Assembly (NCBI GenBank): GCA_016342595.1
Contig: JAEINY010000002.1
Location: 1-64,000, forward strand
Source: Marinilabiliaceae bacterium
Lineage (GTDB): Bacteria; Bacteroidota; Bacteroidia; Bacteroidales; Marinilabiliaceae
Direction of reading: 5' to 3'
DNA: 64,000 nt
Shown here: piece by piece, positions 1 through 64,000 of the stretch
Position numbering within the stretch: the stretch's first letter is position 1
Layout: each line of letters begins with the position of its first letter
The notes under the pieces: model-generated
The model's input: only the letters and a program-made list of their open reading frames with translations
Databases searched by the model: none
What the model was told of the DNA's origin: nothing
Program-made: the position numbers and the translations under genes

Positions 1-755
1 TCCCGATGGTTATAAACCGCACTGGCCTGCGCTGTAGGCATGACAAGTATTTCATTGATATTGACATGCGGCGGACGCGTCACCACAAATTCGATGGTGT
101 CGGCAATGTCATTAGCAAAAAGAGGAGTAAGGCCTTTATAAACATTGTCGGCTTTTTCTTTATCCCCATGAAAGCGTACGATGGAAAATTCGGTTTCAAC
201 CATTCCCGGAGCTACGGAAGTGACTTTAATGCCATGTTTAAGCAGGTCAATGCGCATCCCTTTGGTAATGGCTTCAACAGCATGTTTTGTAGCGCAATAA
301 ACATTACCTCCTGCATAGACTTCTTTCCCGGCAACGGATGAAACATTGACAATGTGACCTTTTTTACGCTGTATCATCAATGGGATGATTTGTTTAGAAA
401 GAAACAGTAAGCCTTTAATATTGGTGTCGATCATCTGCTCCCAGTCACTCCATAAACCATCCTGAATAGGATCAGCTCCCGCAGCTAACCCGGCATTATT
501 CACTAAAATATCGATGTTTCTCCAGGTGGCATCCATTTTGTTAATGGCATTTTCGGTGGCCTCATTATTACGGATGTCAAAATTCAGACAAAGTACCTTT
601 ATGGTAAACTTATTTTCCAACTGCTGTTTTAATTCTTCCAAACGATCAGCCCGTCGGCCGGTAATGATTAAATGATAATTCAAACCTGCCAATTTCAGGG
701 CTGTGGCTTTCCCAATGCCAGAAGTGGCTCCTGTTACGAATGCTATTTGTTTCAT
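1..755 (-). CDS. SDR family NAD(P)-dependent oxidoreductase (partial, YdfG-like)
   Basis: Reading the minus strand from an ATG at 755 gives an open frame of 251 codons that reaches the left window edge without a stop, so the C-terminus is missing, probably by only a few residues. The N-terminus has the Rossmann glycine motif TGATSGIGKA, then NNAG near residue 85, a conserved catalytic serine in VNVSSVAG and the YCATK active site (Tyr-x-x-x-Lys). The C-terminal part, ending around VNINEILVMPTAQ, resembles the YdfG group of short-chain dehydrogenases acting on 3-hydroxy acids such as serine or 3-hydroxypropionate. The exact substrate cannot be read from sequence. It is divergent from purL. Confidence 0.85.
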   Translation of the reverse strand, partial: MKQIAFVTGATSGIGKATALKLAGLNYHLIITGRRADRLEELKQQLENKFTIKVLCLNFDIRNNEATENAINKMDATWRNIDILVNNAGLAAGADPIQDGLWSDWEQMIDTNIKGLLFLSKQIIPLMIQRKKGHIVNVSSVAGKEVYAGGNVYCATKHAVEAITKGMRIDLLKHGIKVTSVAPGMVETEFSIVRFHGDKEKADNVYKGLTPLFANDIADTIEFVVTRPPHVNINEILVMPTAQASAVYNHR

Positions 756-913
756 TGTTTAATTGCTTTATTTGATTAAGGCTGTTTGCAGTTTGGGTTA
801 TTTTTTCTACTTTCATGACTGAAACAGCTATACATTCAGCTTTCCTAATTGTGAAGTAAAAGTAGAAAAAAAACCTATATCACTTTTATTGAAATGCTCT
901 AAACCTATGTGTT

Positions 914-3139
914 ATGGATACATCTTTACCAACCATTGCAGAAGCCGAAAAATTGAATTTAACATCTGCTGAATTTGATCAAATTAAGGAGATTCTTGCC
1001 CGCAATCCCAATACCCTTGAGCTGGAGATCTTTTCTCAATTGTGGTCGGAGCATGCCAGTTATAAGAATTCCTTAAAATGGCTGAAACAGCTGCCGCGAA
1101 CCGGTGATCAAGTGTTGGTTCAAGCGGGAAAGGAAAGTGCCGGAGCCATTGATGTAGGTAATGGTTTAGCCTGTGTTTTTAAAGTGGAATCACACAACCA
1201 TCCATGTGCCATTCAGCCACGCTTAGGAGCAGCAACAGGATTAAGAGTCGTCACCCGTGATTTAACATCCATGGGAGCTAAACCGGTGGCTTTATTGAGC
1301 TCCTTAAGAATGGGGGACGGAAAACGCGATACGGCTAAATGGTTATTTGAAGAAGTCACAGAAGGAATTACTCAGTTTGAAAAACAGTTTGGCGTTCCAG
1401 TTGTTGGTGGTGAGGTTTCTTTTTCGAAAGGATATAATTCCGCACCGGTAGTCAATAATATGGCCATTGGGGTGGCGAAAATAGAAAATTTAGTGTCTGG
1501 TGTAGCCAAGGGGGTTGGTAATTTAGTCCTGATTTTAGGAGCCGCTACCGGAACGAATGGGGTAGATGTTGATATTTTTGATCCGGAGATGATTGCTGAA
1601 ATAGAAACAAAAACCGTTTCATTGGATGTGATGATGGACGTCACTATCGAAAAGCATCTTCAATGTGCCATTCAGAAGCTTGTGGACGGTCAATTGGTCG
1701 TGGGGATGCAGGCCATTGTTAATCAGGGGATCATTGGAGCAATTGCTGCTATGACGGCTCGGGCCGATAGCGGTGTATTGTTGAATCTGGAAAAAGTACC
1801 ACAGCGTGAAGATGCAATGACAGCCCGTGAAATATTGCTGTCGCAAACCTGGGGGCGCTTATTGGTGTGTATTGAACCTGATAAACTCTCAGCCATCGAA
1901 AAAGTGGCCCATGAATTAGAGTTGTCCGTTGGTGTCGTGGGACAGGTAACAGAAGGCGATCAGGTAGAATGCCGTTATAAGGAGAAGCATGTGGTTTGTA
2001 TACCATCCAGGTACGTTGGATTAGGTGGGTTGGCACCCATATATGAGCCAGCCTATCATGAAAATCATCAGGAATACCCGGATATTAATTTGAATGTGTA
2101 TAATGAGCCAGATCATTATCCCGATGTAGTTAAGGTGCTGATGAATAATATTAATGTGGCATCTAAGAAATGGTTGACGGATAAATTTGATCGTATTTTC
2201 AATAAGGAAGCAAATAATCATAAATACCCTTCCGATTCGGCATTTATTGATTTGGAAGGCACTGAAAAATCACTGGTGGCAACCATGGATTGTAATTCCA
2301 TTTACATGAAATCGAATCCCTTTATTGGTGCTCAGATTGCCATTGCGGAAGCAGCCCGGAATATTGTCTGTGCAGGGGGGACTCCCATGGGTGTATCTGA
2401 TTGTTTGAATTTTGGTAGCCCGCAAGATAAGGAAGTTTACACTTCGTTTGTTCAGTCTATTAAAGGGATTACCAAGGCTTGTAATGATTTTAATACACCG
2501 GTTATCAGTGGTAATGTCAGTTTTTATAATCAGCGCTCGGAAGAGGGGCAATTAAAAGCCATTATTCCGACTCCCGTGATTGGAATGGTAGGTGTGGTGG
2601 ATGATAAAAAGCATCATACCACTTTATCTTTCCGACATAAAGGGGATATGATCTTTCTGATTGGGCAATCGCAAAACGATGTCAATTCATCCGAATATGC
2701 GGCCAGTATTTTGAATATCGATTATTCAGCACCTCCCTATTATGATGTGCAGGAAGAATTGGATGTACAGAGTGTTGTTACCGATGTGATTCGTAAAGGA
2801 TTGGTCCGTTCAGTGCACGATGTTTCCAATGGAGGTTTGTTCTTTACTTTGTTAGAATGTGCCATTCCTTTGGAGTTTGGCTTTGATATAACCTCTGATG
2901 CAGAAGTAAGAAAAGAAGCCTTTTTATTTGGAGAGTCGCAAAGTCGGATTGTGGTTTCAGTATCACCTGAAAAGCAAGACGATTTTGTGGATTTGATGAT
3001 GGAGAAAGGTGTTCCCTTCTCTATCTTAGGCCATGTGACAAAAGGAGAGATACGTATCGATGATGAATCGTACGGTTATATACAAGAATCAAAGAAAACA
3101 TTTGAAAATCGACTCAAAAAGTGGGTGGAAGGAAAATAG
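914..3139 (+). CDS. purL: phosphoribosylformylglycinamidine synthase subunit PurL (small type)
   Basis: A 741-residue protein, the length of the stand-alone PurL subunit of the three-component FGAR amidotransferase (PurS, PurQ, PurL), and not the ~1300-residue fused form. It catalyses the ATP-dependent amination of FGAR to FGAM in purine synthesis. Visible motifs are WSEHASYK near residue 44 (active-site His), ESHNHP near 92, GGEVSFSKGYNSAP, and in the second half VISGNVSFYNQ, SVHDVSNGG and FGESQSRIVVSV. Some positions deviate from the usual family text, for example LSQTWGRLL where most members read like LSESQERML, so it is a somewhat divergent member. No purQ or purS is present in the window. 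Confidence 0.93.
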   Translation: MDTSLPTIAEAEKLNLTSAEFDQIKEILARNPNTLELEIFSQLWSEHASYKNSLKWLKQLPRTGDQVLVQAGKESAGAIDVGNGLACVFKVESHNHPCAIQPRLGAATGLRVVTRDLTSMGAKPVALLSSLRMGDGKRDTAKWLFEEVTEGITQFEKQFGVPVVGGEVSFSKGYNSAPVVNNMAIGVAKIENLVSGVAKGVGNLVLILGAATGTNGVDVDIFDPEMIAEIETKTVSLDVMMDVTIEKHLQCAIQKLVDGQLVVGMQAIVNQGIIGAIAAMTARADSGVLLNLEKVPQREDAMTAREILLSQTWGRLLVCIEPDKLSAIEKVAHELELSVGVVGQVTEGDQVECRYKEKHVVCIPSRYVGLGGLAPIYEPAYHENHQEYPDINLNVYNEPDHYPDVVKVLMNNINVASKKWLTDKFDRIFNKEANNHKYPSDSAFIDLEGTEKSLVATMDCNSIYMKSNPFIGAQIAIAEAARNIVCAGGTPMGVSDCLNFGSPQDKEVYTSFVQSIKGITKACNDFNTPVISGNVSFYNQRSEEGQLKAIIPTPVIGMVGVVDDKKHHTTLSFRHKGDMIFLIGQSQNDVNSSEYAASILNIDYSAPPYYDVQEELDVQSVVTDVIRKGLVRSVHDVSNGGLFFTLLECAIPLEFGFDITSDAEVRKEAFLFGESQSRIVVSVSPEKQDDFVDLMMEKGVPFSILGHVTKGEIRIDDESYGYIQESKKTFENRLKKWVEGK

Positions 3140-3162
3140 TATAATTTTTGGAGAAGGAAGAG

Positions 3163-3678
3163 ATGCGACAAGGAAAGATAGTTTTAGTGGTATTTATTTG
3201 TTTAGTGGTGGGTATGTTTACTATTACCAGAGCCGACGAGTCAGAAAAGATTAAAAAAGGAGATGCAGTTCCTGTGTTTAGTTTAAAAGGTGATGAAGCA
3301 GTCTTAAGTAGTGAAGATCTGAAAGGGAAAGTGGTGATGGTTAACTTTTTTGCCACCTGGTGTCCGCCCTGTGTAAAGGAGCTGCCACACCTTCAGAAAG
3401 ATGTTTGGGAAAAATACAAAGATCATAAGGATTTTGTGCTGTTAGTAATTGGTCGCGAACATTCGGCTGAGGAATTGGATAAATTTCGTGTGGACAGAAA
3501 GTTAGATTTACCTTTTTATCCTGATCCGGAACGAGTGGTGTATGGCCAATTTGCGGCTAATACGATTCCACGTAATTATGTCATTGATAGGACTGGAAAA
3601 GTAGTTTATGCGAGTACGGGTTTTAATACGGATGATTTTGAAGACTTGAAAACGCTGTTGGCTGATCAGTTGAAATAG
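3163..3678 (+). CDS. TlpA/ResA-like thioredoxin-fold protein, exported
   Basis: A 171-residue protein with one N-terminal hydrophobic segment (about residues 5-23, IVLVVFICLVVGMF) acting as a signal peptide or anchor, followed by a thioredoxin fold with the redox motif WCPPC in NFFATWCPPC. This places it with periplasmic TlpA/ResA-type thiol-disulfide oxidoreductases of the AhpC-TSA/redoxin group. The ATG at 3163 was chosen because a purine-rich GGAGAAGGAAG lies just upstream; an in-frame TTG at 3148 is less likely. It follows purL by 23 nt, so the two may be cotranscribed. Its redox partner is not evident. Confidence 0.85.
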   Translation: MRQGKIVLVVFICLVVGMFTITRADESEKIKKGDAVPVFSLKGDEAVLSSEDLKGKVVMVNFFATWCPPCVKELPHLQKDVWEKYKDHKDFVLLVIGREHSAEELDKFRVDRKLDLPFYPDPERVVYGQFAANTIPRNYVIDRTGKVVYASTGFNTDDFEDLKTLLADQLK

Positions 3679-3702
3679 TACTTTTTTCAAAAAAAATAGG
3701 GA

Positions 3703-3739
3703 GGGAATAAGCCAAAAGTTGGTTTTTATTCCCTTTTTT
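3703..3739 (+). terminator. rho-independent terminator after the purL-tlpA pair
   Basis: GGGAATAA (3703-3710) pairs with TTATTCCC (3726-3733), with GCC/GGT extending the stem, followed by six T. It closes the unit ahead of ubiE. Confidence 0.8.
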
Positions 3740-3752
3740 ATGTTTGGGATGT

Positions 3753-3760
3753 TATTTTTG
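3753..3760 (+). promoter_or_regulatory. putative Bacteroidota -7 box for ubiE
   Basis: TATTTTTG matches the TAnnTTTG -7 consensus of Bacteroidota sigma-ABfr promoters and lies 21 nt before the ubiE ATG. A clear -33 TTG at the right spacing is not seen because the terminator occupies that region. Confidence 0.4.
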
Positions 3761-3781
3761 CGCCTATCTAATTTTTAAAGA

Positions 3782-4513
3782 ATGACGGTAAAACCTTATA
3801 AAGCCTCTGATGCTTCCAAGAAGAGTCAGGTGGCAGGAATGTTTAATAATATTGCGCCTAAGTACGATTTTCTAAATCATTTTTTATCACTGGGGATTGA
3901 TAAAATCTGGCGAAAAAAGGCCATTAATTTACTTAAGGAAATTAATAAACCCGTCATTTTAGATGTGGCCACTGGTACTGGTGACCTGGCACTGGAAGCG
4001 CATCGTCGACTCCAGTGTAAAGTAGTGGGTGTGGATATTTCAACCGAGATGCTGAAAGTAGCCGATGAAAAAATAGCCAAACGTGAGTTGACTGAGTGGT
4101 TGACCGTTCAGGAAGGGGACTCGGAAAACCTGCCGTTTGAAAGCAATACCTTTGATGCAGTGATAGTGGCCTTTGGGGTGCGTAATTTTGAGAACCTGAA
4201 TAAGGGATTAACGGATATGGGGCGTGTACTGAAGCCAGGTGGAAAAATGGTGGTGCTTGAGTTTTCTAAACCGGTGTATTTTCCGTTTAAGCAATTCTAT
4301 CTTTTTTATTTCAAATACATCTTACCTGTTTTAGGAGGTCTGATATCCAGTGATAAGGCGGCGTATACCTATCTGCCCGAATCGGTGTTGACCTTTCCTG
4401 ATGGCGAACGTTTTGATCAGGAGCTTGTGAAGGCAAAGCTGAAACCCATAAAACGGTTTAAGCAAACCATGGGCATTGCCACCATTTACCTGGCTGAAAA
4501 ATTAAAACAATAA
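3782..4513 (+). CDS. ubiE: bifunctional demethylmenaquinone methyltransferase / UbiE family
   Basis: A 243-residue class I SAM-dependent methyltransferase. The N-terminus has the family signature VAGMFNNIAPKYDFLNHFLS, the SAM-binding glycine motif is LDVATGTGDLA, and VAFGVRNFENL and LEFSKP are typical UbiE/MenG motifs. It performs the last C-methylation of menaquinone synthesis, using demethylmenaquinone as substrate; in the Bacteroidota the quinone is menaquinone, so menG would be an equally good symbol. It is followed at 47 nt by a porT-like gene. Confidence 0.95.
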   Translation: MTVKPYKASDASKKSQVAGMFNNIAPKYDFLNHFLSLGIDKIWRKKAINLLKEINKPVILDVATGTGDLALEAHRRLQCKVVGVDISTEMLKVADEKIAKRELTEWLTVQEGDSENLPFESNTFDAVIVAFGVRNFENLNKGLTDMGRVLKPGGKMVVLEFSKPVYFPFKQFYLFYFKYILPVLGGLISSDKAAYTYLPESVLTFPDGERFDQELVKAKLKPIKRFKQTMGIATIYLAEKLKQ

Positions 4514-4560
4514 AATTCCGTTTTTTAGGTTTATATCATAGTACTAAAACAAGAAATCCG

Positions 4561-5265
4561 TTGAGAGCATCCATCTTATTATTGTGTCTTTTGTTTTCGT
4601 TCAATCTTTTTGCTCAAAGGGATAAAAAGAAGGTGGCGAATTTGCGCTCCTTTGATGAGCGACCCCTTCATTTCGGATTTCTCATTGGTTTTAATACCAT
4701 GGATTTTAGGGTGTACAACAGCGGAGCCGGGGTTAAGCCTGATGGAAGCCCCATCTATGGTGAAGTAATACAGCTTAAGCCGGGTTTGAACATTGGTATT
4801 GTATCCAGTTATCGCTTACGAAAAGACTTAAACCTGAGGTTTCTGCCGGGTATTAGTTTTGGACAACGTGATATATCATTTATTGATGAAAATGGAGTAA
4901 TAGAGGAGGAGCCATTAAAAATCAAATCAACCTTTCTGGAATTCCCCTTACTGTTAAAATACAATGCCTTACGAATGCACAATGCAAAGCCTTATATTAT
5001 TGCTGGTGTGAATGCACGTTATGACCTGGCCAAGAATAAGCAAGACAGACTCTTGTTAAAATCGTTAGATGGTTATATAGAAGCGGGTGCAGGTGTGGAT
5101 ATGTATTTGGCTTATTTCCGTCTCTCCATCGAATTAAAGACTTCTATCGGACTATTAGATATGTTGGATCCAAAAGGAACCGGTGAGCCCGGTGATGAGA
5201 TTTATACCAATGCCTTGGATGGATTAAAATCGCGATTGTTCTGTCTGACCTTTTACTTTGAATAA
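4561..5265 (+). CDS. porT: PorT-like outer-membrane beta-barrel protein (type IX secretion)
   Basis: A 234-residue protein with a cleavable signal peptide (RASILLLCLLFSFNLFAQ, cut after FAQ) and a beta-rich body with alternating aromatic strands ending in phenylalanine (FCLTFYFE), as expected for an outer-membrane barrel. The region LHFGFLIGFNTMDF and the EFPLLLKYNA strand, together with placement directly behind ubiE, match PorT, a protein needed for type IX secretion and gliding in Bacteroidota. The start is TTG at 4561; no in-frame ATG lies upstream before a stop. A generic PorT-family barrel of other function cannot be fully excluded. Confidence 0.8.
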   Translation: MRASILLLCLLFSFNLFAQRDKKKVANLRSFDERPLHFGFLIGFNTMDFRVYNSGAGVKPDGSPIYGEVIQLKPGLNIGIVSSYRLRKDLNLRFLPGISFGQRDISFIDENGVIEEEPLKIKSTFLEFPLLLKYNALRMHNAKPYIIAGVNARYDLAKNKQDRLLLKSLDGYIEAGAGVDMYLAYFRLSIELKTSIGLLDMLDPKGTGEPGDEIYTNALDGLKSRLFCLTFYFE

Positions 5266-5272
5266 ATTCCTG

Positions 5273-5280
5273 TACTTTTG
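5273..5280 (+). promoter_or_regulatory. putative -7 box for the FAD-dependent dehydrogenase gene
   Basis: TACTTTTG fits TAnnTTTG. The leader that follows contains CAGATC (5290-5295) and GATCTG (5312-5317), which could form a small hairpin before the ATG at 5349. No well-spaced -33 TTG is apparent. Confidence 0.4.
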
Positions 5281-5348
5281 TGGCGCTATAACAGATCGTT
5301 CTGGATGAAATGATCTGCTTGATTAAGCATTAATCTTTTTTTATATAG

Positions 5349-6926
5349 ATGAAACTTGAAGTTGTTTTAAGGATTTCGCCTCGGGAGGCGTCTGATGAGA
5401 AATTTTACCGTCCCTTGGTGGCCAAGAAGATGAAAGTGGCACCTGAAAGTATCACCTATATGCAGGTGGTGAAAAGGTCCATCGATGCGCGAAAAGCTCC
5501 TGTGTTTGTGCAACTTCACATTGAAGCTTATGCAGATGTAAAGCCACCCGCGCCCCAGGCTATAAGTTTTGAGTACCCGGATGTATCCAATGCGCCTGAA
5601 GTGGTGGTGGTAGGTGCAGGCCCTGGTGGGTATTTTGCAGCCTTGCGATTAATTGAGTTAGGTTTAAAGCCCATTGTTTTAGAGCGTGGTAAGCCGGTGA
5701 GTGATCGCAAGCGGGACCTGGCACTTCTAAATCGGAATCAGGGTGTTAATCCGGAGTCCAATTATGCTTTTGGAGAAGGAGGTGCAGGTACTTTTTCGGA
5801 TGGTAAACTCTATACACGAAGCACGAAGCGTGGTGATTTTAGAAAGGTATTGGAAGTTTTTCATTTTCATGGAGCCAGTGAAGAGATTTTGATTGATGCG
5901 CACCCACATATTGGAACCGATCGTTTACCTGGTGTTATTAAAGGGATGCGGGAATCCATTATCAAGGTGGGCGGTGAAGTGCATTTCGACACAAAAGTGA
6001 CGGATGTCATCCTGGAAAACGATAAGATAACCGGGGTTGTTTTAGAAAATGGCGATAAAGTCGAAGGACGCGCTGTTGTACTGGCGACCGGTCATTCAGC
6101 TAAAGATGTCTATTATCTCTTAAACGATAAAAAGATTACTCTGGAGGCCAAGACGTGGGCCATGGGTGTTCGGGTAGAGCATCCGCAGGAAATGATTGAT
6201 CAGATTCAGTACCATTCAGCCAAGGGACGCGGTGACTACCTTCCGGCGGCTTCTTATAGTCTGTCCTGTCAACAGGTTGATCGGGGCGTTTACTCTTTTT
6301 GTATGTGTCCGGGCGGATTTATTGTACCGGCCATGACCAATGAGAATGAGATGGTGGTGAATGGGATGTCGCCGGCCAGGCGCAATTCACCATTTGCCAA
6401 TTCGGGAATGGTGGTGGAGATTCGGCCTGAGGATATTGGTGAACATCAAAATAAAGGCGTGTTGGGCGGTCTTGAATTTCAACAGGAATTGGAGCGTTTA
6501 GCATTTGTGAATGGAGGAAGAGGAGTGGTGGCGCCGGCTCAGGGATTGGCCGACTTTGTGGATGGTAAACTGTCCTTTGATTTGCCGGAGTGCTCGTATA
6601 TACCCGGTTTAATTGCTTCGCCCATGCACTTTTGGTTACCGGAACACATTGGTAAACGCCTGCAAAAGGGATTCAGCTATTTTGATAAGCGGGCCCGCGG
6701 GTTTGTGACCAACGAAGCCTTAGTAGTGGGAGTAGAAAGCCGGACATCCTCACCGGTACGTATCCCGCGTGATAAATTCAGTTTGCAGCACCTTCAGATA
6801 AGTGGCCTCTTCCCGTGTGGAGAGGGGGCTGGTTATGCCGGTGGAATTGCATCATCAGCCATTGATGGTGAGCGCTGTGCTGAAAAAGCTTATGAATACA
6901 TTAGCGGTAAGGCGTTAACACAGTAA
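5349..6926 (+). CDS. FAD-dependent dehydrogenase, COG2509-like
   Basis: A 525-residue flavoprotein. A small N-terminal domain of about 75 residues (RISPREASDEKFYRPLVAKK) precedes the dinucleotide-binding motif VVVGAGPGGYFAALRL at about residue 85. GEGGAGTFSDGKLYTR, ATGHSAKDVY and the C-terminal PCGEGAGYAGGIASSAIDG are characteristic of the uncharacterised NAD(FAD)-dependent dehydrogenase family COG2509. It is cytoplasmic, without a signal peptide. The substrate is unknown. It stands alone between a promoter-like site and a repeat-rich spacer. Confidence 0.85.
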   Translation: MKLEVVLRISPREASDEKFYRPLVAKKMKVAPESITYMQVVKRSIDARKAPVFVQLHIEAYADVKPPAPQAISFEYPDVSNAPEVVVVGAGPGGYFAALRLIELGLKPIVLERGKPVSDRKRDLALLNRNQGVNPESNYAFGEGGAGTFSDGKLYTRSTKRGDFRKVLEVFHFHGASEEILIDAHPHIGTDRLPGVIKGMRESIIKVGGEVHFDTKVTDVILENDKITGVVLENGDKVEGRAVVLATGHSAKDVYYLLNDKKITLEAKTWAMGVRVEHPQEMIDQIQYHSAKGRGDYLPAASYSLSCQQVDRGVYSFCMCPGGFIVPAMTNENEMVVNGMSPARRNSPFANSGMVVEIRPEDIGEHQNKGVLGGLEFQQELERLAFVNGGRGVVAPAQGLADFVDGKLSFDLPECSYIPGLIASPMHFWLPEHIGKRLQKGFSYFDKRARGFVTNEALVVGVESRTSSPVRIPRDKFSLQHLQISGLFPCGEGAGYAGGIASSAIDGERCAEKAYEYISGKALTQ

Positions 6927-6972
6927 ATGATTAAGGCTGGTACAAAAAGGTTTCTGATGCCTTAACACTTTA

Positions 6973-7006
6973 AGATGCGCATCCCGAAGAAATATGATGC
7001 GCATCT
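6973..7006. repeat. twin GATGCGCATC palindrome
   Basis: The perfect 10-nt palindrome GATGCGCATC occurs twice (6974-6983 and 6996-7005) separated by 12 nt; with flanking A and T the pair also forms an 11-bp hairpin. It sits just downstream of the FAD dehydrogenase gene and may act as its terminator, although no T-run follows. Confidence 0.7.
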
Positions 7007-7012
7007 AAATGG

Positions 7013-7122
7013 ATTTTCCCGAGTATCATAAATGATTATCCCCAGCGACAAAACAAATTATCCCGGGCAGCATAATTAATTATCCCCAGCGGCAAAATTA
7101 ATTATCCCGCGTATCTCAATTG
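7013..7122. repeat. 22-nt periodic repeat array, five units
   Basis: Five contiguous units of exactly 22 nt begin at 7013, 7035, 7057, 7079 and 7101. Four begin ATTATCCC and the first ATTTTCCC; later columns are conserved around GC, C/A and AA. A sixth, decayed unit may follow at 7123. The same family recurs at 55917-56092. The rest of the 379-nt spacer (6927-7305) shows no gene. Confidence 0.8.
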
Positions 7123-7305
7123 TTGATCGCTGATAGCTCACTGTTATGTATTGCCATTTTACCACAGCTTGCCCCTATTTTTCGGGGAATGTGGACGTAT
7201 TGACTTTGGTGTAATGCCGATGTAATGATGAATGGCATTATCAAATGAAATGCAGATAAGGCCAGCTTCAGTATACAATCGGTATAAGGGCTTATTACAG
7301 GTTGT

Positions 7306-8094
7306 TTAAGATGAAGCGAGGCTTCGTCGTCTGAATTCCGCACAAACGATAGCCGTTGCGATAGAGACATTAAGCGATTCTGACGTGTCCGCTCCGGCCG
7401 GATAATTAGGGATGAAAAGTTTTTTCGAAACATACGGCGCTATGGCCGGGCCAATACCTTTCCCTTCGTTACCCATAACAAGGATACCAGTGTTCGTAAG
7501 TGATTCTGAATAGATGTTTTCCCCTTCAAGGAAAGTCCCGTAAACAGGTATTTCTGTTTTCTTAGCCAGTTCAAAAAACTCAATGGGATCAATGTAGTGA
7601 ATAGTAACACGGGCAATAGCTCCCATTGTCGATTGGATGGTTTTGTGATTGTACACATCCGCACAGTCTTTGGAGCACACTACATGATGGATGCCAAACC
7701 AATCGGCCAATCGGATGATGGTACCCAAATTCCCGGGATCTTGCACCTCGTCAAGGAAGAGCACAAGTTGTTCGTCGAGTGGGATGGACGTAGAGGTATT
7801 CTTTTTTTGTTCGAATATGCCAATAACGGGCGGAGGACTCTTTAATTGAGAAACCTTTTTTAGTTGACTTTCATCGGTAATGATCACTTCCTGGCACTGC
7901 GTCAGCTCCTGATGACAGTTGTTGTGCCACTGCTCTGTGCATACAATGAGTGTACAGGAGAGGTGATTTGAAATAAGATCAGTCACCAATTTATCTCCTT
8001 CTGCAATGAAAAGGTGGTGACTGTCGCGGTATTTTTTTTTCGCTAAAGAAGTAATAAGCTTCTGTTTGTTTTTGCTCAGCATGTGAAAATCCAT
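7306..8094 (-). CDS. TrmH family RNA 2'-O-methyltransferase
   Basis: About 262 residues. The N-terminal ~90 residues form a substrate-binding domain (KKYRDSHHLFIAEGDKLV), followed by a SPOUT/TrmH catalytic domain with the three usual motifs: DEVQDPGNLGTIIRLADWFG, ILVMGNEGKGI and IPNYPAGADTSESLNVSIA. It methylates a ribose in rRNA or tRNA (RlmB/TrmH class); the target nucleotide is unknown. The ATG at 8094 is preferred; an internal ATG at 8082 (MLSKNKQK) is a fair alternative, and TTG at 8109 is unlikely. It is divergent from tamL, an association common in Bacteroidota genomes. Confidence 0.9.
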   Translation of the reverse strand: MDFHMLSKNKQKLITSLAKKKYRDSHHLFIAEGDKLVTDLISNHLSCTLIVCTEQWHNNCHQELTQCQEVIITDESQLKKVSQLKSPPPVIGIFEQKKNTSTSIPLDEQLVLFLDEVQDPGNLGTIIRLADWFGIHHVVCSKDCADVYNHKTIQSTMGAIARVTIHYIDPIEFFELAKKTEIPVYGTFLEGENIYSESLTNTGILVMGNEGKGIGPAIAPYVSKKLFIPNYPAGADTSESLNVSIATAIVCAEFRRRSLASS

Positions 8095-8221
8095 TATAAT
8101 TGAATGCAAAGTTATAGCATATCATCCGATTTAGATATCTTTATCGAAATTTTGCAGGAATTTATCAATAATATTGTTTTCCGGGAGCACCGGTCCTTAT
8201 CTTTAGGCCTAATAACCAATA

Positions 8222-10543
8222 ATGATAGTGACATTTCGATTTTTACTGGCAGGGATAATTGTAATAGGTGGTTTGGTGGGCTGTAGTACTACCAGGTATG
8301 TACCCGATGATGCTTACCTGCTAAATAAAATTGAAATACAGAACAACGCCAAAGATATCTCTAAAGATGAGTTGAAGTTTTATCTGCGGCAAAAAGAAAA
8401 TGTTAAGATTATTGGTTTTTGGCGTTTCCACTTAGGCTTATATAATTTATCCGGTCGGGATGAATCCAATGGATTTAATCAATGGCTAAGACGTATTGGT
8501 GAAGAGCCGGTGCTGTACGATGAATTGTTGAAGCAGAAATCCAATGAACAACTTACTTTGTTTCTTAAAAACAAAGGGTATTTCAATGCGCAGGTCACGG
8601 ATTCCGTCATTCAAACCGGTAATAAGAAAGTCAAAGTCCGCTATTCCATTGAGCCTGGAAAAAGGTACCGCATAAATAATGTACACTATCGAATAGATGA
8701 TAATCATCTGGGTAAATTGGTGTATGCCGATACTTTGCAATCATTATTAAAGAAAGGCCAGCCCTTTGATGCGGAAGTGCATGATAAGGAGCGTGAGCGC
8801 TTAACGCGGTTGATGCGCAATAATGGGTATTATAATTTCAGTAAGGAGTATATCTATTATTTGGCTGATAGTGCTCTGGGAAATTACCAGGTGAATGATT
8901 CATTGATTCTGGTGAAAGAGCGTAAAAGTATTTCTAAGGAAGTGGATACGTTAGTAGCTCATCAAAAGTCACGTATCAAAGATGTGTATTTTCTGGTGGG
9001 ATTTGACCCTCAGGAAGCGTTACAGAATGATTCAGGATACTTAAGTCGATTTGATACCTTGATGTACGAAGGGTGTCATATTCTTTATGGCGATAACTTG
9101 AATTTTCGTGCCGATGTACTGATTAATTCGAACTATATTTTTCCGGGGCAGTTTTATAGTACTGACTTGGTGGATAAAACCCAGTCGTTGTTGTCCGACT
9201 TACAATTGTTTCGTTTTATCGATATTCGTTTTCGGGAACTCCCCGGACAAAAAGATGCTGAAGGGAATAAGTTGTTGCAGTGTTTTATTCAGCTTTCCTC
9301 ATCCCGTATTCAATCCTATGCATTTGAATTGGAAGGGACCAACTCTTCCGGAAATCTGGGGGCTGCCGGTATTGTTAAGTACAAGCATAAAAACCTGCTC
9401 AGAGGGGCCGAGGTGTTCGATATGCGTTTTCGGACAGCTTCCGAAAATCAGGCAAATAGTGATGGTGAGAATCGGTTTAATACCCTTGAGGTTGGGGTGG
9501 ATGCCGGGTTAACACTGCCAAAGTTTGTAGTGCCGTTTAGAGTAGAGAGTTTTCGAAAAAGGTTTAACCCCAGAACCAATATAAAGGTGGCTTACAATTA
9601 TCAGAGACGCCCTGATTATACACGAACGATTGGTAATGCACGATTAAGTTATAATTGGAAATCTTCAAATTTTGTGAGTCATTCTTTTTCGCCAATAGAG
9701 TTTAGTTTGGTAAATATTCCGGTGAAAGATTCGGCCTTCTGGAGTCGGATTGAGAATACGACTTTGAAGCATAGTTATACTGATCACTTAATTATGAATA
9801 GTTCTTATACCTATTTGTATAATGAACAGATTCTTCCCAAAGAAAAACAGTATTGGTACTTTAGGGCTAATGCAGAGGCTGCCGGTAATTTTCTAAATGG
9901 TTTAGTGAGTTTGTGGGATGGTAATTCCGATTCCGAGTTTCGGGAAATAATGGGCATTCGCTATGCGCAGTATGTGAAAGCGGATTTTGATGTACGCTAT
10001 CATCATATTGTTAACGAGGTGAATTCCATGGCCTATCGTTTTTTTGCCGGAGTGGGGTATCCCTATGGAAATATGAATACACTTCCTTTCGAAAAGCGTT
10101 ATTTTGTGGGAGGAGCAAATAGTATACGGGCCTGGCCGGTGAGGGGGCTTGGCCCCGGGGGATTTAAAGATACTGAAAGTGGCTACTATAATCAGATTGG
10201 TGATATTCGATTGGAACTGAATGCCGAATATCGGTTTAAGCTGTTTTGGCGTTTAGAGGGTGCCTTGTTTGCCGATATTGGTAATATCTGGAATATTCGT
10301 GAAACGGGAAATGAGAAACAGGATGAAGAGGGTTTGTTTAAATTCAACCAGTTTTATAAGCAGATTGCTGTAGGAATTGGTACCGGAGCGCGACTGGATT
10401 TTGGTTATTTTGTATTTCGGATGGATATGGGAGTTAAAGCGCGTGACCCGTCTTTGCCGGCCGGAAAGAGATGGGTGTTTGGGGCAGATGCTTTTAATGT
10501 AAATAATATGGCTTTTAATTTTGCTATTGGTTATCCATTCTAG
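8222..10543 (+). CDS. tamL: translocation and assembly module lipoprotein TamL (BamA/TamA family)
   Basis: A 773-residue Omp85-superfamily protein. The N-terminus is a lipoprotein signal (FRFLLAGIIVIGGLVGC, lipidated Cys at about residue 21), then POTRA-like repeats over roughly residues 25-350 (RYVPDDAYLLNKIEI at the start), then a C-terminal 16-strand-type barrel with the conserved YFVGGANSIRAWPVRGLGPG region and a final aromatic strand (NMAFNFAIGYPF). Lipidation of an Omp85 protein is the hallmark of TamL, the Bacteroidota counterpart of TamA that works with TamB in envelope biogenesis. tamB is not in the window. Confidence 0.9.
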   Translation: MIVTFRFLLAGIIVIGGLVGCSTTRYVPDDAYLLNKIEIQNNAKDISKDELKFYLRQKENVKIIGFWRFHLGLYNLSGRDESNGFNQWLRRIGEEPVLYDELLKQKSNEQLTLFLKNKGYFNAQVTDSVIQTGNKKVKVRYSIEPGKRYRINNVHYRIDDNHLGKLVYADTLQSLLKKGQPFDAEVHDKERERLTRLMRNNGYYNFSKEYIYYLADSALGNYQVNDSLILVKERKSISKEVDTLVAHQKSRIKDVYFLVGFDPQEALQNDSGYLSRFDTLMYEGCHILYGDNLNFRADVLINSNYIFPGQFYSTDLVDKTQSLLSDLQLFRFIDIRFRELPGQKDAEGNKLLQCFIQLSSSRIQSYAFELEGTNSSGNLGAAGIVKYKHKNLLRGAEVFDMRFRTASENQANSDGENRFNTLEVGVDAGLTLPKFVVPFRVESFRKRFNPRTNIKVAYNYQRRPDYTRTIGNARLSYNWKSSNFVSHSFSPIEFSLVNIPVKDSAFWSRIENTTLKHSYTDHLIMNSSYTYLYNEQILPKEKQYWYFRANAEAAGNFLNGLVSLWDGNSDSEFREIMGIRYAQYVKADFDVRYHHIVNEVNSMAYRFFAGVGYPYGNMNTLPFEKRYFVGGANSIRAWPVRGLGPGGFKDTESGYYNQIGDIRLELNAEYRFKLFWRLEGALFADIGNIWNIRETGNEKQDEEGLFKFNQFYKQIAVGIGTGARLDFGYFVFRMDMGVKARDPSLPAGKRWVFGADAFNVNNMAFNFAIGYPF

Positions 10544-10772
10544 TATTGCGTTCAAAAATAAGTTACACAAAGGAGCACGAAGAAAGCAAAGAGGGATACG
10601 GAGAGGATATCTTGTGTTAAAATAAGGTATCTGGCAGTCGGTTATCATCTGCTAGCAAGGTTCGCATTTAAGAAATAAGGTCTTTTGTTTATCATTTAAA
10701 CCTTAGGGAGCGGATAGAGATAGCTTTTAATTATAGAAAAGAGTTTCGTTGAGAATGGATCTTAATTTCGGT

Positions 10773-10898
10773 AAGGCTGAAGGCCTTTAACAATAAAGCT
10801 TGGGGCAACGCCCCAAGTATAATTTAAGTGGTGGGGTCATTACCCTGAATGGGTGAGACAATACGATTTATTTGTTGTTTGTCTCAGGCTTTCAGCCT
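10773..10898. repeat. REP-like multi-hairpin element
   Basis: Four short hairpins follow one another: AAGGC/GCCTT (10773-10787), CTTGGGGC-aac-GCCCCAAG (10799-10817), ACCC/GGGT (10842-10854) and AGGCT-ttc-AGCCT (10886-10898). Their centres are 28, 40 and 44 nt apart. It occupies the 487-nt spacer between tamL and fba; the rest (10544-10772 and 10899-10978) shows no gene. A related element lies at 58940-59165. Confidence 0.75.
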
Positions 10899-10978
10899 GT
10901 TTTTTTATTTTTTTTTCAATTACTCACAAATTAGGAAAGAGCTTAAAATATTAATTTGTGACTTGAATGTAAGCATAA

Positions 10979-11011
10979 AAAAAAGGACGAACCGTTGAGT
11001 TCGTCCTTTTT
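10979..11011 (-). terminator. rho-independent terminator of the minus-strand aldolase
   Basis: An almost perfect 12-bp stem (GGACGAAC / GTTCGTCC core) with loop CGTTGA, followed on the minus strand by a run of eight T, 19 nt beyond the fba stop codon. Confidence 0.85.
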
Positions 11012-11030
11012 AGTATGTGATATTAGGTGA

Positions 11031-12026
11031 TTAAGCTTTTTGAGCAGATCCTAATACGTTTTCATTTTTGTGCATGTAAAGCTCTTTCAATGATTCGCGG
11101 GCAGGACCTAAGTATTTTCTTGGGTCGAATTCACCTGGATTCTCGTTGAAAGTTTTTCTAATTGCAGCAGTCATTGCTAAACGACCATCTGAGTCAATGT
11201 TGATTTTACAGACAGCTGATTTGGCAGCTTTACGCAATTGCTCTTCAGGAATACCTACGGCAGCTTTCAAAGCACCACCGTTAGCGTTGATTATTGCAAC
11301 CTGATCTTGTGGTACAGAAGAAGATCCGTGCAATACAATAGGGAAACCAGGAATACGTTTCTCAATTTCTTCCAAAATTTCAAATTGCAATGGAGGAGGA
11401 ATTAATATTCCATCTTCGTTTTTAGTACACTGCTCAGGAGTAAATTTGTGAGCACCGTGAGAAGTACCAATTGAGATGGCCAATGAATCAACACCGGTTC
11501 TCTTTACAAAGTCTTCTACTTCTTCTGGTCTGGTGTAAGTAGACTCTTCTGCTACTACGTCATCTTCAACACCTGCTAATACGCCAAGTTCACCCTCAAC
11601 AGTTACGCCATGGGCATGTGCGTATTCTACTACTTTTTTTGTTAAAGCAACGTTTTCTTCATACGAATGGTGAGATCCGTCAATCATTACGGAAGAAAAA
11701 CCGTTATCAATACAGTCTTTACACAATTCAAATGTATCACCGTGGTCAAGGTGTAAAACAACCGGAATTTCATAGCCTAACTCTTTTACATACTCAACAG
11801 CTCCACGAGCCATGTTGCGAAGTAAAGTAGCGTTAGCATATTTTCTTGCACCTGAAGAAACTTGCAAAATCACCGGTGATTTGGTTTCAACACATGCCAA
11901 AAGAATAGCTTGCATTTGCTCCAGGTTGTTGAAATTGTAAGCAGGGATAGCGTATCCGCCTGCTACTGCTTTTTCGAATAGCTCTTTCGTGTTAACAAGT
12001 CCGAGGTCTTTGTAACTGATTGCCAT
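11031..12026 (-). CDS. fba: class II fructose-bisphosphate aldolase (331 aa)
   Basis: A 331-residue zinc-dependent class II aldolase that cleaves fructose 1,6-bisphosphate to DHAP and glyceraldehyde 3-phosphate in glycolysis, or runs in reverse in gluconeogenesis. Family motifs are AYNFNNLEQMQA, VVLHLDHGDTFE (active-site Asp and zinc His), SVMIDGSHHSYEENV, VEGELGVLAGVEDD, SIGTSHGAHKF and VLHGSSS. These are of the shorter class IIB (gatY/fbaB-like) pattern. The ATG at 12026 is preceded by an A/T-rich leader with a good promoter. A second, class IIA enzyme is encoded divergently next to it. Confidence 0.93.
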   Translation of the reverse strand: MAISYKDLGLVNTKELFEKAVAGGYAIPAYNFNNLEQMQAILLACVETKSPVILQVSSGARKYANATLLRNMARGAVEYVKELGYEIPVVLHLDHGDTFELCKDCIDNGFSSVMIDGSHHSYEENVALTKKVVEYAHAHGVTVEGELGVLAGVEDDVVAEESTYTRPEEVEDFVKRTGVDSLAISIGTSHGAHKFTPEQCTKNEDGILIPPPLQFEILEEIEKRIPGFPIVLHGSSSVPQDQVAIINANGGALKAAVGIPEEQLRKAAKSAVCKINIDSDGRLAMTAAIRKTFNENPGEFDPRKYLGPARESLKELYMHKNENVLGSAQKA

Positions 12027-12124
12027 TTTGTTAATTGATTTATGTTAATAACTAGAATGAGGTCTTGAAATTGTACATTTAAGGTTGTAAATTATACCCT
12101 TGTATCCTGCTGTTTTAGGACGGG

Positions 12125-12155
12125 CAAAAATATAAAAAGACGCTGATTAATACAA
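12125..12155 (-). promoter_or_regulatory. putative promoter for fba
   Basis: On the minus strand a -33 TTG (12153-12155) and a -7 box TATTTTTG (12125-12132) are 20 nt apart, matching the Bacteroidota consensus; the leader would be about 90 nt. The rest of the 327-nt divergent spacer (12027-12353) is A/T-rich and shows no gene. Confidence 0.55.
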
Positions 12156-12353
12156 TATTTACTAGTACTAATAAAAGTTAAAGATGGTGGCGTGGTTGGT
12201 CTTGATTTTCAAATGATTTTTAAAAAATACACGTAATTATCTCATGGAAAATGAAAAGAGCATTGTAAAATCGTAGGCTGAAATTGTTTTAAAGCGTTAA
12301 ACTAATAGTGATTATTTCTGTTTCATATTATTTAGAACTATAAATTAAAAGTT

Positions 12354-13430
12354 ATGAATCGAGTATTAGAAGTCATTAAACCAGGAGTTGTTGTGGGTGA
12401 GGATGTGGCAAAGCTGTTCCAATTAGCAAAGGATCAAGGGTTTGCTTTGCCGGCCGTGAATGTGGTTGGTACGAACTCTATAAATGCTGTAATTGAGGCA
12501 GCTAAAGTGGTAAATTCTCCCGTGATTGTGCAATTGTCACATGGTGGTGCGGGGTTTTACGCAGGCAAAGGAATTGGTCTGGAAGGTAATAAGGCGGCCG
12601 CATTGGGCGCTATTTCCGCAGCTAAGCATGTTCATTTGGTAGCCGAAGCGTATGGTGTACCTGTAATTCTTCATACTGATCATGCGGCTAAAAAATTACT
12701 TCCATGGATCGATGTACTTTTGGATGCTGGTGAAAAGCATTTTGAAGAAACGGGAAAGCCTTTGTTTAGCTCTCACATGCTCGATTTGTCTGAAGAATCG
12801 ATGGAAGAGAACATTGATATTTGTAAAAAGTACCTCGCCCGCATGAGTAAAATTGGCATGACGCTGGAGATTGAGTTAGGTATTACCGGTGGGGAAGAAG
12901 ATGGTGTGGATAATACCAATGTGGATCACTCCATGTTATATACTCAGCCCGAAGATGTTTATTATGCATTCGATGAATTGAGTAAAGTTTCGCCTAATTT
13001 CACCGTTGCAGCATCTTTTGGTAATGTGCATGGGGTTTATAAACCTGGTAATGTGGTGTTGCGTCCGGATATTTTGAAGTCTTCTCAGGAGTATATTGTG
13101 GGTAAAATTGGAGGTGATGCGAAGCCTGTTAATTTTGTCTTTCATGGTGGATCCGGTTCTTCTTTGGAAGAAATTCGTGAGGCGATTGGGTATGGCGTGA
13201 TTAAGATGAATATTGATACCGATACACAATGGGCCTTTTGGGATGGTATCCGTGCTTATGAAGCTAAAAACAGGGATTACTTGCAAAAGCAGATTGGTAA
13301 TCCGGACGGTGACGATAAGCCCAATAAAAAGTATTACGATCCGCGCAAGTGGCTTCGTGAAGGTGAAGCTGGTATTATTAGTCGTTTGAAGCAAGCTTTT
13401 GAGGATTTGAATTGCATTGATAAGCTGTAG
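12354..13430 (+). CDS. fbaA: class II fructose-bisphosphate aldolase (358 aa, class IIA)
   Basis: A 358-residue class IIA aldolase of the E. coli FbaA type. Recognisable motifs are FALPAVNVVGTNSINAVIEAA, VILHTDHAAKKLLPW (the catalytic Asp/His region), SSHMLDLSEE, LEIELGITGGEEDGVDN, FTVAASFGNVHGVYKPGNV, FVFHGGSGSS and KMNIDTDTQWAFWDG. Same reaction as the neighbouring 331-residue enzyme, but only distantly related in sequence, so the two are not a recent duplication. Why both are kept is unknown; opposite direction of flux or different carbon sources are possible. Confidence 0.93.
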   Translation: MNRVLEVIKPGVVVGEDVAKLFQLAKDQGFALPAVNVVGTNSINAVIEAAKVVNSPVIVQLSHGGAGFYAGKGIGLEGNKAAALGAISAAKHVHLVAEAYGVPVILHTDHAAKKLLPWIDVLLDAGEKHFEETGKPLFSSHMLDLSEESMEENIDICKKYLARMSKIGMTLEIELGITGGEEDGVDNTNVDHSMLYTQPEDVYYAFDELSKVSPNFTVAASFGNVHGVYKPGNVVLRPDILKSSQEYIVGKIGGDAKPVNFVFHGGSGSSLEEIREAIGYGVIKMNIDTDTQWAFWDGIRAYEAKNRDYLQKQIGNPDGDDKPNKKYYDPRKWLREGEAGIISRLKQAFEDLNCIDKL

Positions 13431-13454
13431 TTTGATCTAAAAAAAGCAATGTGA

Positions 13455-13490
13455 AGAGGCCATTGTCTGATGCAGTGTGCCTCTTTTTTA
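13455..13490 (+). terminator. terminator after fbaA
   Basis: AGAGGC (13455-13460) pairs with GCCTCT (13479-13484), followed by a T-run. A -7-like box for the next gene starts directly after it. Confidence 0.7.
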
Positions 13491-13498
13491 TATTTTTG
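13491..13498 (+). promoter_or_regulatory. putative -7 box for the sodium symporter gene
   Basis: TATTTTTG matches TAnnTTTG, 26 nt before the ATG at 13525. The expected -33 region lies inside the preceding terminator hairpin. Confidence 0.4.
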
Positions 13499-13524
13499 AG
13501 GCGAACAATTAAAATTTTACGTTT

Positions 13525-14853
13525 ATGGATGCACCATCAAGAGATAGTTTTTCAGGTAAATTTGGCGTTATAGCAGCAGCAGCAGGATCAGCTGTAGGGC
13601 TAGGCAATATATGGCGATTTCCGTATGTGGCTGGCGAAAATGGGGGTGGTGCTTTTTTGTTAGTATACCTTGGGTTTATATTGGCCATTGGTTTGCCGGT
13701 GATGTTATCTGAACTATTGATAGGACGTAAATCTCAGAAAAATGTGTTTGGCGCATTTAAAACGTTAGCACCTGATAAACCTATTTTTATGAGTGTGGGT
13801 ATCATGGGCGTAGGGGCTGCATTTATGATTTTAGCCTTTTATGCTGTTGTGGCCGGGTGGACCCTGGAATATACCTGGTTAGCAGTTCAGGATGGTTTGG
13901 CTGGAAAAACATCTGCTGAATTAAGTACCTTGTTTAAGAGCTTCTCGTCATCAACAGTTGGACCAATGGTGTGGATGGTGGTATTTATGGTTATGACGGC
14001 CGGGATTGTTATGGGAGGTGTTAAAAATGGTATTGAAAAGTATACTAAAATCTTGATGCCGATGTTGTTGGTTATTATTATTGTTTTGTGTATTAAAGCG
14101 ATTACATTGGATGGAGCTGAAAAGGGATTGTTATTTTTGTTTCAGCCCGATTTTTCAAAGGTTACCGGAAGCGTTATTTTGGAGGCTTTAGGTCAGGCAT
14201 TTTTTTCGCTTAGTATCGGAATGGGGGTAATTGCAACTTATGGTTCATATATCCAGAAAAAGGAGAATTTGCTTGCGACAGCATTTTCTGTGTCTGTGGC
14301 TGATACTTTGATTGCTGTTTTAGCCGGGATAGCTATATTTCCAGCTGTTTTTGCGTTTGGAATAAAACCAGATGCGGGTCCGGGACTTGTGTTCGAAACC
14401 TTGCCCAACGTATTTAATCAGATGGTTGGTGGTTATCTGTTTTCAATAGCATTTTTCGTGTTGTTGGTTATTGCTGCTTTAACATCTTCTGTTTCTTTAT
14501 TGGAAGTAGTAGTTGCTTATTTTTGTGAAGAGTTGAAAATGAAGCGTAAAGCTGCTACTGCTTTGGCTGCTGGTTTAATAACACTTTTAGGAGCTTTATG
14601 TGTCGTGTCTCAAGATGTATTTGATGTGTTTGATAAGACGTCATCCACTATTTTATTGCCATTGGGTGGAATTTTAATTGCTGTATTTGCAGGATGGGTA
14701 CTGGGTAAAAATAAAGTGAAAGAAGAATTGGAAGCACATGGTGGTAAAGCAAATTATGTGAGTGTTCTGATTTTTGTTGTAAAGATTGTGGCACCGATTG
14801 CAATTGGTTTTGTGTTTCTTAAAGGCTTAGGCGTGCTAGAGTTGATTTTTTAA
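13525..14853 (+). CDS. sodium-dependent transporter, NSS (SNF) family
   Basis: A 442-residue integral membrane protein with about 11 hydrophobic segments, the usual number for bacterial members of the neurotransmitter:sodium symporter family. TM1 carries the unwound sodium/substrate motif AAAAGSAVGLGNIWRFPY, and LGQAFFSLSIGMG corresponds to the TM6 substrate region. It probably imports an amino acid together with Na+; the substrate cannot be assigned. It stands alone between terminators. Confidence 0.9.
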   Translation: MDAPSRDSFSGKFGVIAAAAGSAVGLGNIWRFPYVAGENGGGAFLLVYLGFILAIGLPVMLSELLIGRKSQKNVFGAFKTLAPDKPIFMSVGIMGVGAAFMILAFYAVVAGWTLEYTWLAVQDGLAGKTSAELSTLFKSFSSSTVGPMVWMVVFMVMTAGIVMGGVKNGIEKYTKILMPMLLVIIIVLCIKAITLDGAEKGLLFLFQPDFSKVTGSVILEALGQAFFSLSIGMGVIATYGSYIQKKENLLATAFSVSVADTLIAVLAGIAIFPAVFAFGIKPDAGPGLVFETLPNVFNQMVGGYLFSIAFFVLLVIAALTSSVSLLEVVVAYFCEELKMKRKAATALAAGLITLLGALCVVSQDVFDVFDKTSSTILLPLGGILIAVFAGWVLGKNKVKEELEAHGGKANYVSVLIFVVKIVAPIAIGFVFLKGLGVLELIF

Positions 14854-14878
14854 AAAGAAAGTCAAGATTATATTTCAG

Positions 14879-14907
14879 AAGATCGTTTATATAACGATCT
14901 TTTTTTG
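14879..14907 (+). terminator. terminator after the NSS transporter
   Basis: AAGATCGTT pairs with AACGATCTT across a short TATA-like loop, followed by seven T. Confidence 0.8.
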
Positions 14908-14952
14908 TTGAAGTTTTCCTTCAGTATAGCTAACTTGAATGAAAAAGGAATC

Positions 14953-16011
14953 ATGTGGCGTGATCTTTTCAAAATGTCGAGAGTTGAACAGTTAGGCTTT
15001 GCTACGATGTTTTTGATTATTATTGGTTCGTTACTACTCTATCATTTTTTCTCTTTAGAAGCTTCGCTTCCAAATAAAGAGATTTGCATAGAATGGCTGG
15101 AGCAAGTACGTGTTTTAGAAAAGGAAACTGTTGCTAATAAGAATAAAGCACAGCAAAAGAAGTTGTTTCGTTTCGATCCCAATCGTGTTTCGATTAAGGA
15201 GATGGAGTTATTGGGATTGAAGTCGTATGTTATTCTGAATATTCTTAAATACCGTGAAGCAGGAGGTGGTTTTTGGTCTGTTGGAGACTTTAAAAGTGTG
15301 TATGGTTTGGATTCCGTTACTTTTGTAATGCTCCAGCCTTTTGTTGCAATTGGTGATGAAAAGAAAATAAATAAATACCGAACCAAGAAACGAAGTTATT
15401 TAGTGGATCTTAATCGAGTAGATCAGGCTTGGTTAAGTGAAGAGGGGGTGAATTCTGAGGTAATAAATGAAATCATCACGAAGCAAAGTGATTACTACTT
15501 TTCACGGCGTGTGGATAAAGATTCACTAGTAGAGTTCTCTATTGATGAATGGAAATTGTTTTCGGCATCCGTCCTTAGTGTGAAGTATGATAAAAAGAAG
15601 GAAGAGTTTGAGCATTTTGAGATTGAACTTAATAGGGCAGATACTTCAGAGCTTTGTTTATTAAAAGGAATAGGTCCTTATTATGCCAGGCGGATTATTT
15701 ATTATCGCAATCAAGTTGGAGGTTTTTATTCAATTGATCAACTTCTGGAGGTAGAAGGGATATCACCAATAGTCTTGTCAGATAATGAAGAAAAAATAGT
15801 TGTTGATCCTAATTTGATTCAATCACTAAATGTACATACAGCCAGTCTTTGGAAGATGAAAGCGCATCCTTATTTGAATTTTTACATGGCGAAAGATATT
15901 TATGAGTACAGAAGGGTTAATGGAAATTTTAAGGTGTTATCTGAAGTTTTTAGTCTGCCGGCATTCGAGGGGCAGGATACGATTCGATTGAGCAGATACC
16001 TTACTTTATAG
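14953..16011 (+). CDS. helix-hairpin-helix domain protein, membrane anchored
   Basis: About 352 residues. The ATG at 14953 is chosen because AAGGA lies just before it and because the upstream in-frame TTG overlaps the previous terminator. An N-terminal hydrophobic segment (FATMFLIIIGSLLLYHFF) anchors a body containing several ComEA-like helix-hairpin-helix units, the clearest being ELNRADTSELCLLKGIGPYY followed by ARRIIYYRNQVGGF; others start at FDPNRVSIKEMELLGLKS and VDLNRVDQAWL. Such repeats usually bind DNA, but in Bacteroidota this protein family is uncharacterised. Confidence 0.8.
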   Translation: MWRDLFKMSRVEQLGFATMFLIIIGSLLLYHFFSLEASLPNKEICIEWLEQVRVLEKETVANKNKAQQKKLFRFDPNRVSIKEMELLGLKSYVILNILKYREAGGGFWSVGDFKSVYGLDSVTFVMLQPFVAIGDEKKINKYRTKKRSYLVDLNRVDQAWLSEEGVNSEVINEIITKQSDYYFSRRVDKDSLVEFSIDEWKLFSASVLSVKYDKKKEEFEHFEIELNRADTSELCLLKGIGPYYARRIIYYRNQVGGFYSIDQLLEVEGISPIVLSDNEEKIVVDPNLIQSLNVHTASLWKMKAHPYLNFYMAKDIYEYRRVNGNFKVLSEVFSLPAFEGQDTIRLSRYLTL

Positions 16012-16163
16012 GCGTTTATCGTTAAGGTAATTAAATGGTATCTTTGCTTTAAACTTAATTTGTCAGTAAAAATTAGCCCGAAAATTTGTTGCAATCATGA
16101 ATCTTCTGTTTCTTTGCAGCTGCAAAAAAGTAGGGGTGAAATCATTTTTTGGCCCCAATGGTA

Positions 16164-16194
16164 TTGATTTTTTGTTGTTTAATGGTTAATTTTG
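16164..16194 (+). promoter_or_regulatory. putative promoter for rpsU
   Basis: A -33 TTG (16164-16166) and -7 box TAATTTTG (16187-16194) are 20 nt apart; the start codon follows 23 nt later. A second -7-like box, TATCTTTG, lies at 16039-16046 and may give a longer leader. Confidence 0.5.
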
Positions 16195-16217
16195 CGGCCT
16201 AAATAAAATTATAAGCT

Positions 16218-16409
16218 ATGATAGTAATTCCTATTAAAGAAGGCGAAAACATTGAGAGAGCCTTAAAGAAGTTTAAAAGAAAATTTGAAAAAACAGGTGC
16301 GATGCGCGAGTTGCGTTCTCGTCAAGCTTTTTCAAAGCCTTCTGTTATTAGAAGAGAAGAAGTGAAGAAGGCGATATACATCGAGCAGCTACAACGCGAA
16401 GAGGATTAA
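16218..16409 (+). CDS. rpsU: 30S ribosomal protein S21
   Basis: A 63-residue basic protein with the S21 pattern IPIKEGENIERALKKFKRKF followed by the arginine-rich middle. It is a small-subunit protein near the anti-Shine-Dalgarno end of 16S rRNA. The position in front of a xerC-like gene, hpf, tRNAs and tuf is usual for Bacteroidota. Confidence 0.93.
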   Translation: MIVIPIKEGENIERALKKFKRKFEKTGAMRELRSRQAFSKPSVIRREEVKKAIYIEQLQREED

Positions 16410-16422
16410 AAAAAAATGCTGC

Positions 16423-16480
16423 GGGTGTCTGTTTTTATGCTATTTTTCGTATATTCGTAATTAGCATAAAAACGACACCC
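16423..16480. repeat. long interrupted inverted repeat between rpsU and xerC
   Basis: GGGTGTC and TTTTTATGCTA on the left match TAGCATAAAAA and GACACCC on the right, giving arms of about 18 nt with one off-register base and a ~20-nt A/T-rich loop. It ends 8 nt before the xerC ATG. It may be an rpsU terminator or a site regulating xerC translation. Confidence 0.65.
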
Positions 16481-16487
16481 TTAGTAA

Positions 16488-17372
16488 ATGCAGTATATAA
16501 CCTCATTTTTAAAATATTTAGAGTTTGAGCGGCGGAATTCGCAGCATACGATTACCTCTTATCGATGTGATCTAAAGCAGTTTTGTGAGTTTCTGAGTGA
16601 AGAAAGGATAGTATCCTGGAATAAAGTCACTTCAAAAGTCATCCGGTCCTGGATGGTTAAAATGCTTGGTCAGGGAATTTCTGCCCGATCGGTCAATCGG
16701 AAAATTGCTACCTTAAAAACATTCTACAAGTTTATCATGCGGGAGGGAATTATTGAGGATAATCCACTTGATAAAGTGATTACCCCAAGAATACCAAAAA
16801 AACTACCTGTCTTTATTAAAGAAAACGACATGGATTTGTTGTTGGATGAAATATCGTTTGGAGAAGGGTATGAGGCCTGCCGGGATAAATTAATTATTGA
16901 TATTTTTTACTTTACCGGAATGCGCTTATCTGAGCTGGTCGGTCTGAAGATTTCGCAGATTGATATGTCGGGGGGTGTGATTAAGGTTTTGGGAAAACGC
17001 AATAAGGAACGTATAGTGCCCATTACCAGGGAGCTTAAAATGTCTATTGAGAGGTATCTTGAGGTGAGAGGCGAAACTTTTCCTGTAGCTACTGGTGAAG
17101 TATTGTTTTTGACTGAAAAAGGATTGCCGGCATACTCTAAACTTGTTTATCGGATTGTCAATAAATATCTGAAACTTGTTTCTACAGTTAATAAAAAAAG
17201 CCCTCATGTCTTAAGGCATACATTTGCTACGGCACTATTAAATCGAGGTGCTGATTTGAATGCGATAAAAGAGATTTTAGGGCATTCGAGTCTGGCTGCA
17301 ACGGAGGTGTATACGCATAATACTTTTGAAAAATTAAATACTATTTATAAACAAGCTCATCCGAGAGCTTAA
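16488..17372 (+). CDS. xerC: tyrosine recombinase XerC-like
   Basis: A 294-residue tyrosine recombinase. An N-terminal SAM-like core-binding domain (FLKYLEFERRNSQHTITSYR) is followed by the catalytic domain with the R in TGMRLSELVGLK, a lysine near VLGKRNKER, the H-x-x-R motif SPHVLRHTFAT, H in LGHSS and the nucleophile Tyr in ATEVYTHNTFE. Length and genomic position match chromosomal XerC, which resolves dimers at dif, and not a phage integrase. No dif-like site was recognised nearby. Confidence 0.9.
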   Translation: MQYITSFLKYLEFERRNSQHTITSYRCDLKQFCEFLSEERIVSWNKVTSKVIRSWMVKMLGQGISARSVNRKIATLKTFYKFIMREGIIEDNPLDKVITPRIPKKLPVFIKENDMDLLLDEISFGEGYEACRDKLIIDIFYFTGMRLSELVGLKISQIDMSGGVIKVLGKRNKERIVPITRELKMSIERYLEVRGETFPVATGEVLFLTEKGLPAYSKLVYRIVNKYLKLVSTVNKKSPHVLRHTFATALLNRGADLNAIKEILGHSSLAATEVYTHNTFEKLNTIYKQAHPRA

Positions 17373-17389
17373 AAGATGGAGGAATGCAT

Positions 17390-17689
17390 ATGAATATTAC
17401 GATTCAATCTGTGCGCTTTACTGCTTCTGAACAATTGGAGCAATTTATACAGCAAAAAATGAGTAAGCTAGATCAGTTTTTTGATGGTATCGTATCGGCA
17501 GAGGTAATTTTGAAGTTGGATAAGTCGGACTCCACTGAAAATAAAGTAGCTGAAATTAGTTTGAATATACCTGGTGGTGATTTGTTTGCGAAGAAACAAA
17601 CAAAGTCCTTTGAAGAATCTGTGGATTCATCAGTGGATGCCTTGCGTAAACAACTTATTAAATGGAAGGAGAAAGTGCGTGCAAAATAA
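17390..17689 (+). CDS. hpf: ribosome hibernation-promoting factor, HPF/YfiA family
   Basis: A ~99-residue short-form hibernation factor (MNITIQSVRFTASEQLEQFI, with the lysine-rich C-terminal helix). It binds the decoding centre of resting ribosomes. Two ATGs lie six bases apart at 17384 and 17390; the second is preferred because GGAGGA then has normal spacing. It lies 11 nt after the xerC stop and is probably cotranscribed. Confidence 0.9.
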   Translation: MNITIQSVRFTASEQLEQFIQQKMSKLDQFFDGIVSAEVILKLDKSDSTENKVAEISLNIPGGDLFAKKQTKSFEESVDSSVDALRKQLIKWKEKVRAK

Positions 17690-17710
17690 TCAAAAAAAAA
17701 ACTGTTTTTT

Positions 17711-17740
17711 TTGTGTTGTTGAAAATTAATTATACATTTG
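17711..17740 (+). promoter_or_regulatory. putative promoter of the tRNA-tuf operon
   Basis: TTG at 17711-17713 and TACATTTG at 17733-17740 are 19 nt apart, a full match to the Bacteroidota -33/-7 consensus. It lies downstream of hpf and about 130 nt ahead of tRNA-Tyr. Confidence 0.6.
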
Positions 17741-17872
17741 CACACCGTTTTTAGCGTAGTGTTACTGCGCTGGAAAGTAAGATTAATAGGCTGATTGGCT
17801 AAGGCGATCGGCCTATTGAAATGAAAAGGCGAAAAGTTTGCCTTTGAAAAAAAGATTGATTTTTTTTATTTT

Positions 17873-17955
17873 GGGGAGATACCAAAGTGGCCAACTGGGG
17901 CGGACTGTAACTCCGCTGACTTATGTCTTCGTAGGTTCGAATCCTGCTCTCCCCA
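17873..17955 (+). tRNA. tRNA-Tyr (GTA)
   Basis: Acceptor GGGGAGA pairs with TCTCCCC, the anticodon loop reads CTGTAAC (anticodon GTA), a long class II variable arm is present, and the T-loop GTTCGAATC is standard. 83 nt; CCA is not encoded. Confidence 0.95.
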
Positions 17956-18044
17956 CTATTTTTTTTAAACGGTCTCAGGTTTTTTTGTTTTAATGGTGAC
18001 ATTGAAATGGGAATATTGTAACTTTGTGAGCCTGTTGAAAAAAT

Positions 18045-18117
18045 GCGGGAGTAGCTCAGTTGATAGAGCATCAGCCTTCCAAGCTGAGGGTCGCGGGTTT
18101 GAGCCCCGTCTCCCGCT
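18045..18117 (+). tRNA. tRNA-Gly (TCC)
   Basis: Acceptor GCGGGAG pairs with CTCCCGC, the D-arm is AGCTCAGTTGATAGAGC, the anticodon loop CTTCCAA gives TCC, and the T-loop is GTTTGAGCC. Discriminator T; CCA is not encoded. Confidence 0.95.
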
Positions 18118-18260
18118 CTAACGAGTTTAAAAAAATTAAGGTAATTTACCTTGGTTGGAGTTGATTAAGCTGTATTTGGGAAAAATTGCAATTTGGTCAG
18201 CATAAATAAATGAGTTAATTTGAGATTCAATTTATATCTAATTGTCTAATATTTCGAGTT

Positions 18261-19448
18261 ATGGCTAAAGAAACATTTCAAAGGACGAAGCCTCACGTTA
18301 ATATCGGTACCATTGGTCACGTTGACCACGGTAAAACTACTTTGACTGCTGCAATTACAACTGTATTGTCGTCAAAAGGTTTTTGTGAAGTGAAATCATT
18401 TGATCAAATCGACAATGCTCCTGAAGAGAAAGAAAGGGGTATTACAATTAACACTGCTCACGTAGAGTACGAAACAGCAAAACGTCACTATGCTCACGTT
18501 GACTGTCCAGGTCACGCCGATTATGTGAAGAACATGATTACTGGTGCTGCCCAGATGGATGGAGCTATTTTGGTATGTGCTGCAACTGATGGTCCTATGC
18601 CTCAGACTCGCGAGCACATCTTGTTAGCGCGTCAGGTAAACGTTCCTCGTATCGTTGTTTTCTTGAATAAAGTTGACATGGTTGATGACGAGGAATTATT
18701 AGAGCTGGTTGAGATGGAAGTTCGTGATTTGTTGAGCTTCTATGAATTTGACGGTGACAACACTCCTGTTATTATGGGTTCTGCTCTTGGTGGATTGAAT
18801 AATGATCCTCAGTGGGTTGAGAAGATTATGGAATTGATGGATGCAGTTGATGAGTGGATTCCACTTCCTCCTCGTGATGTTGAAAAACCATTCTTGATGC
18901 CTGTTGAGGATGTATTCTCTATTACTGGTCGTGGTACTGTTGCTACAGGTCGTATTGAAACTGGTATTATTCACACTGGTGATGAAATGCAGTTGATCGG
19001 TCTTGGAGCTGAAGGTAGAAAGACTGTATGTACTGGTGTTGAGATGTTCCGTAAGATTTTGGACGAAGGACAAGCTGGTGATAACGTTGGTTTGTTGATG
19101 CGTGGTATCGACAAGAATGAAATCAAACGTGGTATGGTATTGGCAATCCCTGGTTCAATTACACCTCACACTAACTTTAAAGGTGAGATCTATGTGTTGA
19201 AGAAAGAAGAAGGTGGTCGTCACACTCCTTTCCATAATAAATATCGTCCTCAGTTTTACCTGCGTACACTTGATGTAACAGGTGAGATTACACTTCCAGA
19301 AGGAACTGAAATGGTAATGCCTGGTGATAACGTAACAATTAGTGTAGAGTTGATCTACCCTGTTGCTTTGAACCAAGGTCTACGTTTCGCTATCCGTGAA
19401 GGTGGTAGGACTGTAGGTGCTGGTCAGGTTACTGAAATTCTTGACTAA
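18261..19448 (+). CDS. tuf: translation elongation factor Tu
   Basis: A 395-residue GTPase delivering aminoacyl-tRNA to the ribosome. G1 is [11 protein letters not shown]2 includes [13 protein letters not shown]3 is DCPGHADY, and G4 is NKVDMVDD. Domains 2 and 3 are complete ([28 protein letters not shown]). Codon choice is strongly biased to highly expressed forms. It sits between tRNA-Gly and tRNA-Trp. Confidence 0.98.
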
Positions 19449-19464
19449 TTTCAATGATATATTA

Positions 19465-19489
19465 AGCCGGGAATAACTTCCCGGTTTTT
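19465..19489 (+). terminator. terminator after tuf
   Basis: CCGGGAA pairs with TTCCCGG across a short loop, followed by five T. It lies just ahead of tRNA-Trp and may only partly stop transcription into tRNA-Trp and secE. Confidence 0.75.
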
Positions 19490-19494
19490 AAATT

Positions 19495-19567
19495 ACGGGT
19501 GTAGCTCAGTTGGTAGAGCACTGGTCTCCAAAACCAGGTGTCGGGCGTTCGAGTCGCTCCTCCCGTG
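19495..19567 (+). tRNA. tRNA-Trp (CCA)
   Basis: The anticodon loop CTCCAAA between CTGGT and ACCAG gives anticodon CCA. D-arm and T-arm (GGGCG TTCGAGT CGCTC) are standard. The acceptor stem ACGGGTG/CTCCCGT contains one T-T mismatch at the sixth pair. Discriminator G; the following CA is probably chance. Confidence 0.93.
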
Positions 19568-19629
19568 CAAAAATGGCGGTTTTGATATGTTTAACGATGT
19601 TAGAATTGGCCTGTTAACGAAATACTATT

Positions 19630-19824
19630 ATGAATAAAATAACAGCATATTTTTCTGATGTTCATAACGAATTAGTTAATAAAACATCTTGGCCAACATG
19701 GTCTGAATTGACTAACAGTGCTATTGTTGTAATGGTAGCGTCAGTTATTATTGCAGGATTAATCTTTGCAATGGATGCAACATTCGACTTTGGGTTGGAT
19801 AAGATTTATGATAGCCTTTACTAA
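19630..19824 (+). CDS. secE: preprotein translocase subunit SecE
   Basis: 64 residues with the conserved amphipathic start (ELVNKTSWPTWSEL) and a single transmembrane helix (SAIVVMVASVIIAGLIFAM). It is the essential small subunit of SecYEG. The gene order tRNA-Trp, secE, nusG, rplK is the conserved bacterial arrangement. Confidence 0.95.
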   Translation: MNKITAYFSDVHNELVNKTSWPTWSELTNSAIVVMVASVIIAGLIFAMDATFDFGLDKIYDSLY

Positions 19825-19842
19825 TATAGAGAAGACCTAAAG

Positions 19843-20388
19843 ATGGCGGAAGTCGATAGAAAATGGTATGTTCTCCGGGCGATTGGAGGTAAAGAAAAGA
19901 AGGTTAAAGAGTACGTAGAGTTTGAAATTTCCCGCTTGGAATTGAGCGACTATGTAAGTCAGGTGTTAATCCCTACTGAAAAAGTTTATCAAATACGTAA
20001 CGGGAAGAAGGTCAGTAAAGAGCGTCCTTATTTGCCTGGTTATGTATTGGTAGAAGCTGCAATGGTAGGTGAAATCCCGCACATCTTAAGAAGTATTCCT
20101 AACGTGATAGGTTTCTTAGGTGACAATGCTGAAACACCTACTCCATTGCGTCAATCGGAAGTAAATCGAATCCTTGGTAAGGTCGATGAATTGAATAGTT
20201 CCGATGAGGAAATCAATATACCTTACTTTGTAGGTGAAACGGTTAAAGTAGTTGATGGTCCATTTAATGGGTTCAGTGGCTTAGTCGAAGAAGTGAACGA
20301 AGAGAAGAAGAAATTAAAAGTAATGGTGAAAATTTTCGGAAGAAAAACACCACTTGAGTTGAGTTTTATGCAGGTAGAAAAAGAGTAG
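19843..20388 (+). CDS. nusG: transcription termination/antitermination factor NusG
   Basis: 181 residues. The N-terminal NGN domain (KWYVLRAIGGKEKKVKEYVE, PGYVLVEA) binds the RNA polymerase clamp and a C-terminal KOW domain (VKVVDGPFNGFSGLVEEV) contacts Rho or S10. It lies 18 nt behind secE. Confidence 0.95.
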   Translation: MAEVDRKWYVLRAIGGKEKKVKEYVEFEISRLELSDYVSQVLIPTEKVYQIRNGKKVSKERPYLPGYVLVEAAMVGEIPHILRSIPNVIGFLGDNAETPTPLRQSEVNRILGKVDELNSSDEEINIPYFVGETVKVVDGPFNGFSGLVEEVNEEKKKLKVMVKIFGRKTPLELSFMQVEKE

Positions 20389-20493
20389 CTAGCTTAGTAG
20401 AAAAGCTTCCAGAGGTAGATCTTGAATTTATCCCTACAAGCAAAGCATTTTTATCTATCACATATCTAATATTAATAAATACGAATTGCTACA

Positions 20494-20937
20494 ATGGCTA
20501 AAGAAGTAGAAAATTTCATCAAACTTCAGATCAAAGGTGGTGCAGCAAATCCTTCACCTCCGGTTGGACCTGCTTTAGGTGCAAAGGGAGTGAATATCAT
20601 GGAATTCTGCAAGCAATTCAATGCCAGAACTCAGGAGAAAGCCGGTAAGGTTTTACCTGTGGTGATTTCGGTATACAAAGACAAATCATTTGACTTTGTT
20701 ATCAAAACACCTCCTGCAGCAGTACAGATTTTTGAAGCCGCCAAATTAAAAGGTGGTTCTGCAGAACCTAACCGTAAGAAGGTAGGAGCTGTGACATGGG
20801 ATCAATTAAAAGTAATTGCTGAGGATAAGATGGCTGACTTGAATTGTTTTGAGATTGAATCCGGAATGAGGATGATGGCCGGTACCGCCAGAAGTATGGG
20901 AGTAACCGTTTCAGGTGAATTTCCAGGTAGTAACTAA
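20494..20937 (+). CDS. rplK: 50S ribosomal protein L11
   Basis: 147 residues. The N-terminal factor-binding domain has [20 protein letters not shown] and the C-terminal domain binds the 23S GTPase centre ([16 protein letters not shown]). A 105-nt leader separates it from nusG; no clear L1-binding mimic was recognised in it. Confidence 0.96.
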
Positions 20938-20955
20938 TTAATACCAAATTGCGAA

Positions 20956-21651
20956 ATGACAAAACTAACAAAGAATCAAAAGTTAGCGTTAGAAAAGATC
21001 GACACCTCGAAACAATACACTATCGAAGAGGCAGCAAAGTTGGTAAAGGAAATTACTACTACCAAATTTGACGCTTCGGTTGACGTCGACGTTCGCCTGG
21101 GTGTAGACCCGCGTAAAGCGAACCAGATGGTCAGAGGTGTTGTAACTTTGCCTCATGGAACAGGAAAAATAACACGCGTATTGGTGTTATGTTCGCCTGA
21201 CAAGGAAGAAGAGGCTAAGACAGCAGGTGCCGACTATGTTGGGCTGGAAGAATACATTGAGAAAATCAAAGGTGGTTGGACTGATGTAGACGTAATTATT
21301 ACCATGCCTAGTGTGATGGCTAAAGTAGGTGCGTTAGGACGTATTTTAGGTCCTCGTGGCTTGATGCCAAATCCAAAGAGTGGTACTGTAACTATGGATA
21401 TTGCCAAAGCGGTTGCGGAAGTGAAAGCTGGTAAAATCGACTTTAAAGTAGACCGTTACGGTATTGTTCATACTTCTATAGGTAAAGTTTCGTTTGACGA
21501 GAATAAAATCGTTGATAACGTTAGAGAATTTATCGGAACTATCATGAAGTTGAAACCTTCTGCCGCTAAAGGAACTTACGTTAAAAGTATTAGTGTTTCA
21601 AGTACCATGAGTCCTGGTATTCGTATTGAACCCAAGTCGGTAGAGGCTTAA
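20956..21651 (+). CDS. rplA: 50S ribosomal protein L1
   Basis: 231 residues with the L1 signatures [20 protein letters not shown] and [20 protein letters not shown]. It forms the L1 stalk and usually represses the rplKA mRNA. It starts 18 nt after rplK. Confidence 0.96.
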
Positions 21652-21679
21652 TGTTTAATGTTTAAAACGTAAAGGAAAC

Positions 21680-22198
21680 ATGAGAAAAGAAGATAAAAGT
21701 ACACTTATCAACGAGCTGGTTGAAAACATTAACAACCACGGCCACTTTTACGTAACGGAGGCTGGCGGTTTAAATGCAGAAACAACTAGTAACCTGCGTA
21801 GAGAATGCTTTAATAAAGAAGTGAAAATGGTGATGGTTAAGAACACCATTTTACGAAAAGCATTAGAGCAATTAGAAGGCAACTATGAGGAGATGTTTGA
21901 GACCTTCAAAGGTACTTCAGCTGTTATGTTTTCTAACACTGGTAACATACCTGCGAAATTGATTAAAGCATTTGCTAAAAAGAATGGTAAACCAACAATA
22001 AAGAGTGCTTTTGTAGAAGCATCTGTTTATGTTGGCGAAAATCAACTTGAAGTACTTTGCAACATCAAATCTAAGGAAGAACTTCTGGGAGACGTTATTG
22101 GTCTTCTACAGTCGCCAATGAAAAATGTTGTATCAGCCCTTCAATCAGGTGGATCAACTATTCATGGCATCTTAACAACATTGGCAGAAAAAGAATAA
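21680..22198 (+). CDS. rplJ: 50S ribosomal protein L10
   Basis: 172 residues, the stalk base protein that binds L7/L12 dimers through its C-terminal helix. The family text LRRECFNKEVKMVMVKNTIL and FKGTSAVMFSN is present. The gap to rplA is only 28 nt, so there is no room for a long autoregulatory leader directly before it. Confidence 0.95.
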   Translation: MRKEDKSTLINELVENINNHGHFYVTEAGGLNAETTSNLRRECFNKEVKMVMVKNTILRKALEQLEGNYEEMFETFKGTSAVMFSNTGNIPAKLIKAFAKKNGKPTIKSAFVEASVYVGENQLEVLCNIKSKEELLGDVIGLLQSPMKNVVSALQSGGSTIHGILTTLAEKE

Positions 22199-22231
22199 AA
22201 AAAGTACAAACAATATTTAATAAATAGAAAA

Positions 22232-22606
22232 ATGGCAGATATCAAGAAACTTGCAGAAGAATTAGTAAATTTGACTGTTAAAGAAGTTAACGAACTTGCT
22301 GAAATTTTAAAAGAAGAGTACGGTATTGAGCCTGCAGCTGCTGCTGTTGCTATTGCTGGACCTGCTGCTGATGGTGAAGAAGCTGCTGCTGAGCAAACTG
22401 AGTTTGACGTGATTTTGAAGTCACCAGGTGGTTCTAAATTAGCTATCGTGAAATTAGTGAAAGAGATGACAGGTGTTGGTCTTAAAGAAGCTAAAGAATT
22501 AGTGGACAAAGCGCCAGCTCCATTGAAGGAGAAAATCACTAAAGAAGAAGCTGAAGCTTTGAAAACTCAATTAGAAGAAGCAGGAGCTGAAGTTGAACTT
22601 AAGTAA
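22232..22606 (+). CDS. rplL: 50S ribosomal protein L7/L12
   Basis: 124 residues: N-terminal dimerisation domain, an alanine-rich hinge ([17 protein letters not shown]) and the C-terminal factor-binding domain ([32 protein letters not shown]). Confidence 0.96.
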
Positions 22607-22630
22607 TTTAAATCCTATATAAGGATATCC

Positions 22631-22667
22631 GGTTTAGGAACCCTCACCAGGGCTCCTAAACCTTTTT
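22631..22667 (+). terminator. terminator or attenuator between rplL and rpoB
   Basis: GGTTTAGGA (22631-22639) pairs with TCCTAAACC (22654-22662), with CCCT/AGGG inside, followed by five T. Partial read-through here would set the ratio of L7/L12 to RNA polymerase, as the rplL-rpoB attenuator does in E. coli. Confidence 0.75.
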
Positions 22668-22706
22668 GTGCTTTTATATTGTTAGGTTCAATTAATTTGT
22701 TGATAG

Positions 22707-25700
22707 ATGACTCCAAATACTACCGAAAGGATTAGTTTTGCTTCCATTCAGAATCGGTTAAGTTACCCCGATTTACTGGAGGTGCAATTAAAATCTTTCC
22801 GCGAATTTTTTCAGATGGGTACAACCCCTGAAGAGCGGAAGACAGAGGGGTTGTATCAGGTTTTCAGTGAAAATTTCCCCATTACGGATACAAGAAATAA
22901 TTTCGTTCTTGAATTTTTGGATTTTTCCATTGATCCCCCTAGATATAGCATTCCAGAATGTATTGAAAGAGGATTAACTTTCAGTGTACCACTTAAAGCC
23001 AAATTGAAACTGTACTGTACCGATCCTGAACATGAGGATTTCGATACGGTTGTACAGGATGTATATTTGGGTACTATTCCTTACATGACCGATAAAGGTA
23101 GCTTTATCATCAATGGCGCCGAAAGGGTTGTTGTTAGTCAGTTACACCGTTCTCCTGGTGTCTTCTTCGGTCAAAGTGTACACGCTAACGGTACTAAACT
23201 TTATTCAGCCCGTATTATTCCATTTAAGGGATCATGGATTGAGTTTGCTACCGACATTAACAGTGTGATGTATGCCTATATTGACAGGAAGAAAAAATTA
23301 CCTGTTACGACACTGTTAAGAGCCATCGGTTACGAAGGCGATAAAAATATACTTGAAATCTTCGACCTTGCAGATGAAGTTAAGGTCAATAAAGCCAGTT
23401 TGAAAAAAGTGGTGGGTCGTAAATTAGCGGCTCGGGTGTTGAAATCATGGATCGAGGATTTTGTTGATGAAGATACAGGTGAGGTAGTTTCTATTGAACG
23501 TAATGAGGTTATTATTGATCGTGAGACAACGATTACGGATGAACACGTTGAAGAAATTATCGACTCTGGATCGAAAACGATTCTATTGCATAAGGAAGAT
23601 CAGAATTTAACTGATTTTGCAATCATCTACAATACATTACAAAAAGACCCTTGCAACTCCGAGAAGGAGGCAGTGGTTCACATCTATCGACAATTAAGAA
23701 ATGCGGAGCCACCTGATGAAGCAACTGCACGTGATGTAATTGACAAATTATTCTTCTCTGACAAACGTTATGATTTAGGAGAAGTGGGTCGTTACAGAAT
23801 TAATAAAAAACTCAATCAAAGTACGGATTGGGAAACTAAAGTGCTGACCCGGGAGGATATTATTGCCATCATTAAGCATTTGATTGAATTGGTTAATTCA
23901 AAAACAGATGTAGATGACATCGATCACTTGAGTAACCGTCGTGTTAGAACTGTTGGTGAGCAAATGGCTAATCAATTTGGTGTTGGATTGGCGCGTATGG
24001 CACGTACTATTCGTGAGCGGATGAATGTTCGTGATAACGAGGTGTTTACGCCAATTGATCTGATTAATAGCAAGACTTTATCTTCTGTTATTAATAGTTT
24101 CTTTGGAACCAATGCATTGTCTCAGTTTATGGATCAAACCAATCCATTGGCCGAGATTACTCACAAGCGTCGTATGTCAGCATTGGGACCGGGTGGTTTA
24201 TCCCGTGAACGTGCAGGCTTTGAGGTGCGTGATGTTCACTATACACACTATGGTCGTTTGTGTCCGATTGAAACACCGGAAGGACCAAACATTGGTTTGA
24301 TTTCTTCGCTATGTGTTTATGCGAAAATCAATGACCTTGGATTTATTGAAACGCCTTATCGGTCAGTTAAGGAAGGAAAAGTTGATCTTTCTGATGACGG
24401 TTACTCTTATCTGACTGCTGAAGAGGAAGAGTCAAAAATTATTGCCCAGGCTAATGCACCTCTTACTGAAGATGGTTTCTTCAGAAATGAACGTGTGAAG
24501 GCCCGTGAAGAAGGTGATTTTCCCGTCGTGGAAAAGACCGAAGTGCACATGATGGATGTGGCACCAAACCAAATCGCATCTGTAGCTGCTTCTTTGATTC
24601 CTTTCCTTGAGCATGATGATGCTAACCGTGCATTGATGGGATCTAACATGATGCGTCAGGCTGTTCCGTTATTGAAGCCTGAAGCTCCTATTGTAGGAAC
24701 AGGATTAGAGGGACGATTGGTTCAGGATTCGCGTACTCATGTCGTGGCTGAAGGTGATGGTGTGGTTGAGTATGTGGATGCGGATGAGATTGTAATTCGT
24801 TACGATCAAACGGAAGATGATCGTTTTGTAAGTTTTGAGACGGAAACAAAACGTTATCCATTATTTAAATATCAAAAAACCAACCAGAATACCAGTATTG
24901 ATCTGAAGCCATTGGTAAATCCCGGACAGCGTGTAACTAAAGATCAGATTTTGACGGATGGTTATTCGACTGAAAAAGGTGAACTTGGTTTAGGACGGAA
25001 CTTGAAAGTGGCCTTTATGCCATGGAAAGGGTACAACTTTGAGGATGCGATTGTGATTTCTGAAAAAGTAGTACGTGATGATATTTTCACCTCTGTTCAT
25101 ATCGATGAGTATTCATTGGAAGTGCGTGATACTAAGCGTGGTCTGGAGGAATTGACATCTGATATTCCTAATGTCAGCGAAGAAGCGACTAAGGAATTAG
25201 ATGAAAACGGTTTGATTCGCATTGGTGCACATGTTAAGCCGGGAGATATTCTGATTGGTAAAATAACACCTAAAGGAGAAAGTGATCCTACTCCTGAAGA
25301 GAAGCTGTTAAGAGCTATCTTTGGTGAAAAAGCGGGTGATGTGAAAGATGCATCATTGAAAGCTTCTCCATCATTGAAAGGTGTGGTTATTGATAAAAAA
25401 TTATTCTCTCGCGTCGTTAAAGATCGTAAATCCAGAACTTCCGAGAAGTCATTGGTGACGAAAATTGATGAAGAGTTTATAAGAAATACTGAAGAGGTTA
25501 AAGGTCGTTTAGTTGATAAATTATTCTCTCTGATTAATGGTAAAACATCGCAAGGTGTAAAAGATTATTTTGGAGTAGATATCGTATCAAAAGGAACTAA
25601 ATTTACTCAGAAGATTCTGAATGATATTGATTATCATAATGTGAATCCTAATAAATGGACAACCGATAAGGACAAAAATGAACTTATCGCCAAAGTGGTT

Positions 25701-26516
25701 CACAATTACCGTATGAAGCACAAAGAGCTGGAATCAAAAGAGAAACGCCAAAAGTACAATGTGATGATTGGTGATGAGCTTCCAGCAGGTATCATACAGT
25801 TGGCTAAAGTCTATATTGCTAAAAAAAGGAAGATTACCGTTGGTGATAAAATGGCTGGTCGACATGGTAACAAAGGTATTGTATCACGTATCGTACGTCA
25901 GGAGGATATGCCATTCCTGGAAGATGGGACAACAGTAGATATCGTATTGAACCCATTGGGTGTACCTTCAAGGATGAACCTTGGACAGATTTACGAAACT
26001 GTATTGGCTTGGGCTGGAAAAGAATTAGGTGTGAAATTTGCCACCCCTATTTTTGACGGTGCTTCCATGGATGACTTAAACGGATGGACAGATAAAGCTG
26101 GTATCCCAAGATATGGTAGAACTTACTTGTATGATGGTGGGTCAGGTGAGCGTTTCCACCAGCCAGCTACAGTAGGAATCATCTACATGCTTAAGCTGGG
26201 ACACATGGTTGAGGATAAAATGCATGCCAGATCTATCGGACCTTATTCTCTTATTACGCAGCAACCATTGGGTGGAAAAGCACAGTTTGGTGGTCAGCGT
26301 TTTGGAGAGATGGAAGTTTGGGCTCTTGAAGCATTTGGTGCTGCCAACATTCTTCAGGAAATACTGACTGTCAAATCTGATGACGTATTAGGACGCGCTA
26401 AAGCCTATGAAGCAATCGTAAAAGGTGAACCAATGCCACAAGCTGGTATTCCGGAATCACTGAACGTATTGCTACATGAGATGCGTGGTCTTGGACTAAG
26501 TGTGAACTTGGAATAG
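22707..26516 (+). CDS. rpoB: DNA-directed RNA polymerase subunit beta
   Basis: 1269 residues, full length. The rifampicin-binding region reads [20 protein letters not shown] and continues [15 protein letters not shown], with the usual Asp, His and Ser of sensitive enzymes retained. The C-terminal part contains [17 protein letters not shown] and the clamp-associated [18 protein letters not shown]. It is separated from rpoC by 78 nt holding a stable hairpin. Confidence 0.98.
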
Positions 26517-26525
26517 TCTGATCGT

Positions 26526-26553
26526 AGTGAATATTGCTTCGGCGATATTCACT
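26526..26553 (+). other. 12-bp hairpin with TTCG tetraloop between rpoB and rpoC
   Basis: AGTGAATATTGC and GCGATATTCACT pair (one G-T wobble) around a TTCG loop. No T-run follows (TTATAC), so this is more likely an mRNA processing or stabilising hairpin than a terminator. Confidence 0.7.
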
Positions 26554-26594
26554 TTATACTTATTTATATAAAATATAATAATACTCTACGCTCT

Positions 26595-29500
26595 ATGGCA
26601 TTCAGAAGAGATCAGAAAACAAAGAGTAATTTTAAAAAAATCACCATTGGATTGGCTTCTCCGGAAGAAATTCTGGAAATGTCAAGTGGTGAGGTGCTTA
26701 AGCCTGAGACCATCAACTACCGTACTTATAAACCGGAGCGGGACGGATTATTCTGTGAGAGAATATTCGGACCTGTTAAGGATTATGAGTGTCATTGTGG
26801 TAAATATAAGCGGATCAGGTACCGTGGTATTGTGTGTGACCGATGTGGTGTCGAAGTGACTGAGAAGAAGGTCCGTCGTGAGCGCATGGGGCATATATCA
26901 TTGGTCGTGCCTGTTGCCCATATTTGGTACTTTAAATCGTTACCTAATAAAATCGGTTATTTGTTAGGATTGCCAACCAAAAAGTTAGATACCATTATTT
27001 ACTACGAACGTTATGTTGTAATTAATGCAGGTATCAAAGCTGAGGATGGTATTAATAAAATGGACTTTCTAACGGAAGAAGAATATCTGGATATTCTGGA
27101 TACTCTTCCTAAAGAAAATCAGCATTTAGATGATGATGATCCAAATAAGTTTATTGCCAAAATGGGAGCTGAAGCATTACATATGTTGTTAGCCCGCATT
27201 GAGTTGGATTCATTGTCGTATAACTTGCGCCATAAAGCAAATACAGAAACTTCACAGCAGCGTAAGAATGAAGCTTTGAAGCGTTTGCAAGTGGTTGGAT
27301 CGTTTCGTGATTCACAAGGTATCAATCGTCCGGAATGGATGATTGTTAAAGTGGTGCCTGTAATTCCACCTGAATTACGTCCATTGGTACCTTTGGATGG
27401 TGGTCGTTTTGCAACTTCTGACTTGAATGACTTATATCGTCGTGTTATTATCCGTAATAACCGATTGAAACGATTGATTGAAATCAAAGCACCTGAAGTA
27501 ATTTTACGTAACGAAAAACGTATGCTTCAGGAAGCCGTTGATTCATTATTTGATAACTCCAGAAAGTCCAATGCCGTTAAAACGGATTCCAACCGTCCTT
27601 TGAAATCTTTAAGCGATAGCTTAAAAGGTAAACAAGGTCGTTTCCGTCAAAACTTATTGGGTAAGCGTGTGGATTATTCAGCGCGTTCCGTAATTGTTGT
27701 AGGTCCTGAGTTAGGGCTGCACGAGTGTGGTATCCCTAAGGATATGGCAGCTGAGCTGTTCAAACCATTTGTGATTCGTAAACTTATTGAGCGCGGTGTT
27801 GTAAAAACGGTTAAGTCAGCCAAAAAGATTGTTGATCGTAAAGATCCGGTTGTTTGGGATATTTTGGAGAATGTAATGAAAGGTCATCCGGTGATGTTAA
27901 ACCGGGCCCCAACACTTCACCGTCTGGGTATTCAGGCGTTCCAACCAAAAATGATCGAAGGTAAAGCAATCCAGTTACACCCATTGGCATGTTCGGCATT
28001 TAATGCGGATTTTGATGGTGACCAGATGGCGGTTCACTTGCCTTTAGGAAATGCTGCAATTCTGGAAGCTCAGATGTTGATGTTAGGTTCTCAGAACATT
28101 TTGAACCCAGCCAATGGAGCGCCTATTACTGTACCTTCGCAGGATATGGTGTTGGGTCTGTATTACATGACCAAACCACGTGAAGGTGCTAAAGGTGAAG
28201 GACTGCTTTTTTATTCGCCAGAAGAAACAAAAATTGCTTTTAATGAGAAACGTGTTGAATTACATGCCATTGTTAAAGTAAAAACATTTGATCTTAACGC
28301 TGAAGGTGTAGTAGAGGAAACAATTCTTGAAACCACCGTAGGACGAATTCTATTTAATGAATTTGTACCTCGTGAAGCGGGTTACATTAATGAATTGTTG
28401 ACTAAAAAGGCACTTCGTGATATTATTGGGAAAGTACATAAAACATGTGGTACGCCACGTACGGCTAATTTCCTTGATGATATTAAAAATCTGGGTTATC
28501 GCATGGCCTTTGAAGGGGGACTTTCGTTCAACCTGGGTGATGTAATTATTCCGGCTGAGAAGGAGACTTTGGTACAAGAAGGTTATGACGAAGTTGAAGA
28601 GGTAAAGAATAACTATAACATGGGATTCATTACCAACAACGAACGTTACAACCAGATTATTGATATTTGGACGCATGTGAATGCCCGTTTGACGCAAATA
28701 TTAATGACTCAGTTGAGTTCTGATAGACAAGGATTTAACTCAGTGTACATGATGCTTGATTCTGGTGCGAGGGGGTCTAAAGAGCAGATTCGTCAGTTGT
28801 CCGGTATGAGGGGATTGATGGCTAAGCCGCAAAAATCAGGTGCTGAAGGTGGTCAGATTATCGAAAACCCGATTCTTTCCAACTTTAAAGAAGGTCTTTC
28901 GGTTCTGGAGTACTTTATCTCGACTCACGGTGCTCGTAAAGGTTTGGCGGATACCGCTCTTAAAACTGCGGATGCCGGATATTTGACACGACGATTGGTG
29001 GATGTATCTCAGGATGTAGTTATTCTTGAAAATGATTGTGGAACCTTAAGAGGTTTAACCGCAACTCCTATTAAGAATAATGAAGAGATTGTGGCTTCTC
29101 TATTCGAGCGTATCATTGGACGTGTATCTGTTCATGATGTGTATCATCCAAGTACCGGTGAGTTAATTTTAAAAACCGGTGAGGAGATATCTGATAAACA
29201 AGCTCAATTAATTGAAGATTCTCCGATCGAGCGTATTGAGATCCGTTCCGTATTGACCTGTGAATCTAAAAAAGGTGTGTGTGCCAAGTGTTATGGCCGT
29301 AACCTGGCTACGGGTAGAATGGTACAAAAAGGTGAGTCGGTTGGTGTTATTGCTGCTCAATCAATTGGGGAGCCGGGAACACAGCTAACACTACGTACCT
29401 TCCACGTTGGGGGTACAGCCGGAAACATCACGTCAGAAAATAATATTATAGCTAAGTATGACGGTTTTGTGGAAATTGAGGAATTACGTACTGTACCAAG

Positions 29501-30863
29501 TACCTCTGAAGAAGGTAAAGAAGTAGATATTGTAATTGGTCGATTGGCAGAATTGCGTATTGTAGATAAAAATACAAACATTGCTTTAACAACTCACCTA
29601 ATTCCTTATGGTGCCAAACTGTTTATCAAAAACGGTGCTGATATTAAAAAAGGAGATGTGATTTGTGAATGGGATCCGTATAATGCTCTGATAATTACCG
29701 AGAAAGCTGGTAAGGTATCATTTGATAACATGCTTGAAGGTGTAACCTTTAAAGAAGAGTCAGATGAGCAAACAGGTTTCCGTGAGAAAATAATTATTGA
29801 GACACGTGATAAGACAAAGAATCCGTCATTACGTATCCTGAATGATGCTGGTGAAGTGATGAAAACCTACAACTTACCTGTAGGAGCTCACTTGGCAGTG
29901 GAAGAAGGTGATACTGTGTCGCAAGGTCAAATATTATCTAAGATTCCTAGAGCAGTTGGTAAAGCAGGTGATATCACGGGTGGTCTGCCAAGGGTAACGG
30001 AGTTATTCGAGGCACGTAACCCAAGTAACCCAGCTGTTGTATCTGAAATCGATGGTGAGGTGACGTTTGGAAAAATCAAGCGTGGTAATCGCGAAATCAT
30101 CGTTACTTCTAAGAATGGCGAAATAAAGAAATACTTAGTATCTCTTTCTAAGCAGATTCTGGTTCAGGAGAATGATTATGTGAGAGCTGGTACACCGCTT
30201 TCCGATGGAGCGACTACACCAAACGATATTCTGAGCATTAAAGGCCCTACTGCCGTTCAGGAATACATTGTAAACGAAGTACAAGATGTGTATCGTTTAC
30301 AGGGTGTGAAAATCAACGATAAACACTTTGAGATCATCGTACGTCAGATGATGCGTAAAGTGGATATTGCAGATCCGGGTGATACTAAATTCCTGGAGAA
30401 ACAAATCGTTGATAAGATTGAGTTCATGGAAGAGAACGACAATATCTGGGGACAAAAAGTAGTTGAAGATGCTGGTGATTCACAAGCATTAACTTTGGGT
30501 ATGATTGTCACTGCACGTCGTTTACGTGATGAAAATTCTCAGTTGAAGCGTCGTGATTTGAAATTGGTTCAGGCACGTGAGGCGGTACCGGCAACATCTA
30601 GCCAGGTGTTACAGGGTATTACGCGTGCGGCCTTGCAAACCAAGAGTTTCATGTCGGCTGCATCATTCCAGGAAACCACTAAAGTACTGAACGAAGCTGC
30701 TATTCAAGGAAAAGTTGACAAATTAGACGGATTGAAAGAAAACGTTATTTGTGGGCACTTGATTCCTGCTGGTACAGGTATGCGTCATCATTCAAAAATC
30801 ATTGTTGGTTCACAGGATGAGTACGAAAAACTGTTAAGCAAAGAAAAAGCTTCTGACGACTAA
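26595..30863 (+). CDS. rpoC: DNA-directed RNA polymerase subunit beta'
   Basis: 1422 residues, full length. The N-terminal zinc site is [20 protein letters not shown], the catalytic magnesium loop is [13 protein letters not shown], the second zinc site includes [16 protein letters not shown], and the trigger-loop region contains [19 protein letters not shown]. It ends with the conserved LSKEKA-type tail and a strong terminator. Confidence 0.98.
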
Positions 30864-30894
30864 ACAAATTTTCTGTAGACGAATATAGGATAGA

Positions 30895-30927
30895 GGGGAA
30901 GCACATTTGGTGACTTCCCCTTTTTTT
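30895..30927 (+). terminator. terminator of the rpoBC operon
   Basis: GGGGAAG pairs with CTTCCCC across a 12-nt loop and is followed by seven T. Confidence 0.85.
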
Positions 30928-30942
30928 GAAAAAAATAAGATC

Positions 30943-31266
30943 ATGGAAGACAAAAAGAATCAGAATCAACTGAATATTGAATTGAGTGAAGAAGTGGCTC
31001 AAGGGACGTATTCAAATTTAGCGATCATTACACATTCTCCTTCTGAATTTGTGGTGGACTTTGTGCGCATTATGCCAGGTGTTCCTAAAGCGCCTGTTAA
31101 GTCACGGATTGTATTGACACCAGAGCATGCCAAACGATTGATGATGGCTTTAAAAGAGAATATCAATCGGTATGAATCCATGCATGGCCCCATTAAAAAC
31201 ACAGAAGGCAATGGACAGGGACCAATGATGCCACCAATTAATTTTGGTCCCACCGGTCAGGCTTAA
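30943..31266 (+). CDS. DUF3467 domain-containing protein
   Basis: 107 residues starting at the ATG at 30943. The text VDFVRIMPGVPKAPVKSRIV and LTPEHAKRLMMALKENINRYE is the DUF3467 pattern, found widely in Bacteroidota directly behind rpoC. The C-terminus is rich in Gly, Pro and Met. The function is not established; it is cytoplasmic and has no catalytic motif. Confidence 0.85.
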   Translation: MEDKKNQNQLNIELSEEVAQGTYSNLAIITHSPSEFVVDFVRIMPGVPKAPVKSRIVLTPEHAKRLMMALKENINRYESMHGPIKNTEGNGQGPMMPPINFGPTGQA

Positions 31267-31277
31267 AAAGAAATAGG

Positions 31278-31305
31278 AACGAAGCATTAATGCTTCGTTT
31301 TTTTT
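31278..31305 (+). terminator. terminator after the DUF3467 gene
   Basis: AACGAAGCAT and ATGCTTCGTT form a perfect 10-bp stem with a TA loop, followed by a long T-run. Confidence 0.85.
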
Positions 31306-31323
31306 ACATTTACAAAAAAAAGT

Positions 31324-32511
31324 ATGATAACATACAAATTGAGATGGTTTGGTTTATTGCTCGCTATTTTAATTTTGTCGAGCTGTCACTCACAAGTTAA
31401 AGTTGAAAGGGATATTGAATTGGGCTGTCAGCAGATGGATTTGTATTTACCTCTTATACAAGATAAAAATGTAGGACTGCTGGTTAATCATACTTCATTA
31501 ATTGGCGATACACATTTGGTAGACTCACTCATCTCAAGAGGGACTCAAATTCAAAGCATATTTTCACCAGAGCATGGTTTTAGAGGTGCTGCAGATGCTG
31601 GAGAGCATGTGAAAACCGGAATAGATGCCAAAACTGGTATATCGATTATTTCGCTGTATGGAAAGAATAAAAAGCCACTTCCAGAACAGGTTCAGGATTT
31701 AGATGTAATCATCTTTGATATTCAGGATGTAGGGGTACGTTTCTATACTTACATTTCATCCATGCATTATATGATGGAGGCGTGTGCCGAGAATGGAATT
31801 AAATTTATCGTACTTGATCGCCCTAATCCCAATGGCGATTATTTTGATGGCCCTGTTTTAGAAGAGAAATTCAAATCTTTTGTGGGGATGCATCCTATTC
31901 CAATCGTCCATGGGTTAACAGTGGGGGAACTTGCCAGGATGATTAATGAGGAAGGATGGTTATCTGGAAATGAGAAATGTGATTTAACGGTTATTCCGGT
32001 GAATAACTATTCACACCAGAGACCTTATTCACTTCCGGTAAAACCATCTCCTAATTTACCCAATGACCTTTCCATACGGCTGTATCCTTCGCTCTGTTTT
32101 TTTGAAGCTACCGAAGTAAGCGTTGGGCGGGGGACTTATATGCCCTTTCAAATTATTGGCTATCCCGATTCTATTTTTGGCTCATTTGCCTTTATACCAA
32201 AGAGTATTGATGGTATGTCTAAAAATCCAATGCAAATGGAGCGAGAATGTTTTGGCATTGATCTGCGCGAAACGGAGTCACTGGACCATCAATTTACCTT
32301 GAAGTATTTTCTTGATTTTTACAACAAACCAGGTTATAATGATAGTATCATCACGCGTGAAAGGTGGTTTAATTTGTTGGCCGGAACCGATCGTTTATTG
32401 AAGCAATTAAAATCGGGTACTTCTTGGTCAGACATAAAAGCGAGTTGGGAAACAGAACTTAAGGCCTATAAGATGTTAAGAGATAATTATTTACTCTATC
32501 CTTTAGATTGA
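31324..32511 (+). CDS. namZ: DUF1343 / NamZ-type exo-beta-N-acetylmuramidase, lipoprotein
   Basis: 395 residues with a lipoprotein signal (WFGLLLAILILSSC, Cys at about residue 21). The body carries the DUF1343 motifs SIFSPEHGFRGAADAGE, VIIFDIQDVGVRFYTYISSM, VLDRPNPNGDYFDGP and VGRGTYMPFQIIG. Members of this family (NamZ) remove terminal MurNAc from peptidoglycan fragments. It is followed at 6 nt by a serine hydrolase, so the two probably act together in muropeptide recovery in the periplasm. The assignment within the family is good; the substrate is inferred. Confidence 0.88.
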   Translation: MITYKLRWFGLLLAILILSSCHSQVKVERDIELGCQQMDLYLPLIQDKNVGLLVNHTSLIGDTHLVDSLISRGTQIQSIFSPEHGFRGAADAGEHVKTGIDAKTGISIISLYGKNKKPLPEQVQDLDVIIFDIQDVGVRFYTYISSMHYMMEACAENGIKFIVLDRPNPNGDYFDGPVLEEKFKSFVGMHPIPIVHGLTVGELARMINEEGWLSGNEKCDLTVIPVNNYSHQRPYSLPVKPSPNLPNDLSIRLYPSLCFFEATEVSVGRGTYMPFQIIGYPDSIFGSFAFIPKSIDGMSKNPMQMERECFGIDLRETESLDHQFTLKYFLDFYNKPGYNDSIITRERWFNLLAGTDRLLKQLKSGTSWSDIKASWETELKAYKMLRDNYLLYPLD

Positions 32512-32517
32512 TTCTAT

Positions 32518-34407
32518 ATGAGATTATTCTTGTCTTTTATAGTATGGATCATGCCTGTATTAGCTGCTTTTGGCCAAATTCATTCAACTGATTCTGATCA
32601 TTTACCGGTAGCAGACTCTTCAGCGCAGTCTTCAGAATTAGATCAATGGTACGATGTCATTTCGAAATTAGTTCTCTTAAGAAATGAACATTCAATGATT
32701 CCATTTCGTGATTTGTCGGGAAAGACAACAGTGGCTGTTGCTTTTAATGACGTTCTGGAGTGGCGAAAATTTCTATGGCGATATCAACAAATAACAGTTT
32801 TTCCTGCTGATCAAGTAGTAGGGGATTCCATTAGTGAAAAATTGATGGAGGCCGATCGTTTAATCATAGTATTGGATGATTTAAGGCAAATAACAAGGGA
32901 TTCCCTTTGTGAGGTATGGTTTAGAAAACTTAATGAGACAAAGAAATGCTGTGTTATTTTTACTGGCCATACTCAAAATATGGATCAGCTTACAGAATTG
33001 AAGGAAGTTGAAAGTTTGATTATCACACAGGAGAATGGTTCGCTTTCACGTGATCTGGCTACCCAACTAATATTTGGTGCCATTCACTCTTCTGGCAAGC
33101 TTGTGGCTGATATTAACAACAATTGGCGCAAAGGGGATGGTATTGAGGTGGCATCAATAGGGCGCCTCTCTTATTCAATTCCTGAAGTGGCAGGAATGAA
33201 TCATGACTCCATTGAATCAAAAATTGATTCAATAGTGAACTTCGCTTTAAAAGAAAAAGCATTTCCTGGTTGTAGAGTTTTAGTGTCTGTAAAAGGAAAT
33301 GTCATTTTTAATAAATGCTATGGGTTCCATTCCTATGAATCCATTCAGCACGTTCAGGAGCACGATATATATGATTTAGCTTCAGTTACGAAAATTATCG
33401 GTCCCTTGCCCTTAATCATGAAGGCCAGAGATGATCGATTATTGGATTTGGATCAGCCATTCGCAACTTATTGGAAGGATTGGCAAAAGTCATTTATTAA
33501 ACGAAGTAATAAAGAAAAAATCACTGTTCGGGAAGTCTTGACACATCAAGCTGGATTACAACCCTACATTAAATATTATCCGCTTACTTTGAAGAATGGT
33601 TCTTTCCACCTCAAATGGTATCGTTTGACATCTGATTCAAAGCACACTTTACAGATTGGTGATCATCTCTATTTAGCCGATAAATTTAAAAAGGTAATCT
33701 ATCAAAAGATTCGTAAATCGTCAGTTACAGAGGATAAAACATATAAATATAGTGGCCTCTCATTCATGATATACCCCGAGCTTATTGAACAATTATATAA
33801 TCAAGACTACCAGCAGCTTTTGATCCATAATTTTTATAAACCATTGGGAGCATCATCGTTAGTGTATAATCCATTGCAAAAACTTCCTTATAACCGCATT
33901 ATACCCACGGAGTTGGATACTAATTATCGACACCAACAGATACATGGTTTTGTGCATGATGAGGCAGCTGCTGTGATGGGGGGAGTATCTGGGAATGCTG
34001 GCTTATTCGGATCAGTACACGACGTGGCTAAAATGATGCAGATGTATCTTCAATTTGGTCAATATGGCGGAAAGCGGTATATAGAGGAACAGACCTTGCG
34101 TGAATTTTCCAGGGTTCAGTATCCGGAGAATAATAATAGAAGAGGTATTGGGTTTGATAAACCTTTATTTGGGAATGATACGCTGAGTATTGAGAAGAGC
34201 TACCCGGCACCAGGAGTGAGTTCATCGAGTTTTGGTCACAGTGGTTTTACCGGAACGTTTGTATGGATGGATCCTGAATATGAATTGATGTATATTTTCT
34301 TGTCTAATCGGGTATACCCAACGCGTAATAATCCTAAAATATATCGATTGAACATTCGTCCTTCGATCCAACAGGTATTTTATGATGCACTGCCAAAAAA
34401 GAATTAA
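32518..34407 (+). CDS. serine hydrolase (beta-lactamase/PBP fold) with a GH3 C-terminal-like domain
   Basis: 629 residues. A signal peptide (FIVWIMPVLAAFG) is followed by a ~170-residue segment starting LVLLRNEHSMIPFRDLSGK that resembles the C-terminal alpha/beta domain of family 3 glycoside hydrolases, then a class C beta-lactamase-like domain. The nucleophile motif is S289-V-T-K292 (LASVTKIIGPLP), the second motif is YSG where YxN is usual, and the third is HSGFTG. Many Bacteroidota have a ~1000-residue GH3 plus serine hydrolase fusion; here the GH3 catalytic barrel is absent while the signal peptide is intact. Likely acts on muropeptides with the adjacent NamZ. Confidence 0.8.
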   Translation: MRLFLSFIVWIMPVLAAFGQIHSTDSDHLPVADSSAQSSELDQWYDVISKLVLLRNEHSMIPFRDLSGKTTVAVAFNDVLEWRKFLWRYQQITVFPADQVVGDSISEKLMEADRLIIVLDDLRQITRDSLCEVWFRKLNETKKCCVIFTGHTQNMDQLTELKEVESLIITQENGSLSRDLATQLIFGAIHSSGKLVADINNNWRKGDGIEVASIGRLSYSIPEVAGMNHDSIESKIDSIVNFALKEKAFPGCRVLVSVKGNVIFNKCYGFHSYESIQHVQEHDIYDLASVTKIIGPLPLIMKARDDRLLDLDQPFATYWKDWQKSFIKRSNKEKITVREVLTHQAGLQPYIKYYPLTLKNGSFHLKWYRLTSDSKHTLQIGDHLYLADKFKKVIYQKIRKSSVTEDKTYKYSGLSFMIYPELIEQLYNQDYQQLLIHNFYKPLGASSLVYNPLQKLPYNRIIPTELDTNYRHQQIHGFVHDEAAAVMGGVSGNAGLFGSVHDVAKMMQMYLQFGQYGGKRYIEEQTLREFSRVQYPENNNRRGIGFDKPLFGNDTLSIEKSYPAPGVSSSSFGHSGFTGTFVWMDPEYELMYIFLSNRVYPTRNNPKIYRLNIRPSIQQVFYDALPKKN

Positions 34408-34424
34408 ATCCTCTTTTGGCAGTG
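34388..34424 (+). terminator. terminator overlapping the serine hydrolase stop codon
   Basis: CACTGCCAAAA (34388-34398) and TTTTGGCAGTG (34414-34424) form an 11-bp stem that encloses the stop codon at 34405-34407. It may also serve the convergent AlbA_2 gene. Confidence 0.7.
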
Positions 34425-34435
34425 ATTACTATTTT

Positions 34436-35092
34436 TTAGAAGTCGAAAGTTTGATCAGGATCGTTTGGTGTTGGTCTGTCCGGAACAGGATTCATGATAT
34501 AGAATACTTGAGATTCTGTGAAAACCATTTTTATGACTTTCATGTACACCAAATTAATCAATATTTTTTCTGCTTTTCGTGGGCTGATATTGGCCATTCC
34601 ACAAAACTTAGAAAATGTGATCTGGTGATGCAGATTTAAATAGTTCAGAAGTTTGTTTTCGTTGTACCTGATTTTTAACAGTCCACTTCCGCCTTGTCTT
34701 TCTTTTTTCCATACTTCAATTAAGATATGGTTAGCTAACAAGTTTTGATGTTTTTCGCGGATATAAAATCGTTGATCACCGTCACTATCCGGAGCTGAAT
34801 GAGGTTTTCTTGTGCTTTTCGGGATGGTGATTTCAACAACTGTTTTTTCTTCCGATTCTAACTGGCGTGTTTTAAAAGGTAATTTGGGGTTGCAGTGAAT
34901 TTTTGCTGCGGTTTCTGCCAGTTTAATTTCTTCCTCGGATTGGATTCCAGCTATGGTTCCATCCTTCATGACGCCTAGTAAAATTCTTCCTCCATCCGTA
35001 TTGGCAAATGCGGAGAAAGTCTGAGCTATCTTTATCGAGTCGCTTATCGCATACTCAAAGTCCTGGGTTTGGTGTTTACCTTCCAGGATCAT
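34436..35092 (-). CDS. AlbA_2 domain (Schlafen-like) ATP-binding protein with C-terminal helical domain
   Basis: About 218 residues from the ATG at 35092. The N-terminal half has the AlbA_2 signature EGKHQTQDFEYAISDSIKIA followed by FANTDGGRILLGVMKDGTIAGI, found in Schlafen-related nucleic-acid-binding and ATPase proteins. The C-terminal half (NLHHQITFSKFCGMANISPR) looks like a winged-helix or helix-turn-helix segment. The longer frame to a TTG at 35230 is possible but lacks support. It may be a regulator; its target is unknown. It is convergent with the serine hydrolase and divergent from the first hydrogenase operon. Confidence 0.75.
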   Translation of the reverse strand: MILEGKHQTQDFEYAISDSIKIAQTFSAFANTDGGRILLGVMKDGTIAGIQSEEEIKLAETAAKIHCNPKLPFKTRQLESEEKTVVEITIPKSTRKPHSAPDSDGDQRFYIREKHQNLLANHILIEVWKKERQGGSGLLKIRYNENKLLNYLNLHHQITFSKFCGMANISPRKAEKILINLVYMKVIKMVFTESQVFYIMNPVPDRPTPNDPDQTFDF

Positions 35093-35392
35093 ATTTTGTA
35101 ATTCTTTGTTAATCACTTTCCTATTTTTCCTTGTTAAGCTGCAAAGATCGTAAAAAAGATCCTTTCCACGAAAAATCTGTCTATCCTTTATTTGCTGGGA
35201 GTTTCGAAATTGTAAATACTGAAAGGACAATTAAATTTATAGATATGAGTCTATTAAGAATAATTCCGAATAAGTCTACTTTTTTAAAACATGACATTAG
35301 TCATAAGTATCGGATTTTGTAAAGGCGTAACTTTTATCAGAGAGTTAATTCTCAACACCCAAAATTAGTTGTAACCCTATAAATCAGCTATT

Positions 35393-35872
35393 ATGTCAGA
35401 AGTAAAACAATTGGTGAAAGATTTAGCCGAGGAGCACGGTCGCGAAATGGAAAGTCTTTTACCTATTCTTCAGGGAATTGAAACCAGAGAGCAACACATT
35501 TCCCAGGAAGCGATGGTGGAAGTAGCCAGAGAACTTAACATTTCTGCCGCTCAAGTGTACGGAACGGCTACTTTTTATTCCTTTTTGCATACCAAGCCTC
35601 TAGGCAAGTATGTGATTCGTGTTTGTAAAACGATTACCTGCATGATGCATGGTAAAAATCAGATTATTAAGGAGCTTGAAAATGTTTTAAAGGTGGAATT
35701 GGGAGCTACAACCCATGATGGTGAATTCACCTTGATGGAAACGAATTGTTTGGGGCAATGCCATAAAGGGCCTGCCATGTTAATTAACGATACACCGTAT
35801 ACAGAGCTCACACCTGAAAAAGTACGGGAAATTATTATGCAGTATCGAAACGAAGAAATTCATGCGAACTAA
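35393..35872 (+). CDS. nuoE: NuoE-like [2Fe-2S] subunit of the first trimeric [FeFe] hydrogenase
   Basis: 159 residues. A helical N-terminal part (ELNISAAQVYGTATFYSFL) is followed by a thioredoxin-like [2Fe-2S] domain whose four ligands are in CKTITCMMHG and CLGQCHKGPAM. This is the HydC/HymA subunit that sits beside the flavin subunit in NAD(H)-linked hydrogenases. It opens the operon nuoE-nuoF-hydA, with 20-nt spacings. No clear TAnnTTTG promoter was found in the 162 nt upstream. Confidence 0.9.
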   Translation: MSEVKQLVKDLAEEHGREMESLLPILQGIETREQHISQEAMVEVARELNISAAQVYGTATFYSFLHTKPLGKYVIRVCKTITCMMHGKNQIIKELENVLKVELGATTHDGEFTLMETNCLGQCHKGPAMLINDTPYTELTPEKVREIIMQYRNEEIHAN

Positions 35873-35892
35873 CCAAACAAAATCATTTCATT

Positions 35893-37074
35893 ATGAATAA
35901 AAAACATCTTCAAAGGCTCGATTTGATTTTCAAAAACGAGCATGATACCGAACAGATATTAGAAAAAGCTCTGGCACGTCCAGATGATGATTTAATTAAT
36001 GATTTAATTAGCTCAGGGCTGAAAGGTCGCGGTGGGGCTGGTTTTCCTACTGGATTAAAGTGGAAGCTTACATCTGAGGTTGAATCAGATGAAAAGTACG
36101 TGATTTGTAATGCCGACGAGGGAGAACCTGGCACTTTTAAAGATCGTGAAATACTGTCGAGTGTGCCTCACAAAGTATTGACTGGCATGGCTGTTTGTGC
36201 GCGAATCATAGGTTCCAAAAAGGGATACATCTATCTGCGAGGTGAGTACAAGTTTTTAAAACCACAGCTATTAAAAATCATTGACAATTTCCATAAGTTA
36301 TTGGATCAGTTAAACCTTAACTTCAGAGTTGAAATCTTTATGGGTAGCGGAGCCTACATTTGTGGTGAGGAGAGTGCACTGTTTGAAAGCATGGAAGGTA
36401 AACGTGGCGAACCACGTAATAAACCACCGTTTCCAACTAATAGCGGCTATCGTGGTAAGCCAACGGTTATTAATAATGTTGAAACTCTGGCACATACTTA
36501 TTCAATTTTTAAGTATGGGCCTGAAAAATTTCGTGACTTAGGAGTGCAGGATTCCAGAGGTTCTAAAGTTTTTTCTGTTTCCGGAGATACACCGATCCCA
36601 GGTATTTATGAACTGGAGTTTGGAATGACCTTACAAAAATTTGTGGAAGACTTTGGAGATGGTGATGCCAAAGCGGTTCAAGTAGGAGGAGCTTCAGGTT
36701 TTTGTGTGCCGCGTAAAAAGTTTGATAAAACAGTCATTGGTTATCAAGGTAAATTAACGGGTGCTTCTTTACCAACCGGGGGATCGATGATGATTTTCAA
36801 TTCATCCAGATCCATGTACAATGTGTTACATAATTACCTCGATTTCTTCGTGGAAGAATCCTGCGGACAGTGTACCCCTTGCCGGGTTGGAACGCAGCAG
36901 TTACTGTTAGGAATACAGGCTGTTAAGAAAGGTGAACAGTCTTCTTCTTACCTCGATAAATTGATGGAATTAGCTGAGGCCATGCGGGTGACTGCCAAGT
37001 GTGGATTGGGCCAATCAGTGGCGAATTCATTTTCGTCAATTGTCGAGAATTTCAAAGAGGAGATGATTTATTAA
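35893..37074 (+). CDS. nuoF: short NuoF-like NADH/FMN subunit of the first [FeFe] hydrogenase
   Basis: 393 residues. It contains the FMN-binding loop GLKGRGGAGFPTGLKWK, the NADH-binding motif GSGAYICGEESALFESMEG and the [4Fe-4S] site ESCGQCTPCRVG with the distal Cys in AKCGLGQ. Unlike the second HydB (47770-49563) it lacks both the N-terminal [2Fe-2S] thioredoxin-like domain and the C-terminal pair of [4Fe-4S] clusters. In electron-bifurcating hydrogenases those extra domains are normally present, so this enzyme may transfer electrons only between NADH and H2. That last step is inference. Confidence 0.9.
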   Translation: MNKKHLQRLDLIFKNEHDTEQILEKALARPDDDLINDLISSGLKGRGGAGFPTGLKWKLTSEVESDEKYVICNADEGEPGTFKDREILSSVPHKVLTGMAVCARIIGSKKGYIYLRGEYKFLKPQLLKIIDNFHKLLDQLNLNFRVEIFMGSGAYICGEESALFESMEGKRGEPRNKPPFPTNSGYRGKPTVINNVETLAHTYSIFKYGPEKFRDLGVQDSRGSKVFSVSGDTPIPGIYELEFGMTLQKFVEDFGDGDAKAVQVGGASGFCVPRKKFDKTVIGYQGKLTGASLPTGGSMMIFNSSRSMYNVLHNYLDFFVEESCGQCTPCRVGTQQLLLGIQAVKKGEQSSSYLDKLMELAEAMRVTAKCGLGQSVANSFSSIVENFKEEMIY

Positions 37075-37093
37075 TTCCAAAAATCGAATTACG

Positions 37094-38884
37094 ATGGCTG
37101 AAAAAATTAATTTACGTATAGATAATATAGCAGTTAGTGTGGATGAAGGATCCACCATTTTAGAAGCTGCTAAGAAAATAAATATTCGCATCCCAACATT
37201 ATGTCATCACGAGGATCTGTGTGTGGCAGGTAATTGCCGTGTTTGTGTTGTAGAACAGGCAGGTAGTGACCGTTTATTACCTTCTTGTGCCATGCCTGTT
37301 TCGGAAGGGATGGAAATTATGACTAACAGCTTAAAAGTGCGTAAAGCGCGTAAAGAAGTGATTGAATTGTTGGTGAGTGAGCACAGGGCTGAATGCACCC
37401 GTTGTTATAAAAATGGATCCTGTGAACTTCAGGAATTGTCTTCTGAGTACATTGTAGGCGAAAACGGTTACATTGATCTGATTCCATTTAAAAATCTAAC
37501 AATTGACCATTTCTCACCTTCTATTATAAAAGATGACAGCAAATGTATCCGTTGTCAAAGATGTGTACGTACCTGTTCGCAGTTACAAAACATTAGTGCC
37601 TTAACAGTGGCATATAAAGGGGAGGAGATGAAAATTTCTACCTTTTTTGAACGCCCCATGTACGAAGTGGTCTGTACTAACTGTGGTCAGTGCGTAAGTC
37701 GCTGCCCAACAGGAGCGTTGACTGAAAAGACATACCTTAATGAAGTGTGGTCGGCCATTCATGCCGAAGGTAAACATGTGGTTGTGCAAACAGCTCCTGC
37801 CGTGCGTATAGCGTTGGGGGAAGCCCTGGGTATGCCTCCGGGCGAAATTGTAACGGGTAAGCTGGTTTCTGCTTTACGTCGTTTAGGATTTGATTCTGTT
37901 TTGGATACTGATTTTACGGCCGATTTAACCATCATTGAAGAAGGTAATGAGTTACTTCAGCGCTTGAAGAAGGCTTTGGTTGATAAAGATCCAACGGTCA
38001 AGTTGCCCATGACAACATCTTGTTCTCCTGGATGGGTGAAGTTTATAGAACATGCTTTTCCAGAGTTTTTGGGTAATGTATCCACTGCTAAATCACCACA
38101 GCAAATGTTTGGGGCACTTGCAAAAACATTTTATGCCAATAAGTTGGATATTGATCCGGAAACGATGGTCAGTGTGTCAATTATGCCTTGTACAGCAAAA
38201 AAATATGAAGCCGCACGCCCGGAGATGCGAAGTAGTGGCTATCAGGATGTGGATTATGTATTAACAACCAGAGAGCTCGCTCTTATGATTAAACAAGCCG
38301 GTATTGATTTCTTCTCCTTGCCAGATGATGAATACGATAGTATTATGGGTGAATCTTCAGGTGCTGCTGTTATATTTGGTGCTACAGGAGGGGTGATGGA
38401 AGCTGCTCTGCGTACTGCTTATGAAGTAGTGACTGGACGCGAAGTTCCGTTTGAGGGATTGAATATTACGCCGGTTCGGGGCATGGAGTATATTCGCGAA
38501 GCAGCAGTTAAAATTGATAATGTATTGCCTGAATGGAGTTTTCTGGAAGGTGTAGAATTGAAAACATGCGTCACTCACGGGTTAAGTAACGCCAAAAAAG
38601 TGATGGAGGCGGTTCGCGATGGAAAAGCAGATTATCATTTTATTGAGGTAATGGCTTGTCCAGGTGGATGCTTAGGTGGCGGAGGTCAGCCAATTCCTAC
38701 TTCTGCAGAAATACGGAAACGGCGTAGTGAAGCCATTTATCAGGAAGACTCCCTTAAGCCGATTCGCAAATCACATGAGAATCCTGAAGTTATCCATATT
38801 TATAAAGAATACCTGAAAGAACCGTTAGGTCATAAGTCGCATGAACTATTACATACGACTTATAAAGAGCGTAACCGTTATTAA
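37094..38884 (+). CDS. hydA: [FeFe] hydrogenase catalytic subunit HydA (first)
   Basis: 596 residues: N-terminal [2Fe-2S] domain (Cys in TLCHHEDLCVAGNCRVC), a His-ligated [4Fe-4S] site (EHRAECTRCYKNGSC), two [4Fe-4S] clusters (CIRCQRCVRTC and CTNCGQCVSRC), the H-cluster domain and a small-subunit-like tail (SHENPEVIHIYKEYL). H-cluster motifs are L1 TSCSPGW (C310, S311), L2 IMPCTAKKYE (C366) and L3 EVMACPGGCLGGGGQP (C522, C526). S311 replaces a cysteine that is a [4Fe-4S] ligand in the canonical TSCCPGW. It closes the nuoE-nuoF-hydA operon, and its terminator lies in the convergent gene. Confidence 0.93.
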   Translation: MAEKINLRIDNIAVSVDEGSTILEAAKKINIRIPTLCHHEDLCVAGNCRVCVVEQAGSDRLLPSCAMPVSEGMEIMTNSLKVRKARKEVIELLVSEHRAECTRCYKNGSCELQELSSEYIVGENGYIDLIPFKNLTIDHFSPSIIKDDSKCIRCQRCVRTCSQLQNISALTVAYKGEEMKISTFFERPMYEVVCTNCGQCVSRCPTGALTEKTYLNEVWSAIHAEGKHVVVQTAPAVRIALGEALGMPPGEIVTGKLVSALRRLGFDSVLDTDFTADLTIIEEGNELLQRLKKALVDKDPTVKLPMTTSCSPGWVKFIEHAFPEFLGNVSTAKSPQQMFGALAKTFYANKLDIDPETMVSVSIMPCTAKKYEAARPEMRSSGYQDVDYVLTTRELALMIKQAGIDFFSLPDDEYDSIMGESSGAAVIFGATGGVMEAALRTAYEVVTGREVPFEGLNITPVRGMEYIREAAVKIDNVLPEWSFLEGVELKTCVTHGLSNAKKVMEAVRDGKADYHFIEVMACPGGCLGGGGQPIPTSAEIRKRRSEAIYQEDSLKPIRKSHENPEVIHIYKEYLKEPLGHKSHELLHTTYKERNRY

Positions 38885-38886
38885 AG

Positions 38887-39723
38887 TTAATCACATAAAA
38901 TGTATAAATCCTTTCTTGGATTGACGCAAAATACCGGGACTTGTTCCCGGTTTTTTATGACTTTTAATTCAGGAGGGCCAATTATTTCTTCTTCCGGACC
39001 GTAGTGTTTAGTGGTACAGATCATAACAATGCCTTTTTTATCGCCGTGAGCCAATTGCAAGGCTTCTTTGGTAATACCAAAACTATTTTTTGAGGAATTC
39101 AAAACTTCATAATCAAGATTAAACTGGTCAAAAAGTTTCTTTGTAAACAAAATATGTGCCATCACACGTGCGCACGCCGTCGAATCCGATTCCCTGGCTT
39201 TGATCACTTTTATCCTTGAATTATTAAATCGACCAAAGTAGCTGGCCCAAATCAGTTTTTCCTTTTCTTCTTTTCTGAAACCAATTGGTAAATAAATGAC
39301 ATTTGATTGTTCAGGGTGTGGTTCCTGAGAGTGAACCATTAAAAAGGGCATTTTAAACTGTTTGGTTTCTTTCATGAATTGAACATCCTTATAAAAGCGA
39401 AGCCTGGAGTTCTTTTCCATCGCAATTATAATGCTGGCAGCTTCAATTTCATCCGATGTTTTCTTGAGGATTGGCATGAGTATCCCCTGTTCAACTATAC
39501 AAAAAATGCGAGGTGTTTGCGCTGATGAAAAGGATTGTTTGATCTTTTCTAGTCTGATGTTTGTGCTGTTTATATGCTCATCAGTGATGTTATCAGTAAC
39601 AACAGCCAGCAAGGTGATGTCCTTATTGAAAGCTTTTGCTATTAGTTTTCCGTGTTCAATAGCAATTTTATCCTTATCAGAAAATGTGATAGGGATAAGA
39701 ATGTTTTGTCTATGGTGATTCAT
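38887..39723 (-). CDS. universal stress protein (UspA family)
   Basis: 278 residues with two UspA-like halves. The start NILIPITFSDKDKIAIEHGK followed by LIAKAFNKDITLLAVV is typical of the first domain, and the second ends GIVMICTTKHYGPEEEIIGP before VPVFCVNPR. The nucleotide-binding G-x2-G-x9-G motif is not obvious, so it may not bind ATP. It is wedged between the two hydrogenase operons, convergent with the first and divergent from the second, which suggests expression under the same fermentative conditions. Confidence 0.75.
   Translation of the reverse strand: MNHHRQNILIPITFSDKDKIAIEHGKLIAKAFNKDITLLAVVTDNITDEHINSTNIRLEKIKQSFSSAQTPRIFCIVEQGILMPILKKTSDEIEAASIIIAMEKNSRLRFYKDVQFMKETKQFKMPFLMVHSQEPHPEQSNVIYLPIGFRKEEKEKLIWASYFGRFNNSRIKVIKARESDSTACARVMAHILFTKKLFDQFNLDYEVLNSSKNSFGITKEALQLAHGDKKGIVMICTTKHYGPEEEIIGPPELKVIKNREQVPVFCVNPRKDLYILCD
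38933..38956 (+). terminator. terminator of the first hydrogenase operon, inside the convergent gene
   Basis: ACCGGGA pairs with TCCCGGT followed by six T, 48 nt after the hydA stop. It lies within the 3' coding part of the minus-strand universal stress protein gene. Confidence 0.75.
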
Positions 39724-39781
39724 AGATATGATTTAGTTACAGGTTGTTCGATTTAAAAATATCTGAATAACAGGATGTATA

Positions 39782-39789
39782 CAAATGTA
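39782..39789 (-). promoter_or_regulatory. putative -7 box for the universal stress protein gene
   Basis: On the minus strand this reads TACATTTG, a full TAnnTTTG match, 58 nt ahead of the ATG. The inverted repeat at 39802-39822 falls where the -33 element would be. Confidence 0.45.
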
Positions 39790-39801
39790 TTATAATTGGC
39801 G

Positions 39802-39822
39802 TTCGAAACGTAATGTTTCGAA
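39802..39822. promoter_or_regulatory. candidate operator: TTCGAAAC-n5-GTTTCGAA
   Basis: A perfect 8-bp inverted repeat with a 5-nt spacer lies in the divergent region between the universal stress protein gene and the sensor operon, at the -20 to -40 position of the former. It is not a Rex (TTGTGA) or FNR (TTGAT) type site. Confidence 0.5.
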
Positions 39823-39939
39823 ACTAAAGATAACGATATGTTAGGTATTGAAGAGGGAAATAAACTGATAAATATCTTTTGTTTTTTTGTTAAAAAAAAT
39901 TAATTTACGAAAACCAATTGATGCAAATACCGACGATTT

Positions 39940-40194
39940 ATGGAAACCAAACATGATATCACAATTTGTCTTGGAAGTTCTTGTTTTTCAAGAGGTAATA
40001 AGACTATATTAGAAATAGTGAAGAATTTTTTGAAGGAGCATGATTTGAATGGTGAAGTTTTTTTTCACGGTGATTTATGTGGGGGCCACTGTGATGAAGG
40101 ACCTGTATTGATGATTGATAAGCAGATGTATAAGCAGGTTAGCAGTGATAATATTTATGATATATTAAATGAATTTTTCGAAATTAGTGTGTAA
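39940..40194 (+). CDS. thioredoxin-like [2Fe-2S] ferredoxin-type protein
   Basis: 84 residues, a stand-alone version of the NuoE C-terminal domain. The four cluster ligands are in CLGSSCFSRGN and DLCGGHCDEGPV. It lies 18 nt before the hydrogenase-like PAS sensor gene and is probably its electron partner. Small proteins of this kind are commonly encoded beside sensory-type [FeFe]-hydrogenase homologues. Catalysis on its own is not expected. Confidence 0.85.
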   Translation: METKHDITICLGSSCFSRGNKTILEIVKNFLKEHDLNGEVFFHGDLCGGHCDEGPVLMIDKQMYKQVSSDNIYDILNEFFEISV

Positions 40195-40212
40195 TTAATT
40201 TGTCTTGCTATT

Positions 40213-42066
40213 ATGGGTCAGCTAATTGTATCAGATAAGGAGAAGTGTAATTTAAGTTATACTTGCGTGAGAGTATGCCCGGCAAAAGCTATTAAAATTG
40301 CTGATAAGCATGCACAAATTATACCGGACCGGTGCATCGGTTGTGGGCATTGTGTTACCATGTGTTCGCAGCATGCCATTCATTACAGAGATGAAAAAAG
40401 TAAGACCAAAGGTTTTTTAGAGGGGAGTGAACGCGTGGCAGCAATTTGCGATCCTGCCATTTCCGGAGAGTTTTCAGATATTACGGATTACCGCAAGTTT
40501 GTAGCCATGATTAGGGCACTAGGCTTTGATTTGGTCACTGAGATGGCTTTTGGGGTTGATCTGGTGGCTATCAAATACAAGGAGTTGTTGGATTCTTTTC
40601 AAGGAAAATATTTTATCTCCTCTAAGTGCCCACCTGTTATTAAATATATTGAGAAGATGCATCCGGATATGGTTGAAAATCTGGCACCCATTGTGCCACC
40701 TTTTATTGCCATGTCTAAAGTAATTCGAAAAAAATATGGACACGATCAAAAGGTCGTTTACATTACTGCCTGTACAGCTTCTAAGGATGATGTAAAGGCT
40801 TTTACGCAAACGGATGGACAAATAGATTCTGTTATAACGTTTGTTGAATTGCGTGAATTATTTGCAGAACATGGCATTAAAGAGAGTTCTGTTGAATTTA
40901 GCGATTTCGATCCTCCTTTAGGCCGAAAAGGAGGACTTTTTCCCATTAGTCATGGCCTTTTTCAGGCGGTGGATGTGAATCAGGATTTATTGGAAGCAGA
41001 TATCCTGATTACCGAAGGGCGCACTAATTTTTTACAATCCATTAAAGAGTTTCGAAGTGAAGTGGAGTTGAAGCAACACCTGGATCTGTTTTATTGCAAG
41101 GGTTGTATTATGGGACCCGGAGCTTCCAAAGGTGGAAAAAAATTCATGCGGCGCTCGCAAGTCATTAAATATGTGAGCAAGCGGATGAAAGACATTGATT
41201 GTGATCAGTGGCGAGACGATATTGATAGATATAAAGACCTGGACTTAACACGTGCTTTTCGATCAATGGATCAACGTTTGCCATATCCGCCCGAAGATCA
41301 GATTCAACAAGTGCTGGTTGATATGGGTAAAACGAAAGAGGAAGATATGTTAGGTTGCGGAGCTTGTGGATATCCTACTTGTAAAGAGTTTGCTGTGGCC
41401 CATTTACAGGGGCTGACTGAATATGAGCAGTGCTATACCTACACAATAAAAAAAATGCACACTTACATTAGCAAAGTAAATGCGGCCAATGATAAATTGA
41501 AAAGAACGCAGGAGGCTCTGCAAAACAGTGAAGAAAAGGCTCGAATAGAGGAGTTGGCAGCTCGTGAAGCGGCAGAAACCACTACTTCAATGCTTAATAA
41601 AATTCGGGCTGGAGTGGTGATAGTGGATAAGGATTTAAAGGTATTAGAATCCAATAACCATTTTATTGATATGTTGGGTGAAGATGCCCGGGAAATCGCC
41701 GAATTAGTACCTGGCTTAAAAGGTGCTGAACTAACCAGTTTGTTGCCTTTTCATCGGTTGTTCTCATCAGTATTAAAATCAGGGCAGGATGTTTTGAACC
41801 GCGATTCACCCTACGGTAATTCCATTTTAAATGTCTCTGTATTTACTATAAAAAAGAACCAGGTGGTAGGTGGTATTATTCGGGATTTGATTACTCCTGA
41901 GGTGCGTCGTGAGGAGGTCATTACGCGTGCACGTAATGTAATACGTGAGAATCTGGAAACCGTTCAACAGATCGCATTTCTTCTGGGTGAAAGCGCTTCT
42001 AAAACGGAGAAAACCTTGAATAGTATTATTCAGGCTCAAAAATTAGGTTTAGACGATGAATCCTGA
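40213..42066 (+). CDS. hydrogenase-like iron-sulfur sensor with PAS domain (HydS type)
   Basis: 617 residues. Domain order: two ferredoxin-type sites (1-55; the first reads CNLSYTCVRVCP with Ser at one usual Cys, the second CIGCGHCVTMC is complete), an [FeFe]-hydrogenase large-domain homologue (about 70-340), an FeS/4Fe-4S module (CGACGYPTCKEFAVAH), a coiled linker, and a PAS domain (MLNKIRAGVVIVDKDLKVLE onward) with a conserved helical tail. Hydrogenase motifs are altered: K138-C139 where CC is expected, C187 in TACTASKDD, and C295-K-G-C298 instead of CxxxC. It is probably a redox or H2 sensor and not an enzyme. Its stop overlaps the PP2C start by 11 nt, indicating tight coupling. Confidence 0.88.
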   Translation: MGQLIVSDKEKCNLSYTCVRVCPAKAIKIADKHAQIIPDRCIGCGHCVTMCSQHAIHYRDEKSKTKGFLEGSERVAAICDPAISGEFSDITDYRKFVAMIRALGFDLVTEMAFGVDLVAIKYKELLDSFQGKYFISSKCPPVIKYIEKMHPDMVENLAPIVPPFIAMSKVIRKKYGHDQKVVYITACTASKDDVKAFTQTDGQIDSVITFVELRELFAEHGIKESSVEFSDFDPPLGRKGGLFPISHGLFQAVDVNQDLLEADILITEGRTNFLQSIKEFRSEVELKQHLDLFYCKGCIMGPGASKGGKKFMRRSQVIKYVSKRMKDIDCDQWRDDIDRYKDLDLTRAFRSMDQRLPYPPEDQIQQVLVDMGKTKEEDMLGCGACGYPTCKEFAVAHLQGLTEYEQCYTYTIKKMHTYISKVNAANDKLKRTQEALQNSEEKARIEELAAREAAETTTSMLNKIRAGVVIVDKDLKVLESNNHFIDMLGEDAREIAELVPGLKGAELTSLLPFHRLFSSVLKSGQDVLNRDSPYGNSILNVSVFTIKKNQVVGGIIRDLITPEVRREEVITRARNVIRENLETVQQIAFLLGESASKTEKTLNSIIQAQKLGLDDES

Positions 42067-43246
42067 TAATAAGTTTTTTATAGATATCGAATGTCGCCAG
42101 AATAATCATGTGGGAGAACTCATTTGTGGTGATGTCTTTTTATCCCGCCGTATAAAGGAAGAGGGGCGAACAGTAGTAGTACTTTCAGATGGGATGGGCA
42201 GTGGTGTGAAAGCGAATGTTTTAGCTACATTAACAGCTTCCATGGCCATTAATTTTACGGAGGAACATCGGGAAGTTCAGAAGATAGCTGAGATTATTAT
42301 GAATACACTACCAGTGTGTAGTGTACGGAAGATGAGCTACAGTACCTTTACGATAATAGATATTGAGGACGATGGGACCACCACCATTGTCGAATATGAT
42401 AATCCCTCATGCTCAGTGATGCGTGGTAATCAAATATTTGATCCAGGCTGGGAAGAGATTGAAATGGAAAGTGATAGTAATAAAGGAAAGAAATTACATA
42501 CCTGTAAATTTAAGGCACTTAAAGAAGATCGAATATTCTTTTGGACAGATGGGATTGCACAATCTGGAATGGGATCTAAAGCATTACCATTTGGTTGGGG
42601 GCGTGAAGAAATGGAAAATTACGTTCAGAAAATAGTTAAATACACCCCATTTGCTTCGTCTGGAAAATTAGCTCAGAAGGTTGTCAATATTGCCTGTTTG
42701 CACGATGGTGATAAGCCCAAAGACGACTCTTCTTGTGGTGTTATTTATTTTAGAGAACCGCGTAAGTTATTGTTGGTTTCCGGCCCCCCCTTTGAGGATA
42801 AAAATGATTTTGATTTTTCACTAAAAGTCAGTCGATTTAAAGGGAAGCGGATTATTGCCGGTGGAACGACTGCTGAAATTATTGCACGGGAGCTAGCTTT
42901 GAGATTTGATGCTGGTATGGATTCAGAAGACCCTGATCTACCTCCCGTATCATATGTAGAAGGGATGACTCTGGTCACAGAAGGAATTTTGACTTTAGGG
43001 AAAGTGTCTAAATTGTTAGAACATTATCATAAGGACACACGACTAGGCAATGGTCCTGCTGATCAAATTATTAAGTTGTTGTTGGAAAGTGATAAGATTC
43101 ATGTGTTGAATGGTACCAGAATTAATGTTGCGCATCAAGATCCGAATTTGCCAATTGAGTTGGAAATTAGACGGACTGTTATTAAACGTATTGTAAAATT
43201 ATTGGAGGAAAAATTTCTCAAGGAGGTGGATGTAGAGTACATGTAG
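42056..43246 (+). CDS. SpoIIE/PP2C-type serine phosphatase
   Basis: 396 residues. The phosphatase domain has the metal-binding text VVLSDGMGSGVKANVLATLT and a late acidic pair in KPKDDSSCGVIYF, as in SpoIIE and RsbU-type PP2C phosphatases. About 150 further C-terminal residues (RKLLLVSGPPFEDKNDFDFS onward) form an additional domain typical of phosphatases encoded next to sensory [FeFe]-hydrogenase homologues. It is translationally coupled to the PAS sensor, so the phosphatase is the likely output of that sensor. Its phosphoprotein substrate, classically a STAS-domain protein, is not in the window. Confidence 0.88.
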   Translation: MNPDNKFFIDIECRQNNHVGELICGDVFLSRRIKEEGRTVVVLSDGMGSGVKANVLATLTASMAINFTEEHREVQKIAEIIMNTLPVCSVRKMSYSTFTIIDIEDDGTTTIVEYDNPSCSVMRGNQIFDPGWEEIEMESDSNKGKKLHTCKFKALKEDRIFFWTDGIAQSGMGSKALPFGWGREEMENYVQKIVKYTPFASSGKLAQKVVNIACLHDGDKPKDDSSCGVIYFREPRKLLLVSGPPFEDKNDFDFSLKVSRFKGKRIIAGGTTAEIIARELALRFDAGMDSEDPDLPPVSYVEGMTLVTEGILTLGKVSKLLEHYHKDTRLGNGPADQIIKLLLESDKIHVLNGTRINVAHQDPNLPIELEIRRTVIKRIVKLLEEKFLKEVDVEYM

Positions 43247-43524
43247 TAATAATTTGTTAGTAGTATGATAAAAATCATCACCCTCAACTTTCTTATGGAT
43301 TGAAGTAAAGGTGTTAAGTATTCCTTATAAATTGAAAGAAGCCCCTTTTTTATTATCGCAATGTGTAGCCTGTTAATTTAGATTTGATATATATTAACAA
43401 AAAGAAACAAACGTGCTTTTTTTTTTCGCCTGAATACTATTCATTTGTAATGAATTCGGGAAAATTTTCTTTAATACTTGAGTTAAAAAGTGTTGAAAAT
43501 TTTAAAGAAACTAAGTAATCGTTA

Positions 43525-43869
43525 ATGGAAATAAGAAAAATTACTGAAGTTCTGGATGCCAAGGTGATTTGTGGTGAGGAATATCTGGATCGTGGCATTG
43601 AATGTGGTTTTGCCAGTGACCTGATGAGTGACGTTTTAACACTCGATTCAGAGCATTTGGTGCTCATCACTGGATTAGCCAATATGCAAGTAGTGCGAAC
43701 GGCTGAAATGGCTGATATATCTTGTGTTCTATTTGTACGTGATAAAACAGCCACTCCTGAGATGATAAACATAGCCAGCGAAAATAATATGGTTTTGCTG
43801 GAATGTCGCTATTCAATGTTTAAAACGATTGGGATGTTGCACGATGCTGGTTTACAACCAGTATATTGA
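43525..43869 (+). CDS. DRTGG domain protein (first)
   Basis: 114 residues, a stand-alone DRTGG domain (LDRGIECGFASDLMSDVLTL; ITGLANMQVVRTAEMADISC). The domain is known as a linker or regulatory module, often near CBS domains and phosphotransacetylases, and may bind a nucleotide; its role is not established. A 278-nt spacer before it holds short palindromes (ATTCATTtgtAATGAAT and GAAAATTTTC) and may contain a promoter. It is 12 nt upstream of an HATPase gene. Confidence 0.8.
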   Translation: MEIRKITEVLDAKVICGEEYLDRGIECGFASDLMSDVLTLDSEHLVLITGLANMQVVRTAEMADISCVLFVRDKTATPEMINIASENNMVLLECRYSMFKTIGMLHDAGLQPVY

Positions 43870-43881
43870 TGACCGGGCGCG

Positions 43882-44298
43882 ATGGAATTTAAATACGAAG
43901 TAGAAGGTGGCAACTTTACCAAAGCAGGTAATGCAGCTAGCGCAGTTAAGAAAGTATTGAAGCAGCTCAACGTAGATCCCAAAGTGGTGAAACGTGTAGT
44001 TGTTGCTCTTTATGAAGGTGAGGTTAATGTGGTGGCACATGCCTACAAAGGTCAAATATTGGTCGACATTGATCCATCGCGTATTGTGATTCGCATAGAG
44101 GATCAGGGACCTGGTATTCCTGATATTGACCTGGCCATGCAGGTTGGATATTCAACTGCTTCGGCCATGGTGCGTGAAATGGGATTTGGTGCTGGTATGG
44201 GGTTGCCTAATATGAAGCGAAACGCCGATTCTTTAACTGTTTCAAGTAAAGTGGGCGAAGGTACCACTGTTGAACTTATTACCAATTTAACTACTTAA
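43882..44298 (+). CDS. HATPase_c anti-sigma-factor-like serine kinase (RsbW/RsbT type)
   Basis: 138 residues, a stand-alone GHKL ATPase domain. The N-box is ALYEGEVNVVAHAYKG, G1 is IEDQGPGIPD and G2 is GFGAGMGLPNMKRNAD. There is no histidine-phosphorylation domain, so it resembles the serine kinases of partner-switching systems that oppose PP2C phosphatases. It lies 15 nt before the second hydrogenase-like protein. Confidence 0.87.
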   Translation: MEFKYEVEGGNFTKAGNAASAVKKVLKQLNVDPKVVKRVVVALYEGEVNVVAHAYKGQILVDIDPSRIVIRIEDQGPGIPDIDLAMQVGYSTASAMVREMGFGAGMGLPNMKRNADSLTVSSKVGEGTTVELITNLTT

Positions 44299-44313
44299 AT
44301 CGCTGAATCAGGA

Positions 44314-45690
44314 ATGGATAAAGAGCAATTTTATCATGCATTGGAAGTGGACAAAGAGCTATGTTATGGGTGTACCCATTGTATGACAGTTTGTCCGACC
44401 AACGCCATTCGCATCCATGACGGTGTGGCCTCCATACGCAAAAACTGGTGTGTGGATTGTGGGGAGTGCATGAAAGCTTGTCCGGTAGATGCCATCTATG
44501 TAGAGCAGGATGACTTTGCCAAAATATTCAACTACGATGAGCGTGTAGCTATTCTACCTTCTGTATTTATAGGCCAGTTTTCAAAACAGATTGCTGAGTC
44601 CGAAATAATTGATGTTCTTCAGGAGCTTGGGTTTACGCATGTTATTCCGGCCGAGGCAGCTGTGGAGGTGATCAATGAATCCATGTTGGAGGAATTTAAT
44701 GACGATCGGGAGAAACCATTAATAAGTCCGTTTTGTCCAGCTATTGTTCGATTGATTCAAGTGAAATTTCCAGGCTTGGTTAATAACATCATTCCAATAA
44801 AACCACCTATCGATACTTCAGCAGTATATTTCCGTCAACGACTGATTGATGAAGGGAAAGACCCTGAAAAAATAGGAATTTTTTACGTCACACCATGTGC
44901 TGCTAAAATTGCAACAGTTAAAAATCCGGTTGGTGAAGACACGTCTTATGTTGATGGCGTTATTAATATGGATTTTCTTTATAATAAAGTGTACCACGTA
45001 TTAAAAACCAAGGATTTAGTAAAAGCCCAAGAGACAGATGAGAACATGAACTTATCGTCTAAAGGTTTAATATGGAGTTTAACAGAAGGAGAAGCTGATC
45101 ATATGAAAGGGCGCTGTCTGGCCATTGATGAAATTCACAATGTGATTTCTTTTCTTGAGAAAGTGGAGAATGATGAAATTGTAAATGTCGATTTCCTGGA
45201 ATTGAGGGCTTGTGATCAGAGTTGTGCAGGTGGTGTATTGTTGTCGGAGAACCGTTTTCTAACGGTTGAGCGACTTAAAACTCGAGCACGTCGTTTGGAA
45301 GAGGCTGGTAAAAAAGCACCGGTTATTGAAAAGAAATATCAATCTTATATCAAAAAGCAGTTAAAAGTAGGGAAAGTTGAGCCCCGTTCAATGATGGTTT
45401 TGGATGAGGATATGGGCGTAGCTTTGAAGAAAATGGAACGGGTACGTCGTATTATGAGTTTTCTTCCGGGGATTGACTGTGGAGCCTGTGGAGCTCCCAA
45501 CTGTGAAAGTTTAGCTGAAGATATTGTACGCAAAGAAGCCCATTTATCTAATTGTGTTTTTTTGCAGCGGATGATGGAGAAAAAACGCAAAATAAGTCCA
45601 GAGCGTTCCATTCGAATTATTGAAGAAACGTGGGGAAAGGATCGATTGGATAACGATTATAACAAAAAGAACCCTAACAATGAAAGTTAA
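44314..45690 (+). CDS. second hydrogenase-like iron-sulfur protein with FeS domain, no PAS
   Basis: 458 residues. Two complete ferredoxin clusters (CYGCTHCMTVCP and CVDCGECMKACP), then a hydrogenase large-domain homologue, then a C-terminal 4Fe-4S module with CGACGAPNCESLAEDIV. Its motifs are F140-C141 where the canonical enzyme has CC, C195 in VTPCAAKIA, and L3 with C300-x3-C304 (RACDQSCAGG), so the four cluster cysteines are kept but the proton-transfer cysteine is lost. It is probably a redox sensor or an electron carrier to the HATPase and DRTGG proteins around it. It overlaps the next gene by 11 nt. Confidence 0.86.
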   Translation: MDKEQFYHALEVDKELCYGCTHCMTVCPTNAIRIHDGVASIRKNWCVDCGECMKACPVDAIYVEQDDFAKIFNYDERVAILPSVFIGQFSKQIAESEIIDVLQELGFTHVIPAEAAVEVINESMLEEFNDDREKPLISPFCPAIVRLIQVKFPGLVNNIIPIKPPIDTSAVYFRQRLIDEGKDPEKIGIFYVTPCAAKIATVKNPVGEDTSYVDGVINMDFLYNKVYHVLKTKDLVKAQETDENMNLSSKGLIWSLTEGEADHMKGRCLAIDEIHNVISFLEKVENDEIVNVDFLELRACDQSCAGGVLLSENRFLTVERLKTRARRLEEAGKKAPVIEKKYQSYIKKQLKVGKVEPRSMMVLDEDMGVALKKMERVRRIMSFLPGIDCGACGAPNCESLAEDIVRKEAHLSNCVFLQRMMEKKRKISPERSIRIIEETWGKDRLDNDYNKKNPNNES

Positions 45691-46012
45691 CGATATAGTT
45701 GAAAAACTAAACCTAAAAGTATTTAGTGGTAAAGAAGGTCTTGATAGGGAGGTGACTGGTGGATATACTTCTGACCTATTAAGTGATGTGATGGGGAATG
45801 CCGATGAAAGTCAGCTTTGGGTCACCCTGCAAACACATCGTAATGTGATGGCTGTTGCTTCGTTAAAAGAGGTCGCAGCGGTGATTATTGTAAAAGGATT
45901 AGAGCCCGAAGAAAATACCATGAGTCAAAGTAATGATGAGGGTATTCCTTTGTTGGGTACTGATCTGGAAACTTTTGAAATATCTGGTAAGCTATACGAG
46001 CTTTTGAAATAA
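45680..46012 (+). CDS. DRTGG domain protein (second)
   Basis: 110 residues from the ATG at 45680, which overlaps the preceding stop. It has the classic DRTGG pattern (GLDREVTGGYTSDLLSDVMG, LWVTLQTHRNVMAVASL). It is a paralogue of 43525-43869 and again sits beside an HATPase and a hydrogenase-like protein, so the two DRTGG proteins may have matched partners. Confidence 0.83.
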   Translation: MKVNDIVEKLNLKVFSGKEGLDREVTGGYTSDLLSDVMGNADESQLWVTLQTHRNVMAVASLKEVAAVIIVKGLEPEENTMSQSNDEGIPLLGTDLETFEISGKLYELLK

Positions 46013-46016
46013 TGGG

Positions 46017-46760
46017 ATGAACCGGTATAAAGCTGATTTGCATATTCACTCTGTATTGTCACCATGCGGGAGCTTGGAGATGAGTCCTCAGATGATTGTT
46101 GATGCGGCCCGGACAAAAGGATTGGATGTGATTGCCATTACTGATCACAATTCAACTCGACAATGTAAAGTGGTGGCTCAGTTAGCTAAAAAGGAAGGGA
46201 TAATGGTTCTTTGCGGTGCTGAAGTAACTACACGAGAGGAAGTGCATTGCGTGACGCTCTTTGAAAGTTTTGAAAAATTGGATGCCTTTCAAGTTTATCT
46301 GGATCAACATCTTCCTGAAGTGAAAAACAATCCCGATGTATTCGGACATCAGGTTTGGGTCAATGCAAAGGAAGAGATTATGGGCCAGGAGGACCGCTTG
46401 TTAATCAGTGGTTTGAATCAAACTATCGAGGAGGTGCAGGCTAAGGTACATGAGCTCAACGGGTTATTTGTTTTGGCTCATGTGGATAAAAAACGGTTTA
46501 GTATTTATAGTCAATTAGGGTTTTTGCCTTTTGATTTATCTATAGATGCAATGGAAATCAGTCCTTTGGCAAAGGTAGGTGAGTTGGTGAAAAAACATCC
46601 CGAAATTAAAAACTACGTGCTGTTGCGTTCGTCAGATGCACATATGCCGGATCAAATTGGTCAACGGTATACTGAGTTTCTGATGGAGGAGCTTTCTTTT
46701 GATGAGATTAAACTAGCGCTGCGACAAGAAAACGGCAGAAAAACAGAAATCGGAAATTAA
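46017..46760 (+). CDS. PHP domain metal-dependent phosphoesterase
   Basis: 247 residues with the PHP motifs ADLHIHSVLSPCG (two metal-binding His), ITDHNSTRQC, GAEVTT and HVDKK, and a late RSSDAHMPDQIG. This matches the TrpH/YciV-like PHP phosphoesterases that act on nucleotides such as pAp or on short RNA, but the substrate here is unknown. The overlapping operon position suggests that it processes a signal or nucleotide bound by the neighbouring DRTGG and HATPase proteins. That is inference. Confidence 0.85.
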   Translation: MNRYKADLHIHSVLSPCGSLEMSPQMIVDAARTKGLDVIAITDHNSTRQCKVVAQLAKKEGIMVLCGAEVTTREEVHCVTLFESFEKLDAFQVYLDQHLPEVKNNPDVFGHQVWVNAKEEIMGQEDRLLISGLNQTIEEVQAKVHELNGLFVLAHVDKKRFSIYSQLGFLPFDLSIDAMEISPLAKVGELVKKHPEIKNYVLLRSSDAHMPDQIGQRYTEFLMEELSFDEIKLALRQENGRKTEIGN

Positions 46761-46767
46761 TAGAATA

Positions 46768-47313
46768 ATGAAGGATTTGTCGATGCACATTATGGATATT
46801 GTTCAAAACTCAGTGCGAGGGAAAGCGCATTTGGTGCAAGTGACAATAGTTGAAAAAGGCGAAGATTTGATCATTCATGTGGAAGATGATGGAACGGGAA
46901 TGGATGCGGAAACGCTAGCGAAAGTAACCGACCCGTTTTTTACATCGCGTACCACTCGAAAAGTTGGATTAGGCATTCCGCTAATTAAACAGAATGCAGA
47001 GCAAACGGATGGGAAGTTAGATCTTACTTCAGAGTTGGGGAAAGGTACCATATTGAGAGCGATATTCGGACGCTATCATATTGACCGACCACCAATGGGT
47101 GATATTCCTGGTACAATGGCTCAGTTAATCTCTGGAAATTCGGAACTGGACTTTGTGTTTAGCTATGAGAAAGATGGGGAAACCTATCGTTTAGATAGTC
47201 GCGAAGTGAAAGAGATTTTAGGGGATGTGGACATTCGTCTGCCCAAAGTGGCCAATTTTTTAAAACAAATGATTGACGAGAATTTAAAGGAAATTAAAGT
47301 AGAGTATAACTAA
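46768..47313 (+). CDS. HATPase_c domain protein (histidine-kinase-like ATPase, second)
   Basis: 181 residues. The GHKL ATPase starts MHIMDIVQNSVRGKAHLVQV, with VEDDGTGMDAETL as G1 and DPFFTSRTTRKVGLGIPLIK as F/G2 box, more like a histidine-kinase catalytic domain than RsbW. There is no DHp domain or receiver. A ~70-residue tail (YEKDGETYRLDSREVKEILG) follows. It is the last regulatory-type gene before the second hydrogenase. Confidence 0.85.
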   Translation: MKDLSMHIMDIVQNSVRGKAHLVQVTIVEKGEDLIIHVEDDGTGMDAETLAKVTDPFFTSRTTRKVGLGIPLIKQNAEQTDGKLDLTSELGKGTILRAIFGRYHIDRPPMGDIPGTMAQLISGNSELDFVFSYEKDGETYRLDSREVKEILGDVDIRLPKVANFLKQMIDENLKEIKVEYN

Positions 47314-47349
47314 TTAAGAAAGTTAATAATTAACTAATAACCAATCGCT

Positions 47350-47757
47350 ATGACAAAAGTAAAATCGCTTAACGACCTCAAGAAGATGAGGGAGGAGCTG
47401 CAAGCTAAGGTGACGTTGCGCGAAAAAAGTGACCATCCTGATAAGTTGGTTCAGGTGAAGGTTTCGATGGCTACCTGCGGAATTGCATCAGGTGCTAAAG
47501 AAATCATGAACTACTTTATTGAGGAGTTGGATCATCGTGCCGTTGAAGCCATCGTAACTCAAACGGGTTGTATGGGTTTCTGTCATGCTGAACCAACCAT
47601 TGAAGTTATTTTGCCGGGTGAGGCATCTGTTGTTTTTGGTCATGTTGACATTAAAAGGGCTGATGAAATCATTGAAAAATACATCAAAGGTGGTGAGCTG
47701 GTGGATGGAATCATCCCGGTAAATTATGAAACCGTTAAAGAGAACAAAAACGAATAG
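47350..47757 (+). CDS. (2Fe-2S) ferredoxin-like accessory subunit of the second hydrogenase
   Basis: 135 residues. After a ~35-residue helical start, a thioredoxin-like domain carries cluster ligands in MATCGIASGAKEI and QTGCMGFCHAEPTIEV; the first pair has one fewer obvious cysteine than NuoE. It is found just upstream of hydB in many [FeFe] hydrogenase operons. It lies 12 nt before hydB. Confidence 0.83.
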   Translation: MTKVKSLNDLKKMREELQAKVTLREKSDHPDKLVQVKVSMATCGIASGAKEIMNYFIEELDHRAVEAIVTQTGCMGFCHAEPTIEVILPGEASVVFGHVDIKRADEIIEKYIKGGELVDGIIPVNYETVKENKNE

Positions 47758-47769
47758 TTTTTTTACGCT

Positions 47770-49563
47770 ATGGCTAAATATAAAAATCATATCCTGGTAT
47801 GTGGTGGCACGGGGTGTCGTGCGTCGCAAGGAGAAGAGATTGTGCAAAACCTGAACCAGACCATCGAGGATAATGGATTGGAAAGTGAAGTTCAGGTCGT
47901 AAGAACCGGTTGTTTCGGTTTTTGTGAAAAAGGTCCTGTCGTGAAGATGGTACCTGATAACACATTTTATGTGCACGTAACACCTGAAGATGCTGGTGAA
48001 ATTGTGGCTGAGCACTTGATTAAGGGGCGCCAGGTTGAGCGTCTGTTATATATTGATCCGGAAACCAACCAGGTTGTTTCGGAATCAAAAGACATGGGTT
48101 TTTACAAAAAGCAAATTCGGATTGCTTTGCGTAATTGTGGATTCATCAATCCTGAAAATATTGATGAGTACATTGCCCGTGAGGGTTATGCTGCCCTTGG
48201 TAAAGCATTAACAGAGATGTCTCCTGAAGAAGTGATCAAAGTGATCATGGACTCCGGCTTGCGTGGTCGTGGGGGAGGTGGATTCCCAACTGGGTTGAAA
48301 TGGGAATTGACACGTAAGGAAACAGCAGATCAAAAATATGTAGTCTGTAATGCTGATGAGGGTGACCCGGGTGCATTTATGGATCGTTCCATCCTGGAAG
48401 GTGATCCGCATGCTGTATTAGAAGCCATGGCGATCAATGGTTACTGTACAGGTGCTGATAAAGGGGTGATCTACATTCGTGCAGAGTATCCTTTGGCCAT
48501 AACGCGTTTGAAAATTGCCATTGAACAAGCGCGTGAATATGATTTGTTAGGCGAAAATATCTTCGGTTCTGGTTTTAGCTTTGACGTGGAGATTCGTTAT
48601 GGTGCCGGTGCTTTTGTTTGTGGTGAAGAAACAGCCTTGATTCACTCCATGGAAGGGTTGCGTGGCGAACCGACTGTGAAACCTCCATTCCCCTCAGTAA
48701 GCGGTTACAAAGAAAAACCAACCAATGTAAATAACGTTGAGACCTATGCTAACATTCCGGTGATCTTATTGCAAGGTGCCGAATGGTTCAGTTCTATCGG
48801 TACTGAGAAAAGTAAAGGAACCAAAGTGTTCGCTTTGGCCGGTAAAGTAAATAATGTTGGTTTGATTGAAGTGCCTATGGGTACCACACTGCGCGAAGTT
48901 ATTTTTGACATCGGTGGTGGTATCAAAGATGGTAAGAAATTCAAATCTGTTCAAACAGGTGGTCCCTCAGGTGGATGTTTGACTGAGAAACACCTGGATA
49001 TTCCAATTGATTACGATAGTCTGTTGGCCTGTGGTTCCATGATGGGATCAGGTGGTATGATTGTGATGGACGAAGATGATTGCATGGTATCAATGGCCAA
49101 ATTCTACCTCGACTTTACAGTTGAAGAGTCCTGTGGAAAATGTGCCCCTTGTCGGATCGGTAATAAGCGTTTGTATGAGATGCTGGAAAAAATAACCGAA
49201 GGAAAAGGTACCATCGAAGATTTAGCTCGCTTAAGAAACTTGAGTGGTGTGATTAAAGACACTTCTCTTTGTGGTTTGGGACAAACATCTCCTAACCCGG
49301 TGTTGTCAACCATGGACAATTTTTGGGAAGAGTATGAAGCTCACGTGAAGGATGGTCAGTGTCCGGCTGGTCAGTGTAAAGCATTAATGCAATACACCAT
49401 TAGTGATGAGAAATGTGTCGGTTGTACTCTGTGTTCACGCGTTTGTCCGGTAGATGCCATCACTGGTGATAAAAAAGCAGCTCATGTGATTGATCAGGCT
49501 ATCTGTATCAAGTGTGGCGCTTGTATGGAGAAATGTAAATTTGGCGCCATCACAGTGCAGTAA
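47770..49563 (+). CDS. hydB: HydB, NADH/FMN subunit of the second [FeFe] hydrogenase (bifurcation type)
   Basis: 597 residues: N-terminal thioredoxin-like [2Fe-2S] domain (CGGTGCRASQ, GCFGFCEKGP), FMN loop LRGRGGGGFPTGLKWE, NADH motif GAGAFVCGEETALIHSMEG, [4Fe-4S] site ESCGKCAPCRIG, and two C-terminal [4Fe-4S] clusters (CVGCTLCSRVCP and CIKCGACMEKCK). This full domain set matches HydB of electron-bifurcating HydABC enzymes such as that of Thermotoga maritima, which couple NADH plus reduced ferredoxin to H2. Compare the short NuoF at 35893-37074. Confidence 0.93.
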   Translation: MAKYKNHILVCGGTGCRASQGEEIVQNLNQTIEDNGLESEVQVVRTGCFGFCEKGPVVKMVPDNTFYVHVTPEDAGEIVAEHLIKGRQVERLLYIDPETNQVVSESKDMGFYKKQIRIALRNCGFINPENIDEYIAREGYAALGKALTEMSPEEVIKVIMDSGLRGRGGGGFPTGLKWELTRKETADQKYVVCNADEGDPGAFMDRSILEGDPHAVLEAMAINGYCTGADKGVIYIRAEYPLAITRLKIAIEQAREYDLLGENIFGSGFSFDVEIRYGAGAFVCGEETALIHSMEGLRGEPTVKPPFPSVSGYKEKPTNVNNVETYANIPVILLQGAEWFSSIGTEKSKGTKVFALAGKVNNVGLIEVPMGTTLREVIFDIGGGIKDGKKFKSVQTGGPSGGCLTEKHLDIPIDYDSLLACGSMMGSGGMIVMDEDDCMVSMAKFYLDFTVEESCGKCAPCRIGNKRLYEMLEKITEGKGTIEDLARLRNLSGVIKDTSLCGLGQTSPNPVLSTMDNFWEEYEAHVKDGQCPAGQCKALMQYTISDEKCVGCTLCSRVCPVDAITGDKKAAHVIDQAICIKCGACMEKCKFGAITVQ

Positions 49564-49602
49564 TCACTTAGAACTAGTTTTGAACAGTAAATTGATAAGA
49601 GA

Positions 49603-51369
49603 ATGGAAATCGTTCAAATAACCATAGATAATAAACCGGTAGTTGTCGAAAAAGAAACTACCATTCTGGAAGCAGCCAAGTCTATTGGGATTAATATTCC
49701 CAGCTTGTGCTACATGAAGCTGGAGGATACCAATTTCGAGAACAAACCAGGCGGTTGTCGGGTGTGTGTTGTGGAGGTGGAAGGGCGTCGTAATCTGGCA
49801 CCGGCTTGTAAGCAAAAGTGTGAAGAGGGTATGGTCGTGAATACGCATTCGGTGCGTGTGATCAATGCCCGTCGTACGGTGATGGAGCTGATTTTGTCAG
49901 ATCATCCCTTCGACTGTTTAATTTGTGCTAAATCGGGTGAGTGTGAGCTTCAAACACTGGCTCAGGATTTAGGAATACGTGATGTTCATTATAGAGGAGA
50001 GCAGTCACATTACAAAGGCGATGAGTCACCGGCTATAATCCGTGATATGGATAAGTGTATCATGTGTCGTCGCTGTGAAACAGCTTGTAACGAGGTACAG
50101 ACCGTTGGTGTGCTTTCTGCCATCAATCGTGGATTTGAATCTGTTGTGGCTCCGGCCTTCGAAATGGATCTGGATCACTCTACCTGTACTTTCTGTGGTC
50201 AGTGTGTGGCTGTTTGTCCAACAGGTGCTTTAACCGAGCGTGACAGTACCTGGAAAGTGATGGATGCCATCGTTGATCCAACTAAAACAGTGATCGTTCA
50301 GACTGCCCCTGCCGTGCGTGCCGCTTTAGGTGAATCATTTGGTATGGAAGCTGGTTCATTGGTAACCGGTAAAATGGTGTCTGCTTTGCGTAAATTAGGT
50401 TTCGATCATGTATTCGATACTGACTTTGCTGCCGATTTAACCATCATGGAGGAGGGTACTGAATTGTTAGGTCGTTTAGGTAAATTCCTGGCCGGTGATA
50501 AAGATGCTAACTTACCAATCCTGACCTCTTGTTGTCCGGCATGGGTGAATTTCTTTGAGTACAACTTCCCTGAGATGAAAGATGTGCCATCTACCGCTAA
50601 GTCGCCTCAACAGATGTTTGGTGCCATTGCTAAAACATACCTGGCTGATAAATTGGGTAAAAAACGTGAAGATGTAGTGGTTGTTTCGGTAATGCCTTGT
50701 TTGGCTAAGAAATACGAGTGTTCACGTGATGAATTCAAAACAGATGGTGATCCGGAAGTTAACTTGTCGATCTCAACACGTGAGTTGGCGCAGATGATCC
50801 GTAATGCTAACTTGAATTTCGCGTCATTAGCTGATGAGGATTTCGATCAGCCAATGGGTGAGTCAACAGGTGCATCTGTGATCTTTGGTACAACAGGTGG
50901 TGTAATTGAAGCTGCTGTGCGTACGGCTTACGAAGTGCATACTCAAAAAACATTGGAAAGAGTGGATTTTGAAGAGCTGCGTGGTATGGAAGGTATTCGC
51001 CAGGCGACCATCGACTTTGATGGTTTGCCAATTAAAATTGGTATCGCTCACGGCTTAGGAAATGCCCGTAAGTTACTGGAAGACATTAAAGCTGGTAAAT
51101 CAGAATTTCATGCTATTGAAATCATGGCATGTCCTGGTGGATGTATTGGTGGTGGCGGTCAGCCTTATCACCACGGAAATGTTGAGGTCTTGAAAAAACG
51201 TCAGCGTGCCATCTACGAAGAGGACCGTAATAAAGTGTTGCGTAAGTCGCATGAGAATCCCTTCATTACAAAACTATATGAAGAGTTCCTGGGCGAGCCT
51301 TGTGGACACAAATCACATGAATTATTACACACGCATTATTTCGATAAGAAAAAGAAGATTGAAATTTAA
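49603..51369 (+). CDS. hydA: [FeFe] hydrogenase catalytic subunit HydA (second)
   Basis: 588 residues: [2Fe-2S] domain (CRVCVVEVEGRR region), His-ligated cluster (DHPFDCLICAKSGEC), two ferredoxin clusters (CIMCRRCETAC, CTFCGQCVAVC), the H-cluster domain and the small-subunit tail. H-cluster motifs are canonical: L1 TSCCPAW (C310, C311), L2 VMPCLAKKYE (C366), L3 EIMACPGGCIGGGGQP (C510, C514). It is therefore a fully competent group A enzyme. A 140-nt repeat-containing spacer separates it from its NuoE-like subunit. Confidence 0.95.
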   Translation: MEIVQITIDNKPVVVEKETTILEAAKSIGINIPSLCYMKLEDTNFENKPGGCRVCVVEVEGRRNLAPACKQKCEEGMVVNTHSVRVINARRTVMELILSDHPFDCLICAKSGECELQTLAQDLGIRDVHYRGEQSHYKGDESPAIIRDMDKCIMCRRCETACNEVQTVGVLSAINRGFESVVAPAFEMDLDHSTCTFCGQCVAVCPTGALTERDSTWKVMDAIVDPTKTVIVQTAPAVRAALGESFGMEAGSLVTGKMVSALRKLGFDHVFDTDFAADLTIMEEGTELLGRLGKFLAGDKDANLPILTSCCPAWVNFFEYNFPEMKDVPSTAKSPQQMFGAIAKTYLADKLGKKREDVVVVSVMPCLAKKYECSRDEFKTDGDPEVNLSISTRELAQMIRNANLNFASLADEDFDQPMGESTGASVIFGTTGGVIEAAVRTAYEVHTQKTLERVDFEELRGMEGIRQATIDFDGLPIKIGIAHGLGNARKLLEDIKAGKSEFHAIEIMACPGGCIGGGGQPYHHGNVEVLKKRQRAIYEEDRNKVLRKSHENPFITKLYEEFLGEPCGHKSHELLHTHYFDKKKKIEI

Positions 51370-51378
51370 TTTAAAGTA

Positions 51379-51480
51379 TCAAGATCCAAGTCTCAAGACT
51401 CAAGATCCAAATTCTAAGACCATTTGGGTACCTGAAGCTTGAAGCTTGATCTCTTGGAGCTTGGAATAGAGCTTGATATT
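51379..51480. repeat. fold-back repeat between hydA and hydC
   Basis: A 21-nt unit beginning TCAAGATCCAA is repeated directly (51379-51399 and 51400-51420), and the following half (51441-51480, CTTGATCTCTTGGAGCTTGGA-like text) is its approximate inverse complement. The transcript could fold into a long imperfect hairpin with its apex near 51425-51435. Confidence 0.65.
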
Positions 51481-51509
51481 TGAATCTTTTGTCTTAAAAT
51501 GATAACAAA

Positions 51510-51983
51510 ATGGCAGATATAAAATTACCCGCAATTAAGGTAGATGAGCTGAAAGAGGTCTGTAAAAAGTTCAACCACGAAGGTGGTGAGCTGATCAATG
51601 TCCTTCATGCGGCTCAGGAATTGTTTGGTTACTTGCCTGCTGAAGTGCAGGAATTGGTAGCTGATCAATTGAACGTTTCCATTGCTCATGTATATGGTGT
51701 CGTTACATTCTATTCATTCTTCTCCATGATTCCCAAAGGCGAGCATCCTATCTCTGTTTGTATGGGAACCGCTTGTTATGTACGTGGAGCCGAAAACGTA
51801 TTGGACGAGTTCAAGCGTTTGTTGAAAGTGAAAACCGGTGAAACAACTCCTGACGGCAAGTTTTCTGTGAGTAGCCTGCGTTGTGTAGGTGCTTGTGGAT
51901 TGGCCCCCGTGGTAACCGTTGGCGAAAAAGTTTATGGCCGTGTAGCTCCTGAGGATGTAAAAGGTATTCTCGAAGAGTATTAA
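51510..51983 (+). CDS. hydC: HydC, NuoE-like [2Fe-2S] subunit of the second hydrogenase
   Basis: 157 residues. The helical N-terminus (HAAQELFGYLPAEVQELVAD, VYGVVTFYSFF) precedes a [2Fe-2S] domain with ligands in CMGTACYVRG and CVGACGLAPVV. It completes the HydABC trimer. In most HydABC operons this subunit comes first; here it is last, behind a repeat element. A strong terminator follows. Confidence 0.92.
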   Translation: MADIKLPAIKVDELKEVCKKFNHEGGELINVLHAAQELFGYLPAEVQELVADQLNVSIAHVYGVVTFYSFFSMIPKGEHPISVCMGTACYVRGAENVLDEFKRLLKVKTGETTPDGKFSVSSLRCVGACGLAPVVTVGEKVYGRVAPEDVKGILEEY

Positions 51984-52006
51984 TAAATTCCTATACATAG
52001 TCATTA

Positions 52007-52038
52007 AACCGCTTCATTTTATGGAGCGGTTTTTTTTT
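52007..52038 (+). terminator. terminator of the second hydrogenase operon
   Basis: AAACCGCT pairs with AGCGGTTT across an 11-nt loop and runs into nine T. Confidence 0.85.
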
Positions 52039-52135
52039 ATGATTTTTTATGAATCTCAGATGTAACAAAGTAGCATTCCCTTTGTAAAAGGGCCTTATGG
52101 GAACAGTTATAACGAGATACATTGAAAAAGTCAAC

Positions 52136-53917
52136 ATGAAAAATTTCACTTTAAAACAGCGATTCATATTATTATTGGCCATATTATTGGTGGCATTTAC
52201 GGCCATTGGATCGTTTACCTATCTATCGTTTCAAAAAATTGCATACATTAATCAAGTAGGAGATTGGGTGCAGGATCTGGAGACTAATATGTTGGAGCTA
52301 CGGCAAAGCGAAAAAGATTTTGTTGCCAGAACAATTACTGATCCTGATTTTTATATAACGGGGGAAAGCCAATATACTACAAGCTTTAAAGATGGTATTC
52401 TGGAGGCCGGTAATGTTTGTATGCAGCTTCTGGCGTCTGGAACCATCAGTGAAGAAGAGGCCAGAGAGGTGGCACTTATTCAATCTTATTTGACCGAATA
52501 TGAGGAGAAATTCTTAAGTATTCAGCAAGTTTATAAAGCACTGGGTTATAAAAATTGGGGTTTGATCGGAGAGATGAGAACTTTCATTCATGAGGTGGAG
52601 TCTGAGGTAAAGGCTCTGGGTTTAGATAGGGCTCAGGTGCATATGTTAGCCTTGCGTCGTAGCGAAAAAGATTTTCTTTTAAGAAAGGATTTGGTCTACA
52701 AAGAGAATTTTACCACTGAGCTGAATCGTTTTTATCAGACCTTGAGCCGGCTTCGGCTTTCTTCTATTCAAAAAGAAAGTATTAAAAACTCATTAGAAAA
52801 TTATAGTAATGGCTTTTACAATCTTATTGATGGTAAGATCCGAATTGGACTGACTGAGGATACCGGTTTGATGGGGGAAATGAGAGCGGTTATACATCAG
52901 GTTGAACCCTTGGTGATGCATGTTCACGATCAGGTAAAAATGATGGCATCGGATGCTCGTCGAAGAGCTATGATAACGTTATTCACTTTTTTTGTACTGG
53001 GTTCTATACTGGTGATGGGCATTGTTATATTGATTGTACGACAGGTGTTCAAGCAACTGGGGGGCGACCCAAGGGACGTAGCCAGACTGGCTGAAGAAAT
53101 TGCGCAGGGTAATTTAGCGATGGATAGGGTAACGGATAAAAATCATCTGGGGGTTATGAAGTCGATGGTGGAGATGAGCAATAAGTTGAAGGAGATGATT
53201 TCGTTAATTTTGAGTAGTTCTGATGAAATTGTGGCAGCAGGTAAACAGTTGAACCGAACTTCGGAGCAAATATCTCAGAGTGCCACTGAACAGGCTTCCG
53301 GGGTGGAGGAAATTTCTTCTACCGTGGAGGAAATAAATAGCAATATTCATCAGAACAATCAAAATGCAAAGCAAACGCATGGTATTGCTCAATCCGCAAG
53401 TGATGGCATCAATCGGGTGAATACCCAATCGATACAGGCATTAGACGCTAATCGTTTAATTGTGGAAAAAATTCAGGTGATTAATGACATTGCTATGCAA
53501 ACCAATATTTTGGCTTTGAACGCAGCTGTGGAAGCGGCCCGGGCTGGAGAACAAGGCAAAGGATTTGCAGTAGTCGCCGGTGAGGTTCGAAAACTGGCAG
53601 AGCGGAGCAAGGCCGCCGCAGATGACATAGTAGAGTCGGCCAATAACTCCCTGATATTGGCTGAAAATTCCAATGGGGAGTTGACCATAATGTTGCCCCA
53701 AATCGAAAGAACCACACAGTTGGTAATGGAGATAACGGTGGCTTCTCAGGAACAGCAGAGTGGGGTGGAGCAAGTGAACAATGCCATTCAGCAACTGAAC
53801 ATGGCCACCCAGGAAAATGCATCCGTATCCGAAGAGATGGCCGCCAGTTCGAAGGAGCTGGAAGAGCAGGCCATTCGCTTAAAAGAGCTGGTGTCTTACT
53901 TTAAAATTGAGGATTGA
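52136..53917 (+). CDS. methyl-accepting chemotaxis protein with HBM sensor domain
   Basis: About 593 residues from the ATG at 52136 (an ATG at 52097 adds 13 residues; the later start begins directly before TM1). TM1 is [20 protein letters not shown]. The periplasmic part has two helical-bundle units each with the HBM-type text [11 protein letters not shown] and [15 protein letters not shown]2 ([20 protein letters not shown]) leads to a HAMP-like linker and a signalling domain whose hairpin tip reads [20 protein letters not shown]. There is no C-terminal CheR/CheB pentapeptide. HBM domains in other bacteria bind small organic acids or amines; the ligand here is unknown. A CCCTTTgtaAAAGGG hairpin (52078-52092) precedes it. 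Confidence 0.9.
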
Positions 53918-53948
53918 TAACTAATTTTGCTTTTAAACGAATAATTAT

Positions 53949-53979
53949 AGAGGGTGCCATTTTTATGCATCCTCTTTTT
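53949..53979 (+). terminator. terminator after the chemoreceptor gene
   Basis: AGAGGGTGC pairs with GCATCCTCT (one G-T wobble) and is followed by five T. The 351-nt spacer up to hydG otherwise holds two small palindromes, CGTTTCtGAAACG (54104-54116) and TTTCATgATGAAA (54147-54159), and no gene. Confidence 0.75.
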
Positions 53980-54210
53980 GTTTTATGTTCTTACAAAGCA
54001 AAGCTCTTTTATGATTATTTTAACTGTTAGCGACTAAGCTAAAATCATCAGTAGCCCGATGCTTTGAATGAATAAATAATGAAGGATTGAAAGCAAATGT
54101 TTTCGTTTCTGAAACGATTGGGTTTTCATCTTTTTTTTGAGGGCCCTTTCATGATGAAACTCATCTGTAATTATTTAGGTATTTTGATGCCTTAATTGAG
54201 TAAATTATTC

Positions 54211-54218
54211 TAAATTTG
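54211..54218 (+). promoter_or_regulatory. putative -7 box for hydG
   Basis: TAAATTTG matches TAnnTTTG, 51 nt before the hydG ATG. Upstream TTG candidates are at 12 and 24 nt, neither ideal. Confidence 0.45.
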
Positions 54219-54268
54219 AGGTGGCAATGGGAGTCAACCATTGAGAAGAAAGTCTAAAAAATCAAAGT

Positions 54269-55702
54269 ATGTCCATAATCTATCATCCAGAGCAGTACAA
54301 AATTCCGGATAAACCCAAGGAGAGTTTCATCGATCCCGATGAAATATGGGACATCCTGAATGCGCATCAAGAGCCAACACGTGAACAAGTGCGTGCTGTT
54401 ATTGCCAAAGCATTAGATAAACATCGATTAAGCCTTCAGGAAACGGCTGTTCTTGTTAACGCCAATGATCCTGAGTTAGTGCAGGAAATAAAGGATGCTG
54501 CACGGGAACTGAAAGAGCGTATATACGGGCGGCGAATTGTGTTATTTGCACCTTTGTACATCGGTAATCTCTGTATTAACGATTGTGCGTATTGTGGCTT
54601 CCGCTCCACCAATAAAAAGCAGGAGCGCCTGACGCTTGGTAAAAATGATATCATCGATCAGGTAGAAGCGCTGGAAGATGCAGGTCATAAACGTTTGATC
54701 CTCGTCTATGGCGAGCATCCCCGTTATGATGCCAGGTTCATTGCCGAATCAGTAAAGATCGTGTATGGCGTGAAGAAAGGCAATGGTGAGATTCGTCGGG
54801 TCAATATTAATGCTGCTCCCTTAGATGTTGAAGATTTTAAAACGGTGAAAGAAGCGGGTATTGGCACCTACCAAATATTCCAGGAGACCTATCATAAGGA
54901 AACCTACGAAAAAGTACACCTGGGCGGTGTGAAGAAACATTTTGACTGGCGTTTGACCGGTTTAGACCGGGCACAGGAAGCGGGAATCGACGATGTGGGG
55001 ATTGGTGCGTTATTAGGCCTGTACGACTGGCGTTTTGAAATGCTTGGATTGATACGTCATGTGAATCATTTTGAAGCGGTTTATAATGTTGGGCCTCATA
55101 CGATCTCATTCCCACGCATTAAGTCGGCTTCAGGTTTTGAAGTGGATGAGAAATACGATGTGAGTGATGAAGATTTTACCAAGTTGGTGGCCATTCTGCG
55201 TTTGGCAGTGCCTTATACGGGATTGATTTTGACCGCTCGTGAACCAGAACATATTCGTGACGAGGTTTTACAGTATGGTGTTTCCCAAATTGATGGGGGT
55301 ACCAACATTGAGCTGAAAGGGTATACGTCTGATAAAGAAGAGCAGGACCTGAATCAGGAGCAGTTTGAAATCAATGATAACCGGTCACTAAACGAAGTGA
55401 TGGAAGACCTAGTCGGAAAAGGTTATATTCCGTCTTTCTGTACGGCTTGTTATCGTTTGAATCGTACGGGCGAACATTTCATGGAATTCTCGGTACCAGG
55501 TTTTATCAAACGATTTTGCCAGCCAAATGCCATGTTAACATTGGCCGAGTATTTGGAGGATTATGCACCGGTTACCACCAAAGAAAAGGGTTATCAATTG
55601 ATTGATGATAATTTGAAAACCTATGAAGATCCTAAGTTTAAAGATAAATTAGTCGACCGTTTAGAGCGCATCAAACAAGGTGAACGCGACCTCTATTTCT
55701 AA
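54269..55702 (+). CDS. hydG: [FeFe] hydrogenase H-cluster radical SAM maturase HydG
   Basis: 477 residues. The radical SAM cysteines are in CINDCAYCGFRS (CxxxCxxC), and the C-terminal auxiliary cluster has the HydG-specific text SFCTACYRLNRTGEHFMEF with a third Cys in KRFC, which distinguishes it from the related tyrosine lyase ThiH. HydG splits tyrosine to supply CO and cyanide for the diiron site. It is monocistronic here, between two terminators. Its partners hydE and hydF are not in the window and must lie elsewhere if the two hydrogenases are active. Confidence 0.95.
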   Translation: MSIIYHPEQYKIPDKPKESFIDPDEIWDILNAHQEPTREQVRAVIAKALDKHRLSLQETAVLVNANDPELVQEIKDAARELKERIYGRRIVLFAPLYIGNLCINDCAYCGFRSTNKKQERLTLGKNDIIDQVEALEDAGHKRLILVYGEHPRYDARFIAESVKIVYGVKKGNGEIRRVNINAAPLDVEDFKTVKEAGIGTYQIFQETYHKETYEKVHLGGVKKHFDWRLTGLDRAQEAGIDDVGIGALLGLYDWRFEMLGLIRHVNHFEAVYNVGPHTISFPRIKSASGFEVDEKYDVSDEDFTKLVAILRLAVPYTGLILTAREPEHIRDEVLQYGVSQIDGGTNIELKGYTSDKEEQDLNQEQFEINDNRSLNEVMEDLVGKGYIPSFCTACYRLNRTGEHFMEFSVPGFIKRFCQPNAMLTLAEYLEDYAPVTTKEKGYQLIDDNLKTYEDPKFKDKLVDRLERIKQGERDLYF

Positions 55703-55768
55703 GGATTACTATTCAGCGGGTGACGAAAAATGTTATTCCTTAGTCACCGGCTAAATATTTGAGATATA

Positions 55769-55803
55769 AACCTGACTGGTAGTGATACCGGTCAGGTTTT
55801 TTT
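55769..55803 (+). terminator. terminator after hydG
   Basis: AACCTGACTGGTA and TACCGGTCAGGTT pair (one mismatch) around GTGA and are followed by a T-run. Confidence 0.85.
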
Positions 55804-55916
55804 ATGGAACTTACCTTATCGGATATTAAATTTTCACTTGATCCGCGCTTTTTATTTTTACTTTAACCTGTTTCATTTCATAGGCAATGAAACAAGTATG
55901 CTGATGGGCAAATTCA

Positions 55917-56092
55917 ATTATCCCGATAGGGAAAAATAATTATCACCACGGTGAAAGTAAAATATCCCCAAGGGGATAATTTAAAATGCCCTGCATCTCT
56001 AGCTCAAATCCCCATGGGGAAAAATCATAATCCCCCGCATCTCTGGCGCAAGTCCTCCCGCAGGAAATGATAAATACCTTTGGTGATTAGGG
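55917..56092. repeat. 22-nt periodic repeat array, eight units
   Basis: Eight consecutive 22-nt frames from 55917 share the same layout: an A/T start, then TCCC or a variant at position 5-8. Five units carry a mini-palindrome at the same phase (TCCCgataGGGA, CACCacGGTG, TCCCCaaGGGGA, TCCCCatGGGGA, ACCtttGGT). Units four and six instead share GCATCTCT. It belongs to the same family as 7013-7122. The remainder of the 568-nt spacer (55703-56270) shows no gene beyond the hydG terminator. Confidence 0.8.
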
Positions 56093-56270
56093 GTTTCATA
56101 TTGAACCGGTTCGCTTGGTGGATCGCATTAATAAAGAAATAAATACTATAAAATCCGCTATTAATTAAAACTTATCCCAACAACTGTTGTTAGTATAGCT
56201 TAACACGGAATGTTGTGAAATCGTTTTTTAGATTCTGTTTCTGCGCTTTCCAGATAAAACCAGTTAAAGA

Positions 56271-57815
56271 ATGTTTGAGCAAGGAACTGAAGTAAAGACC
56301 CAAAGAGCAAAAGAAAACAGTGAATCGGCATTTGATACCATTTTAAAATCTCTGAAGCAAAAGATGCGCAGTGTCTATTACGAACGTAGCGATGTGGATC
56401 AGTTGGCCATTAAACGAGGCTTACCGCCCTTTGCCATGCGCGAGATTATGTCGGTGAATCCCTTTTTAGCCATTATACCTAAGGAATATGGCGGATTAGG
56501 GGGTGATGTAAAAGAAAGCATCGCCCTAATGAGTGCCGCCTCTTATGAGTCGCTGGCTTTGTCATTAACCTTTGGCATTAACATGGCACTATTTCTGCAA
56601 CCAGTGATTAAATCCGGACAGGAAGAAGCGAAAGCCAATGTGATGCGCCGATTCTTGCAGCAGCAAAATATGGGTGGTTTAATGATCACGGAACCTGATT
56701 TTGGGAGTGATGCCCTTAATATGCGAACAGCACATACGCAAGCCAATGGTCAATATCACTTGAAAGGAACCAAACATTGGGCGGGTTTGACCGGATGGGC
56801 CGACTTTTGGTTACTAACCGCGCGTAAAGATATCGGTGAAGGAAAATTAGCACGAGACATCGACTTTTTTATCTGTGATGTGACGCAATCCGGTCAAGGT
56901 ATTGTGGTGGAAGAGTTCTTTGAAAACCTTGGATTGTACCAGATACCTTATGGGCGTAATCGCATTCATGTAACCATTCCGGAAGTGCAAAAGTTGGTGC
57001 CTGAAAAATCAGGAGTGAAAATGATGTTGGATCTGTTACACCGCAGCCGCATGTCGTTCCCGGGGATGGCCATGGGGTTTATTCAACGTATGTTGGATGA
57101 AGCCATCACACATTGCCAGCAGCGTTTTGTGGGCGGAAAGAGCTTATTGAAATACGACCAGGTACAACAACGTTTAGCCGAATTACAATCTTATTTCACC
57201 ATCTGTACTGCCATGTGTGTCAACAGTAGTGAGAAAGCCGGATTGAGCAAAGACTTGTCAGCCATTGGGATTGAAGCCAATGCGGTGAAGAGTTTAGCTA
57301 CCGACATGATGCAATCGGCTTCACAAACCTTATTGCAGTTAGTAGGTGCTAAAGGCTATAAGTTGAATCATATTGCCGGGCGCTCCACGGTAGATAGCCG
57401 TCCTTTCCAAATTTTTGAAGGCTCCAATGACATGTTGTATTCACAAATATCCGAAGGAGTAATTAAGCTGATGAAGAAGGCCAAACAAACCAATCTGTTT
57501 GATTTCTTAAGTACTTTTGATATCACCCAACGGGCCAGTCATCAAGTAAAAGATCTGCTTCGTTTTAATCTGAACATGGAAATGCCACAGCGTAAGTTGG
57601 TAGACTTGGGCCAAATCATTAGCCGGGTCATTTCCCTGGATCAACTATTGAACTTAAGCGATAAAGGTTTTTCCAATGAATTAATCTCCAATGCCACCAC
57701 TTATCTGCGTCAGGAGATCAGTCAATTGAAGTCGTCATTTGGTTTTGGGAATACTGTTCAGGTCATTGAGGAGTATCAAGCCAATACCAGTTGGTTGGGC
57801 TTTGTAGGAAAGTAA
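56271..57815 (+). CDS. acyl-CoA dehydrogenase family protein
   Basis: 514 residues. An N-terminal helical domain (FLAIIPKEYGGLGGDVKESI), the FAD-binding middle with GGLMITEPDFGSDALNMRT, and a C-terminal helical domain with FQIFEGSNDMLYSQISEGVI, where the Glu corresponds to the usual catalytic base region, are visible. It is longer than a standard 380-residue enzyme because of ~90 extra C-terminal residues. It oxidises an acyl-CoA or related thioester; the substrate is unknown. No electron-transfer flavoprotein genes are adjacent. Confidence 0.85.
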   Translation: MFEQGTEVKTQRAKENSESAFDTILKSLKQKMRSVYYERSDVDQLAIKRGLPPFAMREIMSVNPFLAIIPKEYGGLGGDVKESIALMSAASYESLALSLTFGINMALFLQPVIKSGQEEAKANVMRRFLQQQNMGGLMITEPDFGSDALNMRTAHTQANGQYHLKGTKHWAGLTGWADFWLLTARKDIGEGKLARDIDFFICDVTQSGQGIVVEEFFENLGLYQIPYGRNRIHVTIPEVQKLVPEKSGVKMMLDLLHRSRMSFPGMAMGFIQRMLDEAITHCQQRFVGGKSLLKYDQVQQRLAELQSYFTICTAMCVNSSEKAGLSKDLSAIGIEANAVKSLATDMMQSASQTLLQLVGAKGYKLNHIAGRSTVDSRPFQIFEGSNDMLYSQISEGVIKLMKKAKQTNLFDFLSTFDITQRASHQVKDLLRFNLNMEMPQRKLVDLGQIISRVISLDQLLNLSDKGFSNELISNATTYLRQEISQLKSSFGFGNTVQVIEEYQANTSWLGFVGK

Positions 57816-57833
57816 ATTTCTTCCTAATTTAAG

Positions 57834-57882
57834 AAGTCCGGGTACGATTTACCACTGTATGGTAATAATCGCACCCGGACTT
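57834..57882 (+). terminator. terminator after the acyl-CoA dehydrogenase gene
   Basis: AAGTCCGGGT pairs with ACCCGGACTT, with CGATT/AATCG and TACCA/TGGTA extending the stem; a weak T-rich tract follows. The spacer to the inverted repeat at 58064 shows no gene. Confidence 0.65.
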
Positions 57883-58063
57883 TGTATTTTATCCCTTTGC
57901 TTGTGCCGTTCGTCGGAAAGTTGTTTGATGACTGAAGTGTTTAACCTTTTAGAAGTATTAAAACAATCGTTTCATCCTCATCATGAATGATGAAAACCAA
58001 ACCCGCCTTACAACGGGGCGTGCATTTGTGGAGGCGGTGAAGGGCTTGATGGTGGTTTAGTTA

Positions 58064-58107
58064 GTCAGGGGGTGACTATGACCATCATACGATAGTCACC
58101 CCCTGAC
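58064..58107. repeat. 16-bp perfect inverted repeat behind hypB
   Basis: GTCAGGGGGTGACTAT and ATAGTCACCCCCTGAC are exact inverse complements with a 12-nt loop, lying 4 nt beyond the hypB stop on the minus strand. There is no T-run, so it is a very stable 3' hairpin and not a textbook terminator. Confidence 0.75.
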
Positions 58108-58111
58108 AAGA

Positions 58112-58858
58112 CTAAATAGCAGCCTGCTGATACTCCAGCCAGTCCAGCCAGGGCTTTAGCCCTTCCCCTGTTTGGGTCGATAGTTCAAACACCTCCAGGT
58201 GGTGATTCACTTGTTTGATGTTTTCACGTAACTGGTCTATGTCGAAAGAAAGATGAGGGAGCAGGTCGGTTTTATTAATGATACAGATATGAGCTGAAGC
58301 AAACATATGGGGGTATTTCAATGGTTTATCTTCACCCTCCGTCACACTGACCATGACCATTCGGTAGGCTTCGCCCAGGTCAAACAGAGCCGGACAAACC
58401 AGATTACCCACATTTTCAATCATCACCATGGCTTGGTCCGGCGGATTTAGTTTTTTAAGGGCGTTGTGCACCATGTTGGCATCTAAATGGCAACCGGTCC
58501 CGGTGTTGACTTGCATCACCTGAGCTCCCGTTTGTTGAATGCGGTTAGCGTCATTACTGGTTTGCTGATCACCTGCAATCACATAAAAACTCAATTCTTT
58601 GTTTAGGGCTGATATCGTTTTCTCCAAAAGTGTGGTTTTACCTGATCCGGGAGAGCTTACTAAATTGATGGCCAATATGTTTTTAGCTTCGAAATAACCG
58701 CGGTTTCGTTCGGCCATTAAATCATTATCGTGTAACAGGTTCTTATTGACTTCTACTACATGTTGGTGGGGATGATCATGGGGGTGATGATGTATTGGTT
58801 CGCCTGACTTCCCGGTAGTAGCTTCCTGTTCTGATCCGCATCCGCAAGTATCGCACAT
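58112..58858 (-). CDS. hypB: hydrogenase nickel incorporation GTPase HypB
   Basis: 248 residues. The N-terminus has the high-affinity nickel motif CDTCGCG and a histidine-rich stretch (HHHPHDHPHQH) for nickel storage; then the G domain with P-loop SSPGSGKTTLLE, GTGCHLDA, ENVGNLVCP and NKTDLLPH. HypB delivers nickel to [NiFe] hydrogenase large subunits together with HypA. It is the last gene of the minus-strand hydrogenase-related cluster, separated from hypA by a repeat element. Confidence 0.96.
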   Translation of the reverse strand: MCDTCGCGSEQEATTGKSGEPIHHHPHDHPHQHVVEVNKNLLHDNDLMAERNRGYFEAKNILAINLVSSPGSGKTTLLEKTISALNKELSFYVIAGDQQTSNDANRIQQTGAQVMQVNTGTGCHLDANMVHNALKKLNPPDQAMVMIENVGNLVCPALFDLGEAYRMVMVSVTEGEDKPLKYPHMFASAHICIINKTDLLPHLSFDIDQLRENIKQVNHHLEVFELSTQTGEGLKPWLDWLEYQQAAI

Positions 58859-58939
58859 AATATCTGAATTATTAGTTGTTAATGATTAATGGGGAGAAAT
58901 GGGTGATTTCAGAAGTAAAGAATAGTCAAACAGTTAATT

Positions 58940-59165
58940 GAACCCCCGTAGGGTTCCTTGTTTACATGATTTTTTAATTTCCCCGCATTCTATGCGGGGT
59001 TATTCACATTGAATCCCTTCTGGATTCCGGCTTTCTCTGTCTACTAATCTATAACTTTCTTTAATCATATCATTTTAATAACCACGAAGTGGTAAAATTT
59101 GAATAGCCACGGGTGAAACCCGTGGAATAAAGCGTTGAATAAAAGAAGGAACCCTGGAAGGGTTC
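58940..59165. repeat. REP-like multi-hairpin element, near mirror-symmetric
   Basis: Six hairpins in series fill the hypB-hypA spacer (58859-59192): GAACCC/GGGTTC, CCCCGCAT/ATGCGGGG, GAATCC/GGATTC, CCAC/GTGG, CCACGGGT/ACCCGTGG and GAACCCT/AGGGTTC. Their centres are 42, 29, 68, 29 and 41 nt apart, so the layout reads nearly the same from both ends. No gene is present. Confidence 0.8.
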
Positions 59166-59192
59166 AACTCTTGATTGTCATTATTAATGGAT

Positions 59193-59534
59193 TTACTCAA
59201 ATGTAATCGATTTGACAAAGAGCTCTTTCCCTTGCATAATATCCAGATGCATATTATGGCATTGGGGGCATTGGCTGTATAAAGTCTCCATATTTACTTT
59301 TGCACTGCAATTGGTACATTCGGCGATTGCCTTTACTTCCGTTAGATTAAATAGGGTGTTCTCATAGTTTGTACCTTTTATCACTGCTTGAAGAGCCGCC
59401 TTCAATGCTTCAATCATCACGCCGGACAATTCTCCAACGACCACTTCCACCTCCCGGACGCAACCATCGTTTTGCAGGGTAGCTTGTTGATTAATGATCT
59501 GCAGGATATTATTGGCCAACGTAAGTTCGTGCAT
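59193..59534 (-). CDS. hypA: hydrogenase maturation nickel metallochaperone HypA
   Basis: 113 residues starting MHELTLANNILQ (His2 and Glu3 of the nickel site). The zinc domain has two CxxC pairs, CTNC and CPQC. The ATG at 59534 lies inside the 3' end of the protease gene (26-nt overlap), showing operon coupling. Confidence 0.95.
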   Translation of the reverse strand: MHELTLANNILQIINQQATLQNDGCVREVEVVVGELSGVMIEALKAALQAVIKGTNYENTLFNLTEVKAIAECTNCSAKVNMETLYSQCPQCHNMHLDIMQGKELFVKSITFE

Positions 59535-59979
59535 ATTGACAACTATTGATGATGGATAACACCTGGTCAGCAGCATTTTTTACTTCAACAGTTAGTCCTT
59601 CTCCAAACAATAGGTTTTTGGGTTGAATGCCCAATACGTACACCGGCATTTGAAAAAACTGACCCAACTTATTAAGTGATATATTGTGCGTGTGGGTGGT
59701 GCGATCCATTAACTCGTTAAGAGGAATGAGCTTGGTATAGCCGGGTTCGCGGTTGTATTCAACGGCATCTACCAAAATCAGTACATCAGGTTGTAATTCG
59801 TTGATTTTACCGATGTAATTTTCAATGCTCAACTCCACTGTTAAGGGCATGATGGTAGAGATGGTTTCAATATTCCGGGTGATGTAAACGCCTATACCAT
59901 CATCTCGTTTCAAAACATTACCGATGCCGGCAATAAGCACTTTATTGGAATTTTTTACGAGTTCTTGAAGTTGCTTCAT
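59509..59979 (-). CDS. [NiFe] hydrogenase maturation protease (HycI/HyaD family)
   Basis: 156 residues. Metal-sensing acidic residues are in GIGNVLKRDDGIGVYI and LVDAVEYN, and a histidine lies in THTHNISL; GIQPKN is typical of HycI-like members. It cleaves the C-terminal extension of a [NiFe] large subunit once nickel is inserted. Its presence argues for a nickel hydrogenase encoded close by, beyond the right edge of the window. Confidence 0.92.
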   Translation of the reverse strand: MKQLQELVKNSNKVLIAGIGNVLKRDDGIGVYITRNIETISTIMPLTVELSIENYIGKINELQPDVLILVDAVEYNREPGYTKLIPLNELMDRTTHTHNISLNKLGQFFQMPVYVLGIQPKNLLFGEGLTVEVKNAADQVLSIINSCQYARTYVGQ

Positions 59980-59994
59980 AGTCTTGTATTTAAT

Positions 59995-60060
59995 CTCTCG
60001 CAGAGCCGCGGAGTCGCAAAGTTTTTGTTAATTCTCCACGTCTTTGCACCTCTGCGAGAG
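59995..60060. repeat. double inverted repeat upstream of the protease gene
   Basis: CTCTCGCAGAG (59995-60005) is the exact inverse of CTCTGCGAGAG (60050-60060), and GCAAAG (60016-60021) of CTTTGC (60042-60047), nested inside. It fills most of the 97-nt gap between the polyferredoxin gene and the protease gene. Confidence 0.75.
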
Positions 60061-60076
60061 GATTTCTTTTAGAAAG

Positions 60077-60685
60077 TTAAATATATTTCACTAATACCCG
60101 TCGCAAACAATTTGGACATAAAGTATTAAACAGGTCTTTCCGTTTCAGTTCATCACGAACCGGCACTTCCACCTCTTCTTTTTTTGCTAATTGCAATTTC
60201 TCATTTATTAAATTAAGATTCAAGATGGATGCATAAGCTTTGGGCCCCAGTTTTGATTGTAGGAATTGAGCATGTTCTTTGGTGGTGATGACCACCCCGC
60301 AACTTTCACAGATCAACAGTTCTTTTTCCTGGGTTTCTACCAATTGTGAACGGTCAAAGGTGGATAAGTCATAAATCTGATCCGATAATTTCACCCCATT
60401 CCCGGTAATACAATGTTCTTCACATTGTCCGCAAAAGATACATTTGCCATAATCGCGCGTAATGATTCGGATTTTTCGTTCTTTGTCATCCCTAAAAGTA
60501 ATGGCTTGTGGCGGACACACATTGGCACAGGTTTCGCAGCCCACGCAGTTGGCATCATCAACCACTGGTTTGCCACGGTATCCTTCTTCCGGTATATGCG
60601 GTTCCACCGGAAATTTCGTGGTGTAAGCTTTGGAGAACAGTGATACCACAGCCTCTTTAAGCTCCCTCATCTTCGGATAACGCAT
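60077..60685 (-). CDS. 4Fe-4S polyferredoxin-like hydrogenase subunit (NuoI/MbhN type) with C-terminal cysteine pairs
   Basis: 202 residues. Two [4Fe-4S] motifs, CVGCETCANVCPPQA and CIFCGQCEEHC, match the NuoI-like electron-transfer subunit of group 4 [NiFe] hydrogenases (EchF, MbhN). A further ~90 residues contain CESCG and, near the end, CPNCLR, possibly a zinc or rubredoxin-like site linking the two halves. The ATG at 60685 has GGAGGAGAAGAGA before it and overlaps mrpG by 29 nt. The downstream maturation genes fit a hydrogenase role. Confidence 0.87.
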   Translation of the reverse strand: MRYPKMRELKEAVVSLFSKAYTTKFPVEPHIPEEGYRGKPVVDDANCVGCETCANVCPPQAITFRDDKERKIRIITRDYGKCIFCGQCEEHCITGNGVKLSDQIYDLSTFDRSQLVETQEKELLICESCGVVITTKEHAQFLQSKLGPKAYASILNLNLINEKLQLAKKEEVEVPVRDELKRKDLFNTLCPNCLRRVLVKYI

Positions 60686-61040
60686 TCTCTTCTCCTCCCG
60701 TTTCTTTTTTTATCGATTGAGCGACTTCTTTATAATCATCTACAACTGTTTTGTCAGTCATTTGGACTCCAAACAGGTAGGCTCCTCTCACTAAAGCATG
60801 GGCTGCCACAGTGGCCGAAAAAAATAACAATGGAATAGCCAGCAATGCCTTTATACCGATCGTAATGAATCCATAATGAATCAGTACCGCCAATAGTATA
60901 CTACAAGTCCCCAGGGTGACACATTTAGTGGCCGACTGTAAGCGGTTATATACATCGGGTAAGCGCAGGAGCCCAATGCAGCCAAAGAAGTTGAACAGCA
61001 CTCCGGTTACTAAAAACAATATGGTGAACGTTTCATTCAT
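60657..61040 (-). CDS. mrpG: Mrp/Mbh-type cation antiporter subunit G
   Basis: 127 residues with three hydrophobic helices; LFNFFGCIGLLRLPDVYNRL and QSATKCVTLGTCSI are the MnhG/MrpG signature. It overlaps mrpF by 8 nt. In stand-alone Mrp complexes this subunit helps Na+/H+ exchange; here it is linked to hydrogenase genes. Confidence 0.93.
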   Translation of the reverse strand: MNETFTILFLVTGVLFNFFGCIGLLRLPDVYNRLQSATKCVTLGTCSILLAVLIHYGFITIGIKALLAIPLLFFSATVAAHALVRGAYLFGVQMTDKTVVDDYKEVAQSIKKETGGEENALSEDEGA

Positions 61041-61299
61041 TGAGTTTTTTCCCTCCCAGGTATTTTGCTAATGTTAAGGTACCAATAAAACTCAGGATTA
61101 TCCAGGCAATACCAATATCGATGATAAAAGGACGATGGGTCATAATGGCCAGTATGGCACATATTCCGACCACCAGGATGCCAAAGATGTCGATCCCTAC
61201 CATCCGGTCGGCAATGGTAGGCCCTTTGATAATGCGATAGAGGCAAAAGAAGGCTAATCCTATTTGAGTATACAGCAATATGTGTAAGAATTGATCCAT
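61033..61299 (-). CDS. mrpF: Mrp/Mbh-type cation antiporter subunit F
   Basis: 88 residues, three helices, with RIIKGPTIADRMVGIDIFGI, the typical MrpF motif. It overlaps mrpG and lies 2 nt behind mrpE. Confidence 0.93.
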   Translation of the reverse strand: MDQFLHILLYTQIGLAFFCLYRIIKGPTIADRMVGIDIFGILVVGICAILAIMTHRPFIIDIGIAWIILSFIGTLTLAKYLGGKKLNE

Positions 61300-61301
61300 G
61301 A

Positions 61302-61787
61302 TTATTCAAATATGCGTTGTATGTATTTTTCAAATCGTCCGGAAATCTTTTCAGTGTATTGGATTGGATCTGTTGAACTCACGTAAATCCAATGTACATA
61401 TATAAAGTCATCAACGATGTCAACAGTAATGGTACCGGGTGTCATGGTGATGGAATTGGCCAGTGTGGTGCGGGCAATATCCGTTTTTAACCGCGTTTTT
61501 ACCTTCACAATCCCGGGTTTAATGGGTAAGTCGGGATGAAGTACCCGATAGGCCACATCCAGATTAGCTTTCAGGCATTCCCATGCAAAGATGAAAAGGT
61601 AAATCGCAAACCAATAATACCGTATGGGTTGAAACAATTTAGCAACATCCCATACCAAATACCGATGAAAGGAGAGGACTGTAATCACTGAAACGATCAA
61701 GCCAATGACCAGGCTGCTAATGGATAGGTTTCCGGAGAAAAGTAACCAAAGGGCTAATGCCACCAGTATGTATAATACCTGTTTCAT
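61302..61787 (-). CDS. mrpE: Mrp/Mbh-type cation antiporter subunit E
   Basis: About 161 residues from the ATG at 61787, which overlaps the mrpD stop as ATGA. Two N-terminal helices (LYILVALALWLLFSGNLSIS) are followed by a cytoplasmic part with ANSITMTPGTITVDI, diagnostic of MrpE. Confidence 0.93.
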   Translation of the reverse strand: MKQVLYILVALALWLLFSGNLSISSLVIGLIVSVITVLSFHRYLVWDVAKLFQPIRYYWFAIYLFIFAWECLKANLDVAYRVLHPDLPIKPGIVKVKTRLKTDIARTTLANSITMTPGTITVDIVDDFIYVHWIYVSSTDPIQYTEKISGRFEKYIQRIFE

Positions 61788-63310
61788 AAACCAAGAGTTG
61801 TGGCGTAATTGGAAGTTTGCATTAAGCATTCAACAGCAGGCATAAGTACCACATCGCGAATGGACGGTATGATCAGCATGCTCAAAGCCAGACAGAGTGA
61901 AGCGAGGATAATCATCGGTACCAGCATCGTTACCGGTGCTTCGTGCACTTTACTCATGTCACTTTCTGGAAGTCCATAAAAGATCCCTTTTTGAAGTTTC
62001 AGGAAATAAGCTAAGGTGATGATGCTGGTCAATGCTGCCAGGATGGCTAAGAGATAATAATTAGCTTGAACCGCCGCTAAAATGATAATCACCTTACTGA
62101 AGAACCCGCTGAAGGGAGGTAATCCCGAAATGGCCATGGACCCGATAAAGGACGTGCCGGAAGTAACGGGCATAATACGGCCTAATCCACCCAATTGGTT
62201 GAGGTTTCGTAATCCGGTAGCATGTTCAACCGAACCAGCCGTCATAAATAATAAGCCTTTAAATACAGCGTGATTGACCATGTGAAACAGACCTCCGAGA
62301 ATGGCAAGGGCGGCCAGGTCTTTGTCTCCTCCATTAGACAGGATGACCAACCCTAATCCGATGCCCAAAGCAATATATCCTACTTGACTGATGCTGGAGT
62401 AAGCCAGTAAACGTTTGTAATCGCTCTGACCAATGGCTAATAAGCCCCCAATCACCATGGATAGTACACCTAATATTAAAATGGTGAGTGATATTTCGTA
62501 GGTGATGACGAAGACATTAAATAATAATCGGAATAATACATACAGTCCGATGGCTTTGATTAAAACTCCTGAAAGCATGGCAGAGATGGGCGAAGGGGCG
62601 GAGGAGTGTGCATCGGGTAACCAGGCATGGAAAGGTACCATTGCTGCTTTCATTCCAAAGCCAGCTATGAGCAGCACCTGAATGAAGGTAATGGTGGTGG
62701 GGAATGATTGGGTTCGGATGAGGTTGGATATGTCGGCCATATTTAAAGTGCCGGTCATCCAATACGTCAGACTGATGGCCAATAATATCAATAACGAAGC
62801 CATACCACCTAATACCTGATACTTAAAGGAAGCTTCCAGCTCTGCTTTCTCCACACCAAAGGCAACTAAAGCATAGGAGGCAATGGAGGCAATCTCCAGG
62901 AAAACATAGAGGTTAAATAAATCACCGGTTAGTACCACCCCATTCATGCCGGCAATCATCAGGCAAAACAGTGCGTAAAATTTATGCGTCGTCGTGTATT
63001 TATTCATGTAGGAGCCGGCATAAATAGCAGTCAGCAAAGCAATGCTATTGATCACAACCAGCATGATTCCACTGAAACCATCCTTAATCAGGCTGATCCC
63101 AATGGGGATACCATCTACCGGAGTCCATCCTCCAACGCTATAGATGACAGGGATATCGTGTATCATTGTAAGTACGGCCATCACGACCAGAATTACTAAA
63201 ATAAAAGAGGTGATTAGTTTGGCAAAGGAATCCCACAATCGGCCAATTACAGGAATGATAAATGCTGCAGCCAACGGAATGAGGATATATAGTAATAGCA
63301 GTGCTTCCAT
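61784..63310 (-). CDS. mrpD: Mrp/Mbh-type antiporter subunit D (NuoL/M/N family)
   Basis: 508 residues, about 14 transmembrane helices. FLEIASIASYALVAFG (key Glu), AMVPFHAWLPDAHSSAPSPI, RLLAYSSISQVGYIALG and LFHMVNHAVFKGLLFM are the conserved proton-channel motifs of MrpD and NuoM/N proteins. It is the main ion-translocating subunit. It lies 2 nt downstream of mrpC. Confidence 0.95.
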   Translation of the reverse strand: MEALLLLYILIPLAAAFIIPVIGRLWDSFAKLITSFILVILVVMAVLTMIHDIPVIYSVGGWTPVDGIPIGISLIKDGFSGIMLVVINSIALLTAIYAGSYMNKYTTTHKFYALFCLMIAGMNGVVLTGDLFNLYVFLEIASIASYALVAFGVEKAELEASFKYQVLGGMASLLILLAISLTYWMTGTLNMADISNLIRTQSFPTTITFIQVLLIAGFGMKAAMVPFHAWLPDAHSSAPSPISAMLSGVLIKAIGLYVLFRLLFNVFVITYEISLTILILGVLSMVIGGLLAIGQSDYKRLLAYSSISQVGYIALGIGLGLVILSNGGDKDLAALAILGGLFHMVNHAVFKGLLFMTAGSVEHATGLRNLNQLGGLGRIMPVTSGTSFIGSMAISGLPPFSGFFSKVIIILAAVQANYYLLAILAALTSIITLAYFLKLQKGIFYGLPESDMSKVHEAPVTMLVPMIILASLCLALSMLIIPSIRDVVLMPAVECLMQTSNYATTLGL

Positions 63311-63312
63311 TT

Positions 63313-63651
63313 TTAGCCTTTCAGTTGATTGATTTTTCGGATATCAAATGTTTTATATTTTTTATAAAGCCGGATGGCAATGGCCATCAACATGGCATAA
63401 GTGGCCAAGCCAATCACAATGGCTGTTAATACCATGGCTTGAGGTAAGGGATCCACAAACAGAGGAATGGGTTCACCAGGAGTGATAATGGGTGCTTCAC
63501 CACCTTCGATGTATCCGATGAGTGCCAGTAGTAAAAAGACACTAAACTCCATAATGGAAAGGCCAATAATAATTTTGATGAGGTTTCGCTGGGTTAAAAT
63601 CCCATACAAGCCGATTAAGAATAATATGAAACACAATACATAAACCATCAT
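63313..63651 (-). CDS. mrpC: Mrp/Mbh-type antiporter subunit C (NuoK family)
   Basis: 112 residues, three helices, with LIKIIIGLSIMEFSVFLLL and DPLPQAMVLTAIVIGLATYA, as in MrpC/NuoK. The ATG overlaps the mrpB stop as ATGA. Confidence 0.94.
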   Translation of the reverse strand: MMVYVLCFILFLIGLYGILTQRNLIKIIIGLSIMEFSVFLLLALIGYIEGGEAPIITPGEPIPLFVDPLPQAMVLTAIVIGLATYAMLMAIAIRLYKKYKTFDIRKINQLKG

Positions 63652-64000
63652 TTGATCTCTTCTTTATAAATGATTAATGCCAGGAAAATGGTAAACAAAG
63701 CAGCTGCCACCTCAATGCCAACAGCTATATTATAGAGTGGAATAACCCCCGCACTGATTAACTCACCCAACTCACCATGGGGGAGGTAATTGCTGAAGAA
63801 TACTTTGGTGCCCAGGAAGAGGACAGCAATACCCATAAACAGGAATAGTAATATGGCAATGCTCTCCAATATAGATGATTCAGCCTCTTCTCGTCGTAGC
63901 TTCATGGTTCTGCCGCCAAAAGCCAGAATTAGCAGAATCAAAGCTCCGGCAATGATGGCTCCACCGGCAAAACCACCTCCCGGCGATAAATGTCCATGCA
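63648..64000 (-). CDS. mrpB: Mrp/Mbh-type antiporter subunit B (partial)
   Basis: The open frame continues past the right edge: the last codons read GHLSPGGGFAGGAIIAGALI, the conserved MnhB core, so the gene starts beyond 64000 and an internal ATG at 63941 is not the true start. At least 117 residues with three helices are visible (SIAILLFLFMGIAVLFLG; YNIAVGIEVAAALFTIFLAL). Upstream genes, probably more antiporter and hydrogenase subunits, lie outside the window. Confidence 0.92.
   Translation of the reverse strand, partial: HGHLSPGGGFAGGAIIAGALILLILAFGGRTMKLRREEAESSILESIAILLFLFMGIAVLFLGTKVFFSNYLPHGELGELISAGVIPLYNIAVGIEVAAALFTIFLALIIYKEEIK

Follow-up and report, generated by a model that had tools for sequence, protein, structure and literature searches.

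TamHydS of Thermoanaerobacter mathranii (PMC8163306, PMC13104023) is a group D [FeFe]-hydrogenase, slow but active and still considered sensory (PMC8163306), in which two N-terminal 4Fe-4S motifs and an H-domain are combined with a C-terminal Cx2Cx4Cx16C motif and no PAS domain. A hydroxyl residue stands at M353 and C299 is lost (CpI numbering of C299, M353 and M497 as in PMC8163306), and 1 atm H2 fails to reduce the C-terminal cluster (PMC13104023). The gene precedes hydABC and adjoins one for a histidine-kinase-like ATPase, and the relevant passages of the two papers identify its neighbours no further than as a HATPase-like protein and an AraC regulator. The HydS-SpoIIE-HydA2 row of R. albus follows the order [2Fe-2S] protein, PAS-bearing HydS and Ser phosphatase and, like hfsABCD of Thermoanaerobacterium (PMC5707799, PMC11837493), is a full row with a catalytic gene. 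Ethanol yield and adhE expression rose when hfsA or hfsB was deleted, an effect for which hfsC and hfsD were needed (PMC5707799). Group C3 proteins such as BfuT of Hydrogenedentota, which are PAS- or kinase-bearing hydrogenase-like sensors, stand beside hydABC of group A3, in an account whose pertinent passages mention neither group D nor a DRTGG/HATPase/PHP set (PMC11406978). The electron-bifurcating HydABC/Bfu family has FeFe-, NiFe- and pterin-type members, and the source passages on it mention a hisK gene in the NiFe operon of A. mobile as lying outside the enzyme and describe no cassette of the kind reported below (PMC9304861).

The window analysed here is a stretch of 64,000 nucleotides from a Marinilabiliaceae bacterium, and it shares features with each of these systems. 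Like the group C3 loci it places a hydrogenase-like sensor beside hydABC genes, and like the Rsb/SpoIIA partner switches it holds an ATPase resembling SpoIIAB and a PP2C resembling SpoIIE. Unlike those switches, it has a DRTGG protein beside the kinase-like protein, and neither a STAS protein nor a sigma factor was found with the set. In contrast to the TamHydS account, the present comparison defines a recurrent gene set around the group D sensor, to which a group C-like module is joined in the window.

Organisation of the locus

All nine genes that a sequence-only reading had placed at 39940-47313 are present on the plus strand (Table 1). Searches of Pfam and NCBIfam give, in order, PF01257; Fe_hyd_lg_C with PF04060; SpoIIE (PF07228); DRTGG; HATPase_c_2; Fe_hyd_lg_C with PF04060; DRTGG/Hpr_kinase_N; PHP; and HATPase_c, so that the domains first proposed for these genes hold, the PAS domain apart. 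The gap between PP2C and DRTGG1 divides this row into two blocks. As proposed, plus-strand hydCBA sets flank them on both sides, with the correction that a minus-strand gene intervenes after the first set; its product occurs in the same place in several relatives (24-50% identity).

Table 1. Features of the locus; module 1 spans 39940-43246 and module 2 spans 43525-47313 (DRTGG1, HATPase 1, 458-aa HydS, DRTGG2, PHP, HATPase 2)
Feature	Coordinates	Strand	Length	Remarks
First hydC-hydB-hydA set	35393..38884	+	159, 393 and 596 aa	
278-aa protein	38887..39723	-	278 aa	without Pfam or NCBIfam match
Thioredoxin-like [2Fe-2S] protein	39940..40194	+	84 aa	module 1
Group C-like HydS	40213..42066	+	617 aa	module 1; C-terminal Cx2Cx4Cx16C and predicted PAS
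SpoIIE-type PP2C phosphatase	42056..43246	+		module 1
Gap	43247..43524		278 nt	between module 1 and module 2
DRTGG1	43525..43869	+	114 aa	module 2 kernel; DLMSDVL motif with invariant Ser35
HATPase 1	43882..44298	+		module 2 kernel; SpoIIAB-like
Group D-type HydS	44314..45690	+	458 aa	module 2; no PAS
DRTGG2	45680..46012	+	110 aa	11-nt overlap with end of HydS gene
PHP phosphoesterase	46017..46760	+	247 aa	
HATPase 2	46768..47313	+	181 aa	histidine-kinase-type ATPase domain
Second hydC-hydB-hydA set	47350..51369	+	135, 597 and 588 aa	
NuoE-like [2Fe-2S] protein	51510..51983	+		after hydA; likewise in many relatives
HydG H-cluster maturase	54269..55702	+		TIGR03955 over cut-off

HydA1 of the first set carries the motifs TSCSPGW, MPCTAKKYE and MACPGGC, and the second set is of the bifurcating HydABC type as judged from its layout; that hydrogenase-derived sensors adjoin bifurcating-type hydrogenases is borne out. 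HydG and HydF are both encoded in the genome. Counts of DNA motifs in the window, for the Rex box and the -7 motif TANNTTTG, led to the rejection of a Rex box, as there was no excess (10 found against 10.4 expected), and the -7 motif gave no promoter evidence (74 found against 70 expected).

The two blocks are different, separately inherited modules. They had been described as a doubled architecture, which does not stand, since one half is a group C-like and the other a group D module and their partners and distribution differ. Tandem duplication was likewise rejected: the halves share ferredoxin, H- and cluster domains only, and differ in partners, PAS and distribution. Nor was support found for the arrangement being unusual in a Bacteroidota, as had been supposed; module 2 genes occur in many Bacteroidota loci (below). 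Peculiarity to this Marinilabiliaceae genome was rejected as well, a strong match to the 458-aa HydS being present in 25 of 36 same-family relatives (none in the other 11). Inspection of 16 of the 25 matching loci (L021-L036) found PAS-HydS and PP2C directly upstream of DRTGG1 in 14, with an upstream hydA1 also seen in 10 of those 14. Of the remaining two, L028 is truncated where its contig stops and L036 has no HydS-PP2C upstream of DRTGG1; L034, one of the 14, has no HATPase 2 or hydCBA within the stretch inspected.

Module 1

The PP2C gene overlaps that of the 617-aa HydS by 11 nt, in agreement with the translational coupling first read from the sequence. The PAS domain ascribed to this HydS received no Pfam or NCBIfam call at E 0.001, while fold evidence favours it: in a poor model (mean pLDDT 56), the order of strands and helices in residues 467-558 fits PAS, and Foldseek matches to PAS structures have E values of 1.5e-4 at best. 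With this predicted PAS after the cluster motif (Cx2Cx4Cx16C; C382, C385, C390 and C407; present in 21/21 sequences) the protein agrees with group C (M2f). The proton-transfer Cys C299 is lost (SSKCP in loop 1) and canonical H-cluster ligand spacing is absent, CxGC replacing CxxxC in the third ligand loop in 20 of 21 sequences with all four Cys present. Because of this third loop the protein is named group C-like; it may hold no normal H-cluster. In this and all following residue counts, sequences were assigned by best BLAST hit and duplicates kept.

Module 1 shares its gene order with the R. albus row, to which HydS and PP2C are 25% and 34% identical (BLAST), and is compared with hfs by gene order. 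The thioredoxin-like [2Fe-2S] gene precedes HydS in R. albus and Monoglobus too. The first three genes of an hfsABCD-type row are present in the window and the fourth is absent there; unlike in R. albus and hfsABCD, module 1 is followed by DRTGG1 rather than a catalytic hydrogenase, and the third H-cluster loop is CxGC. A second copy of module 1 lies on contig C21 beside a group B-like hydrogenase, making up the whole row, and there the HydS paralogue has canonical H-cluster ligand spacing. The C-terminal part of the PP2C is conserved and without family match; by eye, PP2C and HATPase 2 may have a common C-terminal tail.

Module 2 and its kernel

The 458-aa HydS is, by sequence, a putative sensor of group D (M2e, TamHydS-type). 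In common with TamHydS it has two N-terminal 4Fe-4S motifs and an H-domain, and its gene likewise precedes hydABC next to one for a histidine-kinase-like ATPase. It contains no further domain, so that the cluster motif stands without PAS, and all four Cys that ligate the H-cluster are kept at canonical spacing (RACDQSC), with C299 lost (SPFCP) and a hydroxyl residue in place of M353 (YVTPCAAK). The C-terminal Cx2Cx4Cx16C and CxxxC are found in 98/98 sequences of this type. Activity towards H2 in such hydrogenase-like proteins would not refute sensing, since TamHydS is active and yet considered sensory.

HATPase 1 had been taken for an RsbW/SpoIIAB-like ATPase, and this is supported: its closest natural solved relatives are SpoIIAB (E 2.8e-6) and its sequence has an intact ATP site of the GHKL serine-kinase kind (E45, N49, DxGPGI, FGAGMGL). 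Residues E45, N49, D74, G76, G78, G103, G105 and G107 are found in 98/98 sequences, E45 being at the catalytic Glu position. Ser35 is invariant in DRTGG1 (94/94) and DRTGG2 (98/98), though its role may be a structural one; AF_1212, the only DRTGG protein of solved structure that could be aligned, gives a low-confidence alignment at this residue. DRTGG2 shows weak profile matches to HPr kinase and a CBS-DRTGG pyrophosphatase (E 0.005-0.007). DRTGG as a diverged STAS domain was rejected at an hhalign probability of 0.3%, from only four STAS sequences; replacement of STAS by DRTGG is an analogy, because the two are not detectably related. HATPase 2 shows no dimerisation/His domain.

Distribution of module 2

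The survey covered the best 80 of 516 confirmed loci around relatives of the 458-aa HydS. By title these 80 are Bacteroidota, mostly Bacteroidales or its families, with one Chitinophaga and one Sphingobacteriia. Several loci in L021-L036 and L054-L071 come from the same genomes. Among loci with room in this set, HydS is accompanied by DRTGG1 in 76/76, HATPase 1 in 77/77, DRTGG2 in 79/79, PHP in 79/79, HATPase 2 in 71/75 (absent in L092 and L101) and hydA in 58/64. The same six genes, arranged as two divergent rows, occur in Subdoligranulum (Bacillota), the Bacillota loci being from plasmid-collection records only. In five loci (L109, L111, L114, L115 and L133; L114 by Pfam) the space between hydA1 and DRTGG1, which module 1 occupies in the window, holds a Rex gene.

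Deeper relatives reveal which parts are separable. The sequence of DRTGG1 and HATPase 1 precedes HydS in 8/8 of the loci L163-L170, none of which lacks either, whereas PHP and HATPase 2 are absent from L163 and L164, and DRTGG2, PHP and HATPase 2 from L167 and L168, which have no hydCBA at the locus. Two genomes encode DRTGG1 and HATPase 1 as one fused polypeptide; L164 scores above the Pfam cut-off for both domains, and L163 for HATPase, with DRTGG falling just short (24.2 vs 25.2 bits). L203 and L204 have no HydS gene between HydB and HydA, and their HATPase 1 carries a fused CBS pair. The core also adjoins a [NiFe] enzyme in L206 (Pfam) and L207 (by eye), and in L163 a pterin-type homologue of HydA that has no hydrogenase domain. 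As DRTGG1 and HATPase 1 are always kept, are twice fused and occur with CBS in place of HydS, they appear to form the kernel, with the hydrogenase-like sensor as an exchangeable input, and module 2 is best described from these loci as a block with separable parts and not as an indivisible unit. Earlier naming of this cassette was not found in the openly licensed literature, where DRTGG with hydrogenase led to another DRTGG protein only.

Proposed mechanism and alternative explanations

With all steps taken together, we lean modestly towards a locus in which two sensors of redox state or H2 control the flanking hydrogenases. In module 1, the group C-like HydS would read H2 or ferredoxin redox state, and its PAS domain would switch the PP2C encoded by the overlapping gene. 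In module 2, the group D HydS would be the input of a small phosphorylation device in which HATPase 1 acts, we infer, as a SpoIIAB-like serine kinase and DRTGG1 as its substrate or gate, probably through Ser35 as the presumed site and perhaps through Ser35 of DRTGG2 too; DRTGG1 would thus take the place held by STAS proteins in Rsb/SpoII switches. The common though not invariable DRTGG2, PHP and HATPase 2 would reset or tune the kernel, and in same-family genomes the upstream PP2C may reverse the same phosphorylation. The most likely target of the output would be the adjacent enzyme of the HydABC family, or expression of that enzyme, because the cassette accompanies this family across hydrogenase types and no DNA-binding domain was called in any of the six module 2 proteins. 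As a more specific and tentative proposal, module 2 may be a portable cassette for electron-bifurcating HydABC-family enzymes: a STAS-free DRTGG-HATPase switch with Ser35 as phosphosite and an exchangeable input (mostly HydS, otherwise a CBS pair), common to FeFe-, NiFe- and pterin-linked enzymes in Bacteroidota and Bacillota, and forming the missing signal path of group D.

It is unlikely, though worth weighing, that no phosphorylation takes place and that the DRTGG and CBS domains bind nucleotide and the HATPase folds ATP, the whole acting as an allosteric gate or assembly factor docking on the bifurcating enzyme. Such a role would suit a cassette that goes with HydABC-family enzymes irrespective of their third substrate, as well as the weak profile matches of DRTGG2 and a HATPase 2 without His domain; against it, Parabacteroides and the loci L165, L167 and L168 keep the module 2 core away from hydCBA, and the catalytic Glu position E45 is invariant.

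The sequence-only reading had joined PP2C and HATPase into one switch. In its conventional form, PP2C and HATPase 1 would act on an unseen STAS-type antagonist encoded elsewhere, freeing a sigma factor or other target, and we hold this to be quite improbable. The SpoIIAB relatives of HATPase 1 and the SpoIIE-like PP2C are what it would predict, and a PF01740 search of the genome returned five STAS matches, although that search placed none on contig C133 or C21. PP2C and the core occur together in 57 genomes, which is above expectation, uncorrected for kinship or for having any hydrogenase; this co-occurrence favours the pairing first claimed. However, PP2C is adjacent to the core in only 18 of the 72 loci with room (best 80 of 516) and off it in 54, which leaves their pairing as one switch unsupported; with matches counted at E 1e-40, a PP2C of this kind is missing from 16 of 73 genomes with the core, and group D HydS from 31 of 88 PP2C genomes. 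It is DRTGG1, twice fused to HATPase 1, that is its constant neighbour in loci with room. From these patterns PP2C appears not to be an obligate antagonist of the HATPase core. Partner-switch chemistry as such is plausible, but no STAS partner was found.

Very unlikely is a route in which the sensors act on Rex, the NADH-responsive repressor, and in this way tune the hyd and adhE genes, since Rex occupies the slot between hydA1 and DRTGG1 in only 5 of the best 80 of 516 loci (not all of which reach far enough upstream) and Rex boxes show no excess in the window, even though weaker Rex matches lie further upstream in L076, L080 and L083, Rex-adhE lies upstream of HydS-PP2C-HydA2 in R. albus, and in hfs mutants ethanol production correlated with the expression of adhE and rex (PMC5707799).

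Significance

The metal site of sensory [FeFe]-hydrogenases has been studied in detail, but how their signal is passed on is a gap, and the 2026 TamHydS study closes by calling for interaction partners (PMC13104023). Found by the sensor in every locus with room examined and twice fused, DRTGG1 and HATPase 1 are nominated as candidate signalling partners of group D hydrogen sensors, with DRTGG2, PHP and HATPase 2 accompanying this kernel in nearly all examined loci. If the proposal is true, a STAS-free kinase/substrate pair would control how electrons are split between H2, NADH and ferredoxin in fermenting bacteria.

Locus organisation

The nine genes that the sequence-only reading placed between two hydrogenases are all present as open reading frames with the claimed domains, according to ORF and domain calls, and are bordered on both sides by hydCBA sets. 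They lie on contig C133 of a 6.76 Mb genome, whose bases 1-64000 make up the window, and form two blocks (Table), each with operon-like spacing and divided by a gap of 278 nt between PP2C and DRTGG1. HydS and PP2C in module 1 overlap by 11 nt, as do the 458-aa HydS and DRTGG2 in module 2, while the remaining gaps within the blocks measure 4 to 18 nt. Within the best 80 of the 516 loci confirmed, the closest named relatives at this locus are Carboxylicivirga and other Marinilabiliaceae-like bacteria. A 278-aa protein near the row has no family match; several relatives encode it at the equivalent position, with no more than 24–50% identity. A methyl-accepting chemotaxis-like protein, recognised by eye, immediately follows the NuoE gene.

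Table. Positions of the features discussed, in the window and elsewhere.
Feature	Position	Location
278-aa protein	38887-39723, minus strand	window
Module 1	39940-43246	window
617-aa HydS	40213-42066	window
Module 2 cassette	43525-47313	window
Chemotaxis-like protein	52097-53917	window
HydG	54269-55702	window
HydF		contig C255, own genome
Second module 1-type row	5199-11899	contig C21 (L007), own genome
HydS-like protein	9977-11872	L138, Acetoanaerobium noterae
STAS, RsbW-like, PP2C set	3044-5540	L205

Module 1: a group C-like row

The gene order of module 1, a row of group C-like type, runs [2Fe-2S] protein, PAS-HydS, SpoIIE phosphatase and is common to Monoglobus and to plasmid pRUMAL01 of R. 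albus 7. The row on pRUMAL01 comprises Rex, adhE, a phosphotransferase that matches APH and, weakly, protein kinases, two [2Fe-2S] proteins, HydS, SpoIIE and a catalytic hydrogenase. Thermoanaerobacterium hfsB and hfsC are described as of the PAS-HydS and phosphatase kinds (PMC5707799; PMC11837493). Deletion of hfsA or hfsB in T. saccharolyticum raised ethanol yield and adhE expression, an effect requiring hfsC and hfsD and read by the authors as regulation (PMC5707799). Group A3 hydrogenases with adjoining group C sensors have been reported before, for example in Hydrogenedentota (PMC11406978).

The genome carries a second, complete hfs-like row on contig C21, ordered as a sigma-54 activator, an 87-aa [2Fe-2S] protein, a 572-aa HydS, PP2C and a group B-like hydrogenase. 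The sigma-54 activator gene heading this row may encode the regulator through which the group C sensor exerts its output. The 617-aa HydS departs from group C in its third H-cluster ligand loop, YCKGC, which has CxGC rather than CxxxC and is one residue short. This shortening occurs in 20 of 21 sequences of its branch; the C21 copy retains CxxGC. The acidic positions of PP2C (D26, D45, D165, D223 and D224) are kept in 24/24 sequences, including two from Bacillota. In Acetoanaerobium noterae, a HydS-like protein appears by eye to run on into a chemotaxis-type signalling region.

Module 2: a group D cassette

The cassette of module 2 is of the group D kind. PMC8163306 gives the marks of this sensor group as absence of PAS, a Cx2Cx4Cx16C motif, a hydroxyl residue in place of M353, loss of C299 and retention of the ligand cysteines. 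The 458-aa HydS shares these, being without PAS and C299, with Thr at M353 and all four ligand cysteines at canonical spacing; Cx2Cx4Cx16C is present in 98/98 sequences of its type.

A species-genome collection gave 516 confirmed loci, and neighbourhoods were counted in the best 80 of these, the denominators being loci with room. Near the group D HydS, DRTGG1 (76/76), HATPase 1 (77/77), DRTGG2 and PHP (79/79 each) are constant, and HATPase 2 is found in 71/75, with none inside the distance limit in L092, L101, L116 (which has one farther away) and L128. Next come hydC (65/72), hydB (58/65) and hydA (58/64). PAS-HydS and PP2C lie upstream in only 18/69 and 18/72, respectively, and the module 2 set is therefore wider than the joint locus of the window.

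HATPase 1 is alignable to SpoIIAB and keeps E45, N49, D74, G76, G78 and the FGAG.GL lid in 98/98 sequences. Asp32 and Ser35 are kept in 94/94 DRTGG1 and 98/98 DRTGG2 sequences, assigned by best hit without removal of duplicates. Both DRTGG families are homologous to one another (hhalign 99.7%), profile comparison with four STAS sequences detects no homology between them and STAS, and their weak solved relatives are HPr kinase, a CBS-DRTGG pyrophosphatase and AF_1212.

Separability of the kernel

The kernel of DRTGG1 and HATPase 1 is separable from both hydrogenase and sensor. The module 2 block of Parabacteroides, seen at five named loci and in P. distasonis record NZ_OY725779, stands without hydCBA in the stretches examined, and hydCBA lies elsewhere in 4/4 genomes searched. 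HydA with intact H-cluster motifs occurs in G061–G064 (Parabacteroides; L072, L086, L092 and L101) and in G111. HydG was not found by family search in G061–G064 or by protein search in all five, G111 giving at best an 18-bit match, and HydF gave nothing above cut-off in these genomes. Both maturases are present in G268 and G120. Their apparent absence from the five genomes could be an artefact or reflect withheld sequence.

In Subdoligranulum variabile (Bacillota), one row holds DRTGG1, HATPase 1, group D HydS, DRTGG2 and PHP, and a row divergent from it consists of NuoE, HATPase 2, hydC, hydB and hydA. Among eight deeper loci, L166, L169 and L170 contain all six genes and hydCBA, L165 has the six without hydCBA, and L167 and L168 have only DRTGG1, HATPase 1 and HydS, the L168 HATPase being found in one gene calling and masked by an overlapping frame in another. 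L163 and L164 encode DRTGG2, HydS and a fused DRTGG1-HATPase 1 (272 and 279 aa), without PHP or HATPase 2, followed by NuoE and HydB; in L163 the HydA homologue (766 aa) carries domains of pterin enzymes and none of a hydrogenase.

In L205–L207 the six genes have Hdr-like genes, identified by eye, on one side and NuoE-HydC-HydB-HydA on the other. Beyond HydA come [NiFe] hydrogenase subunits, recognised by Pfam in L206 and by eye in L207, the L205 stretch ending before that point; HydA of L206 has no Fe_hyd domain. About 4.5 kb upstream of the L205 cassette lies a group of STAS, RsbW-like and PP2C genes that looks conventional by eye. The HydB-HydA interval of L203 and L204 is without a HydS gene, and HATPase 1 there bears a CBS pair (E about 1e-26), its ATPase part reaching the Pfam cut-off at only one of the two loci. 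The kernel is uncommon outside the order, a fused DRTGG-HATPase query at E 1e-20 matching 6/345 Bacteroidota genomes, own genome included.

Proposed mechanism and output

Group D HydS and PP2C attract each other across genomes. Across 247 genomes from the order, including the window's own, HydS is found in 73, PP2C in 88 and both in 57 at E 1e-40 (Fisher p 3e-19, uncorrected for kinship). The sequence-only reading, which joined PP2C and HATPase as one partner switch, is borne out in part: the two may cooperate at the window locus, but 16 genomes hold HydS without PP2C and 31 PP2C without HydS, so kinase and phosphatase do not form an obligate pair.

On the most economical reading, HATPase 1 and DRTGG1 would form a sensor-gated kinase unit, with group D HydS as its usual input. 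A second, group C-like input, module 1, would in the window's family add a phosphatase of its own at this site. By analogy with characterised relatives, H2 would be the probable signal. The six module 2 proteins received no DNA-binding domain call (Pfam, NCBIfam), and the cassette often adjoins HydABC-family enzymes. In five of the best 80 of 516 loci (L109, L111, L114, L115 and L133), a Rex gene lies between hydA1 and DRTGG1, the slot filled in the window by the HydS-PP2C of module 1. Module 2 supplies a defined group of candidate partners, amenable to testing, for an orphan sensor class.
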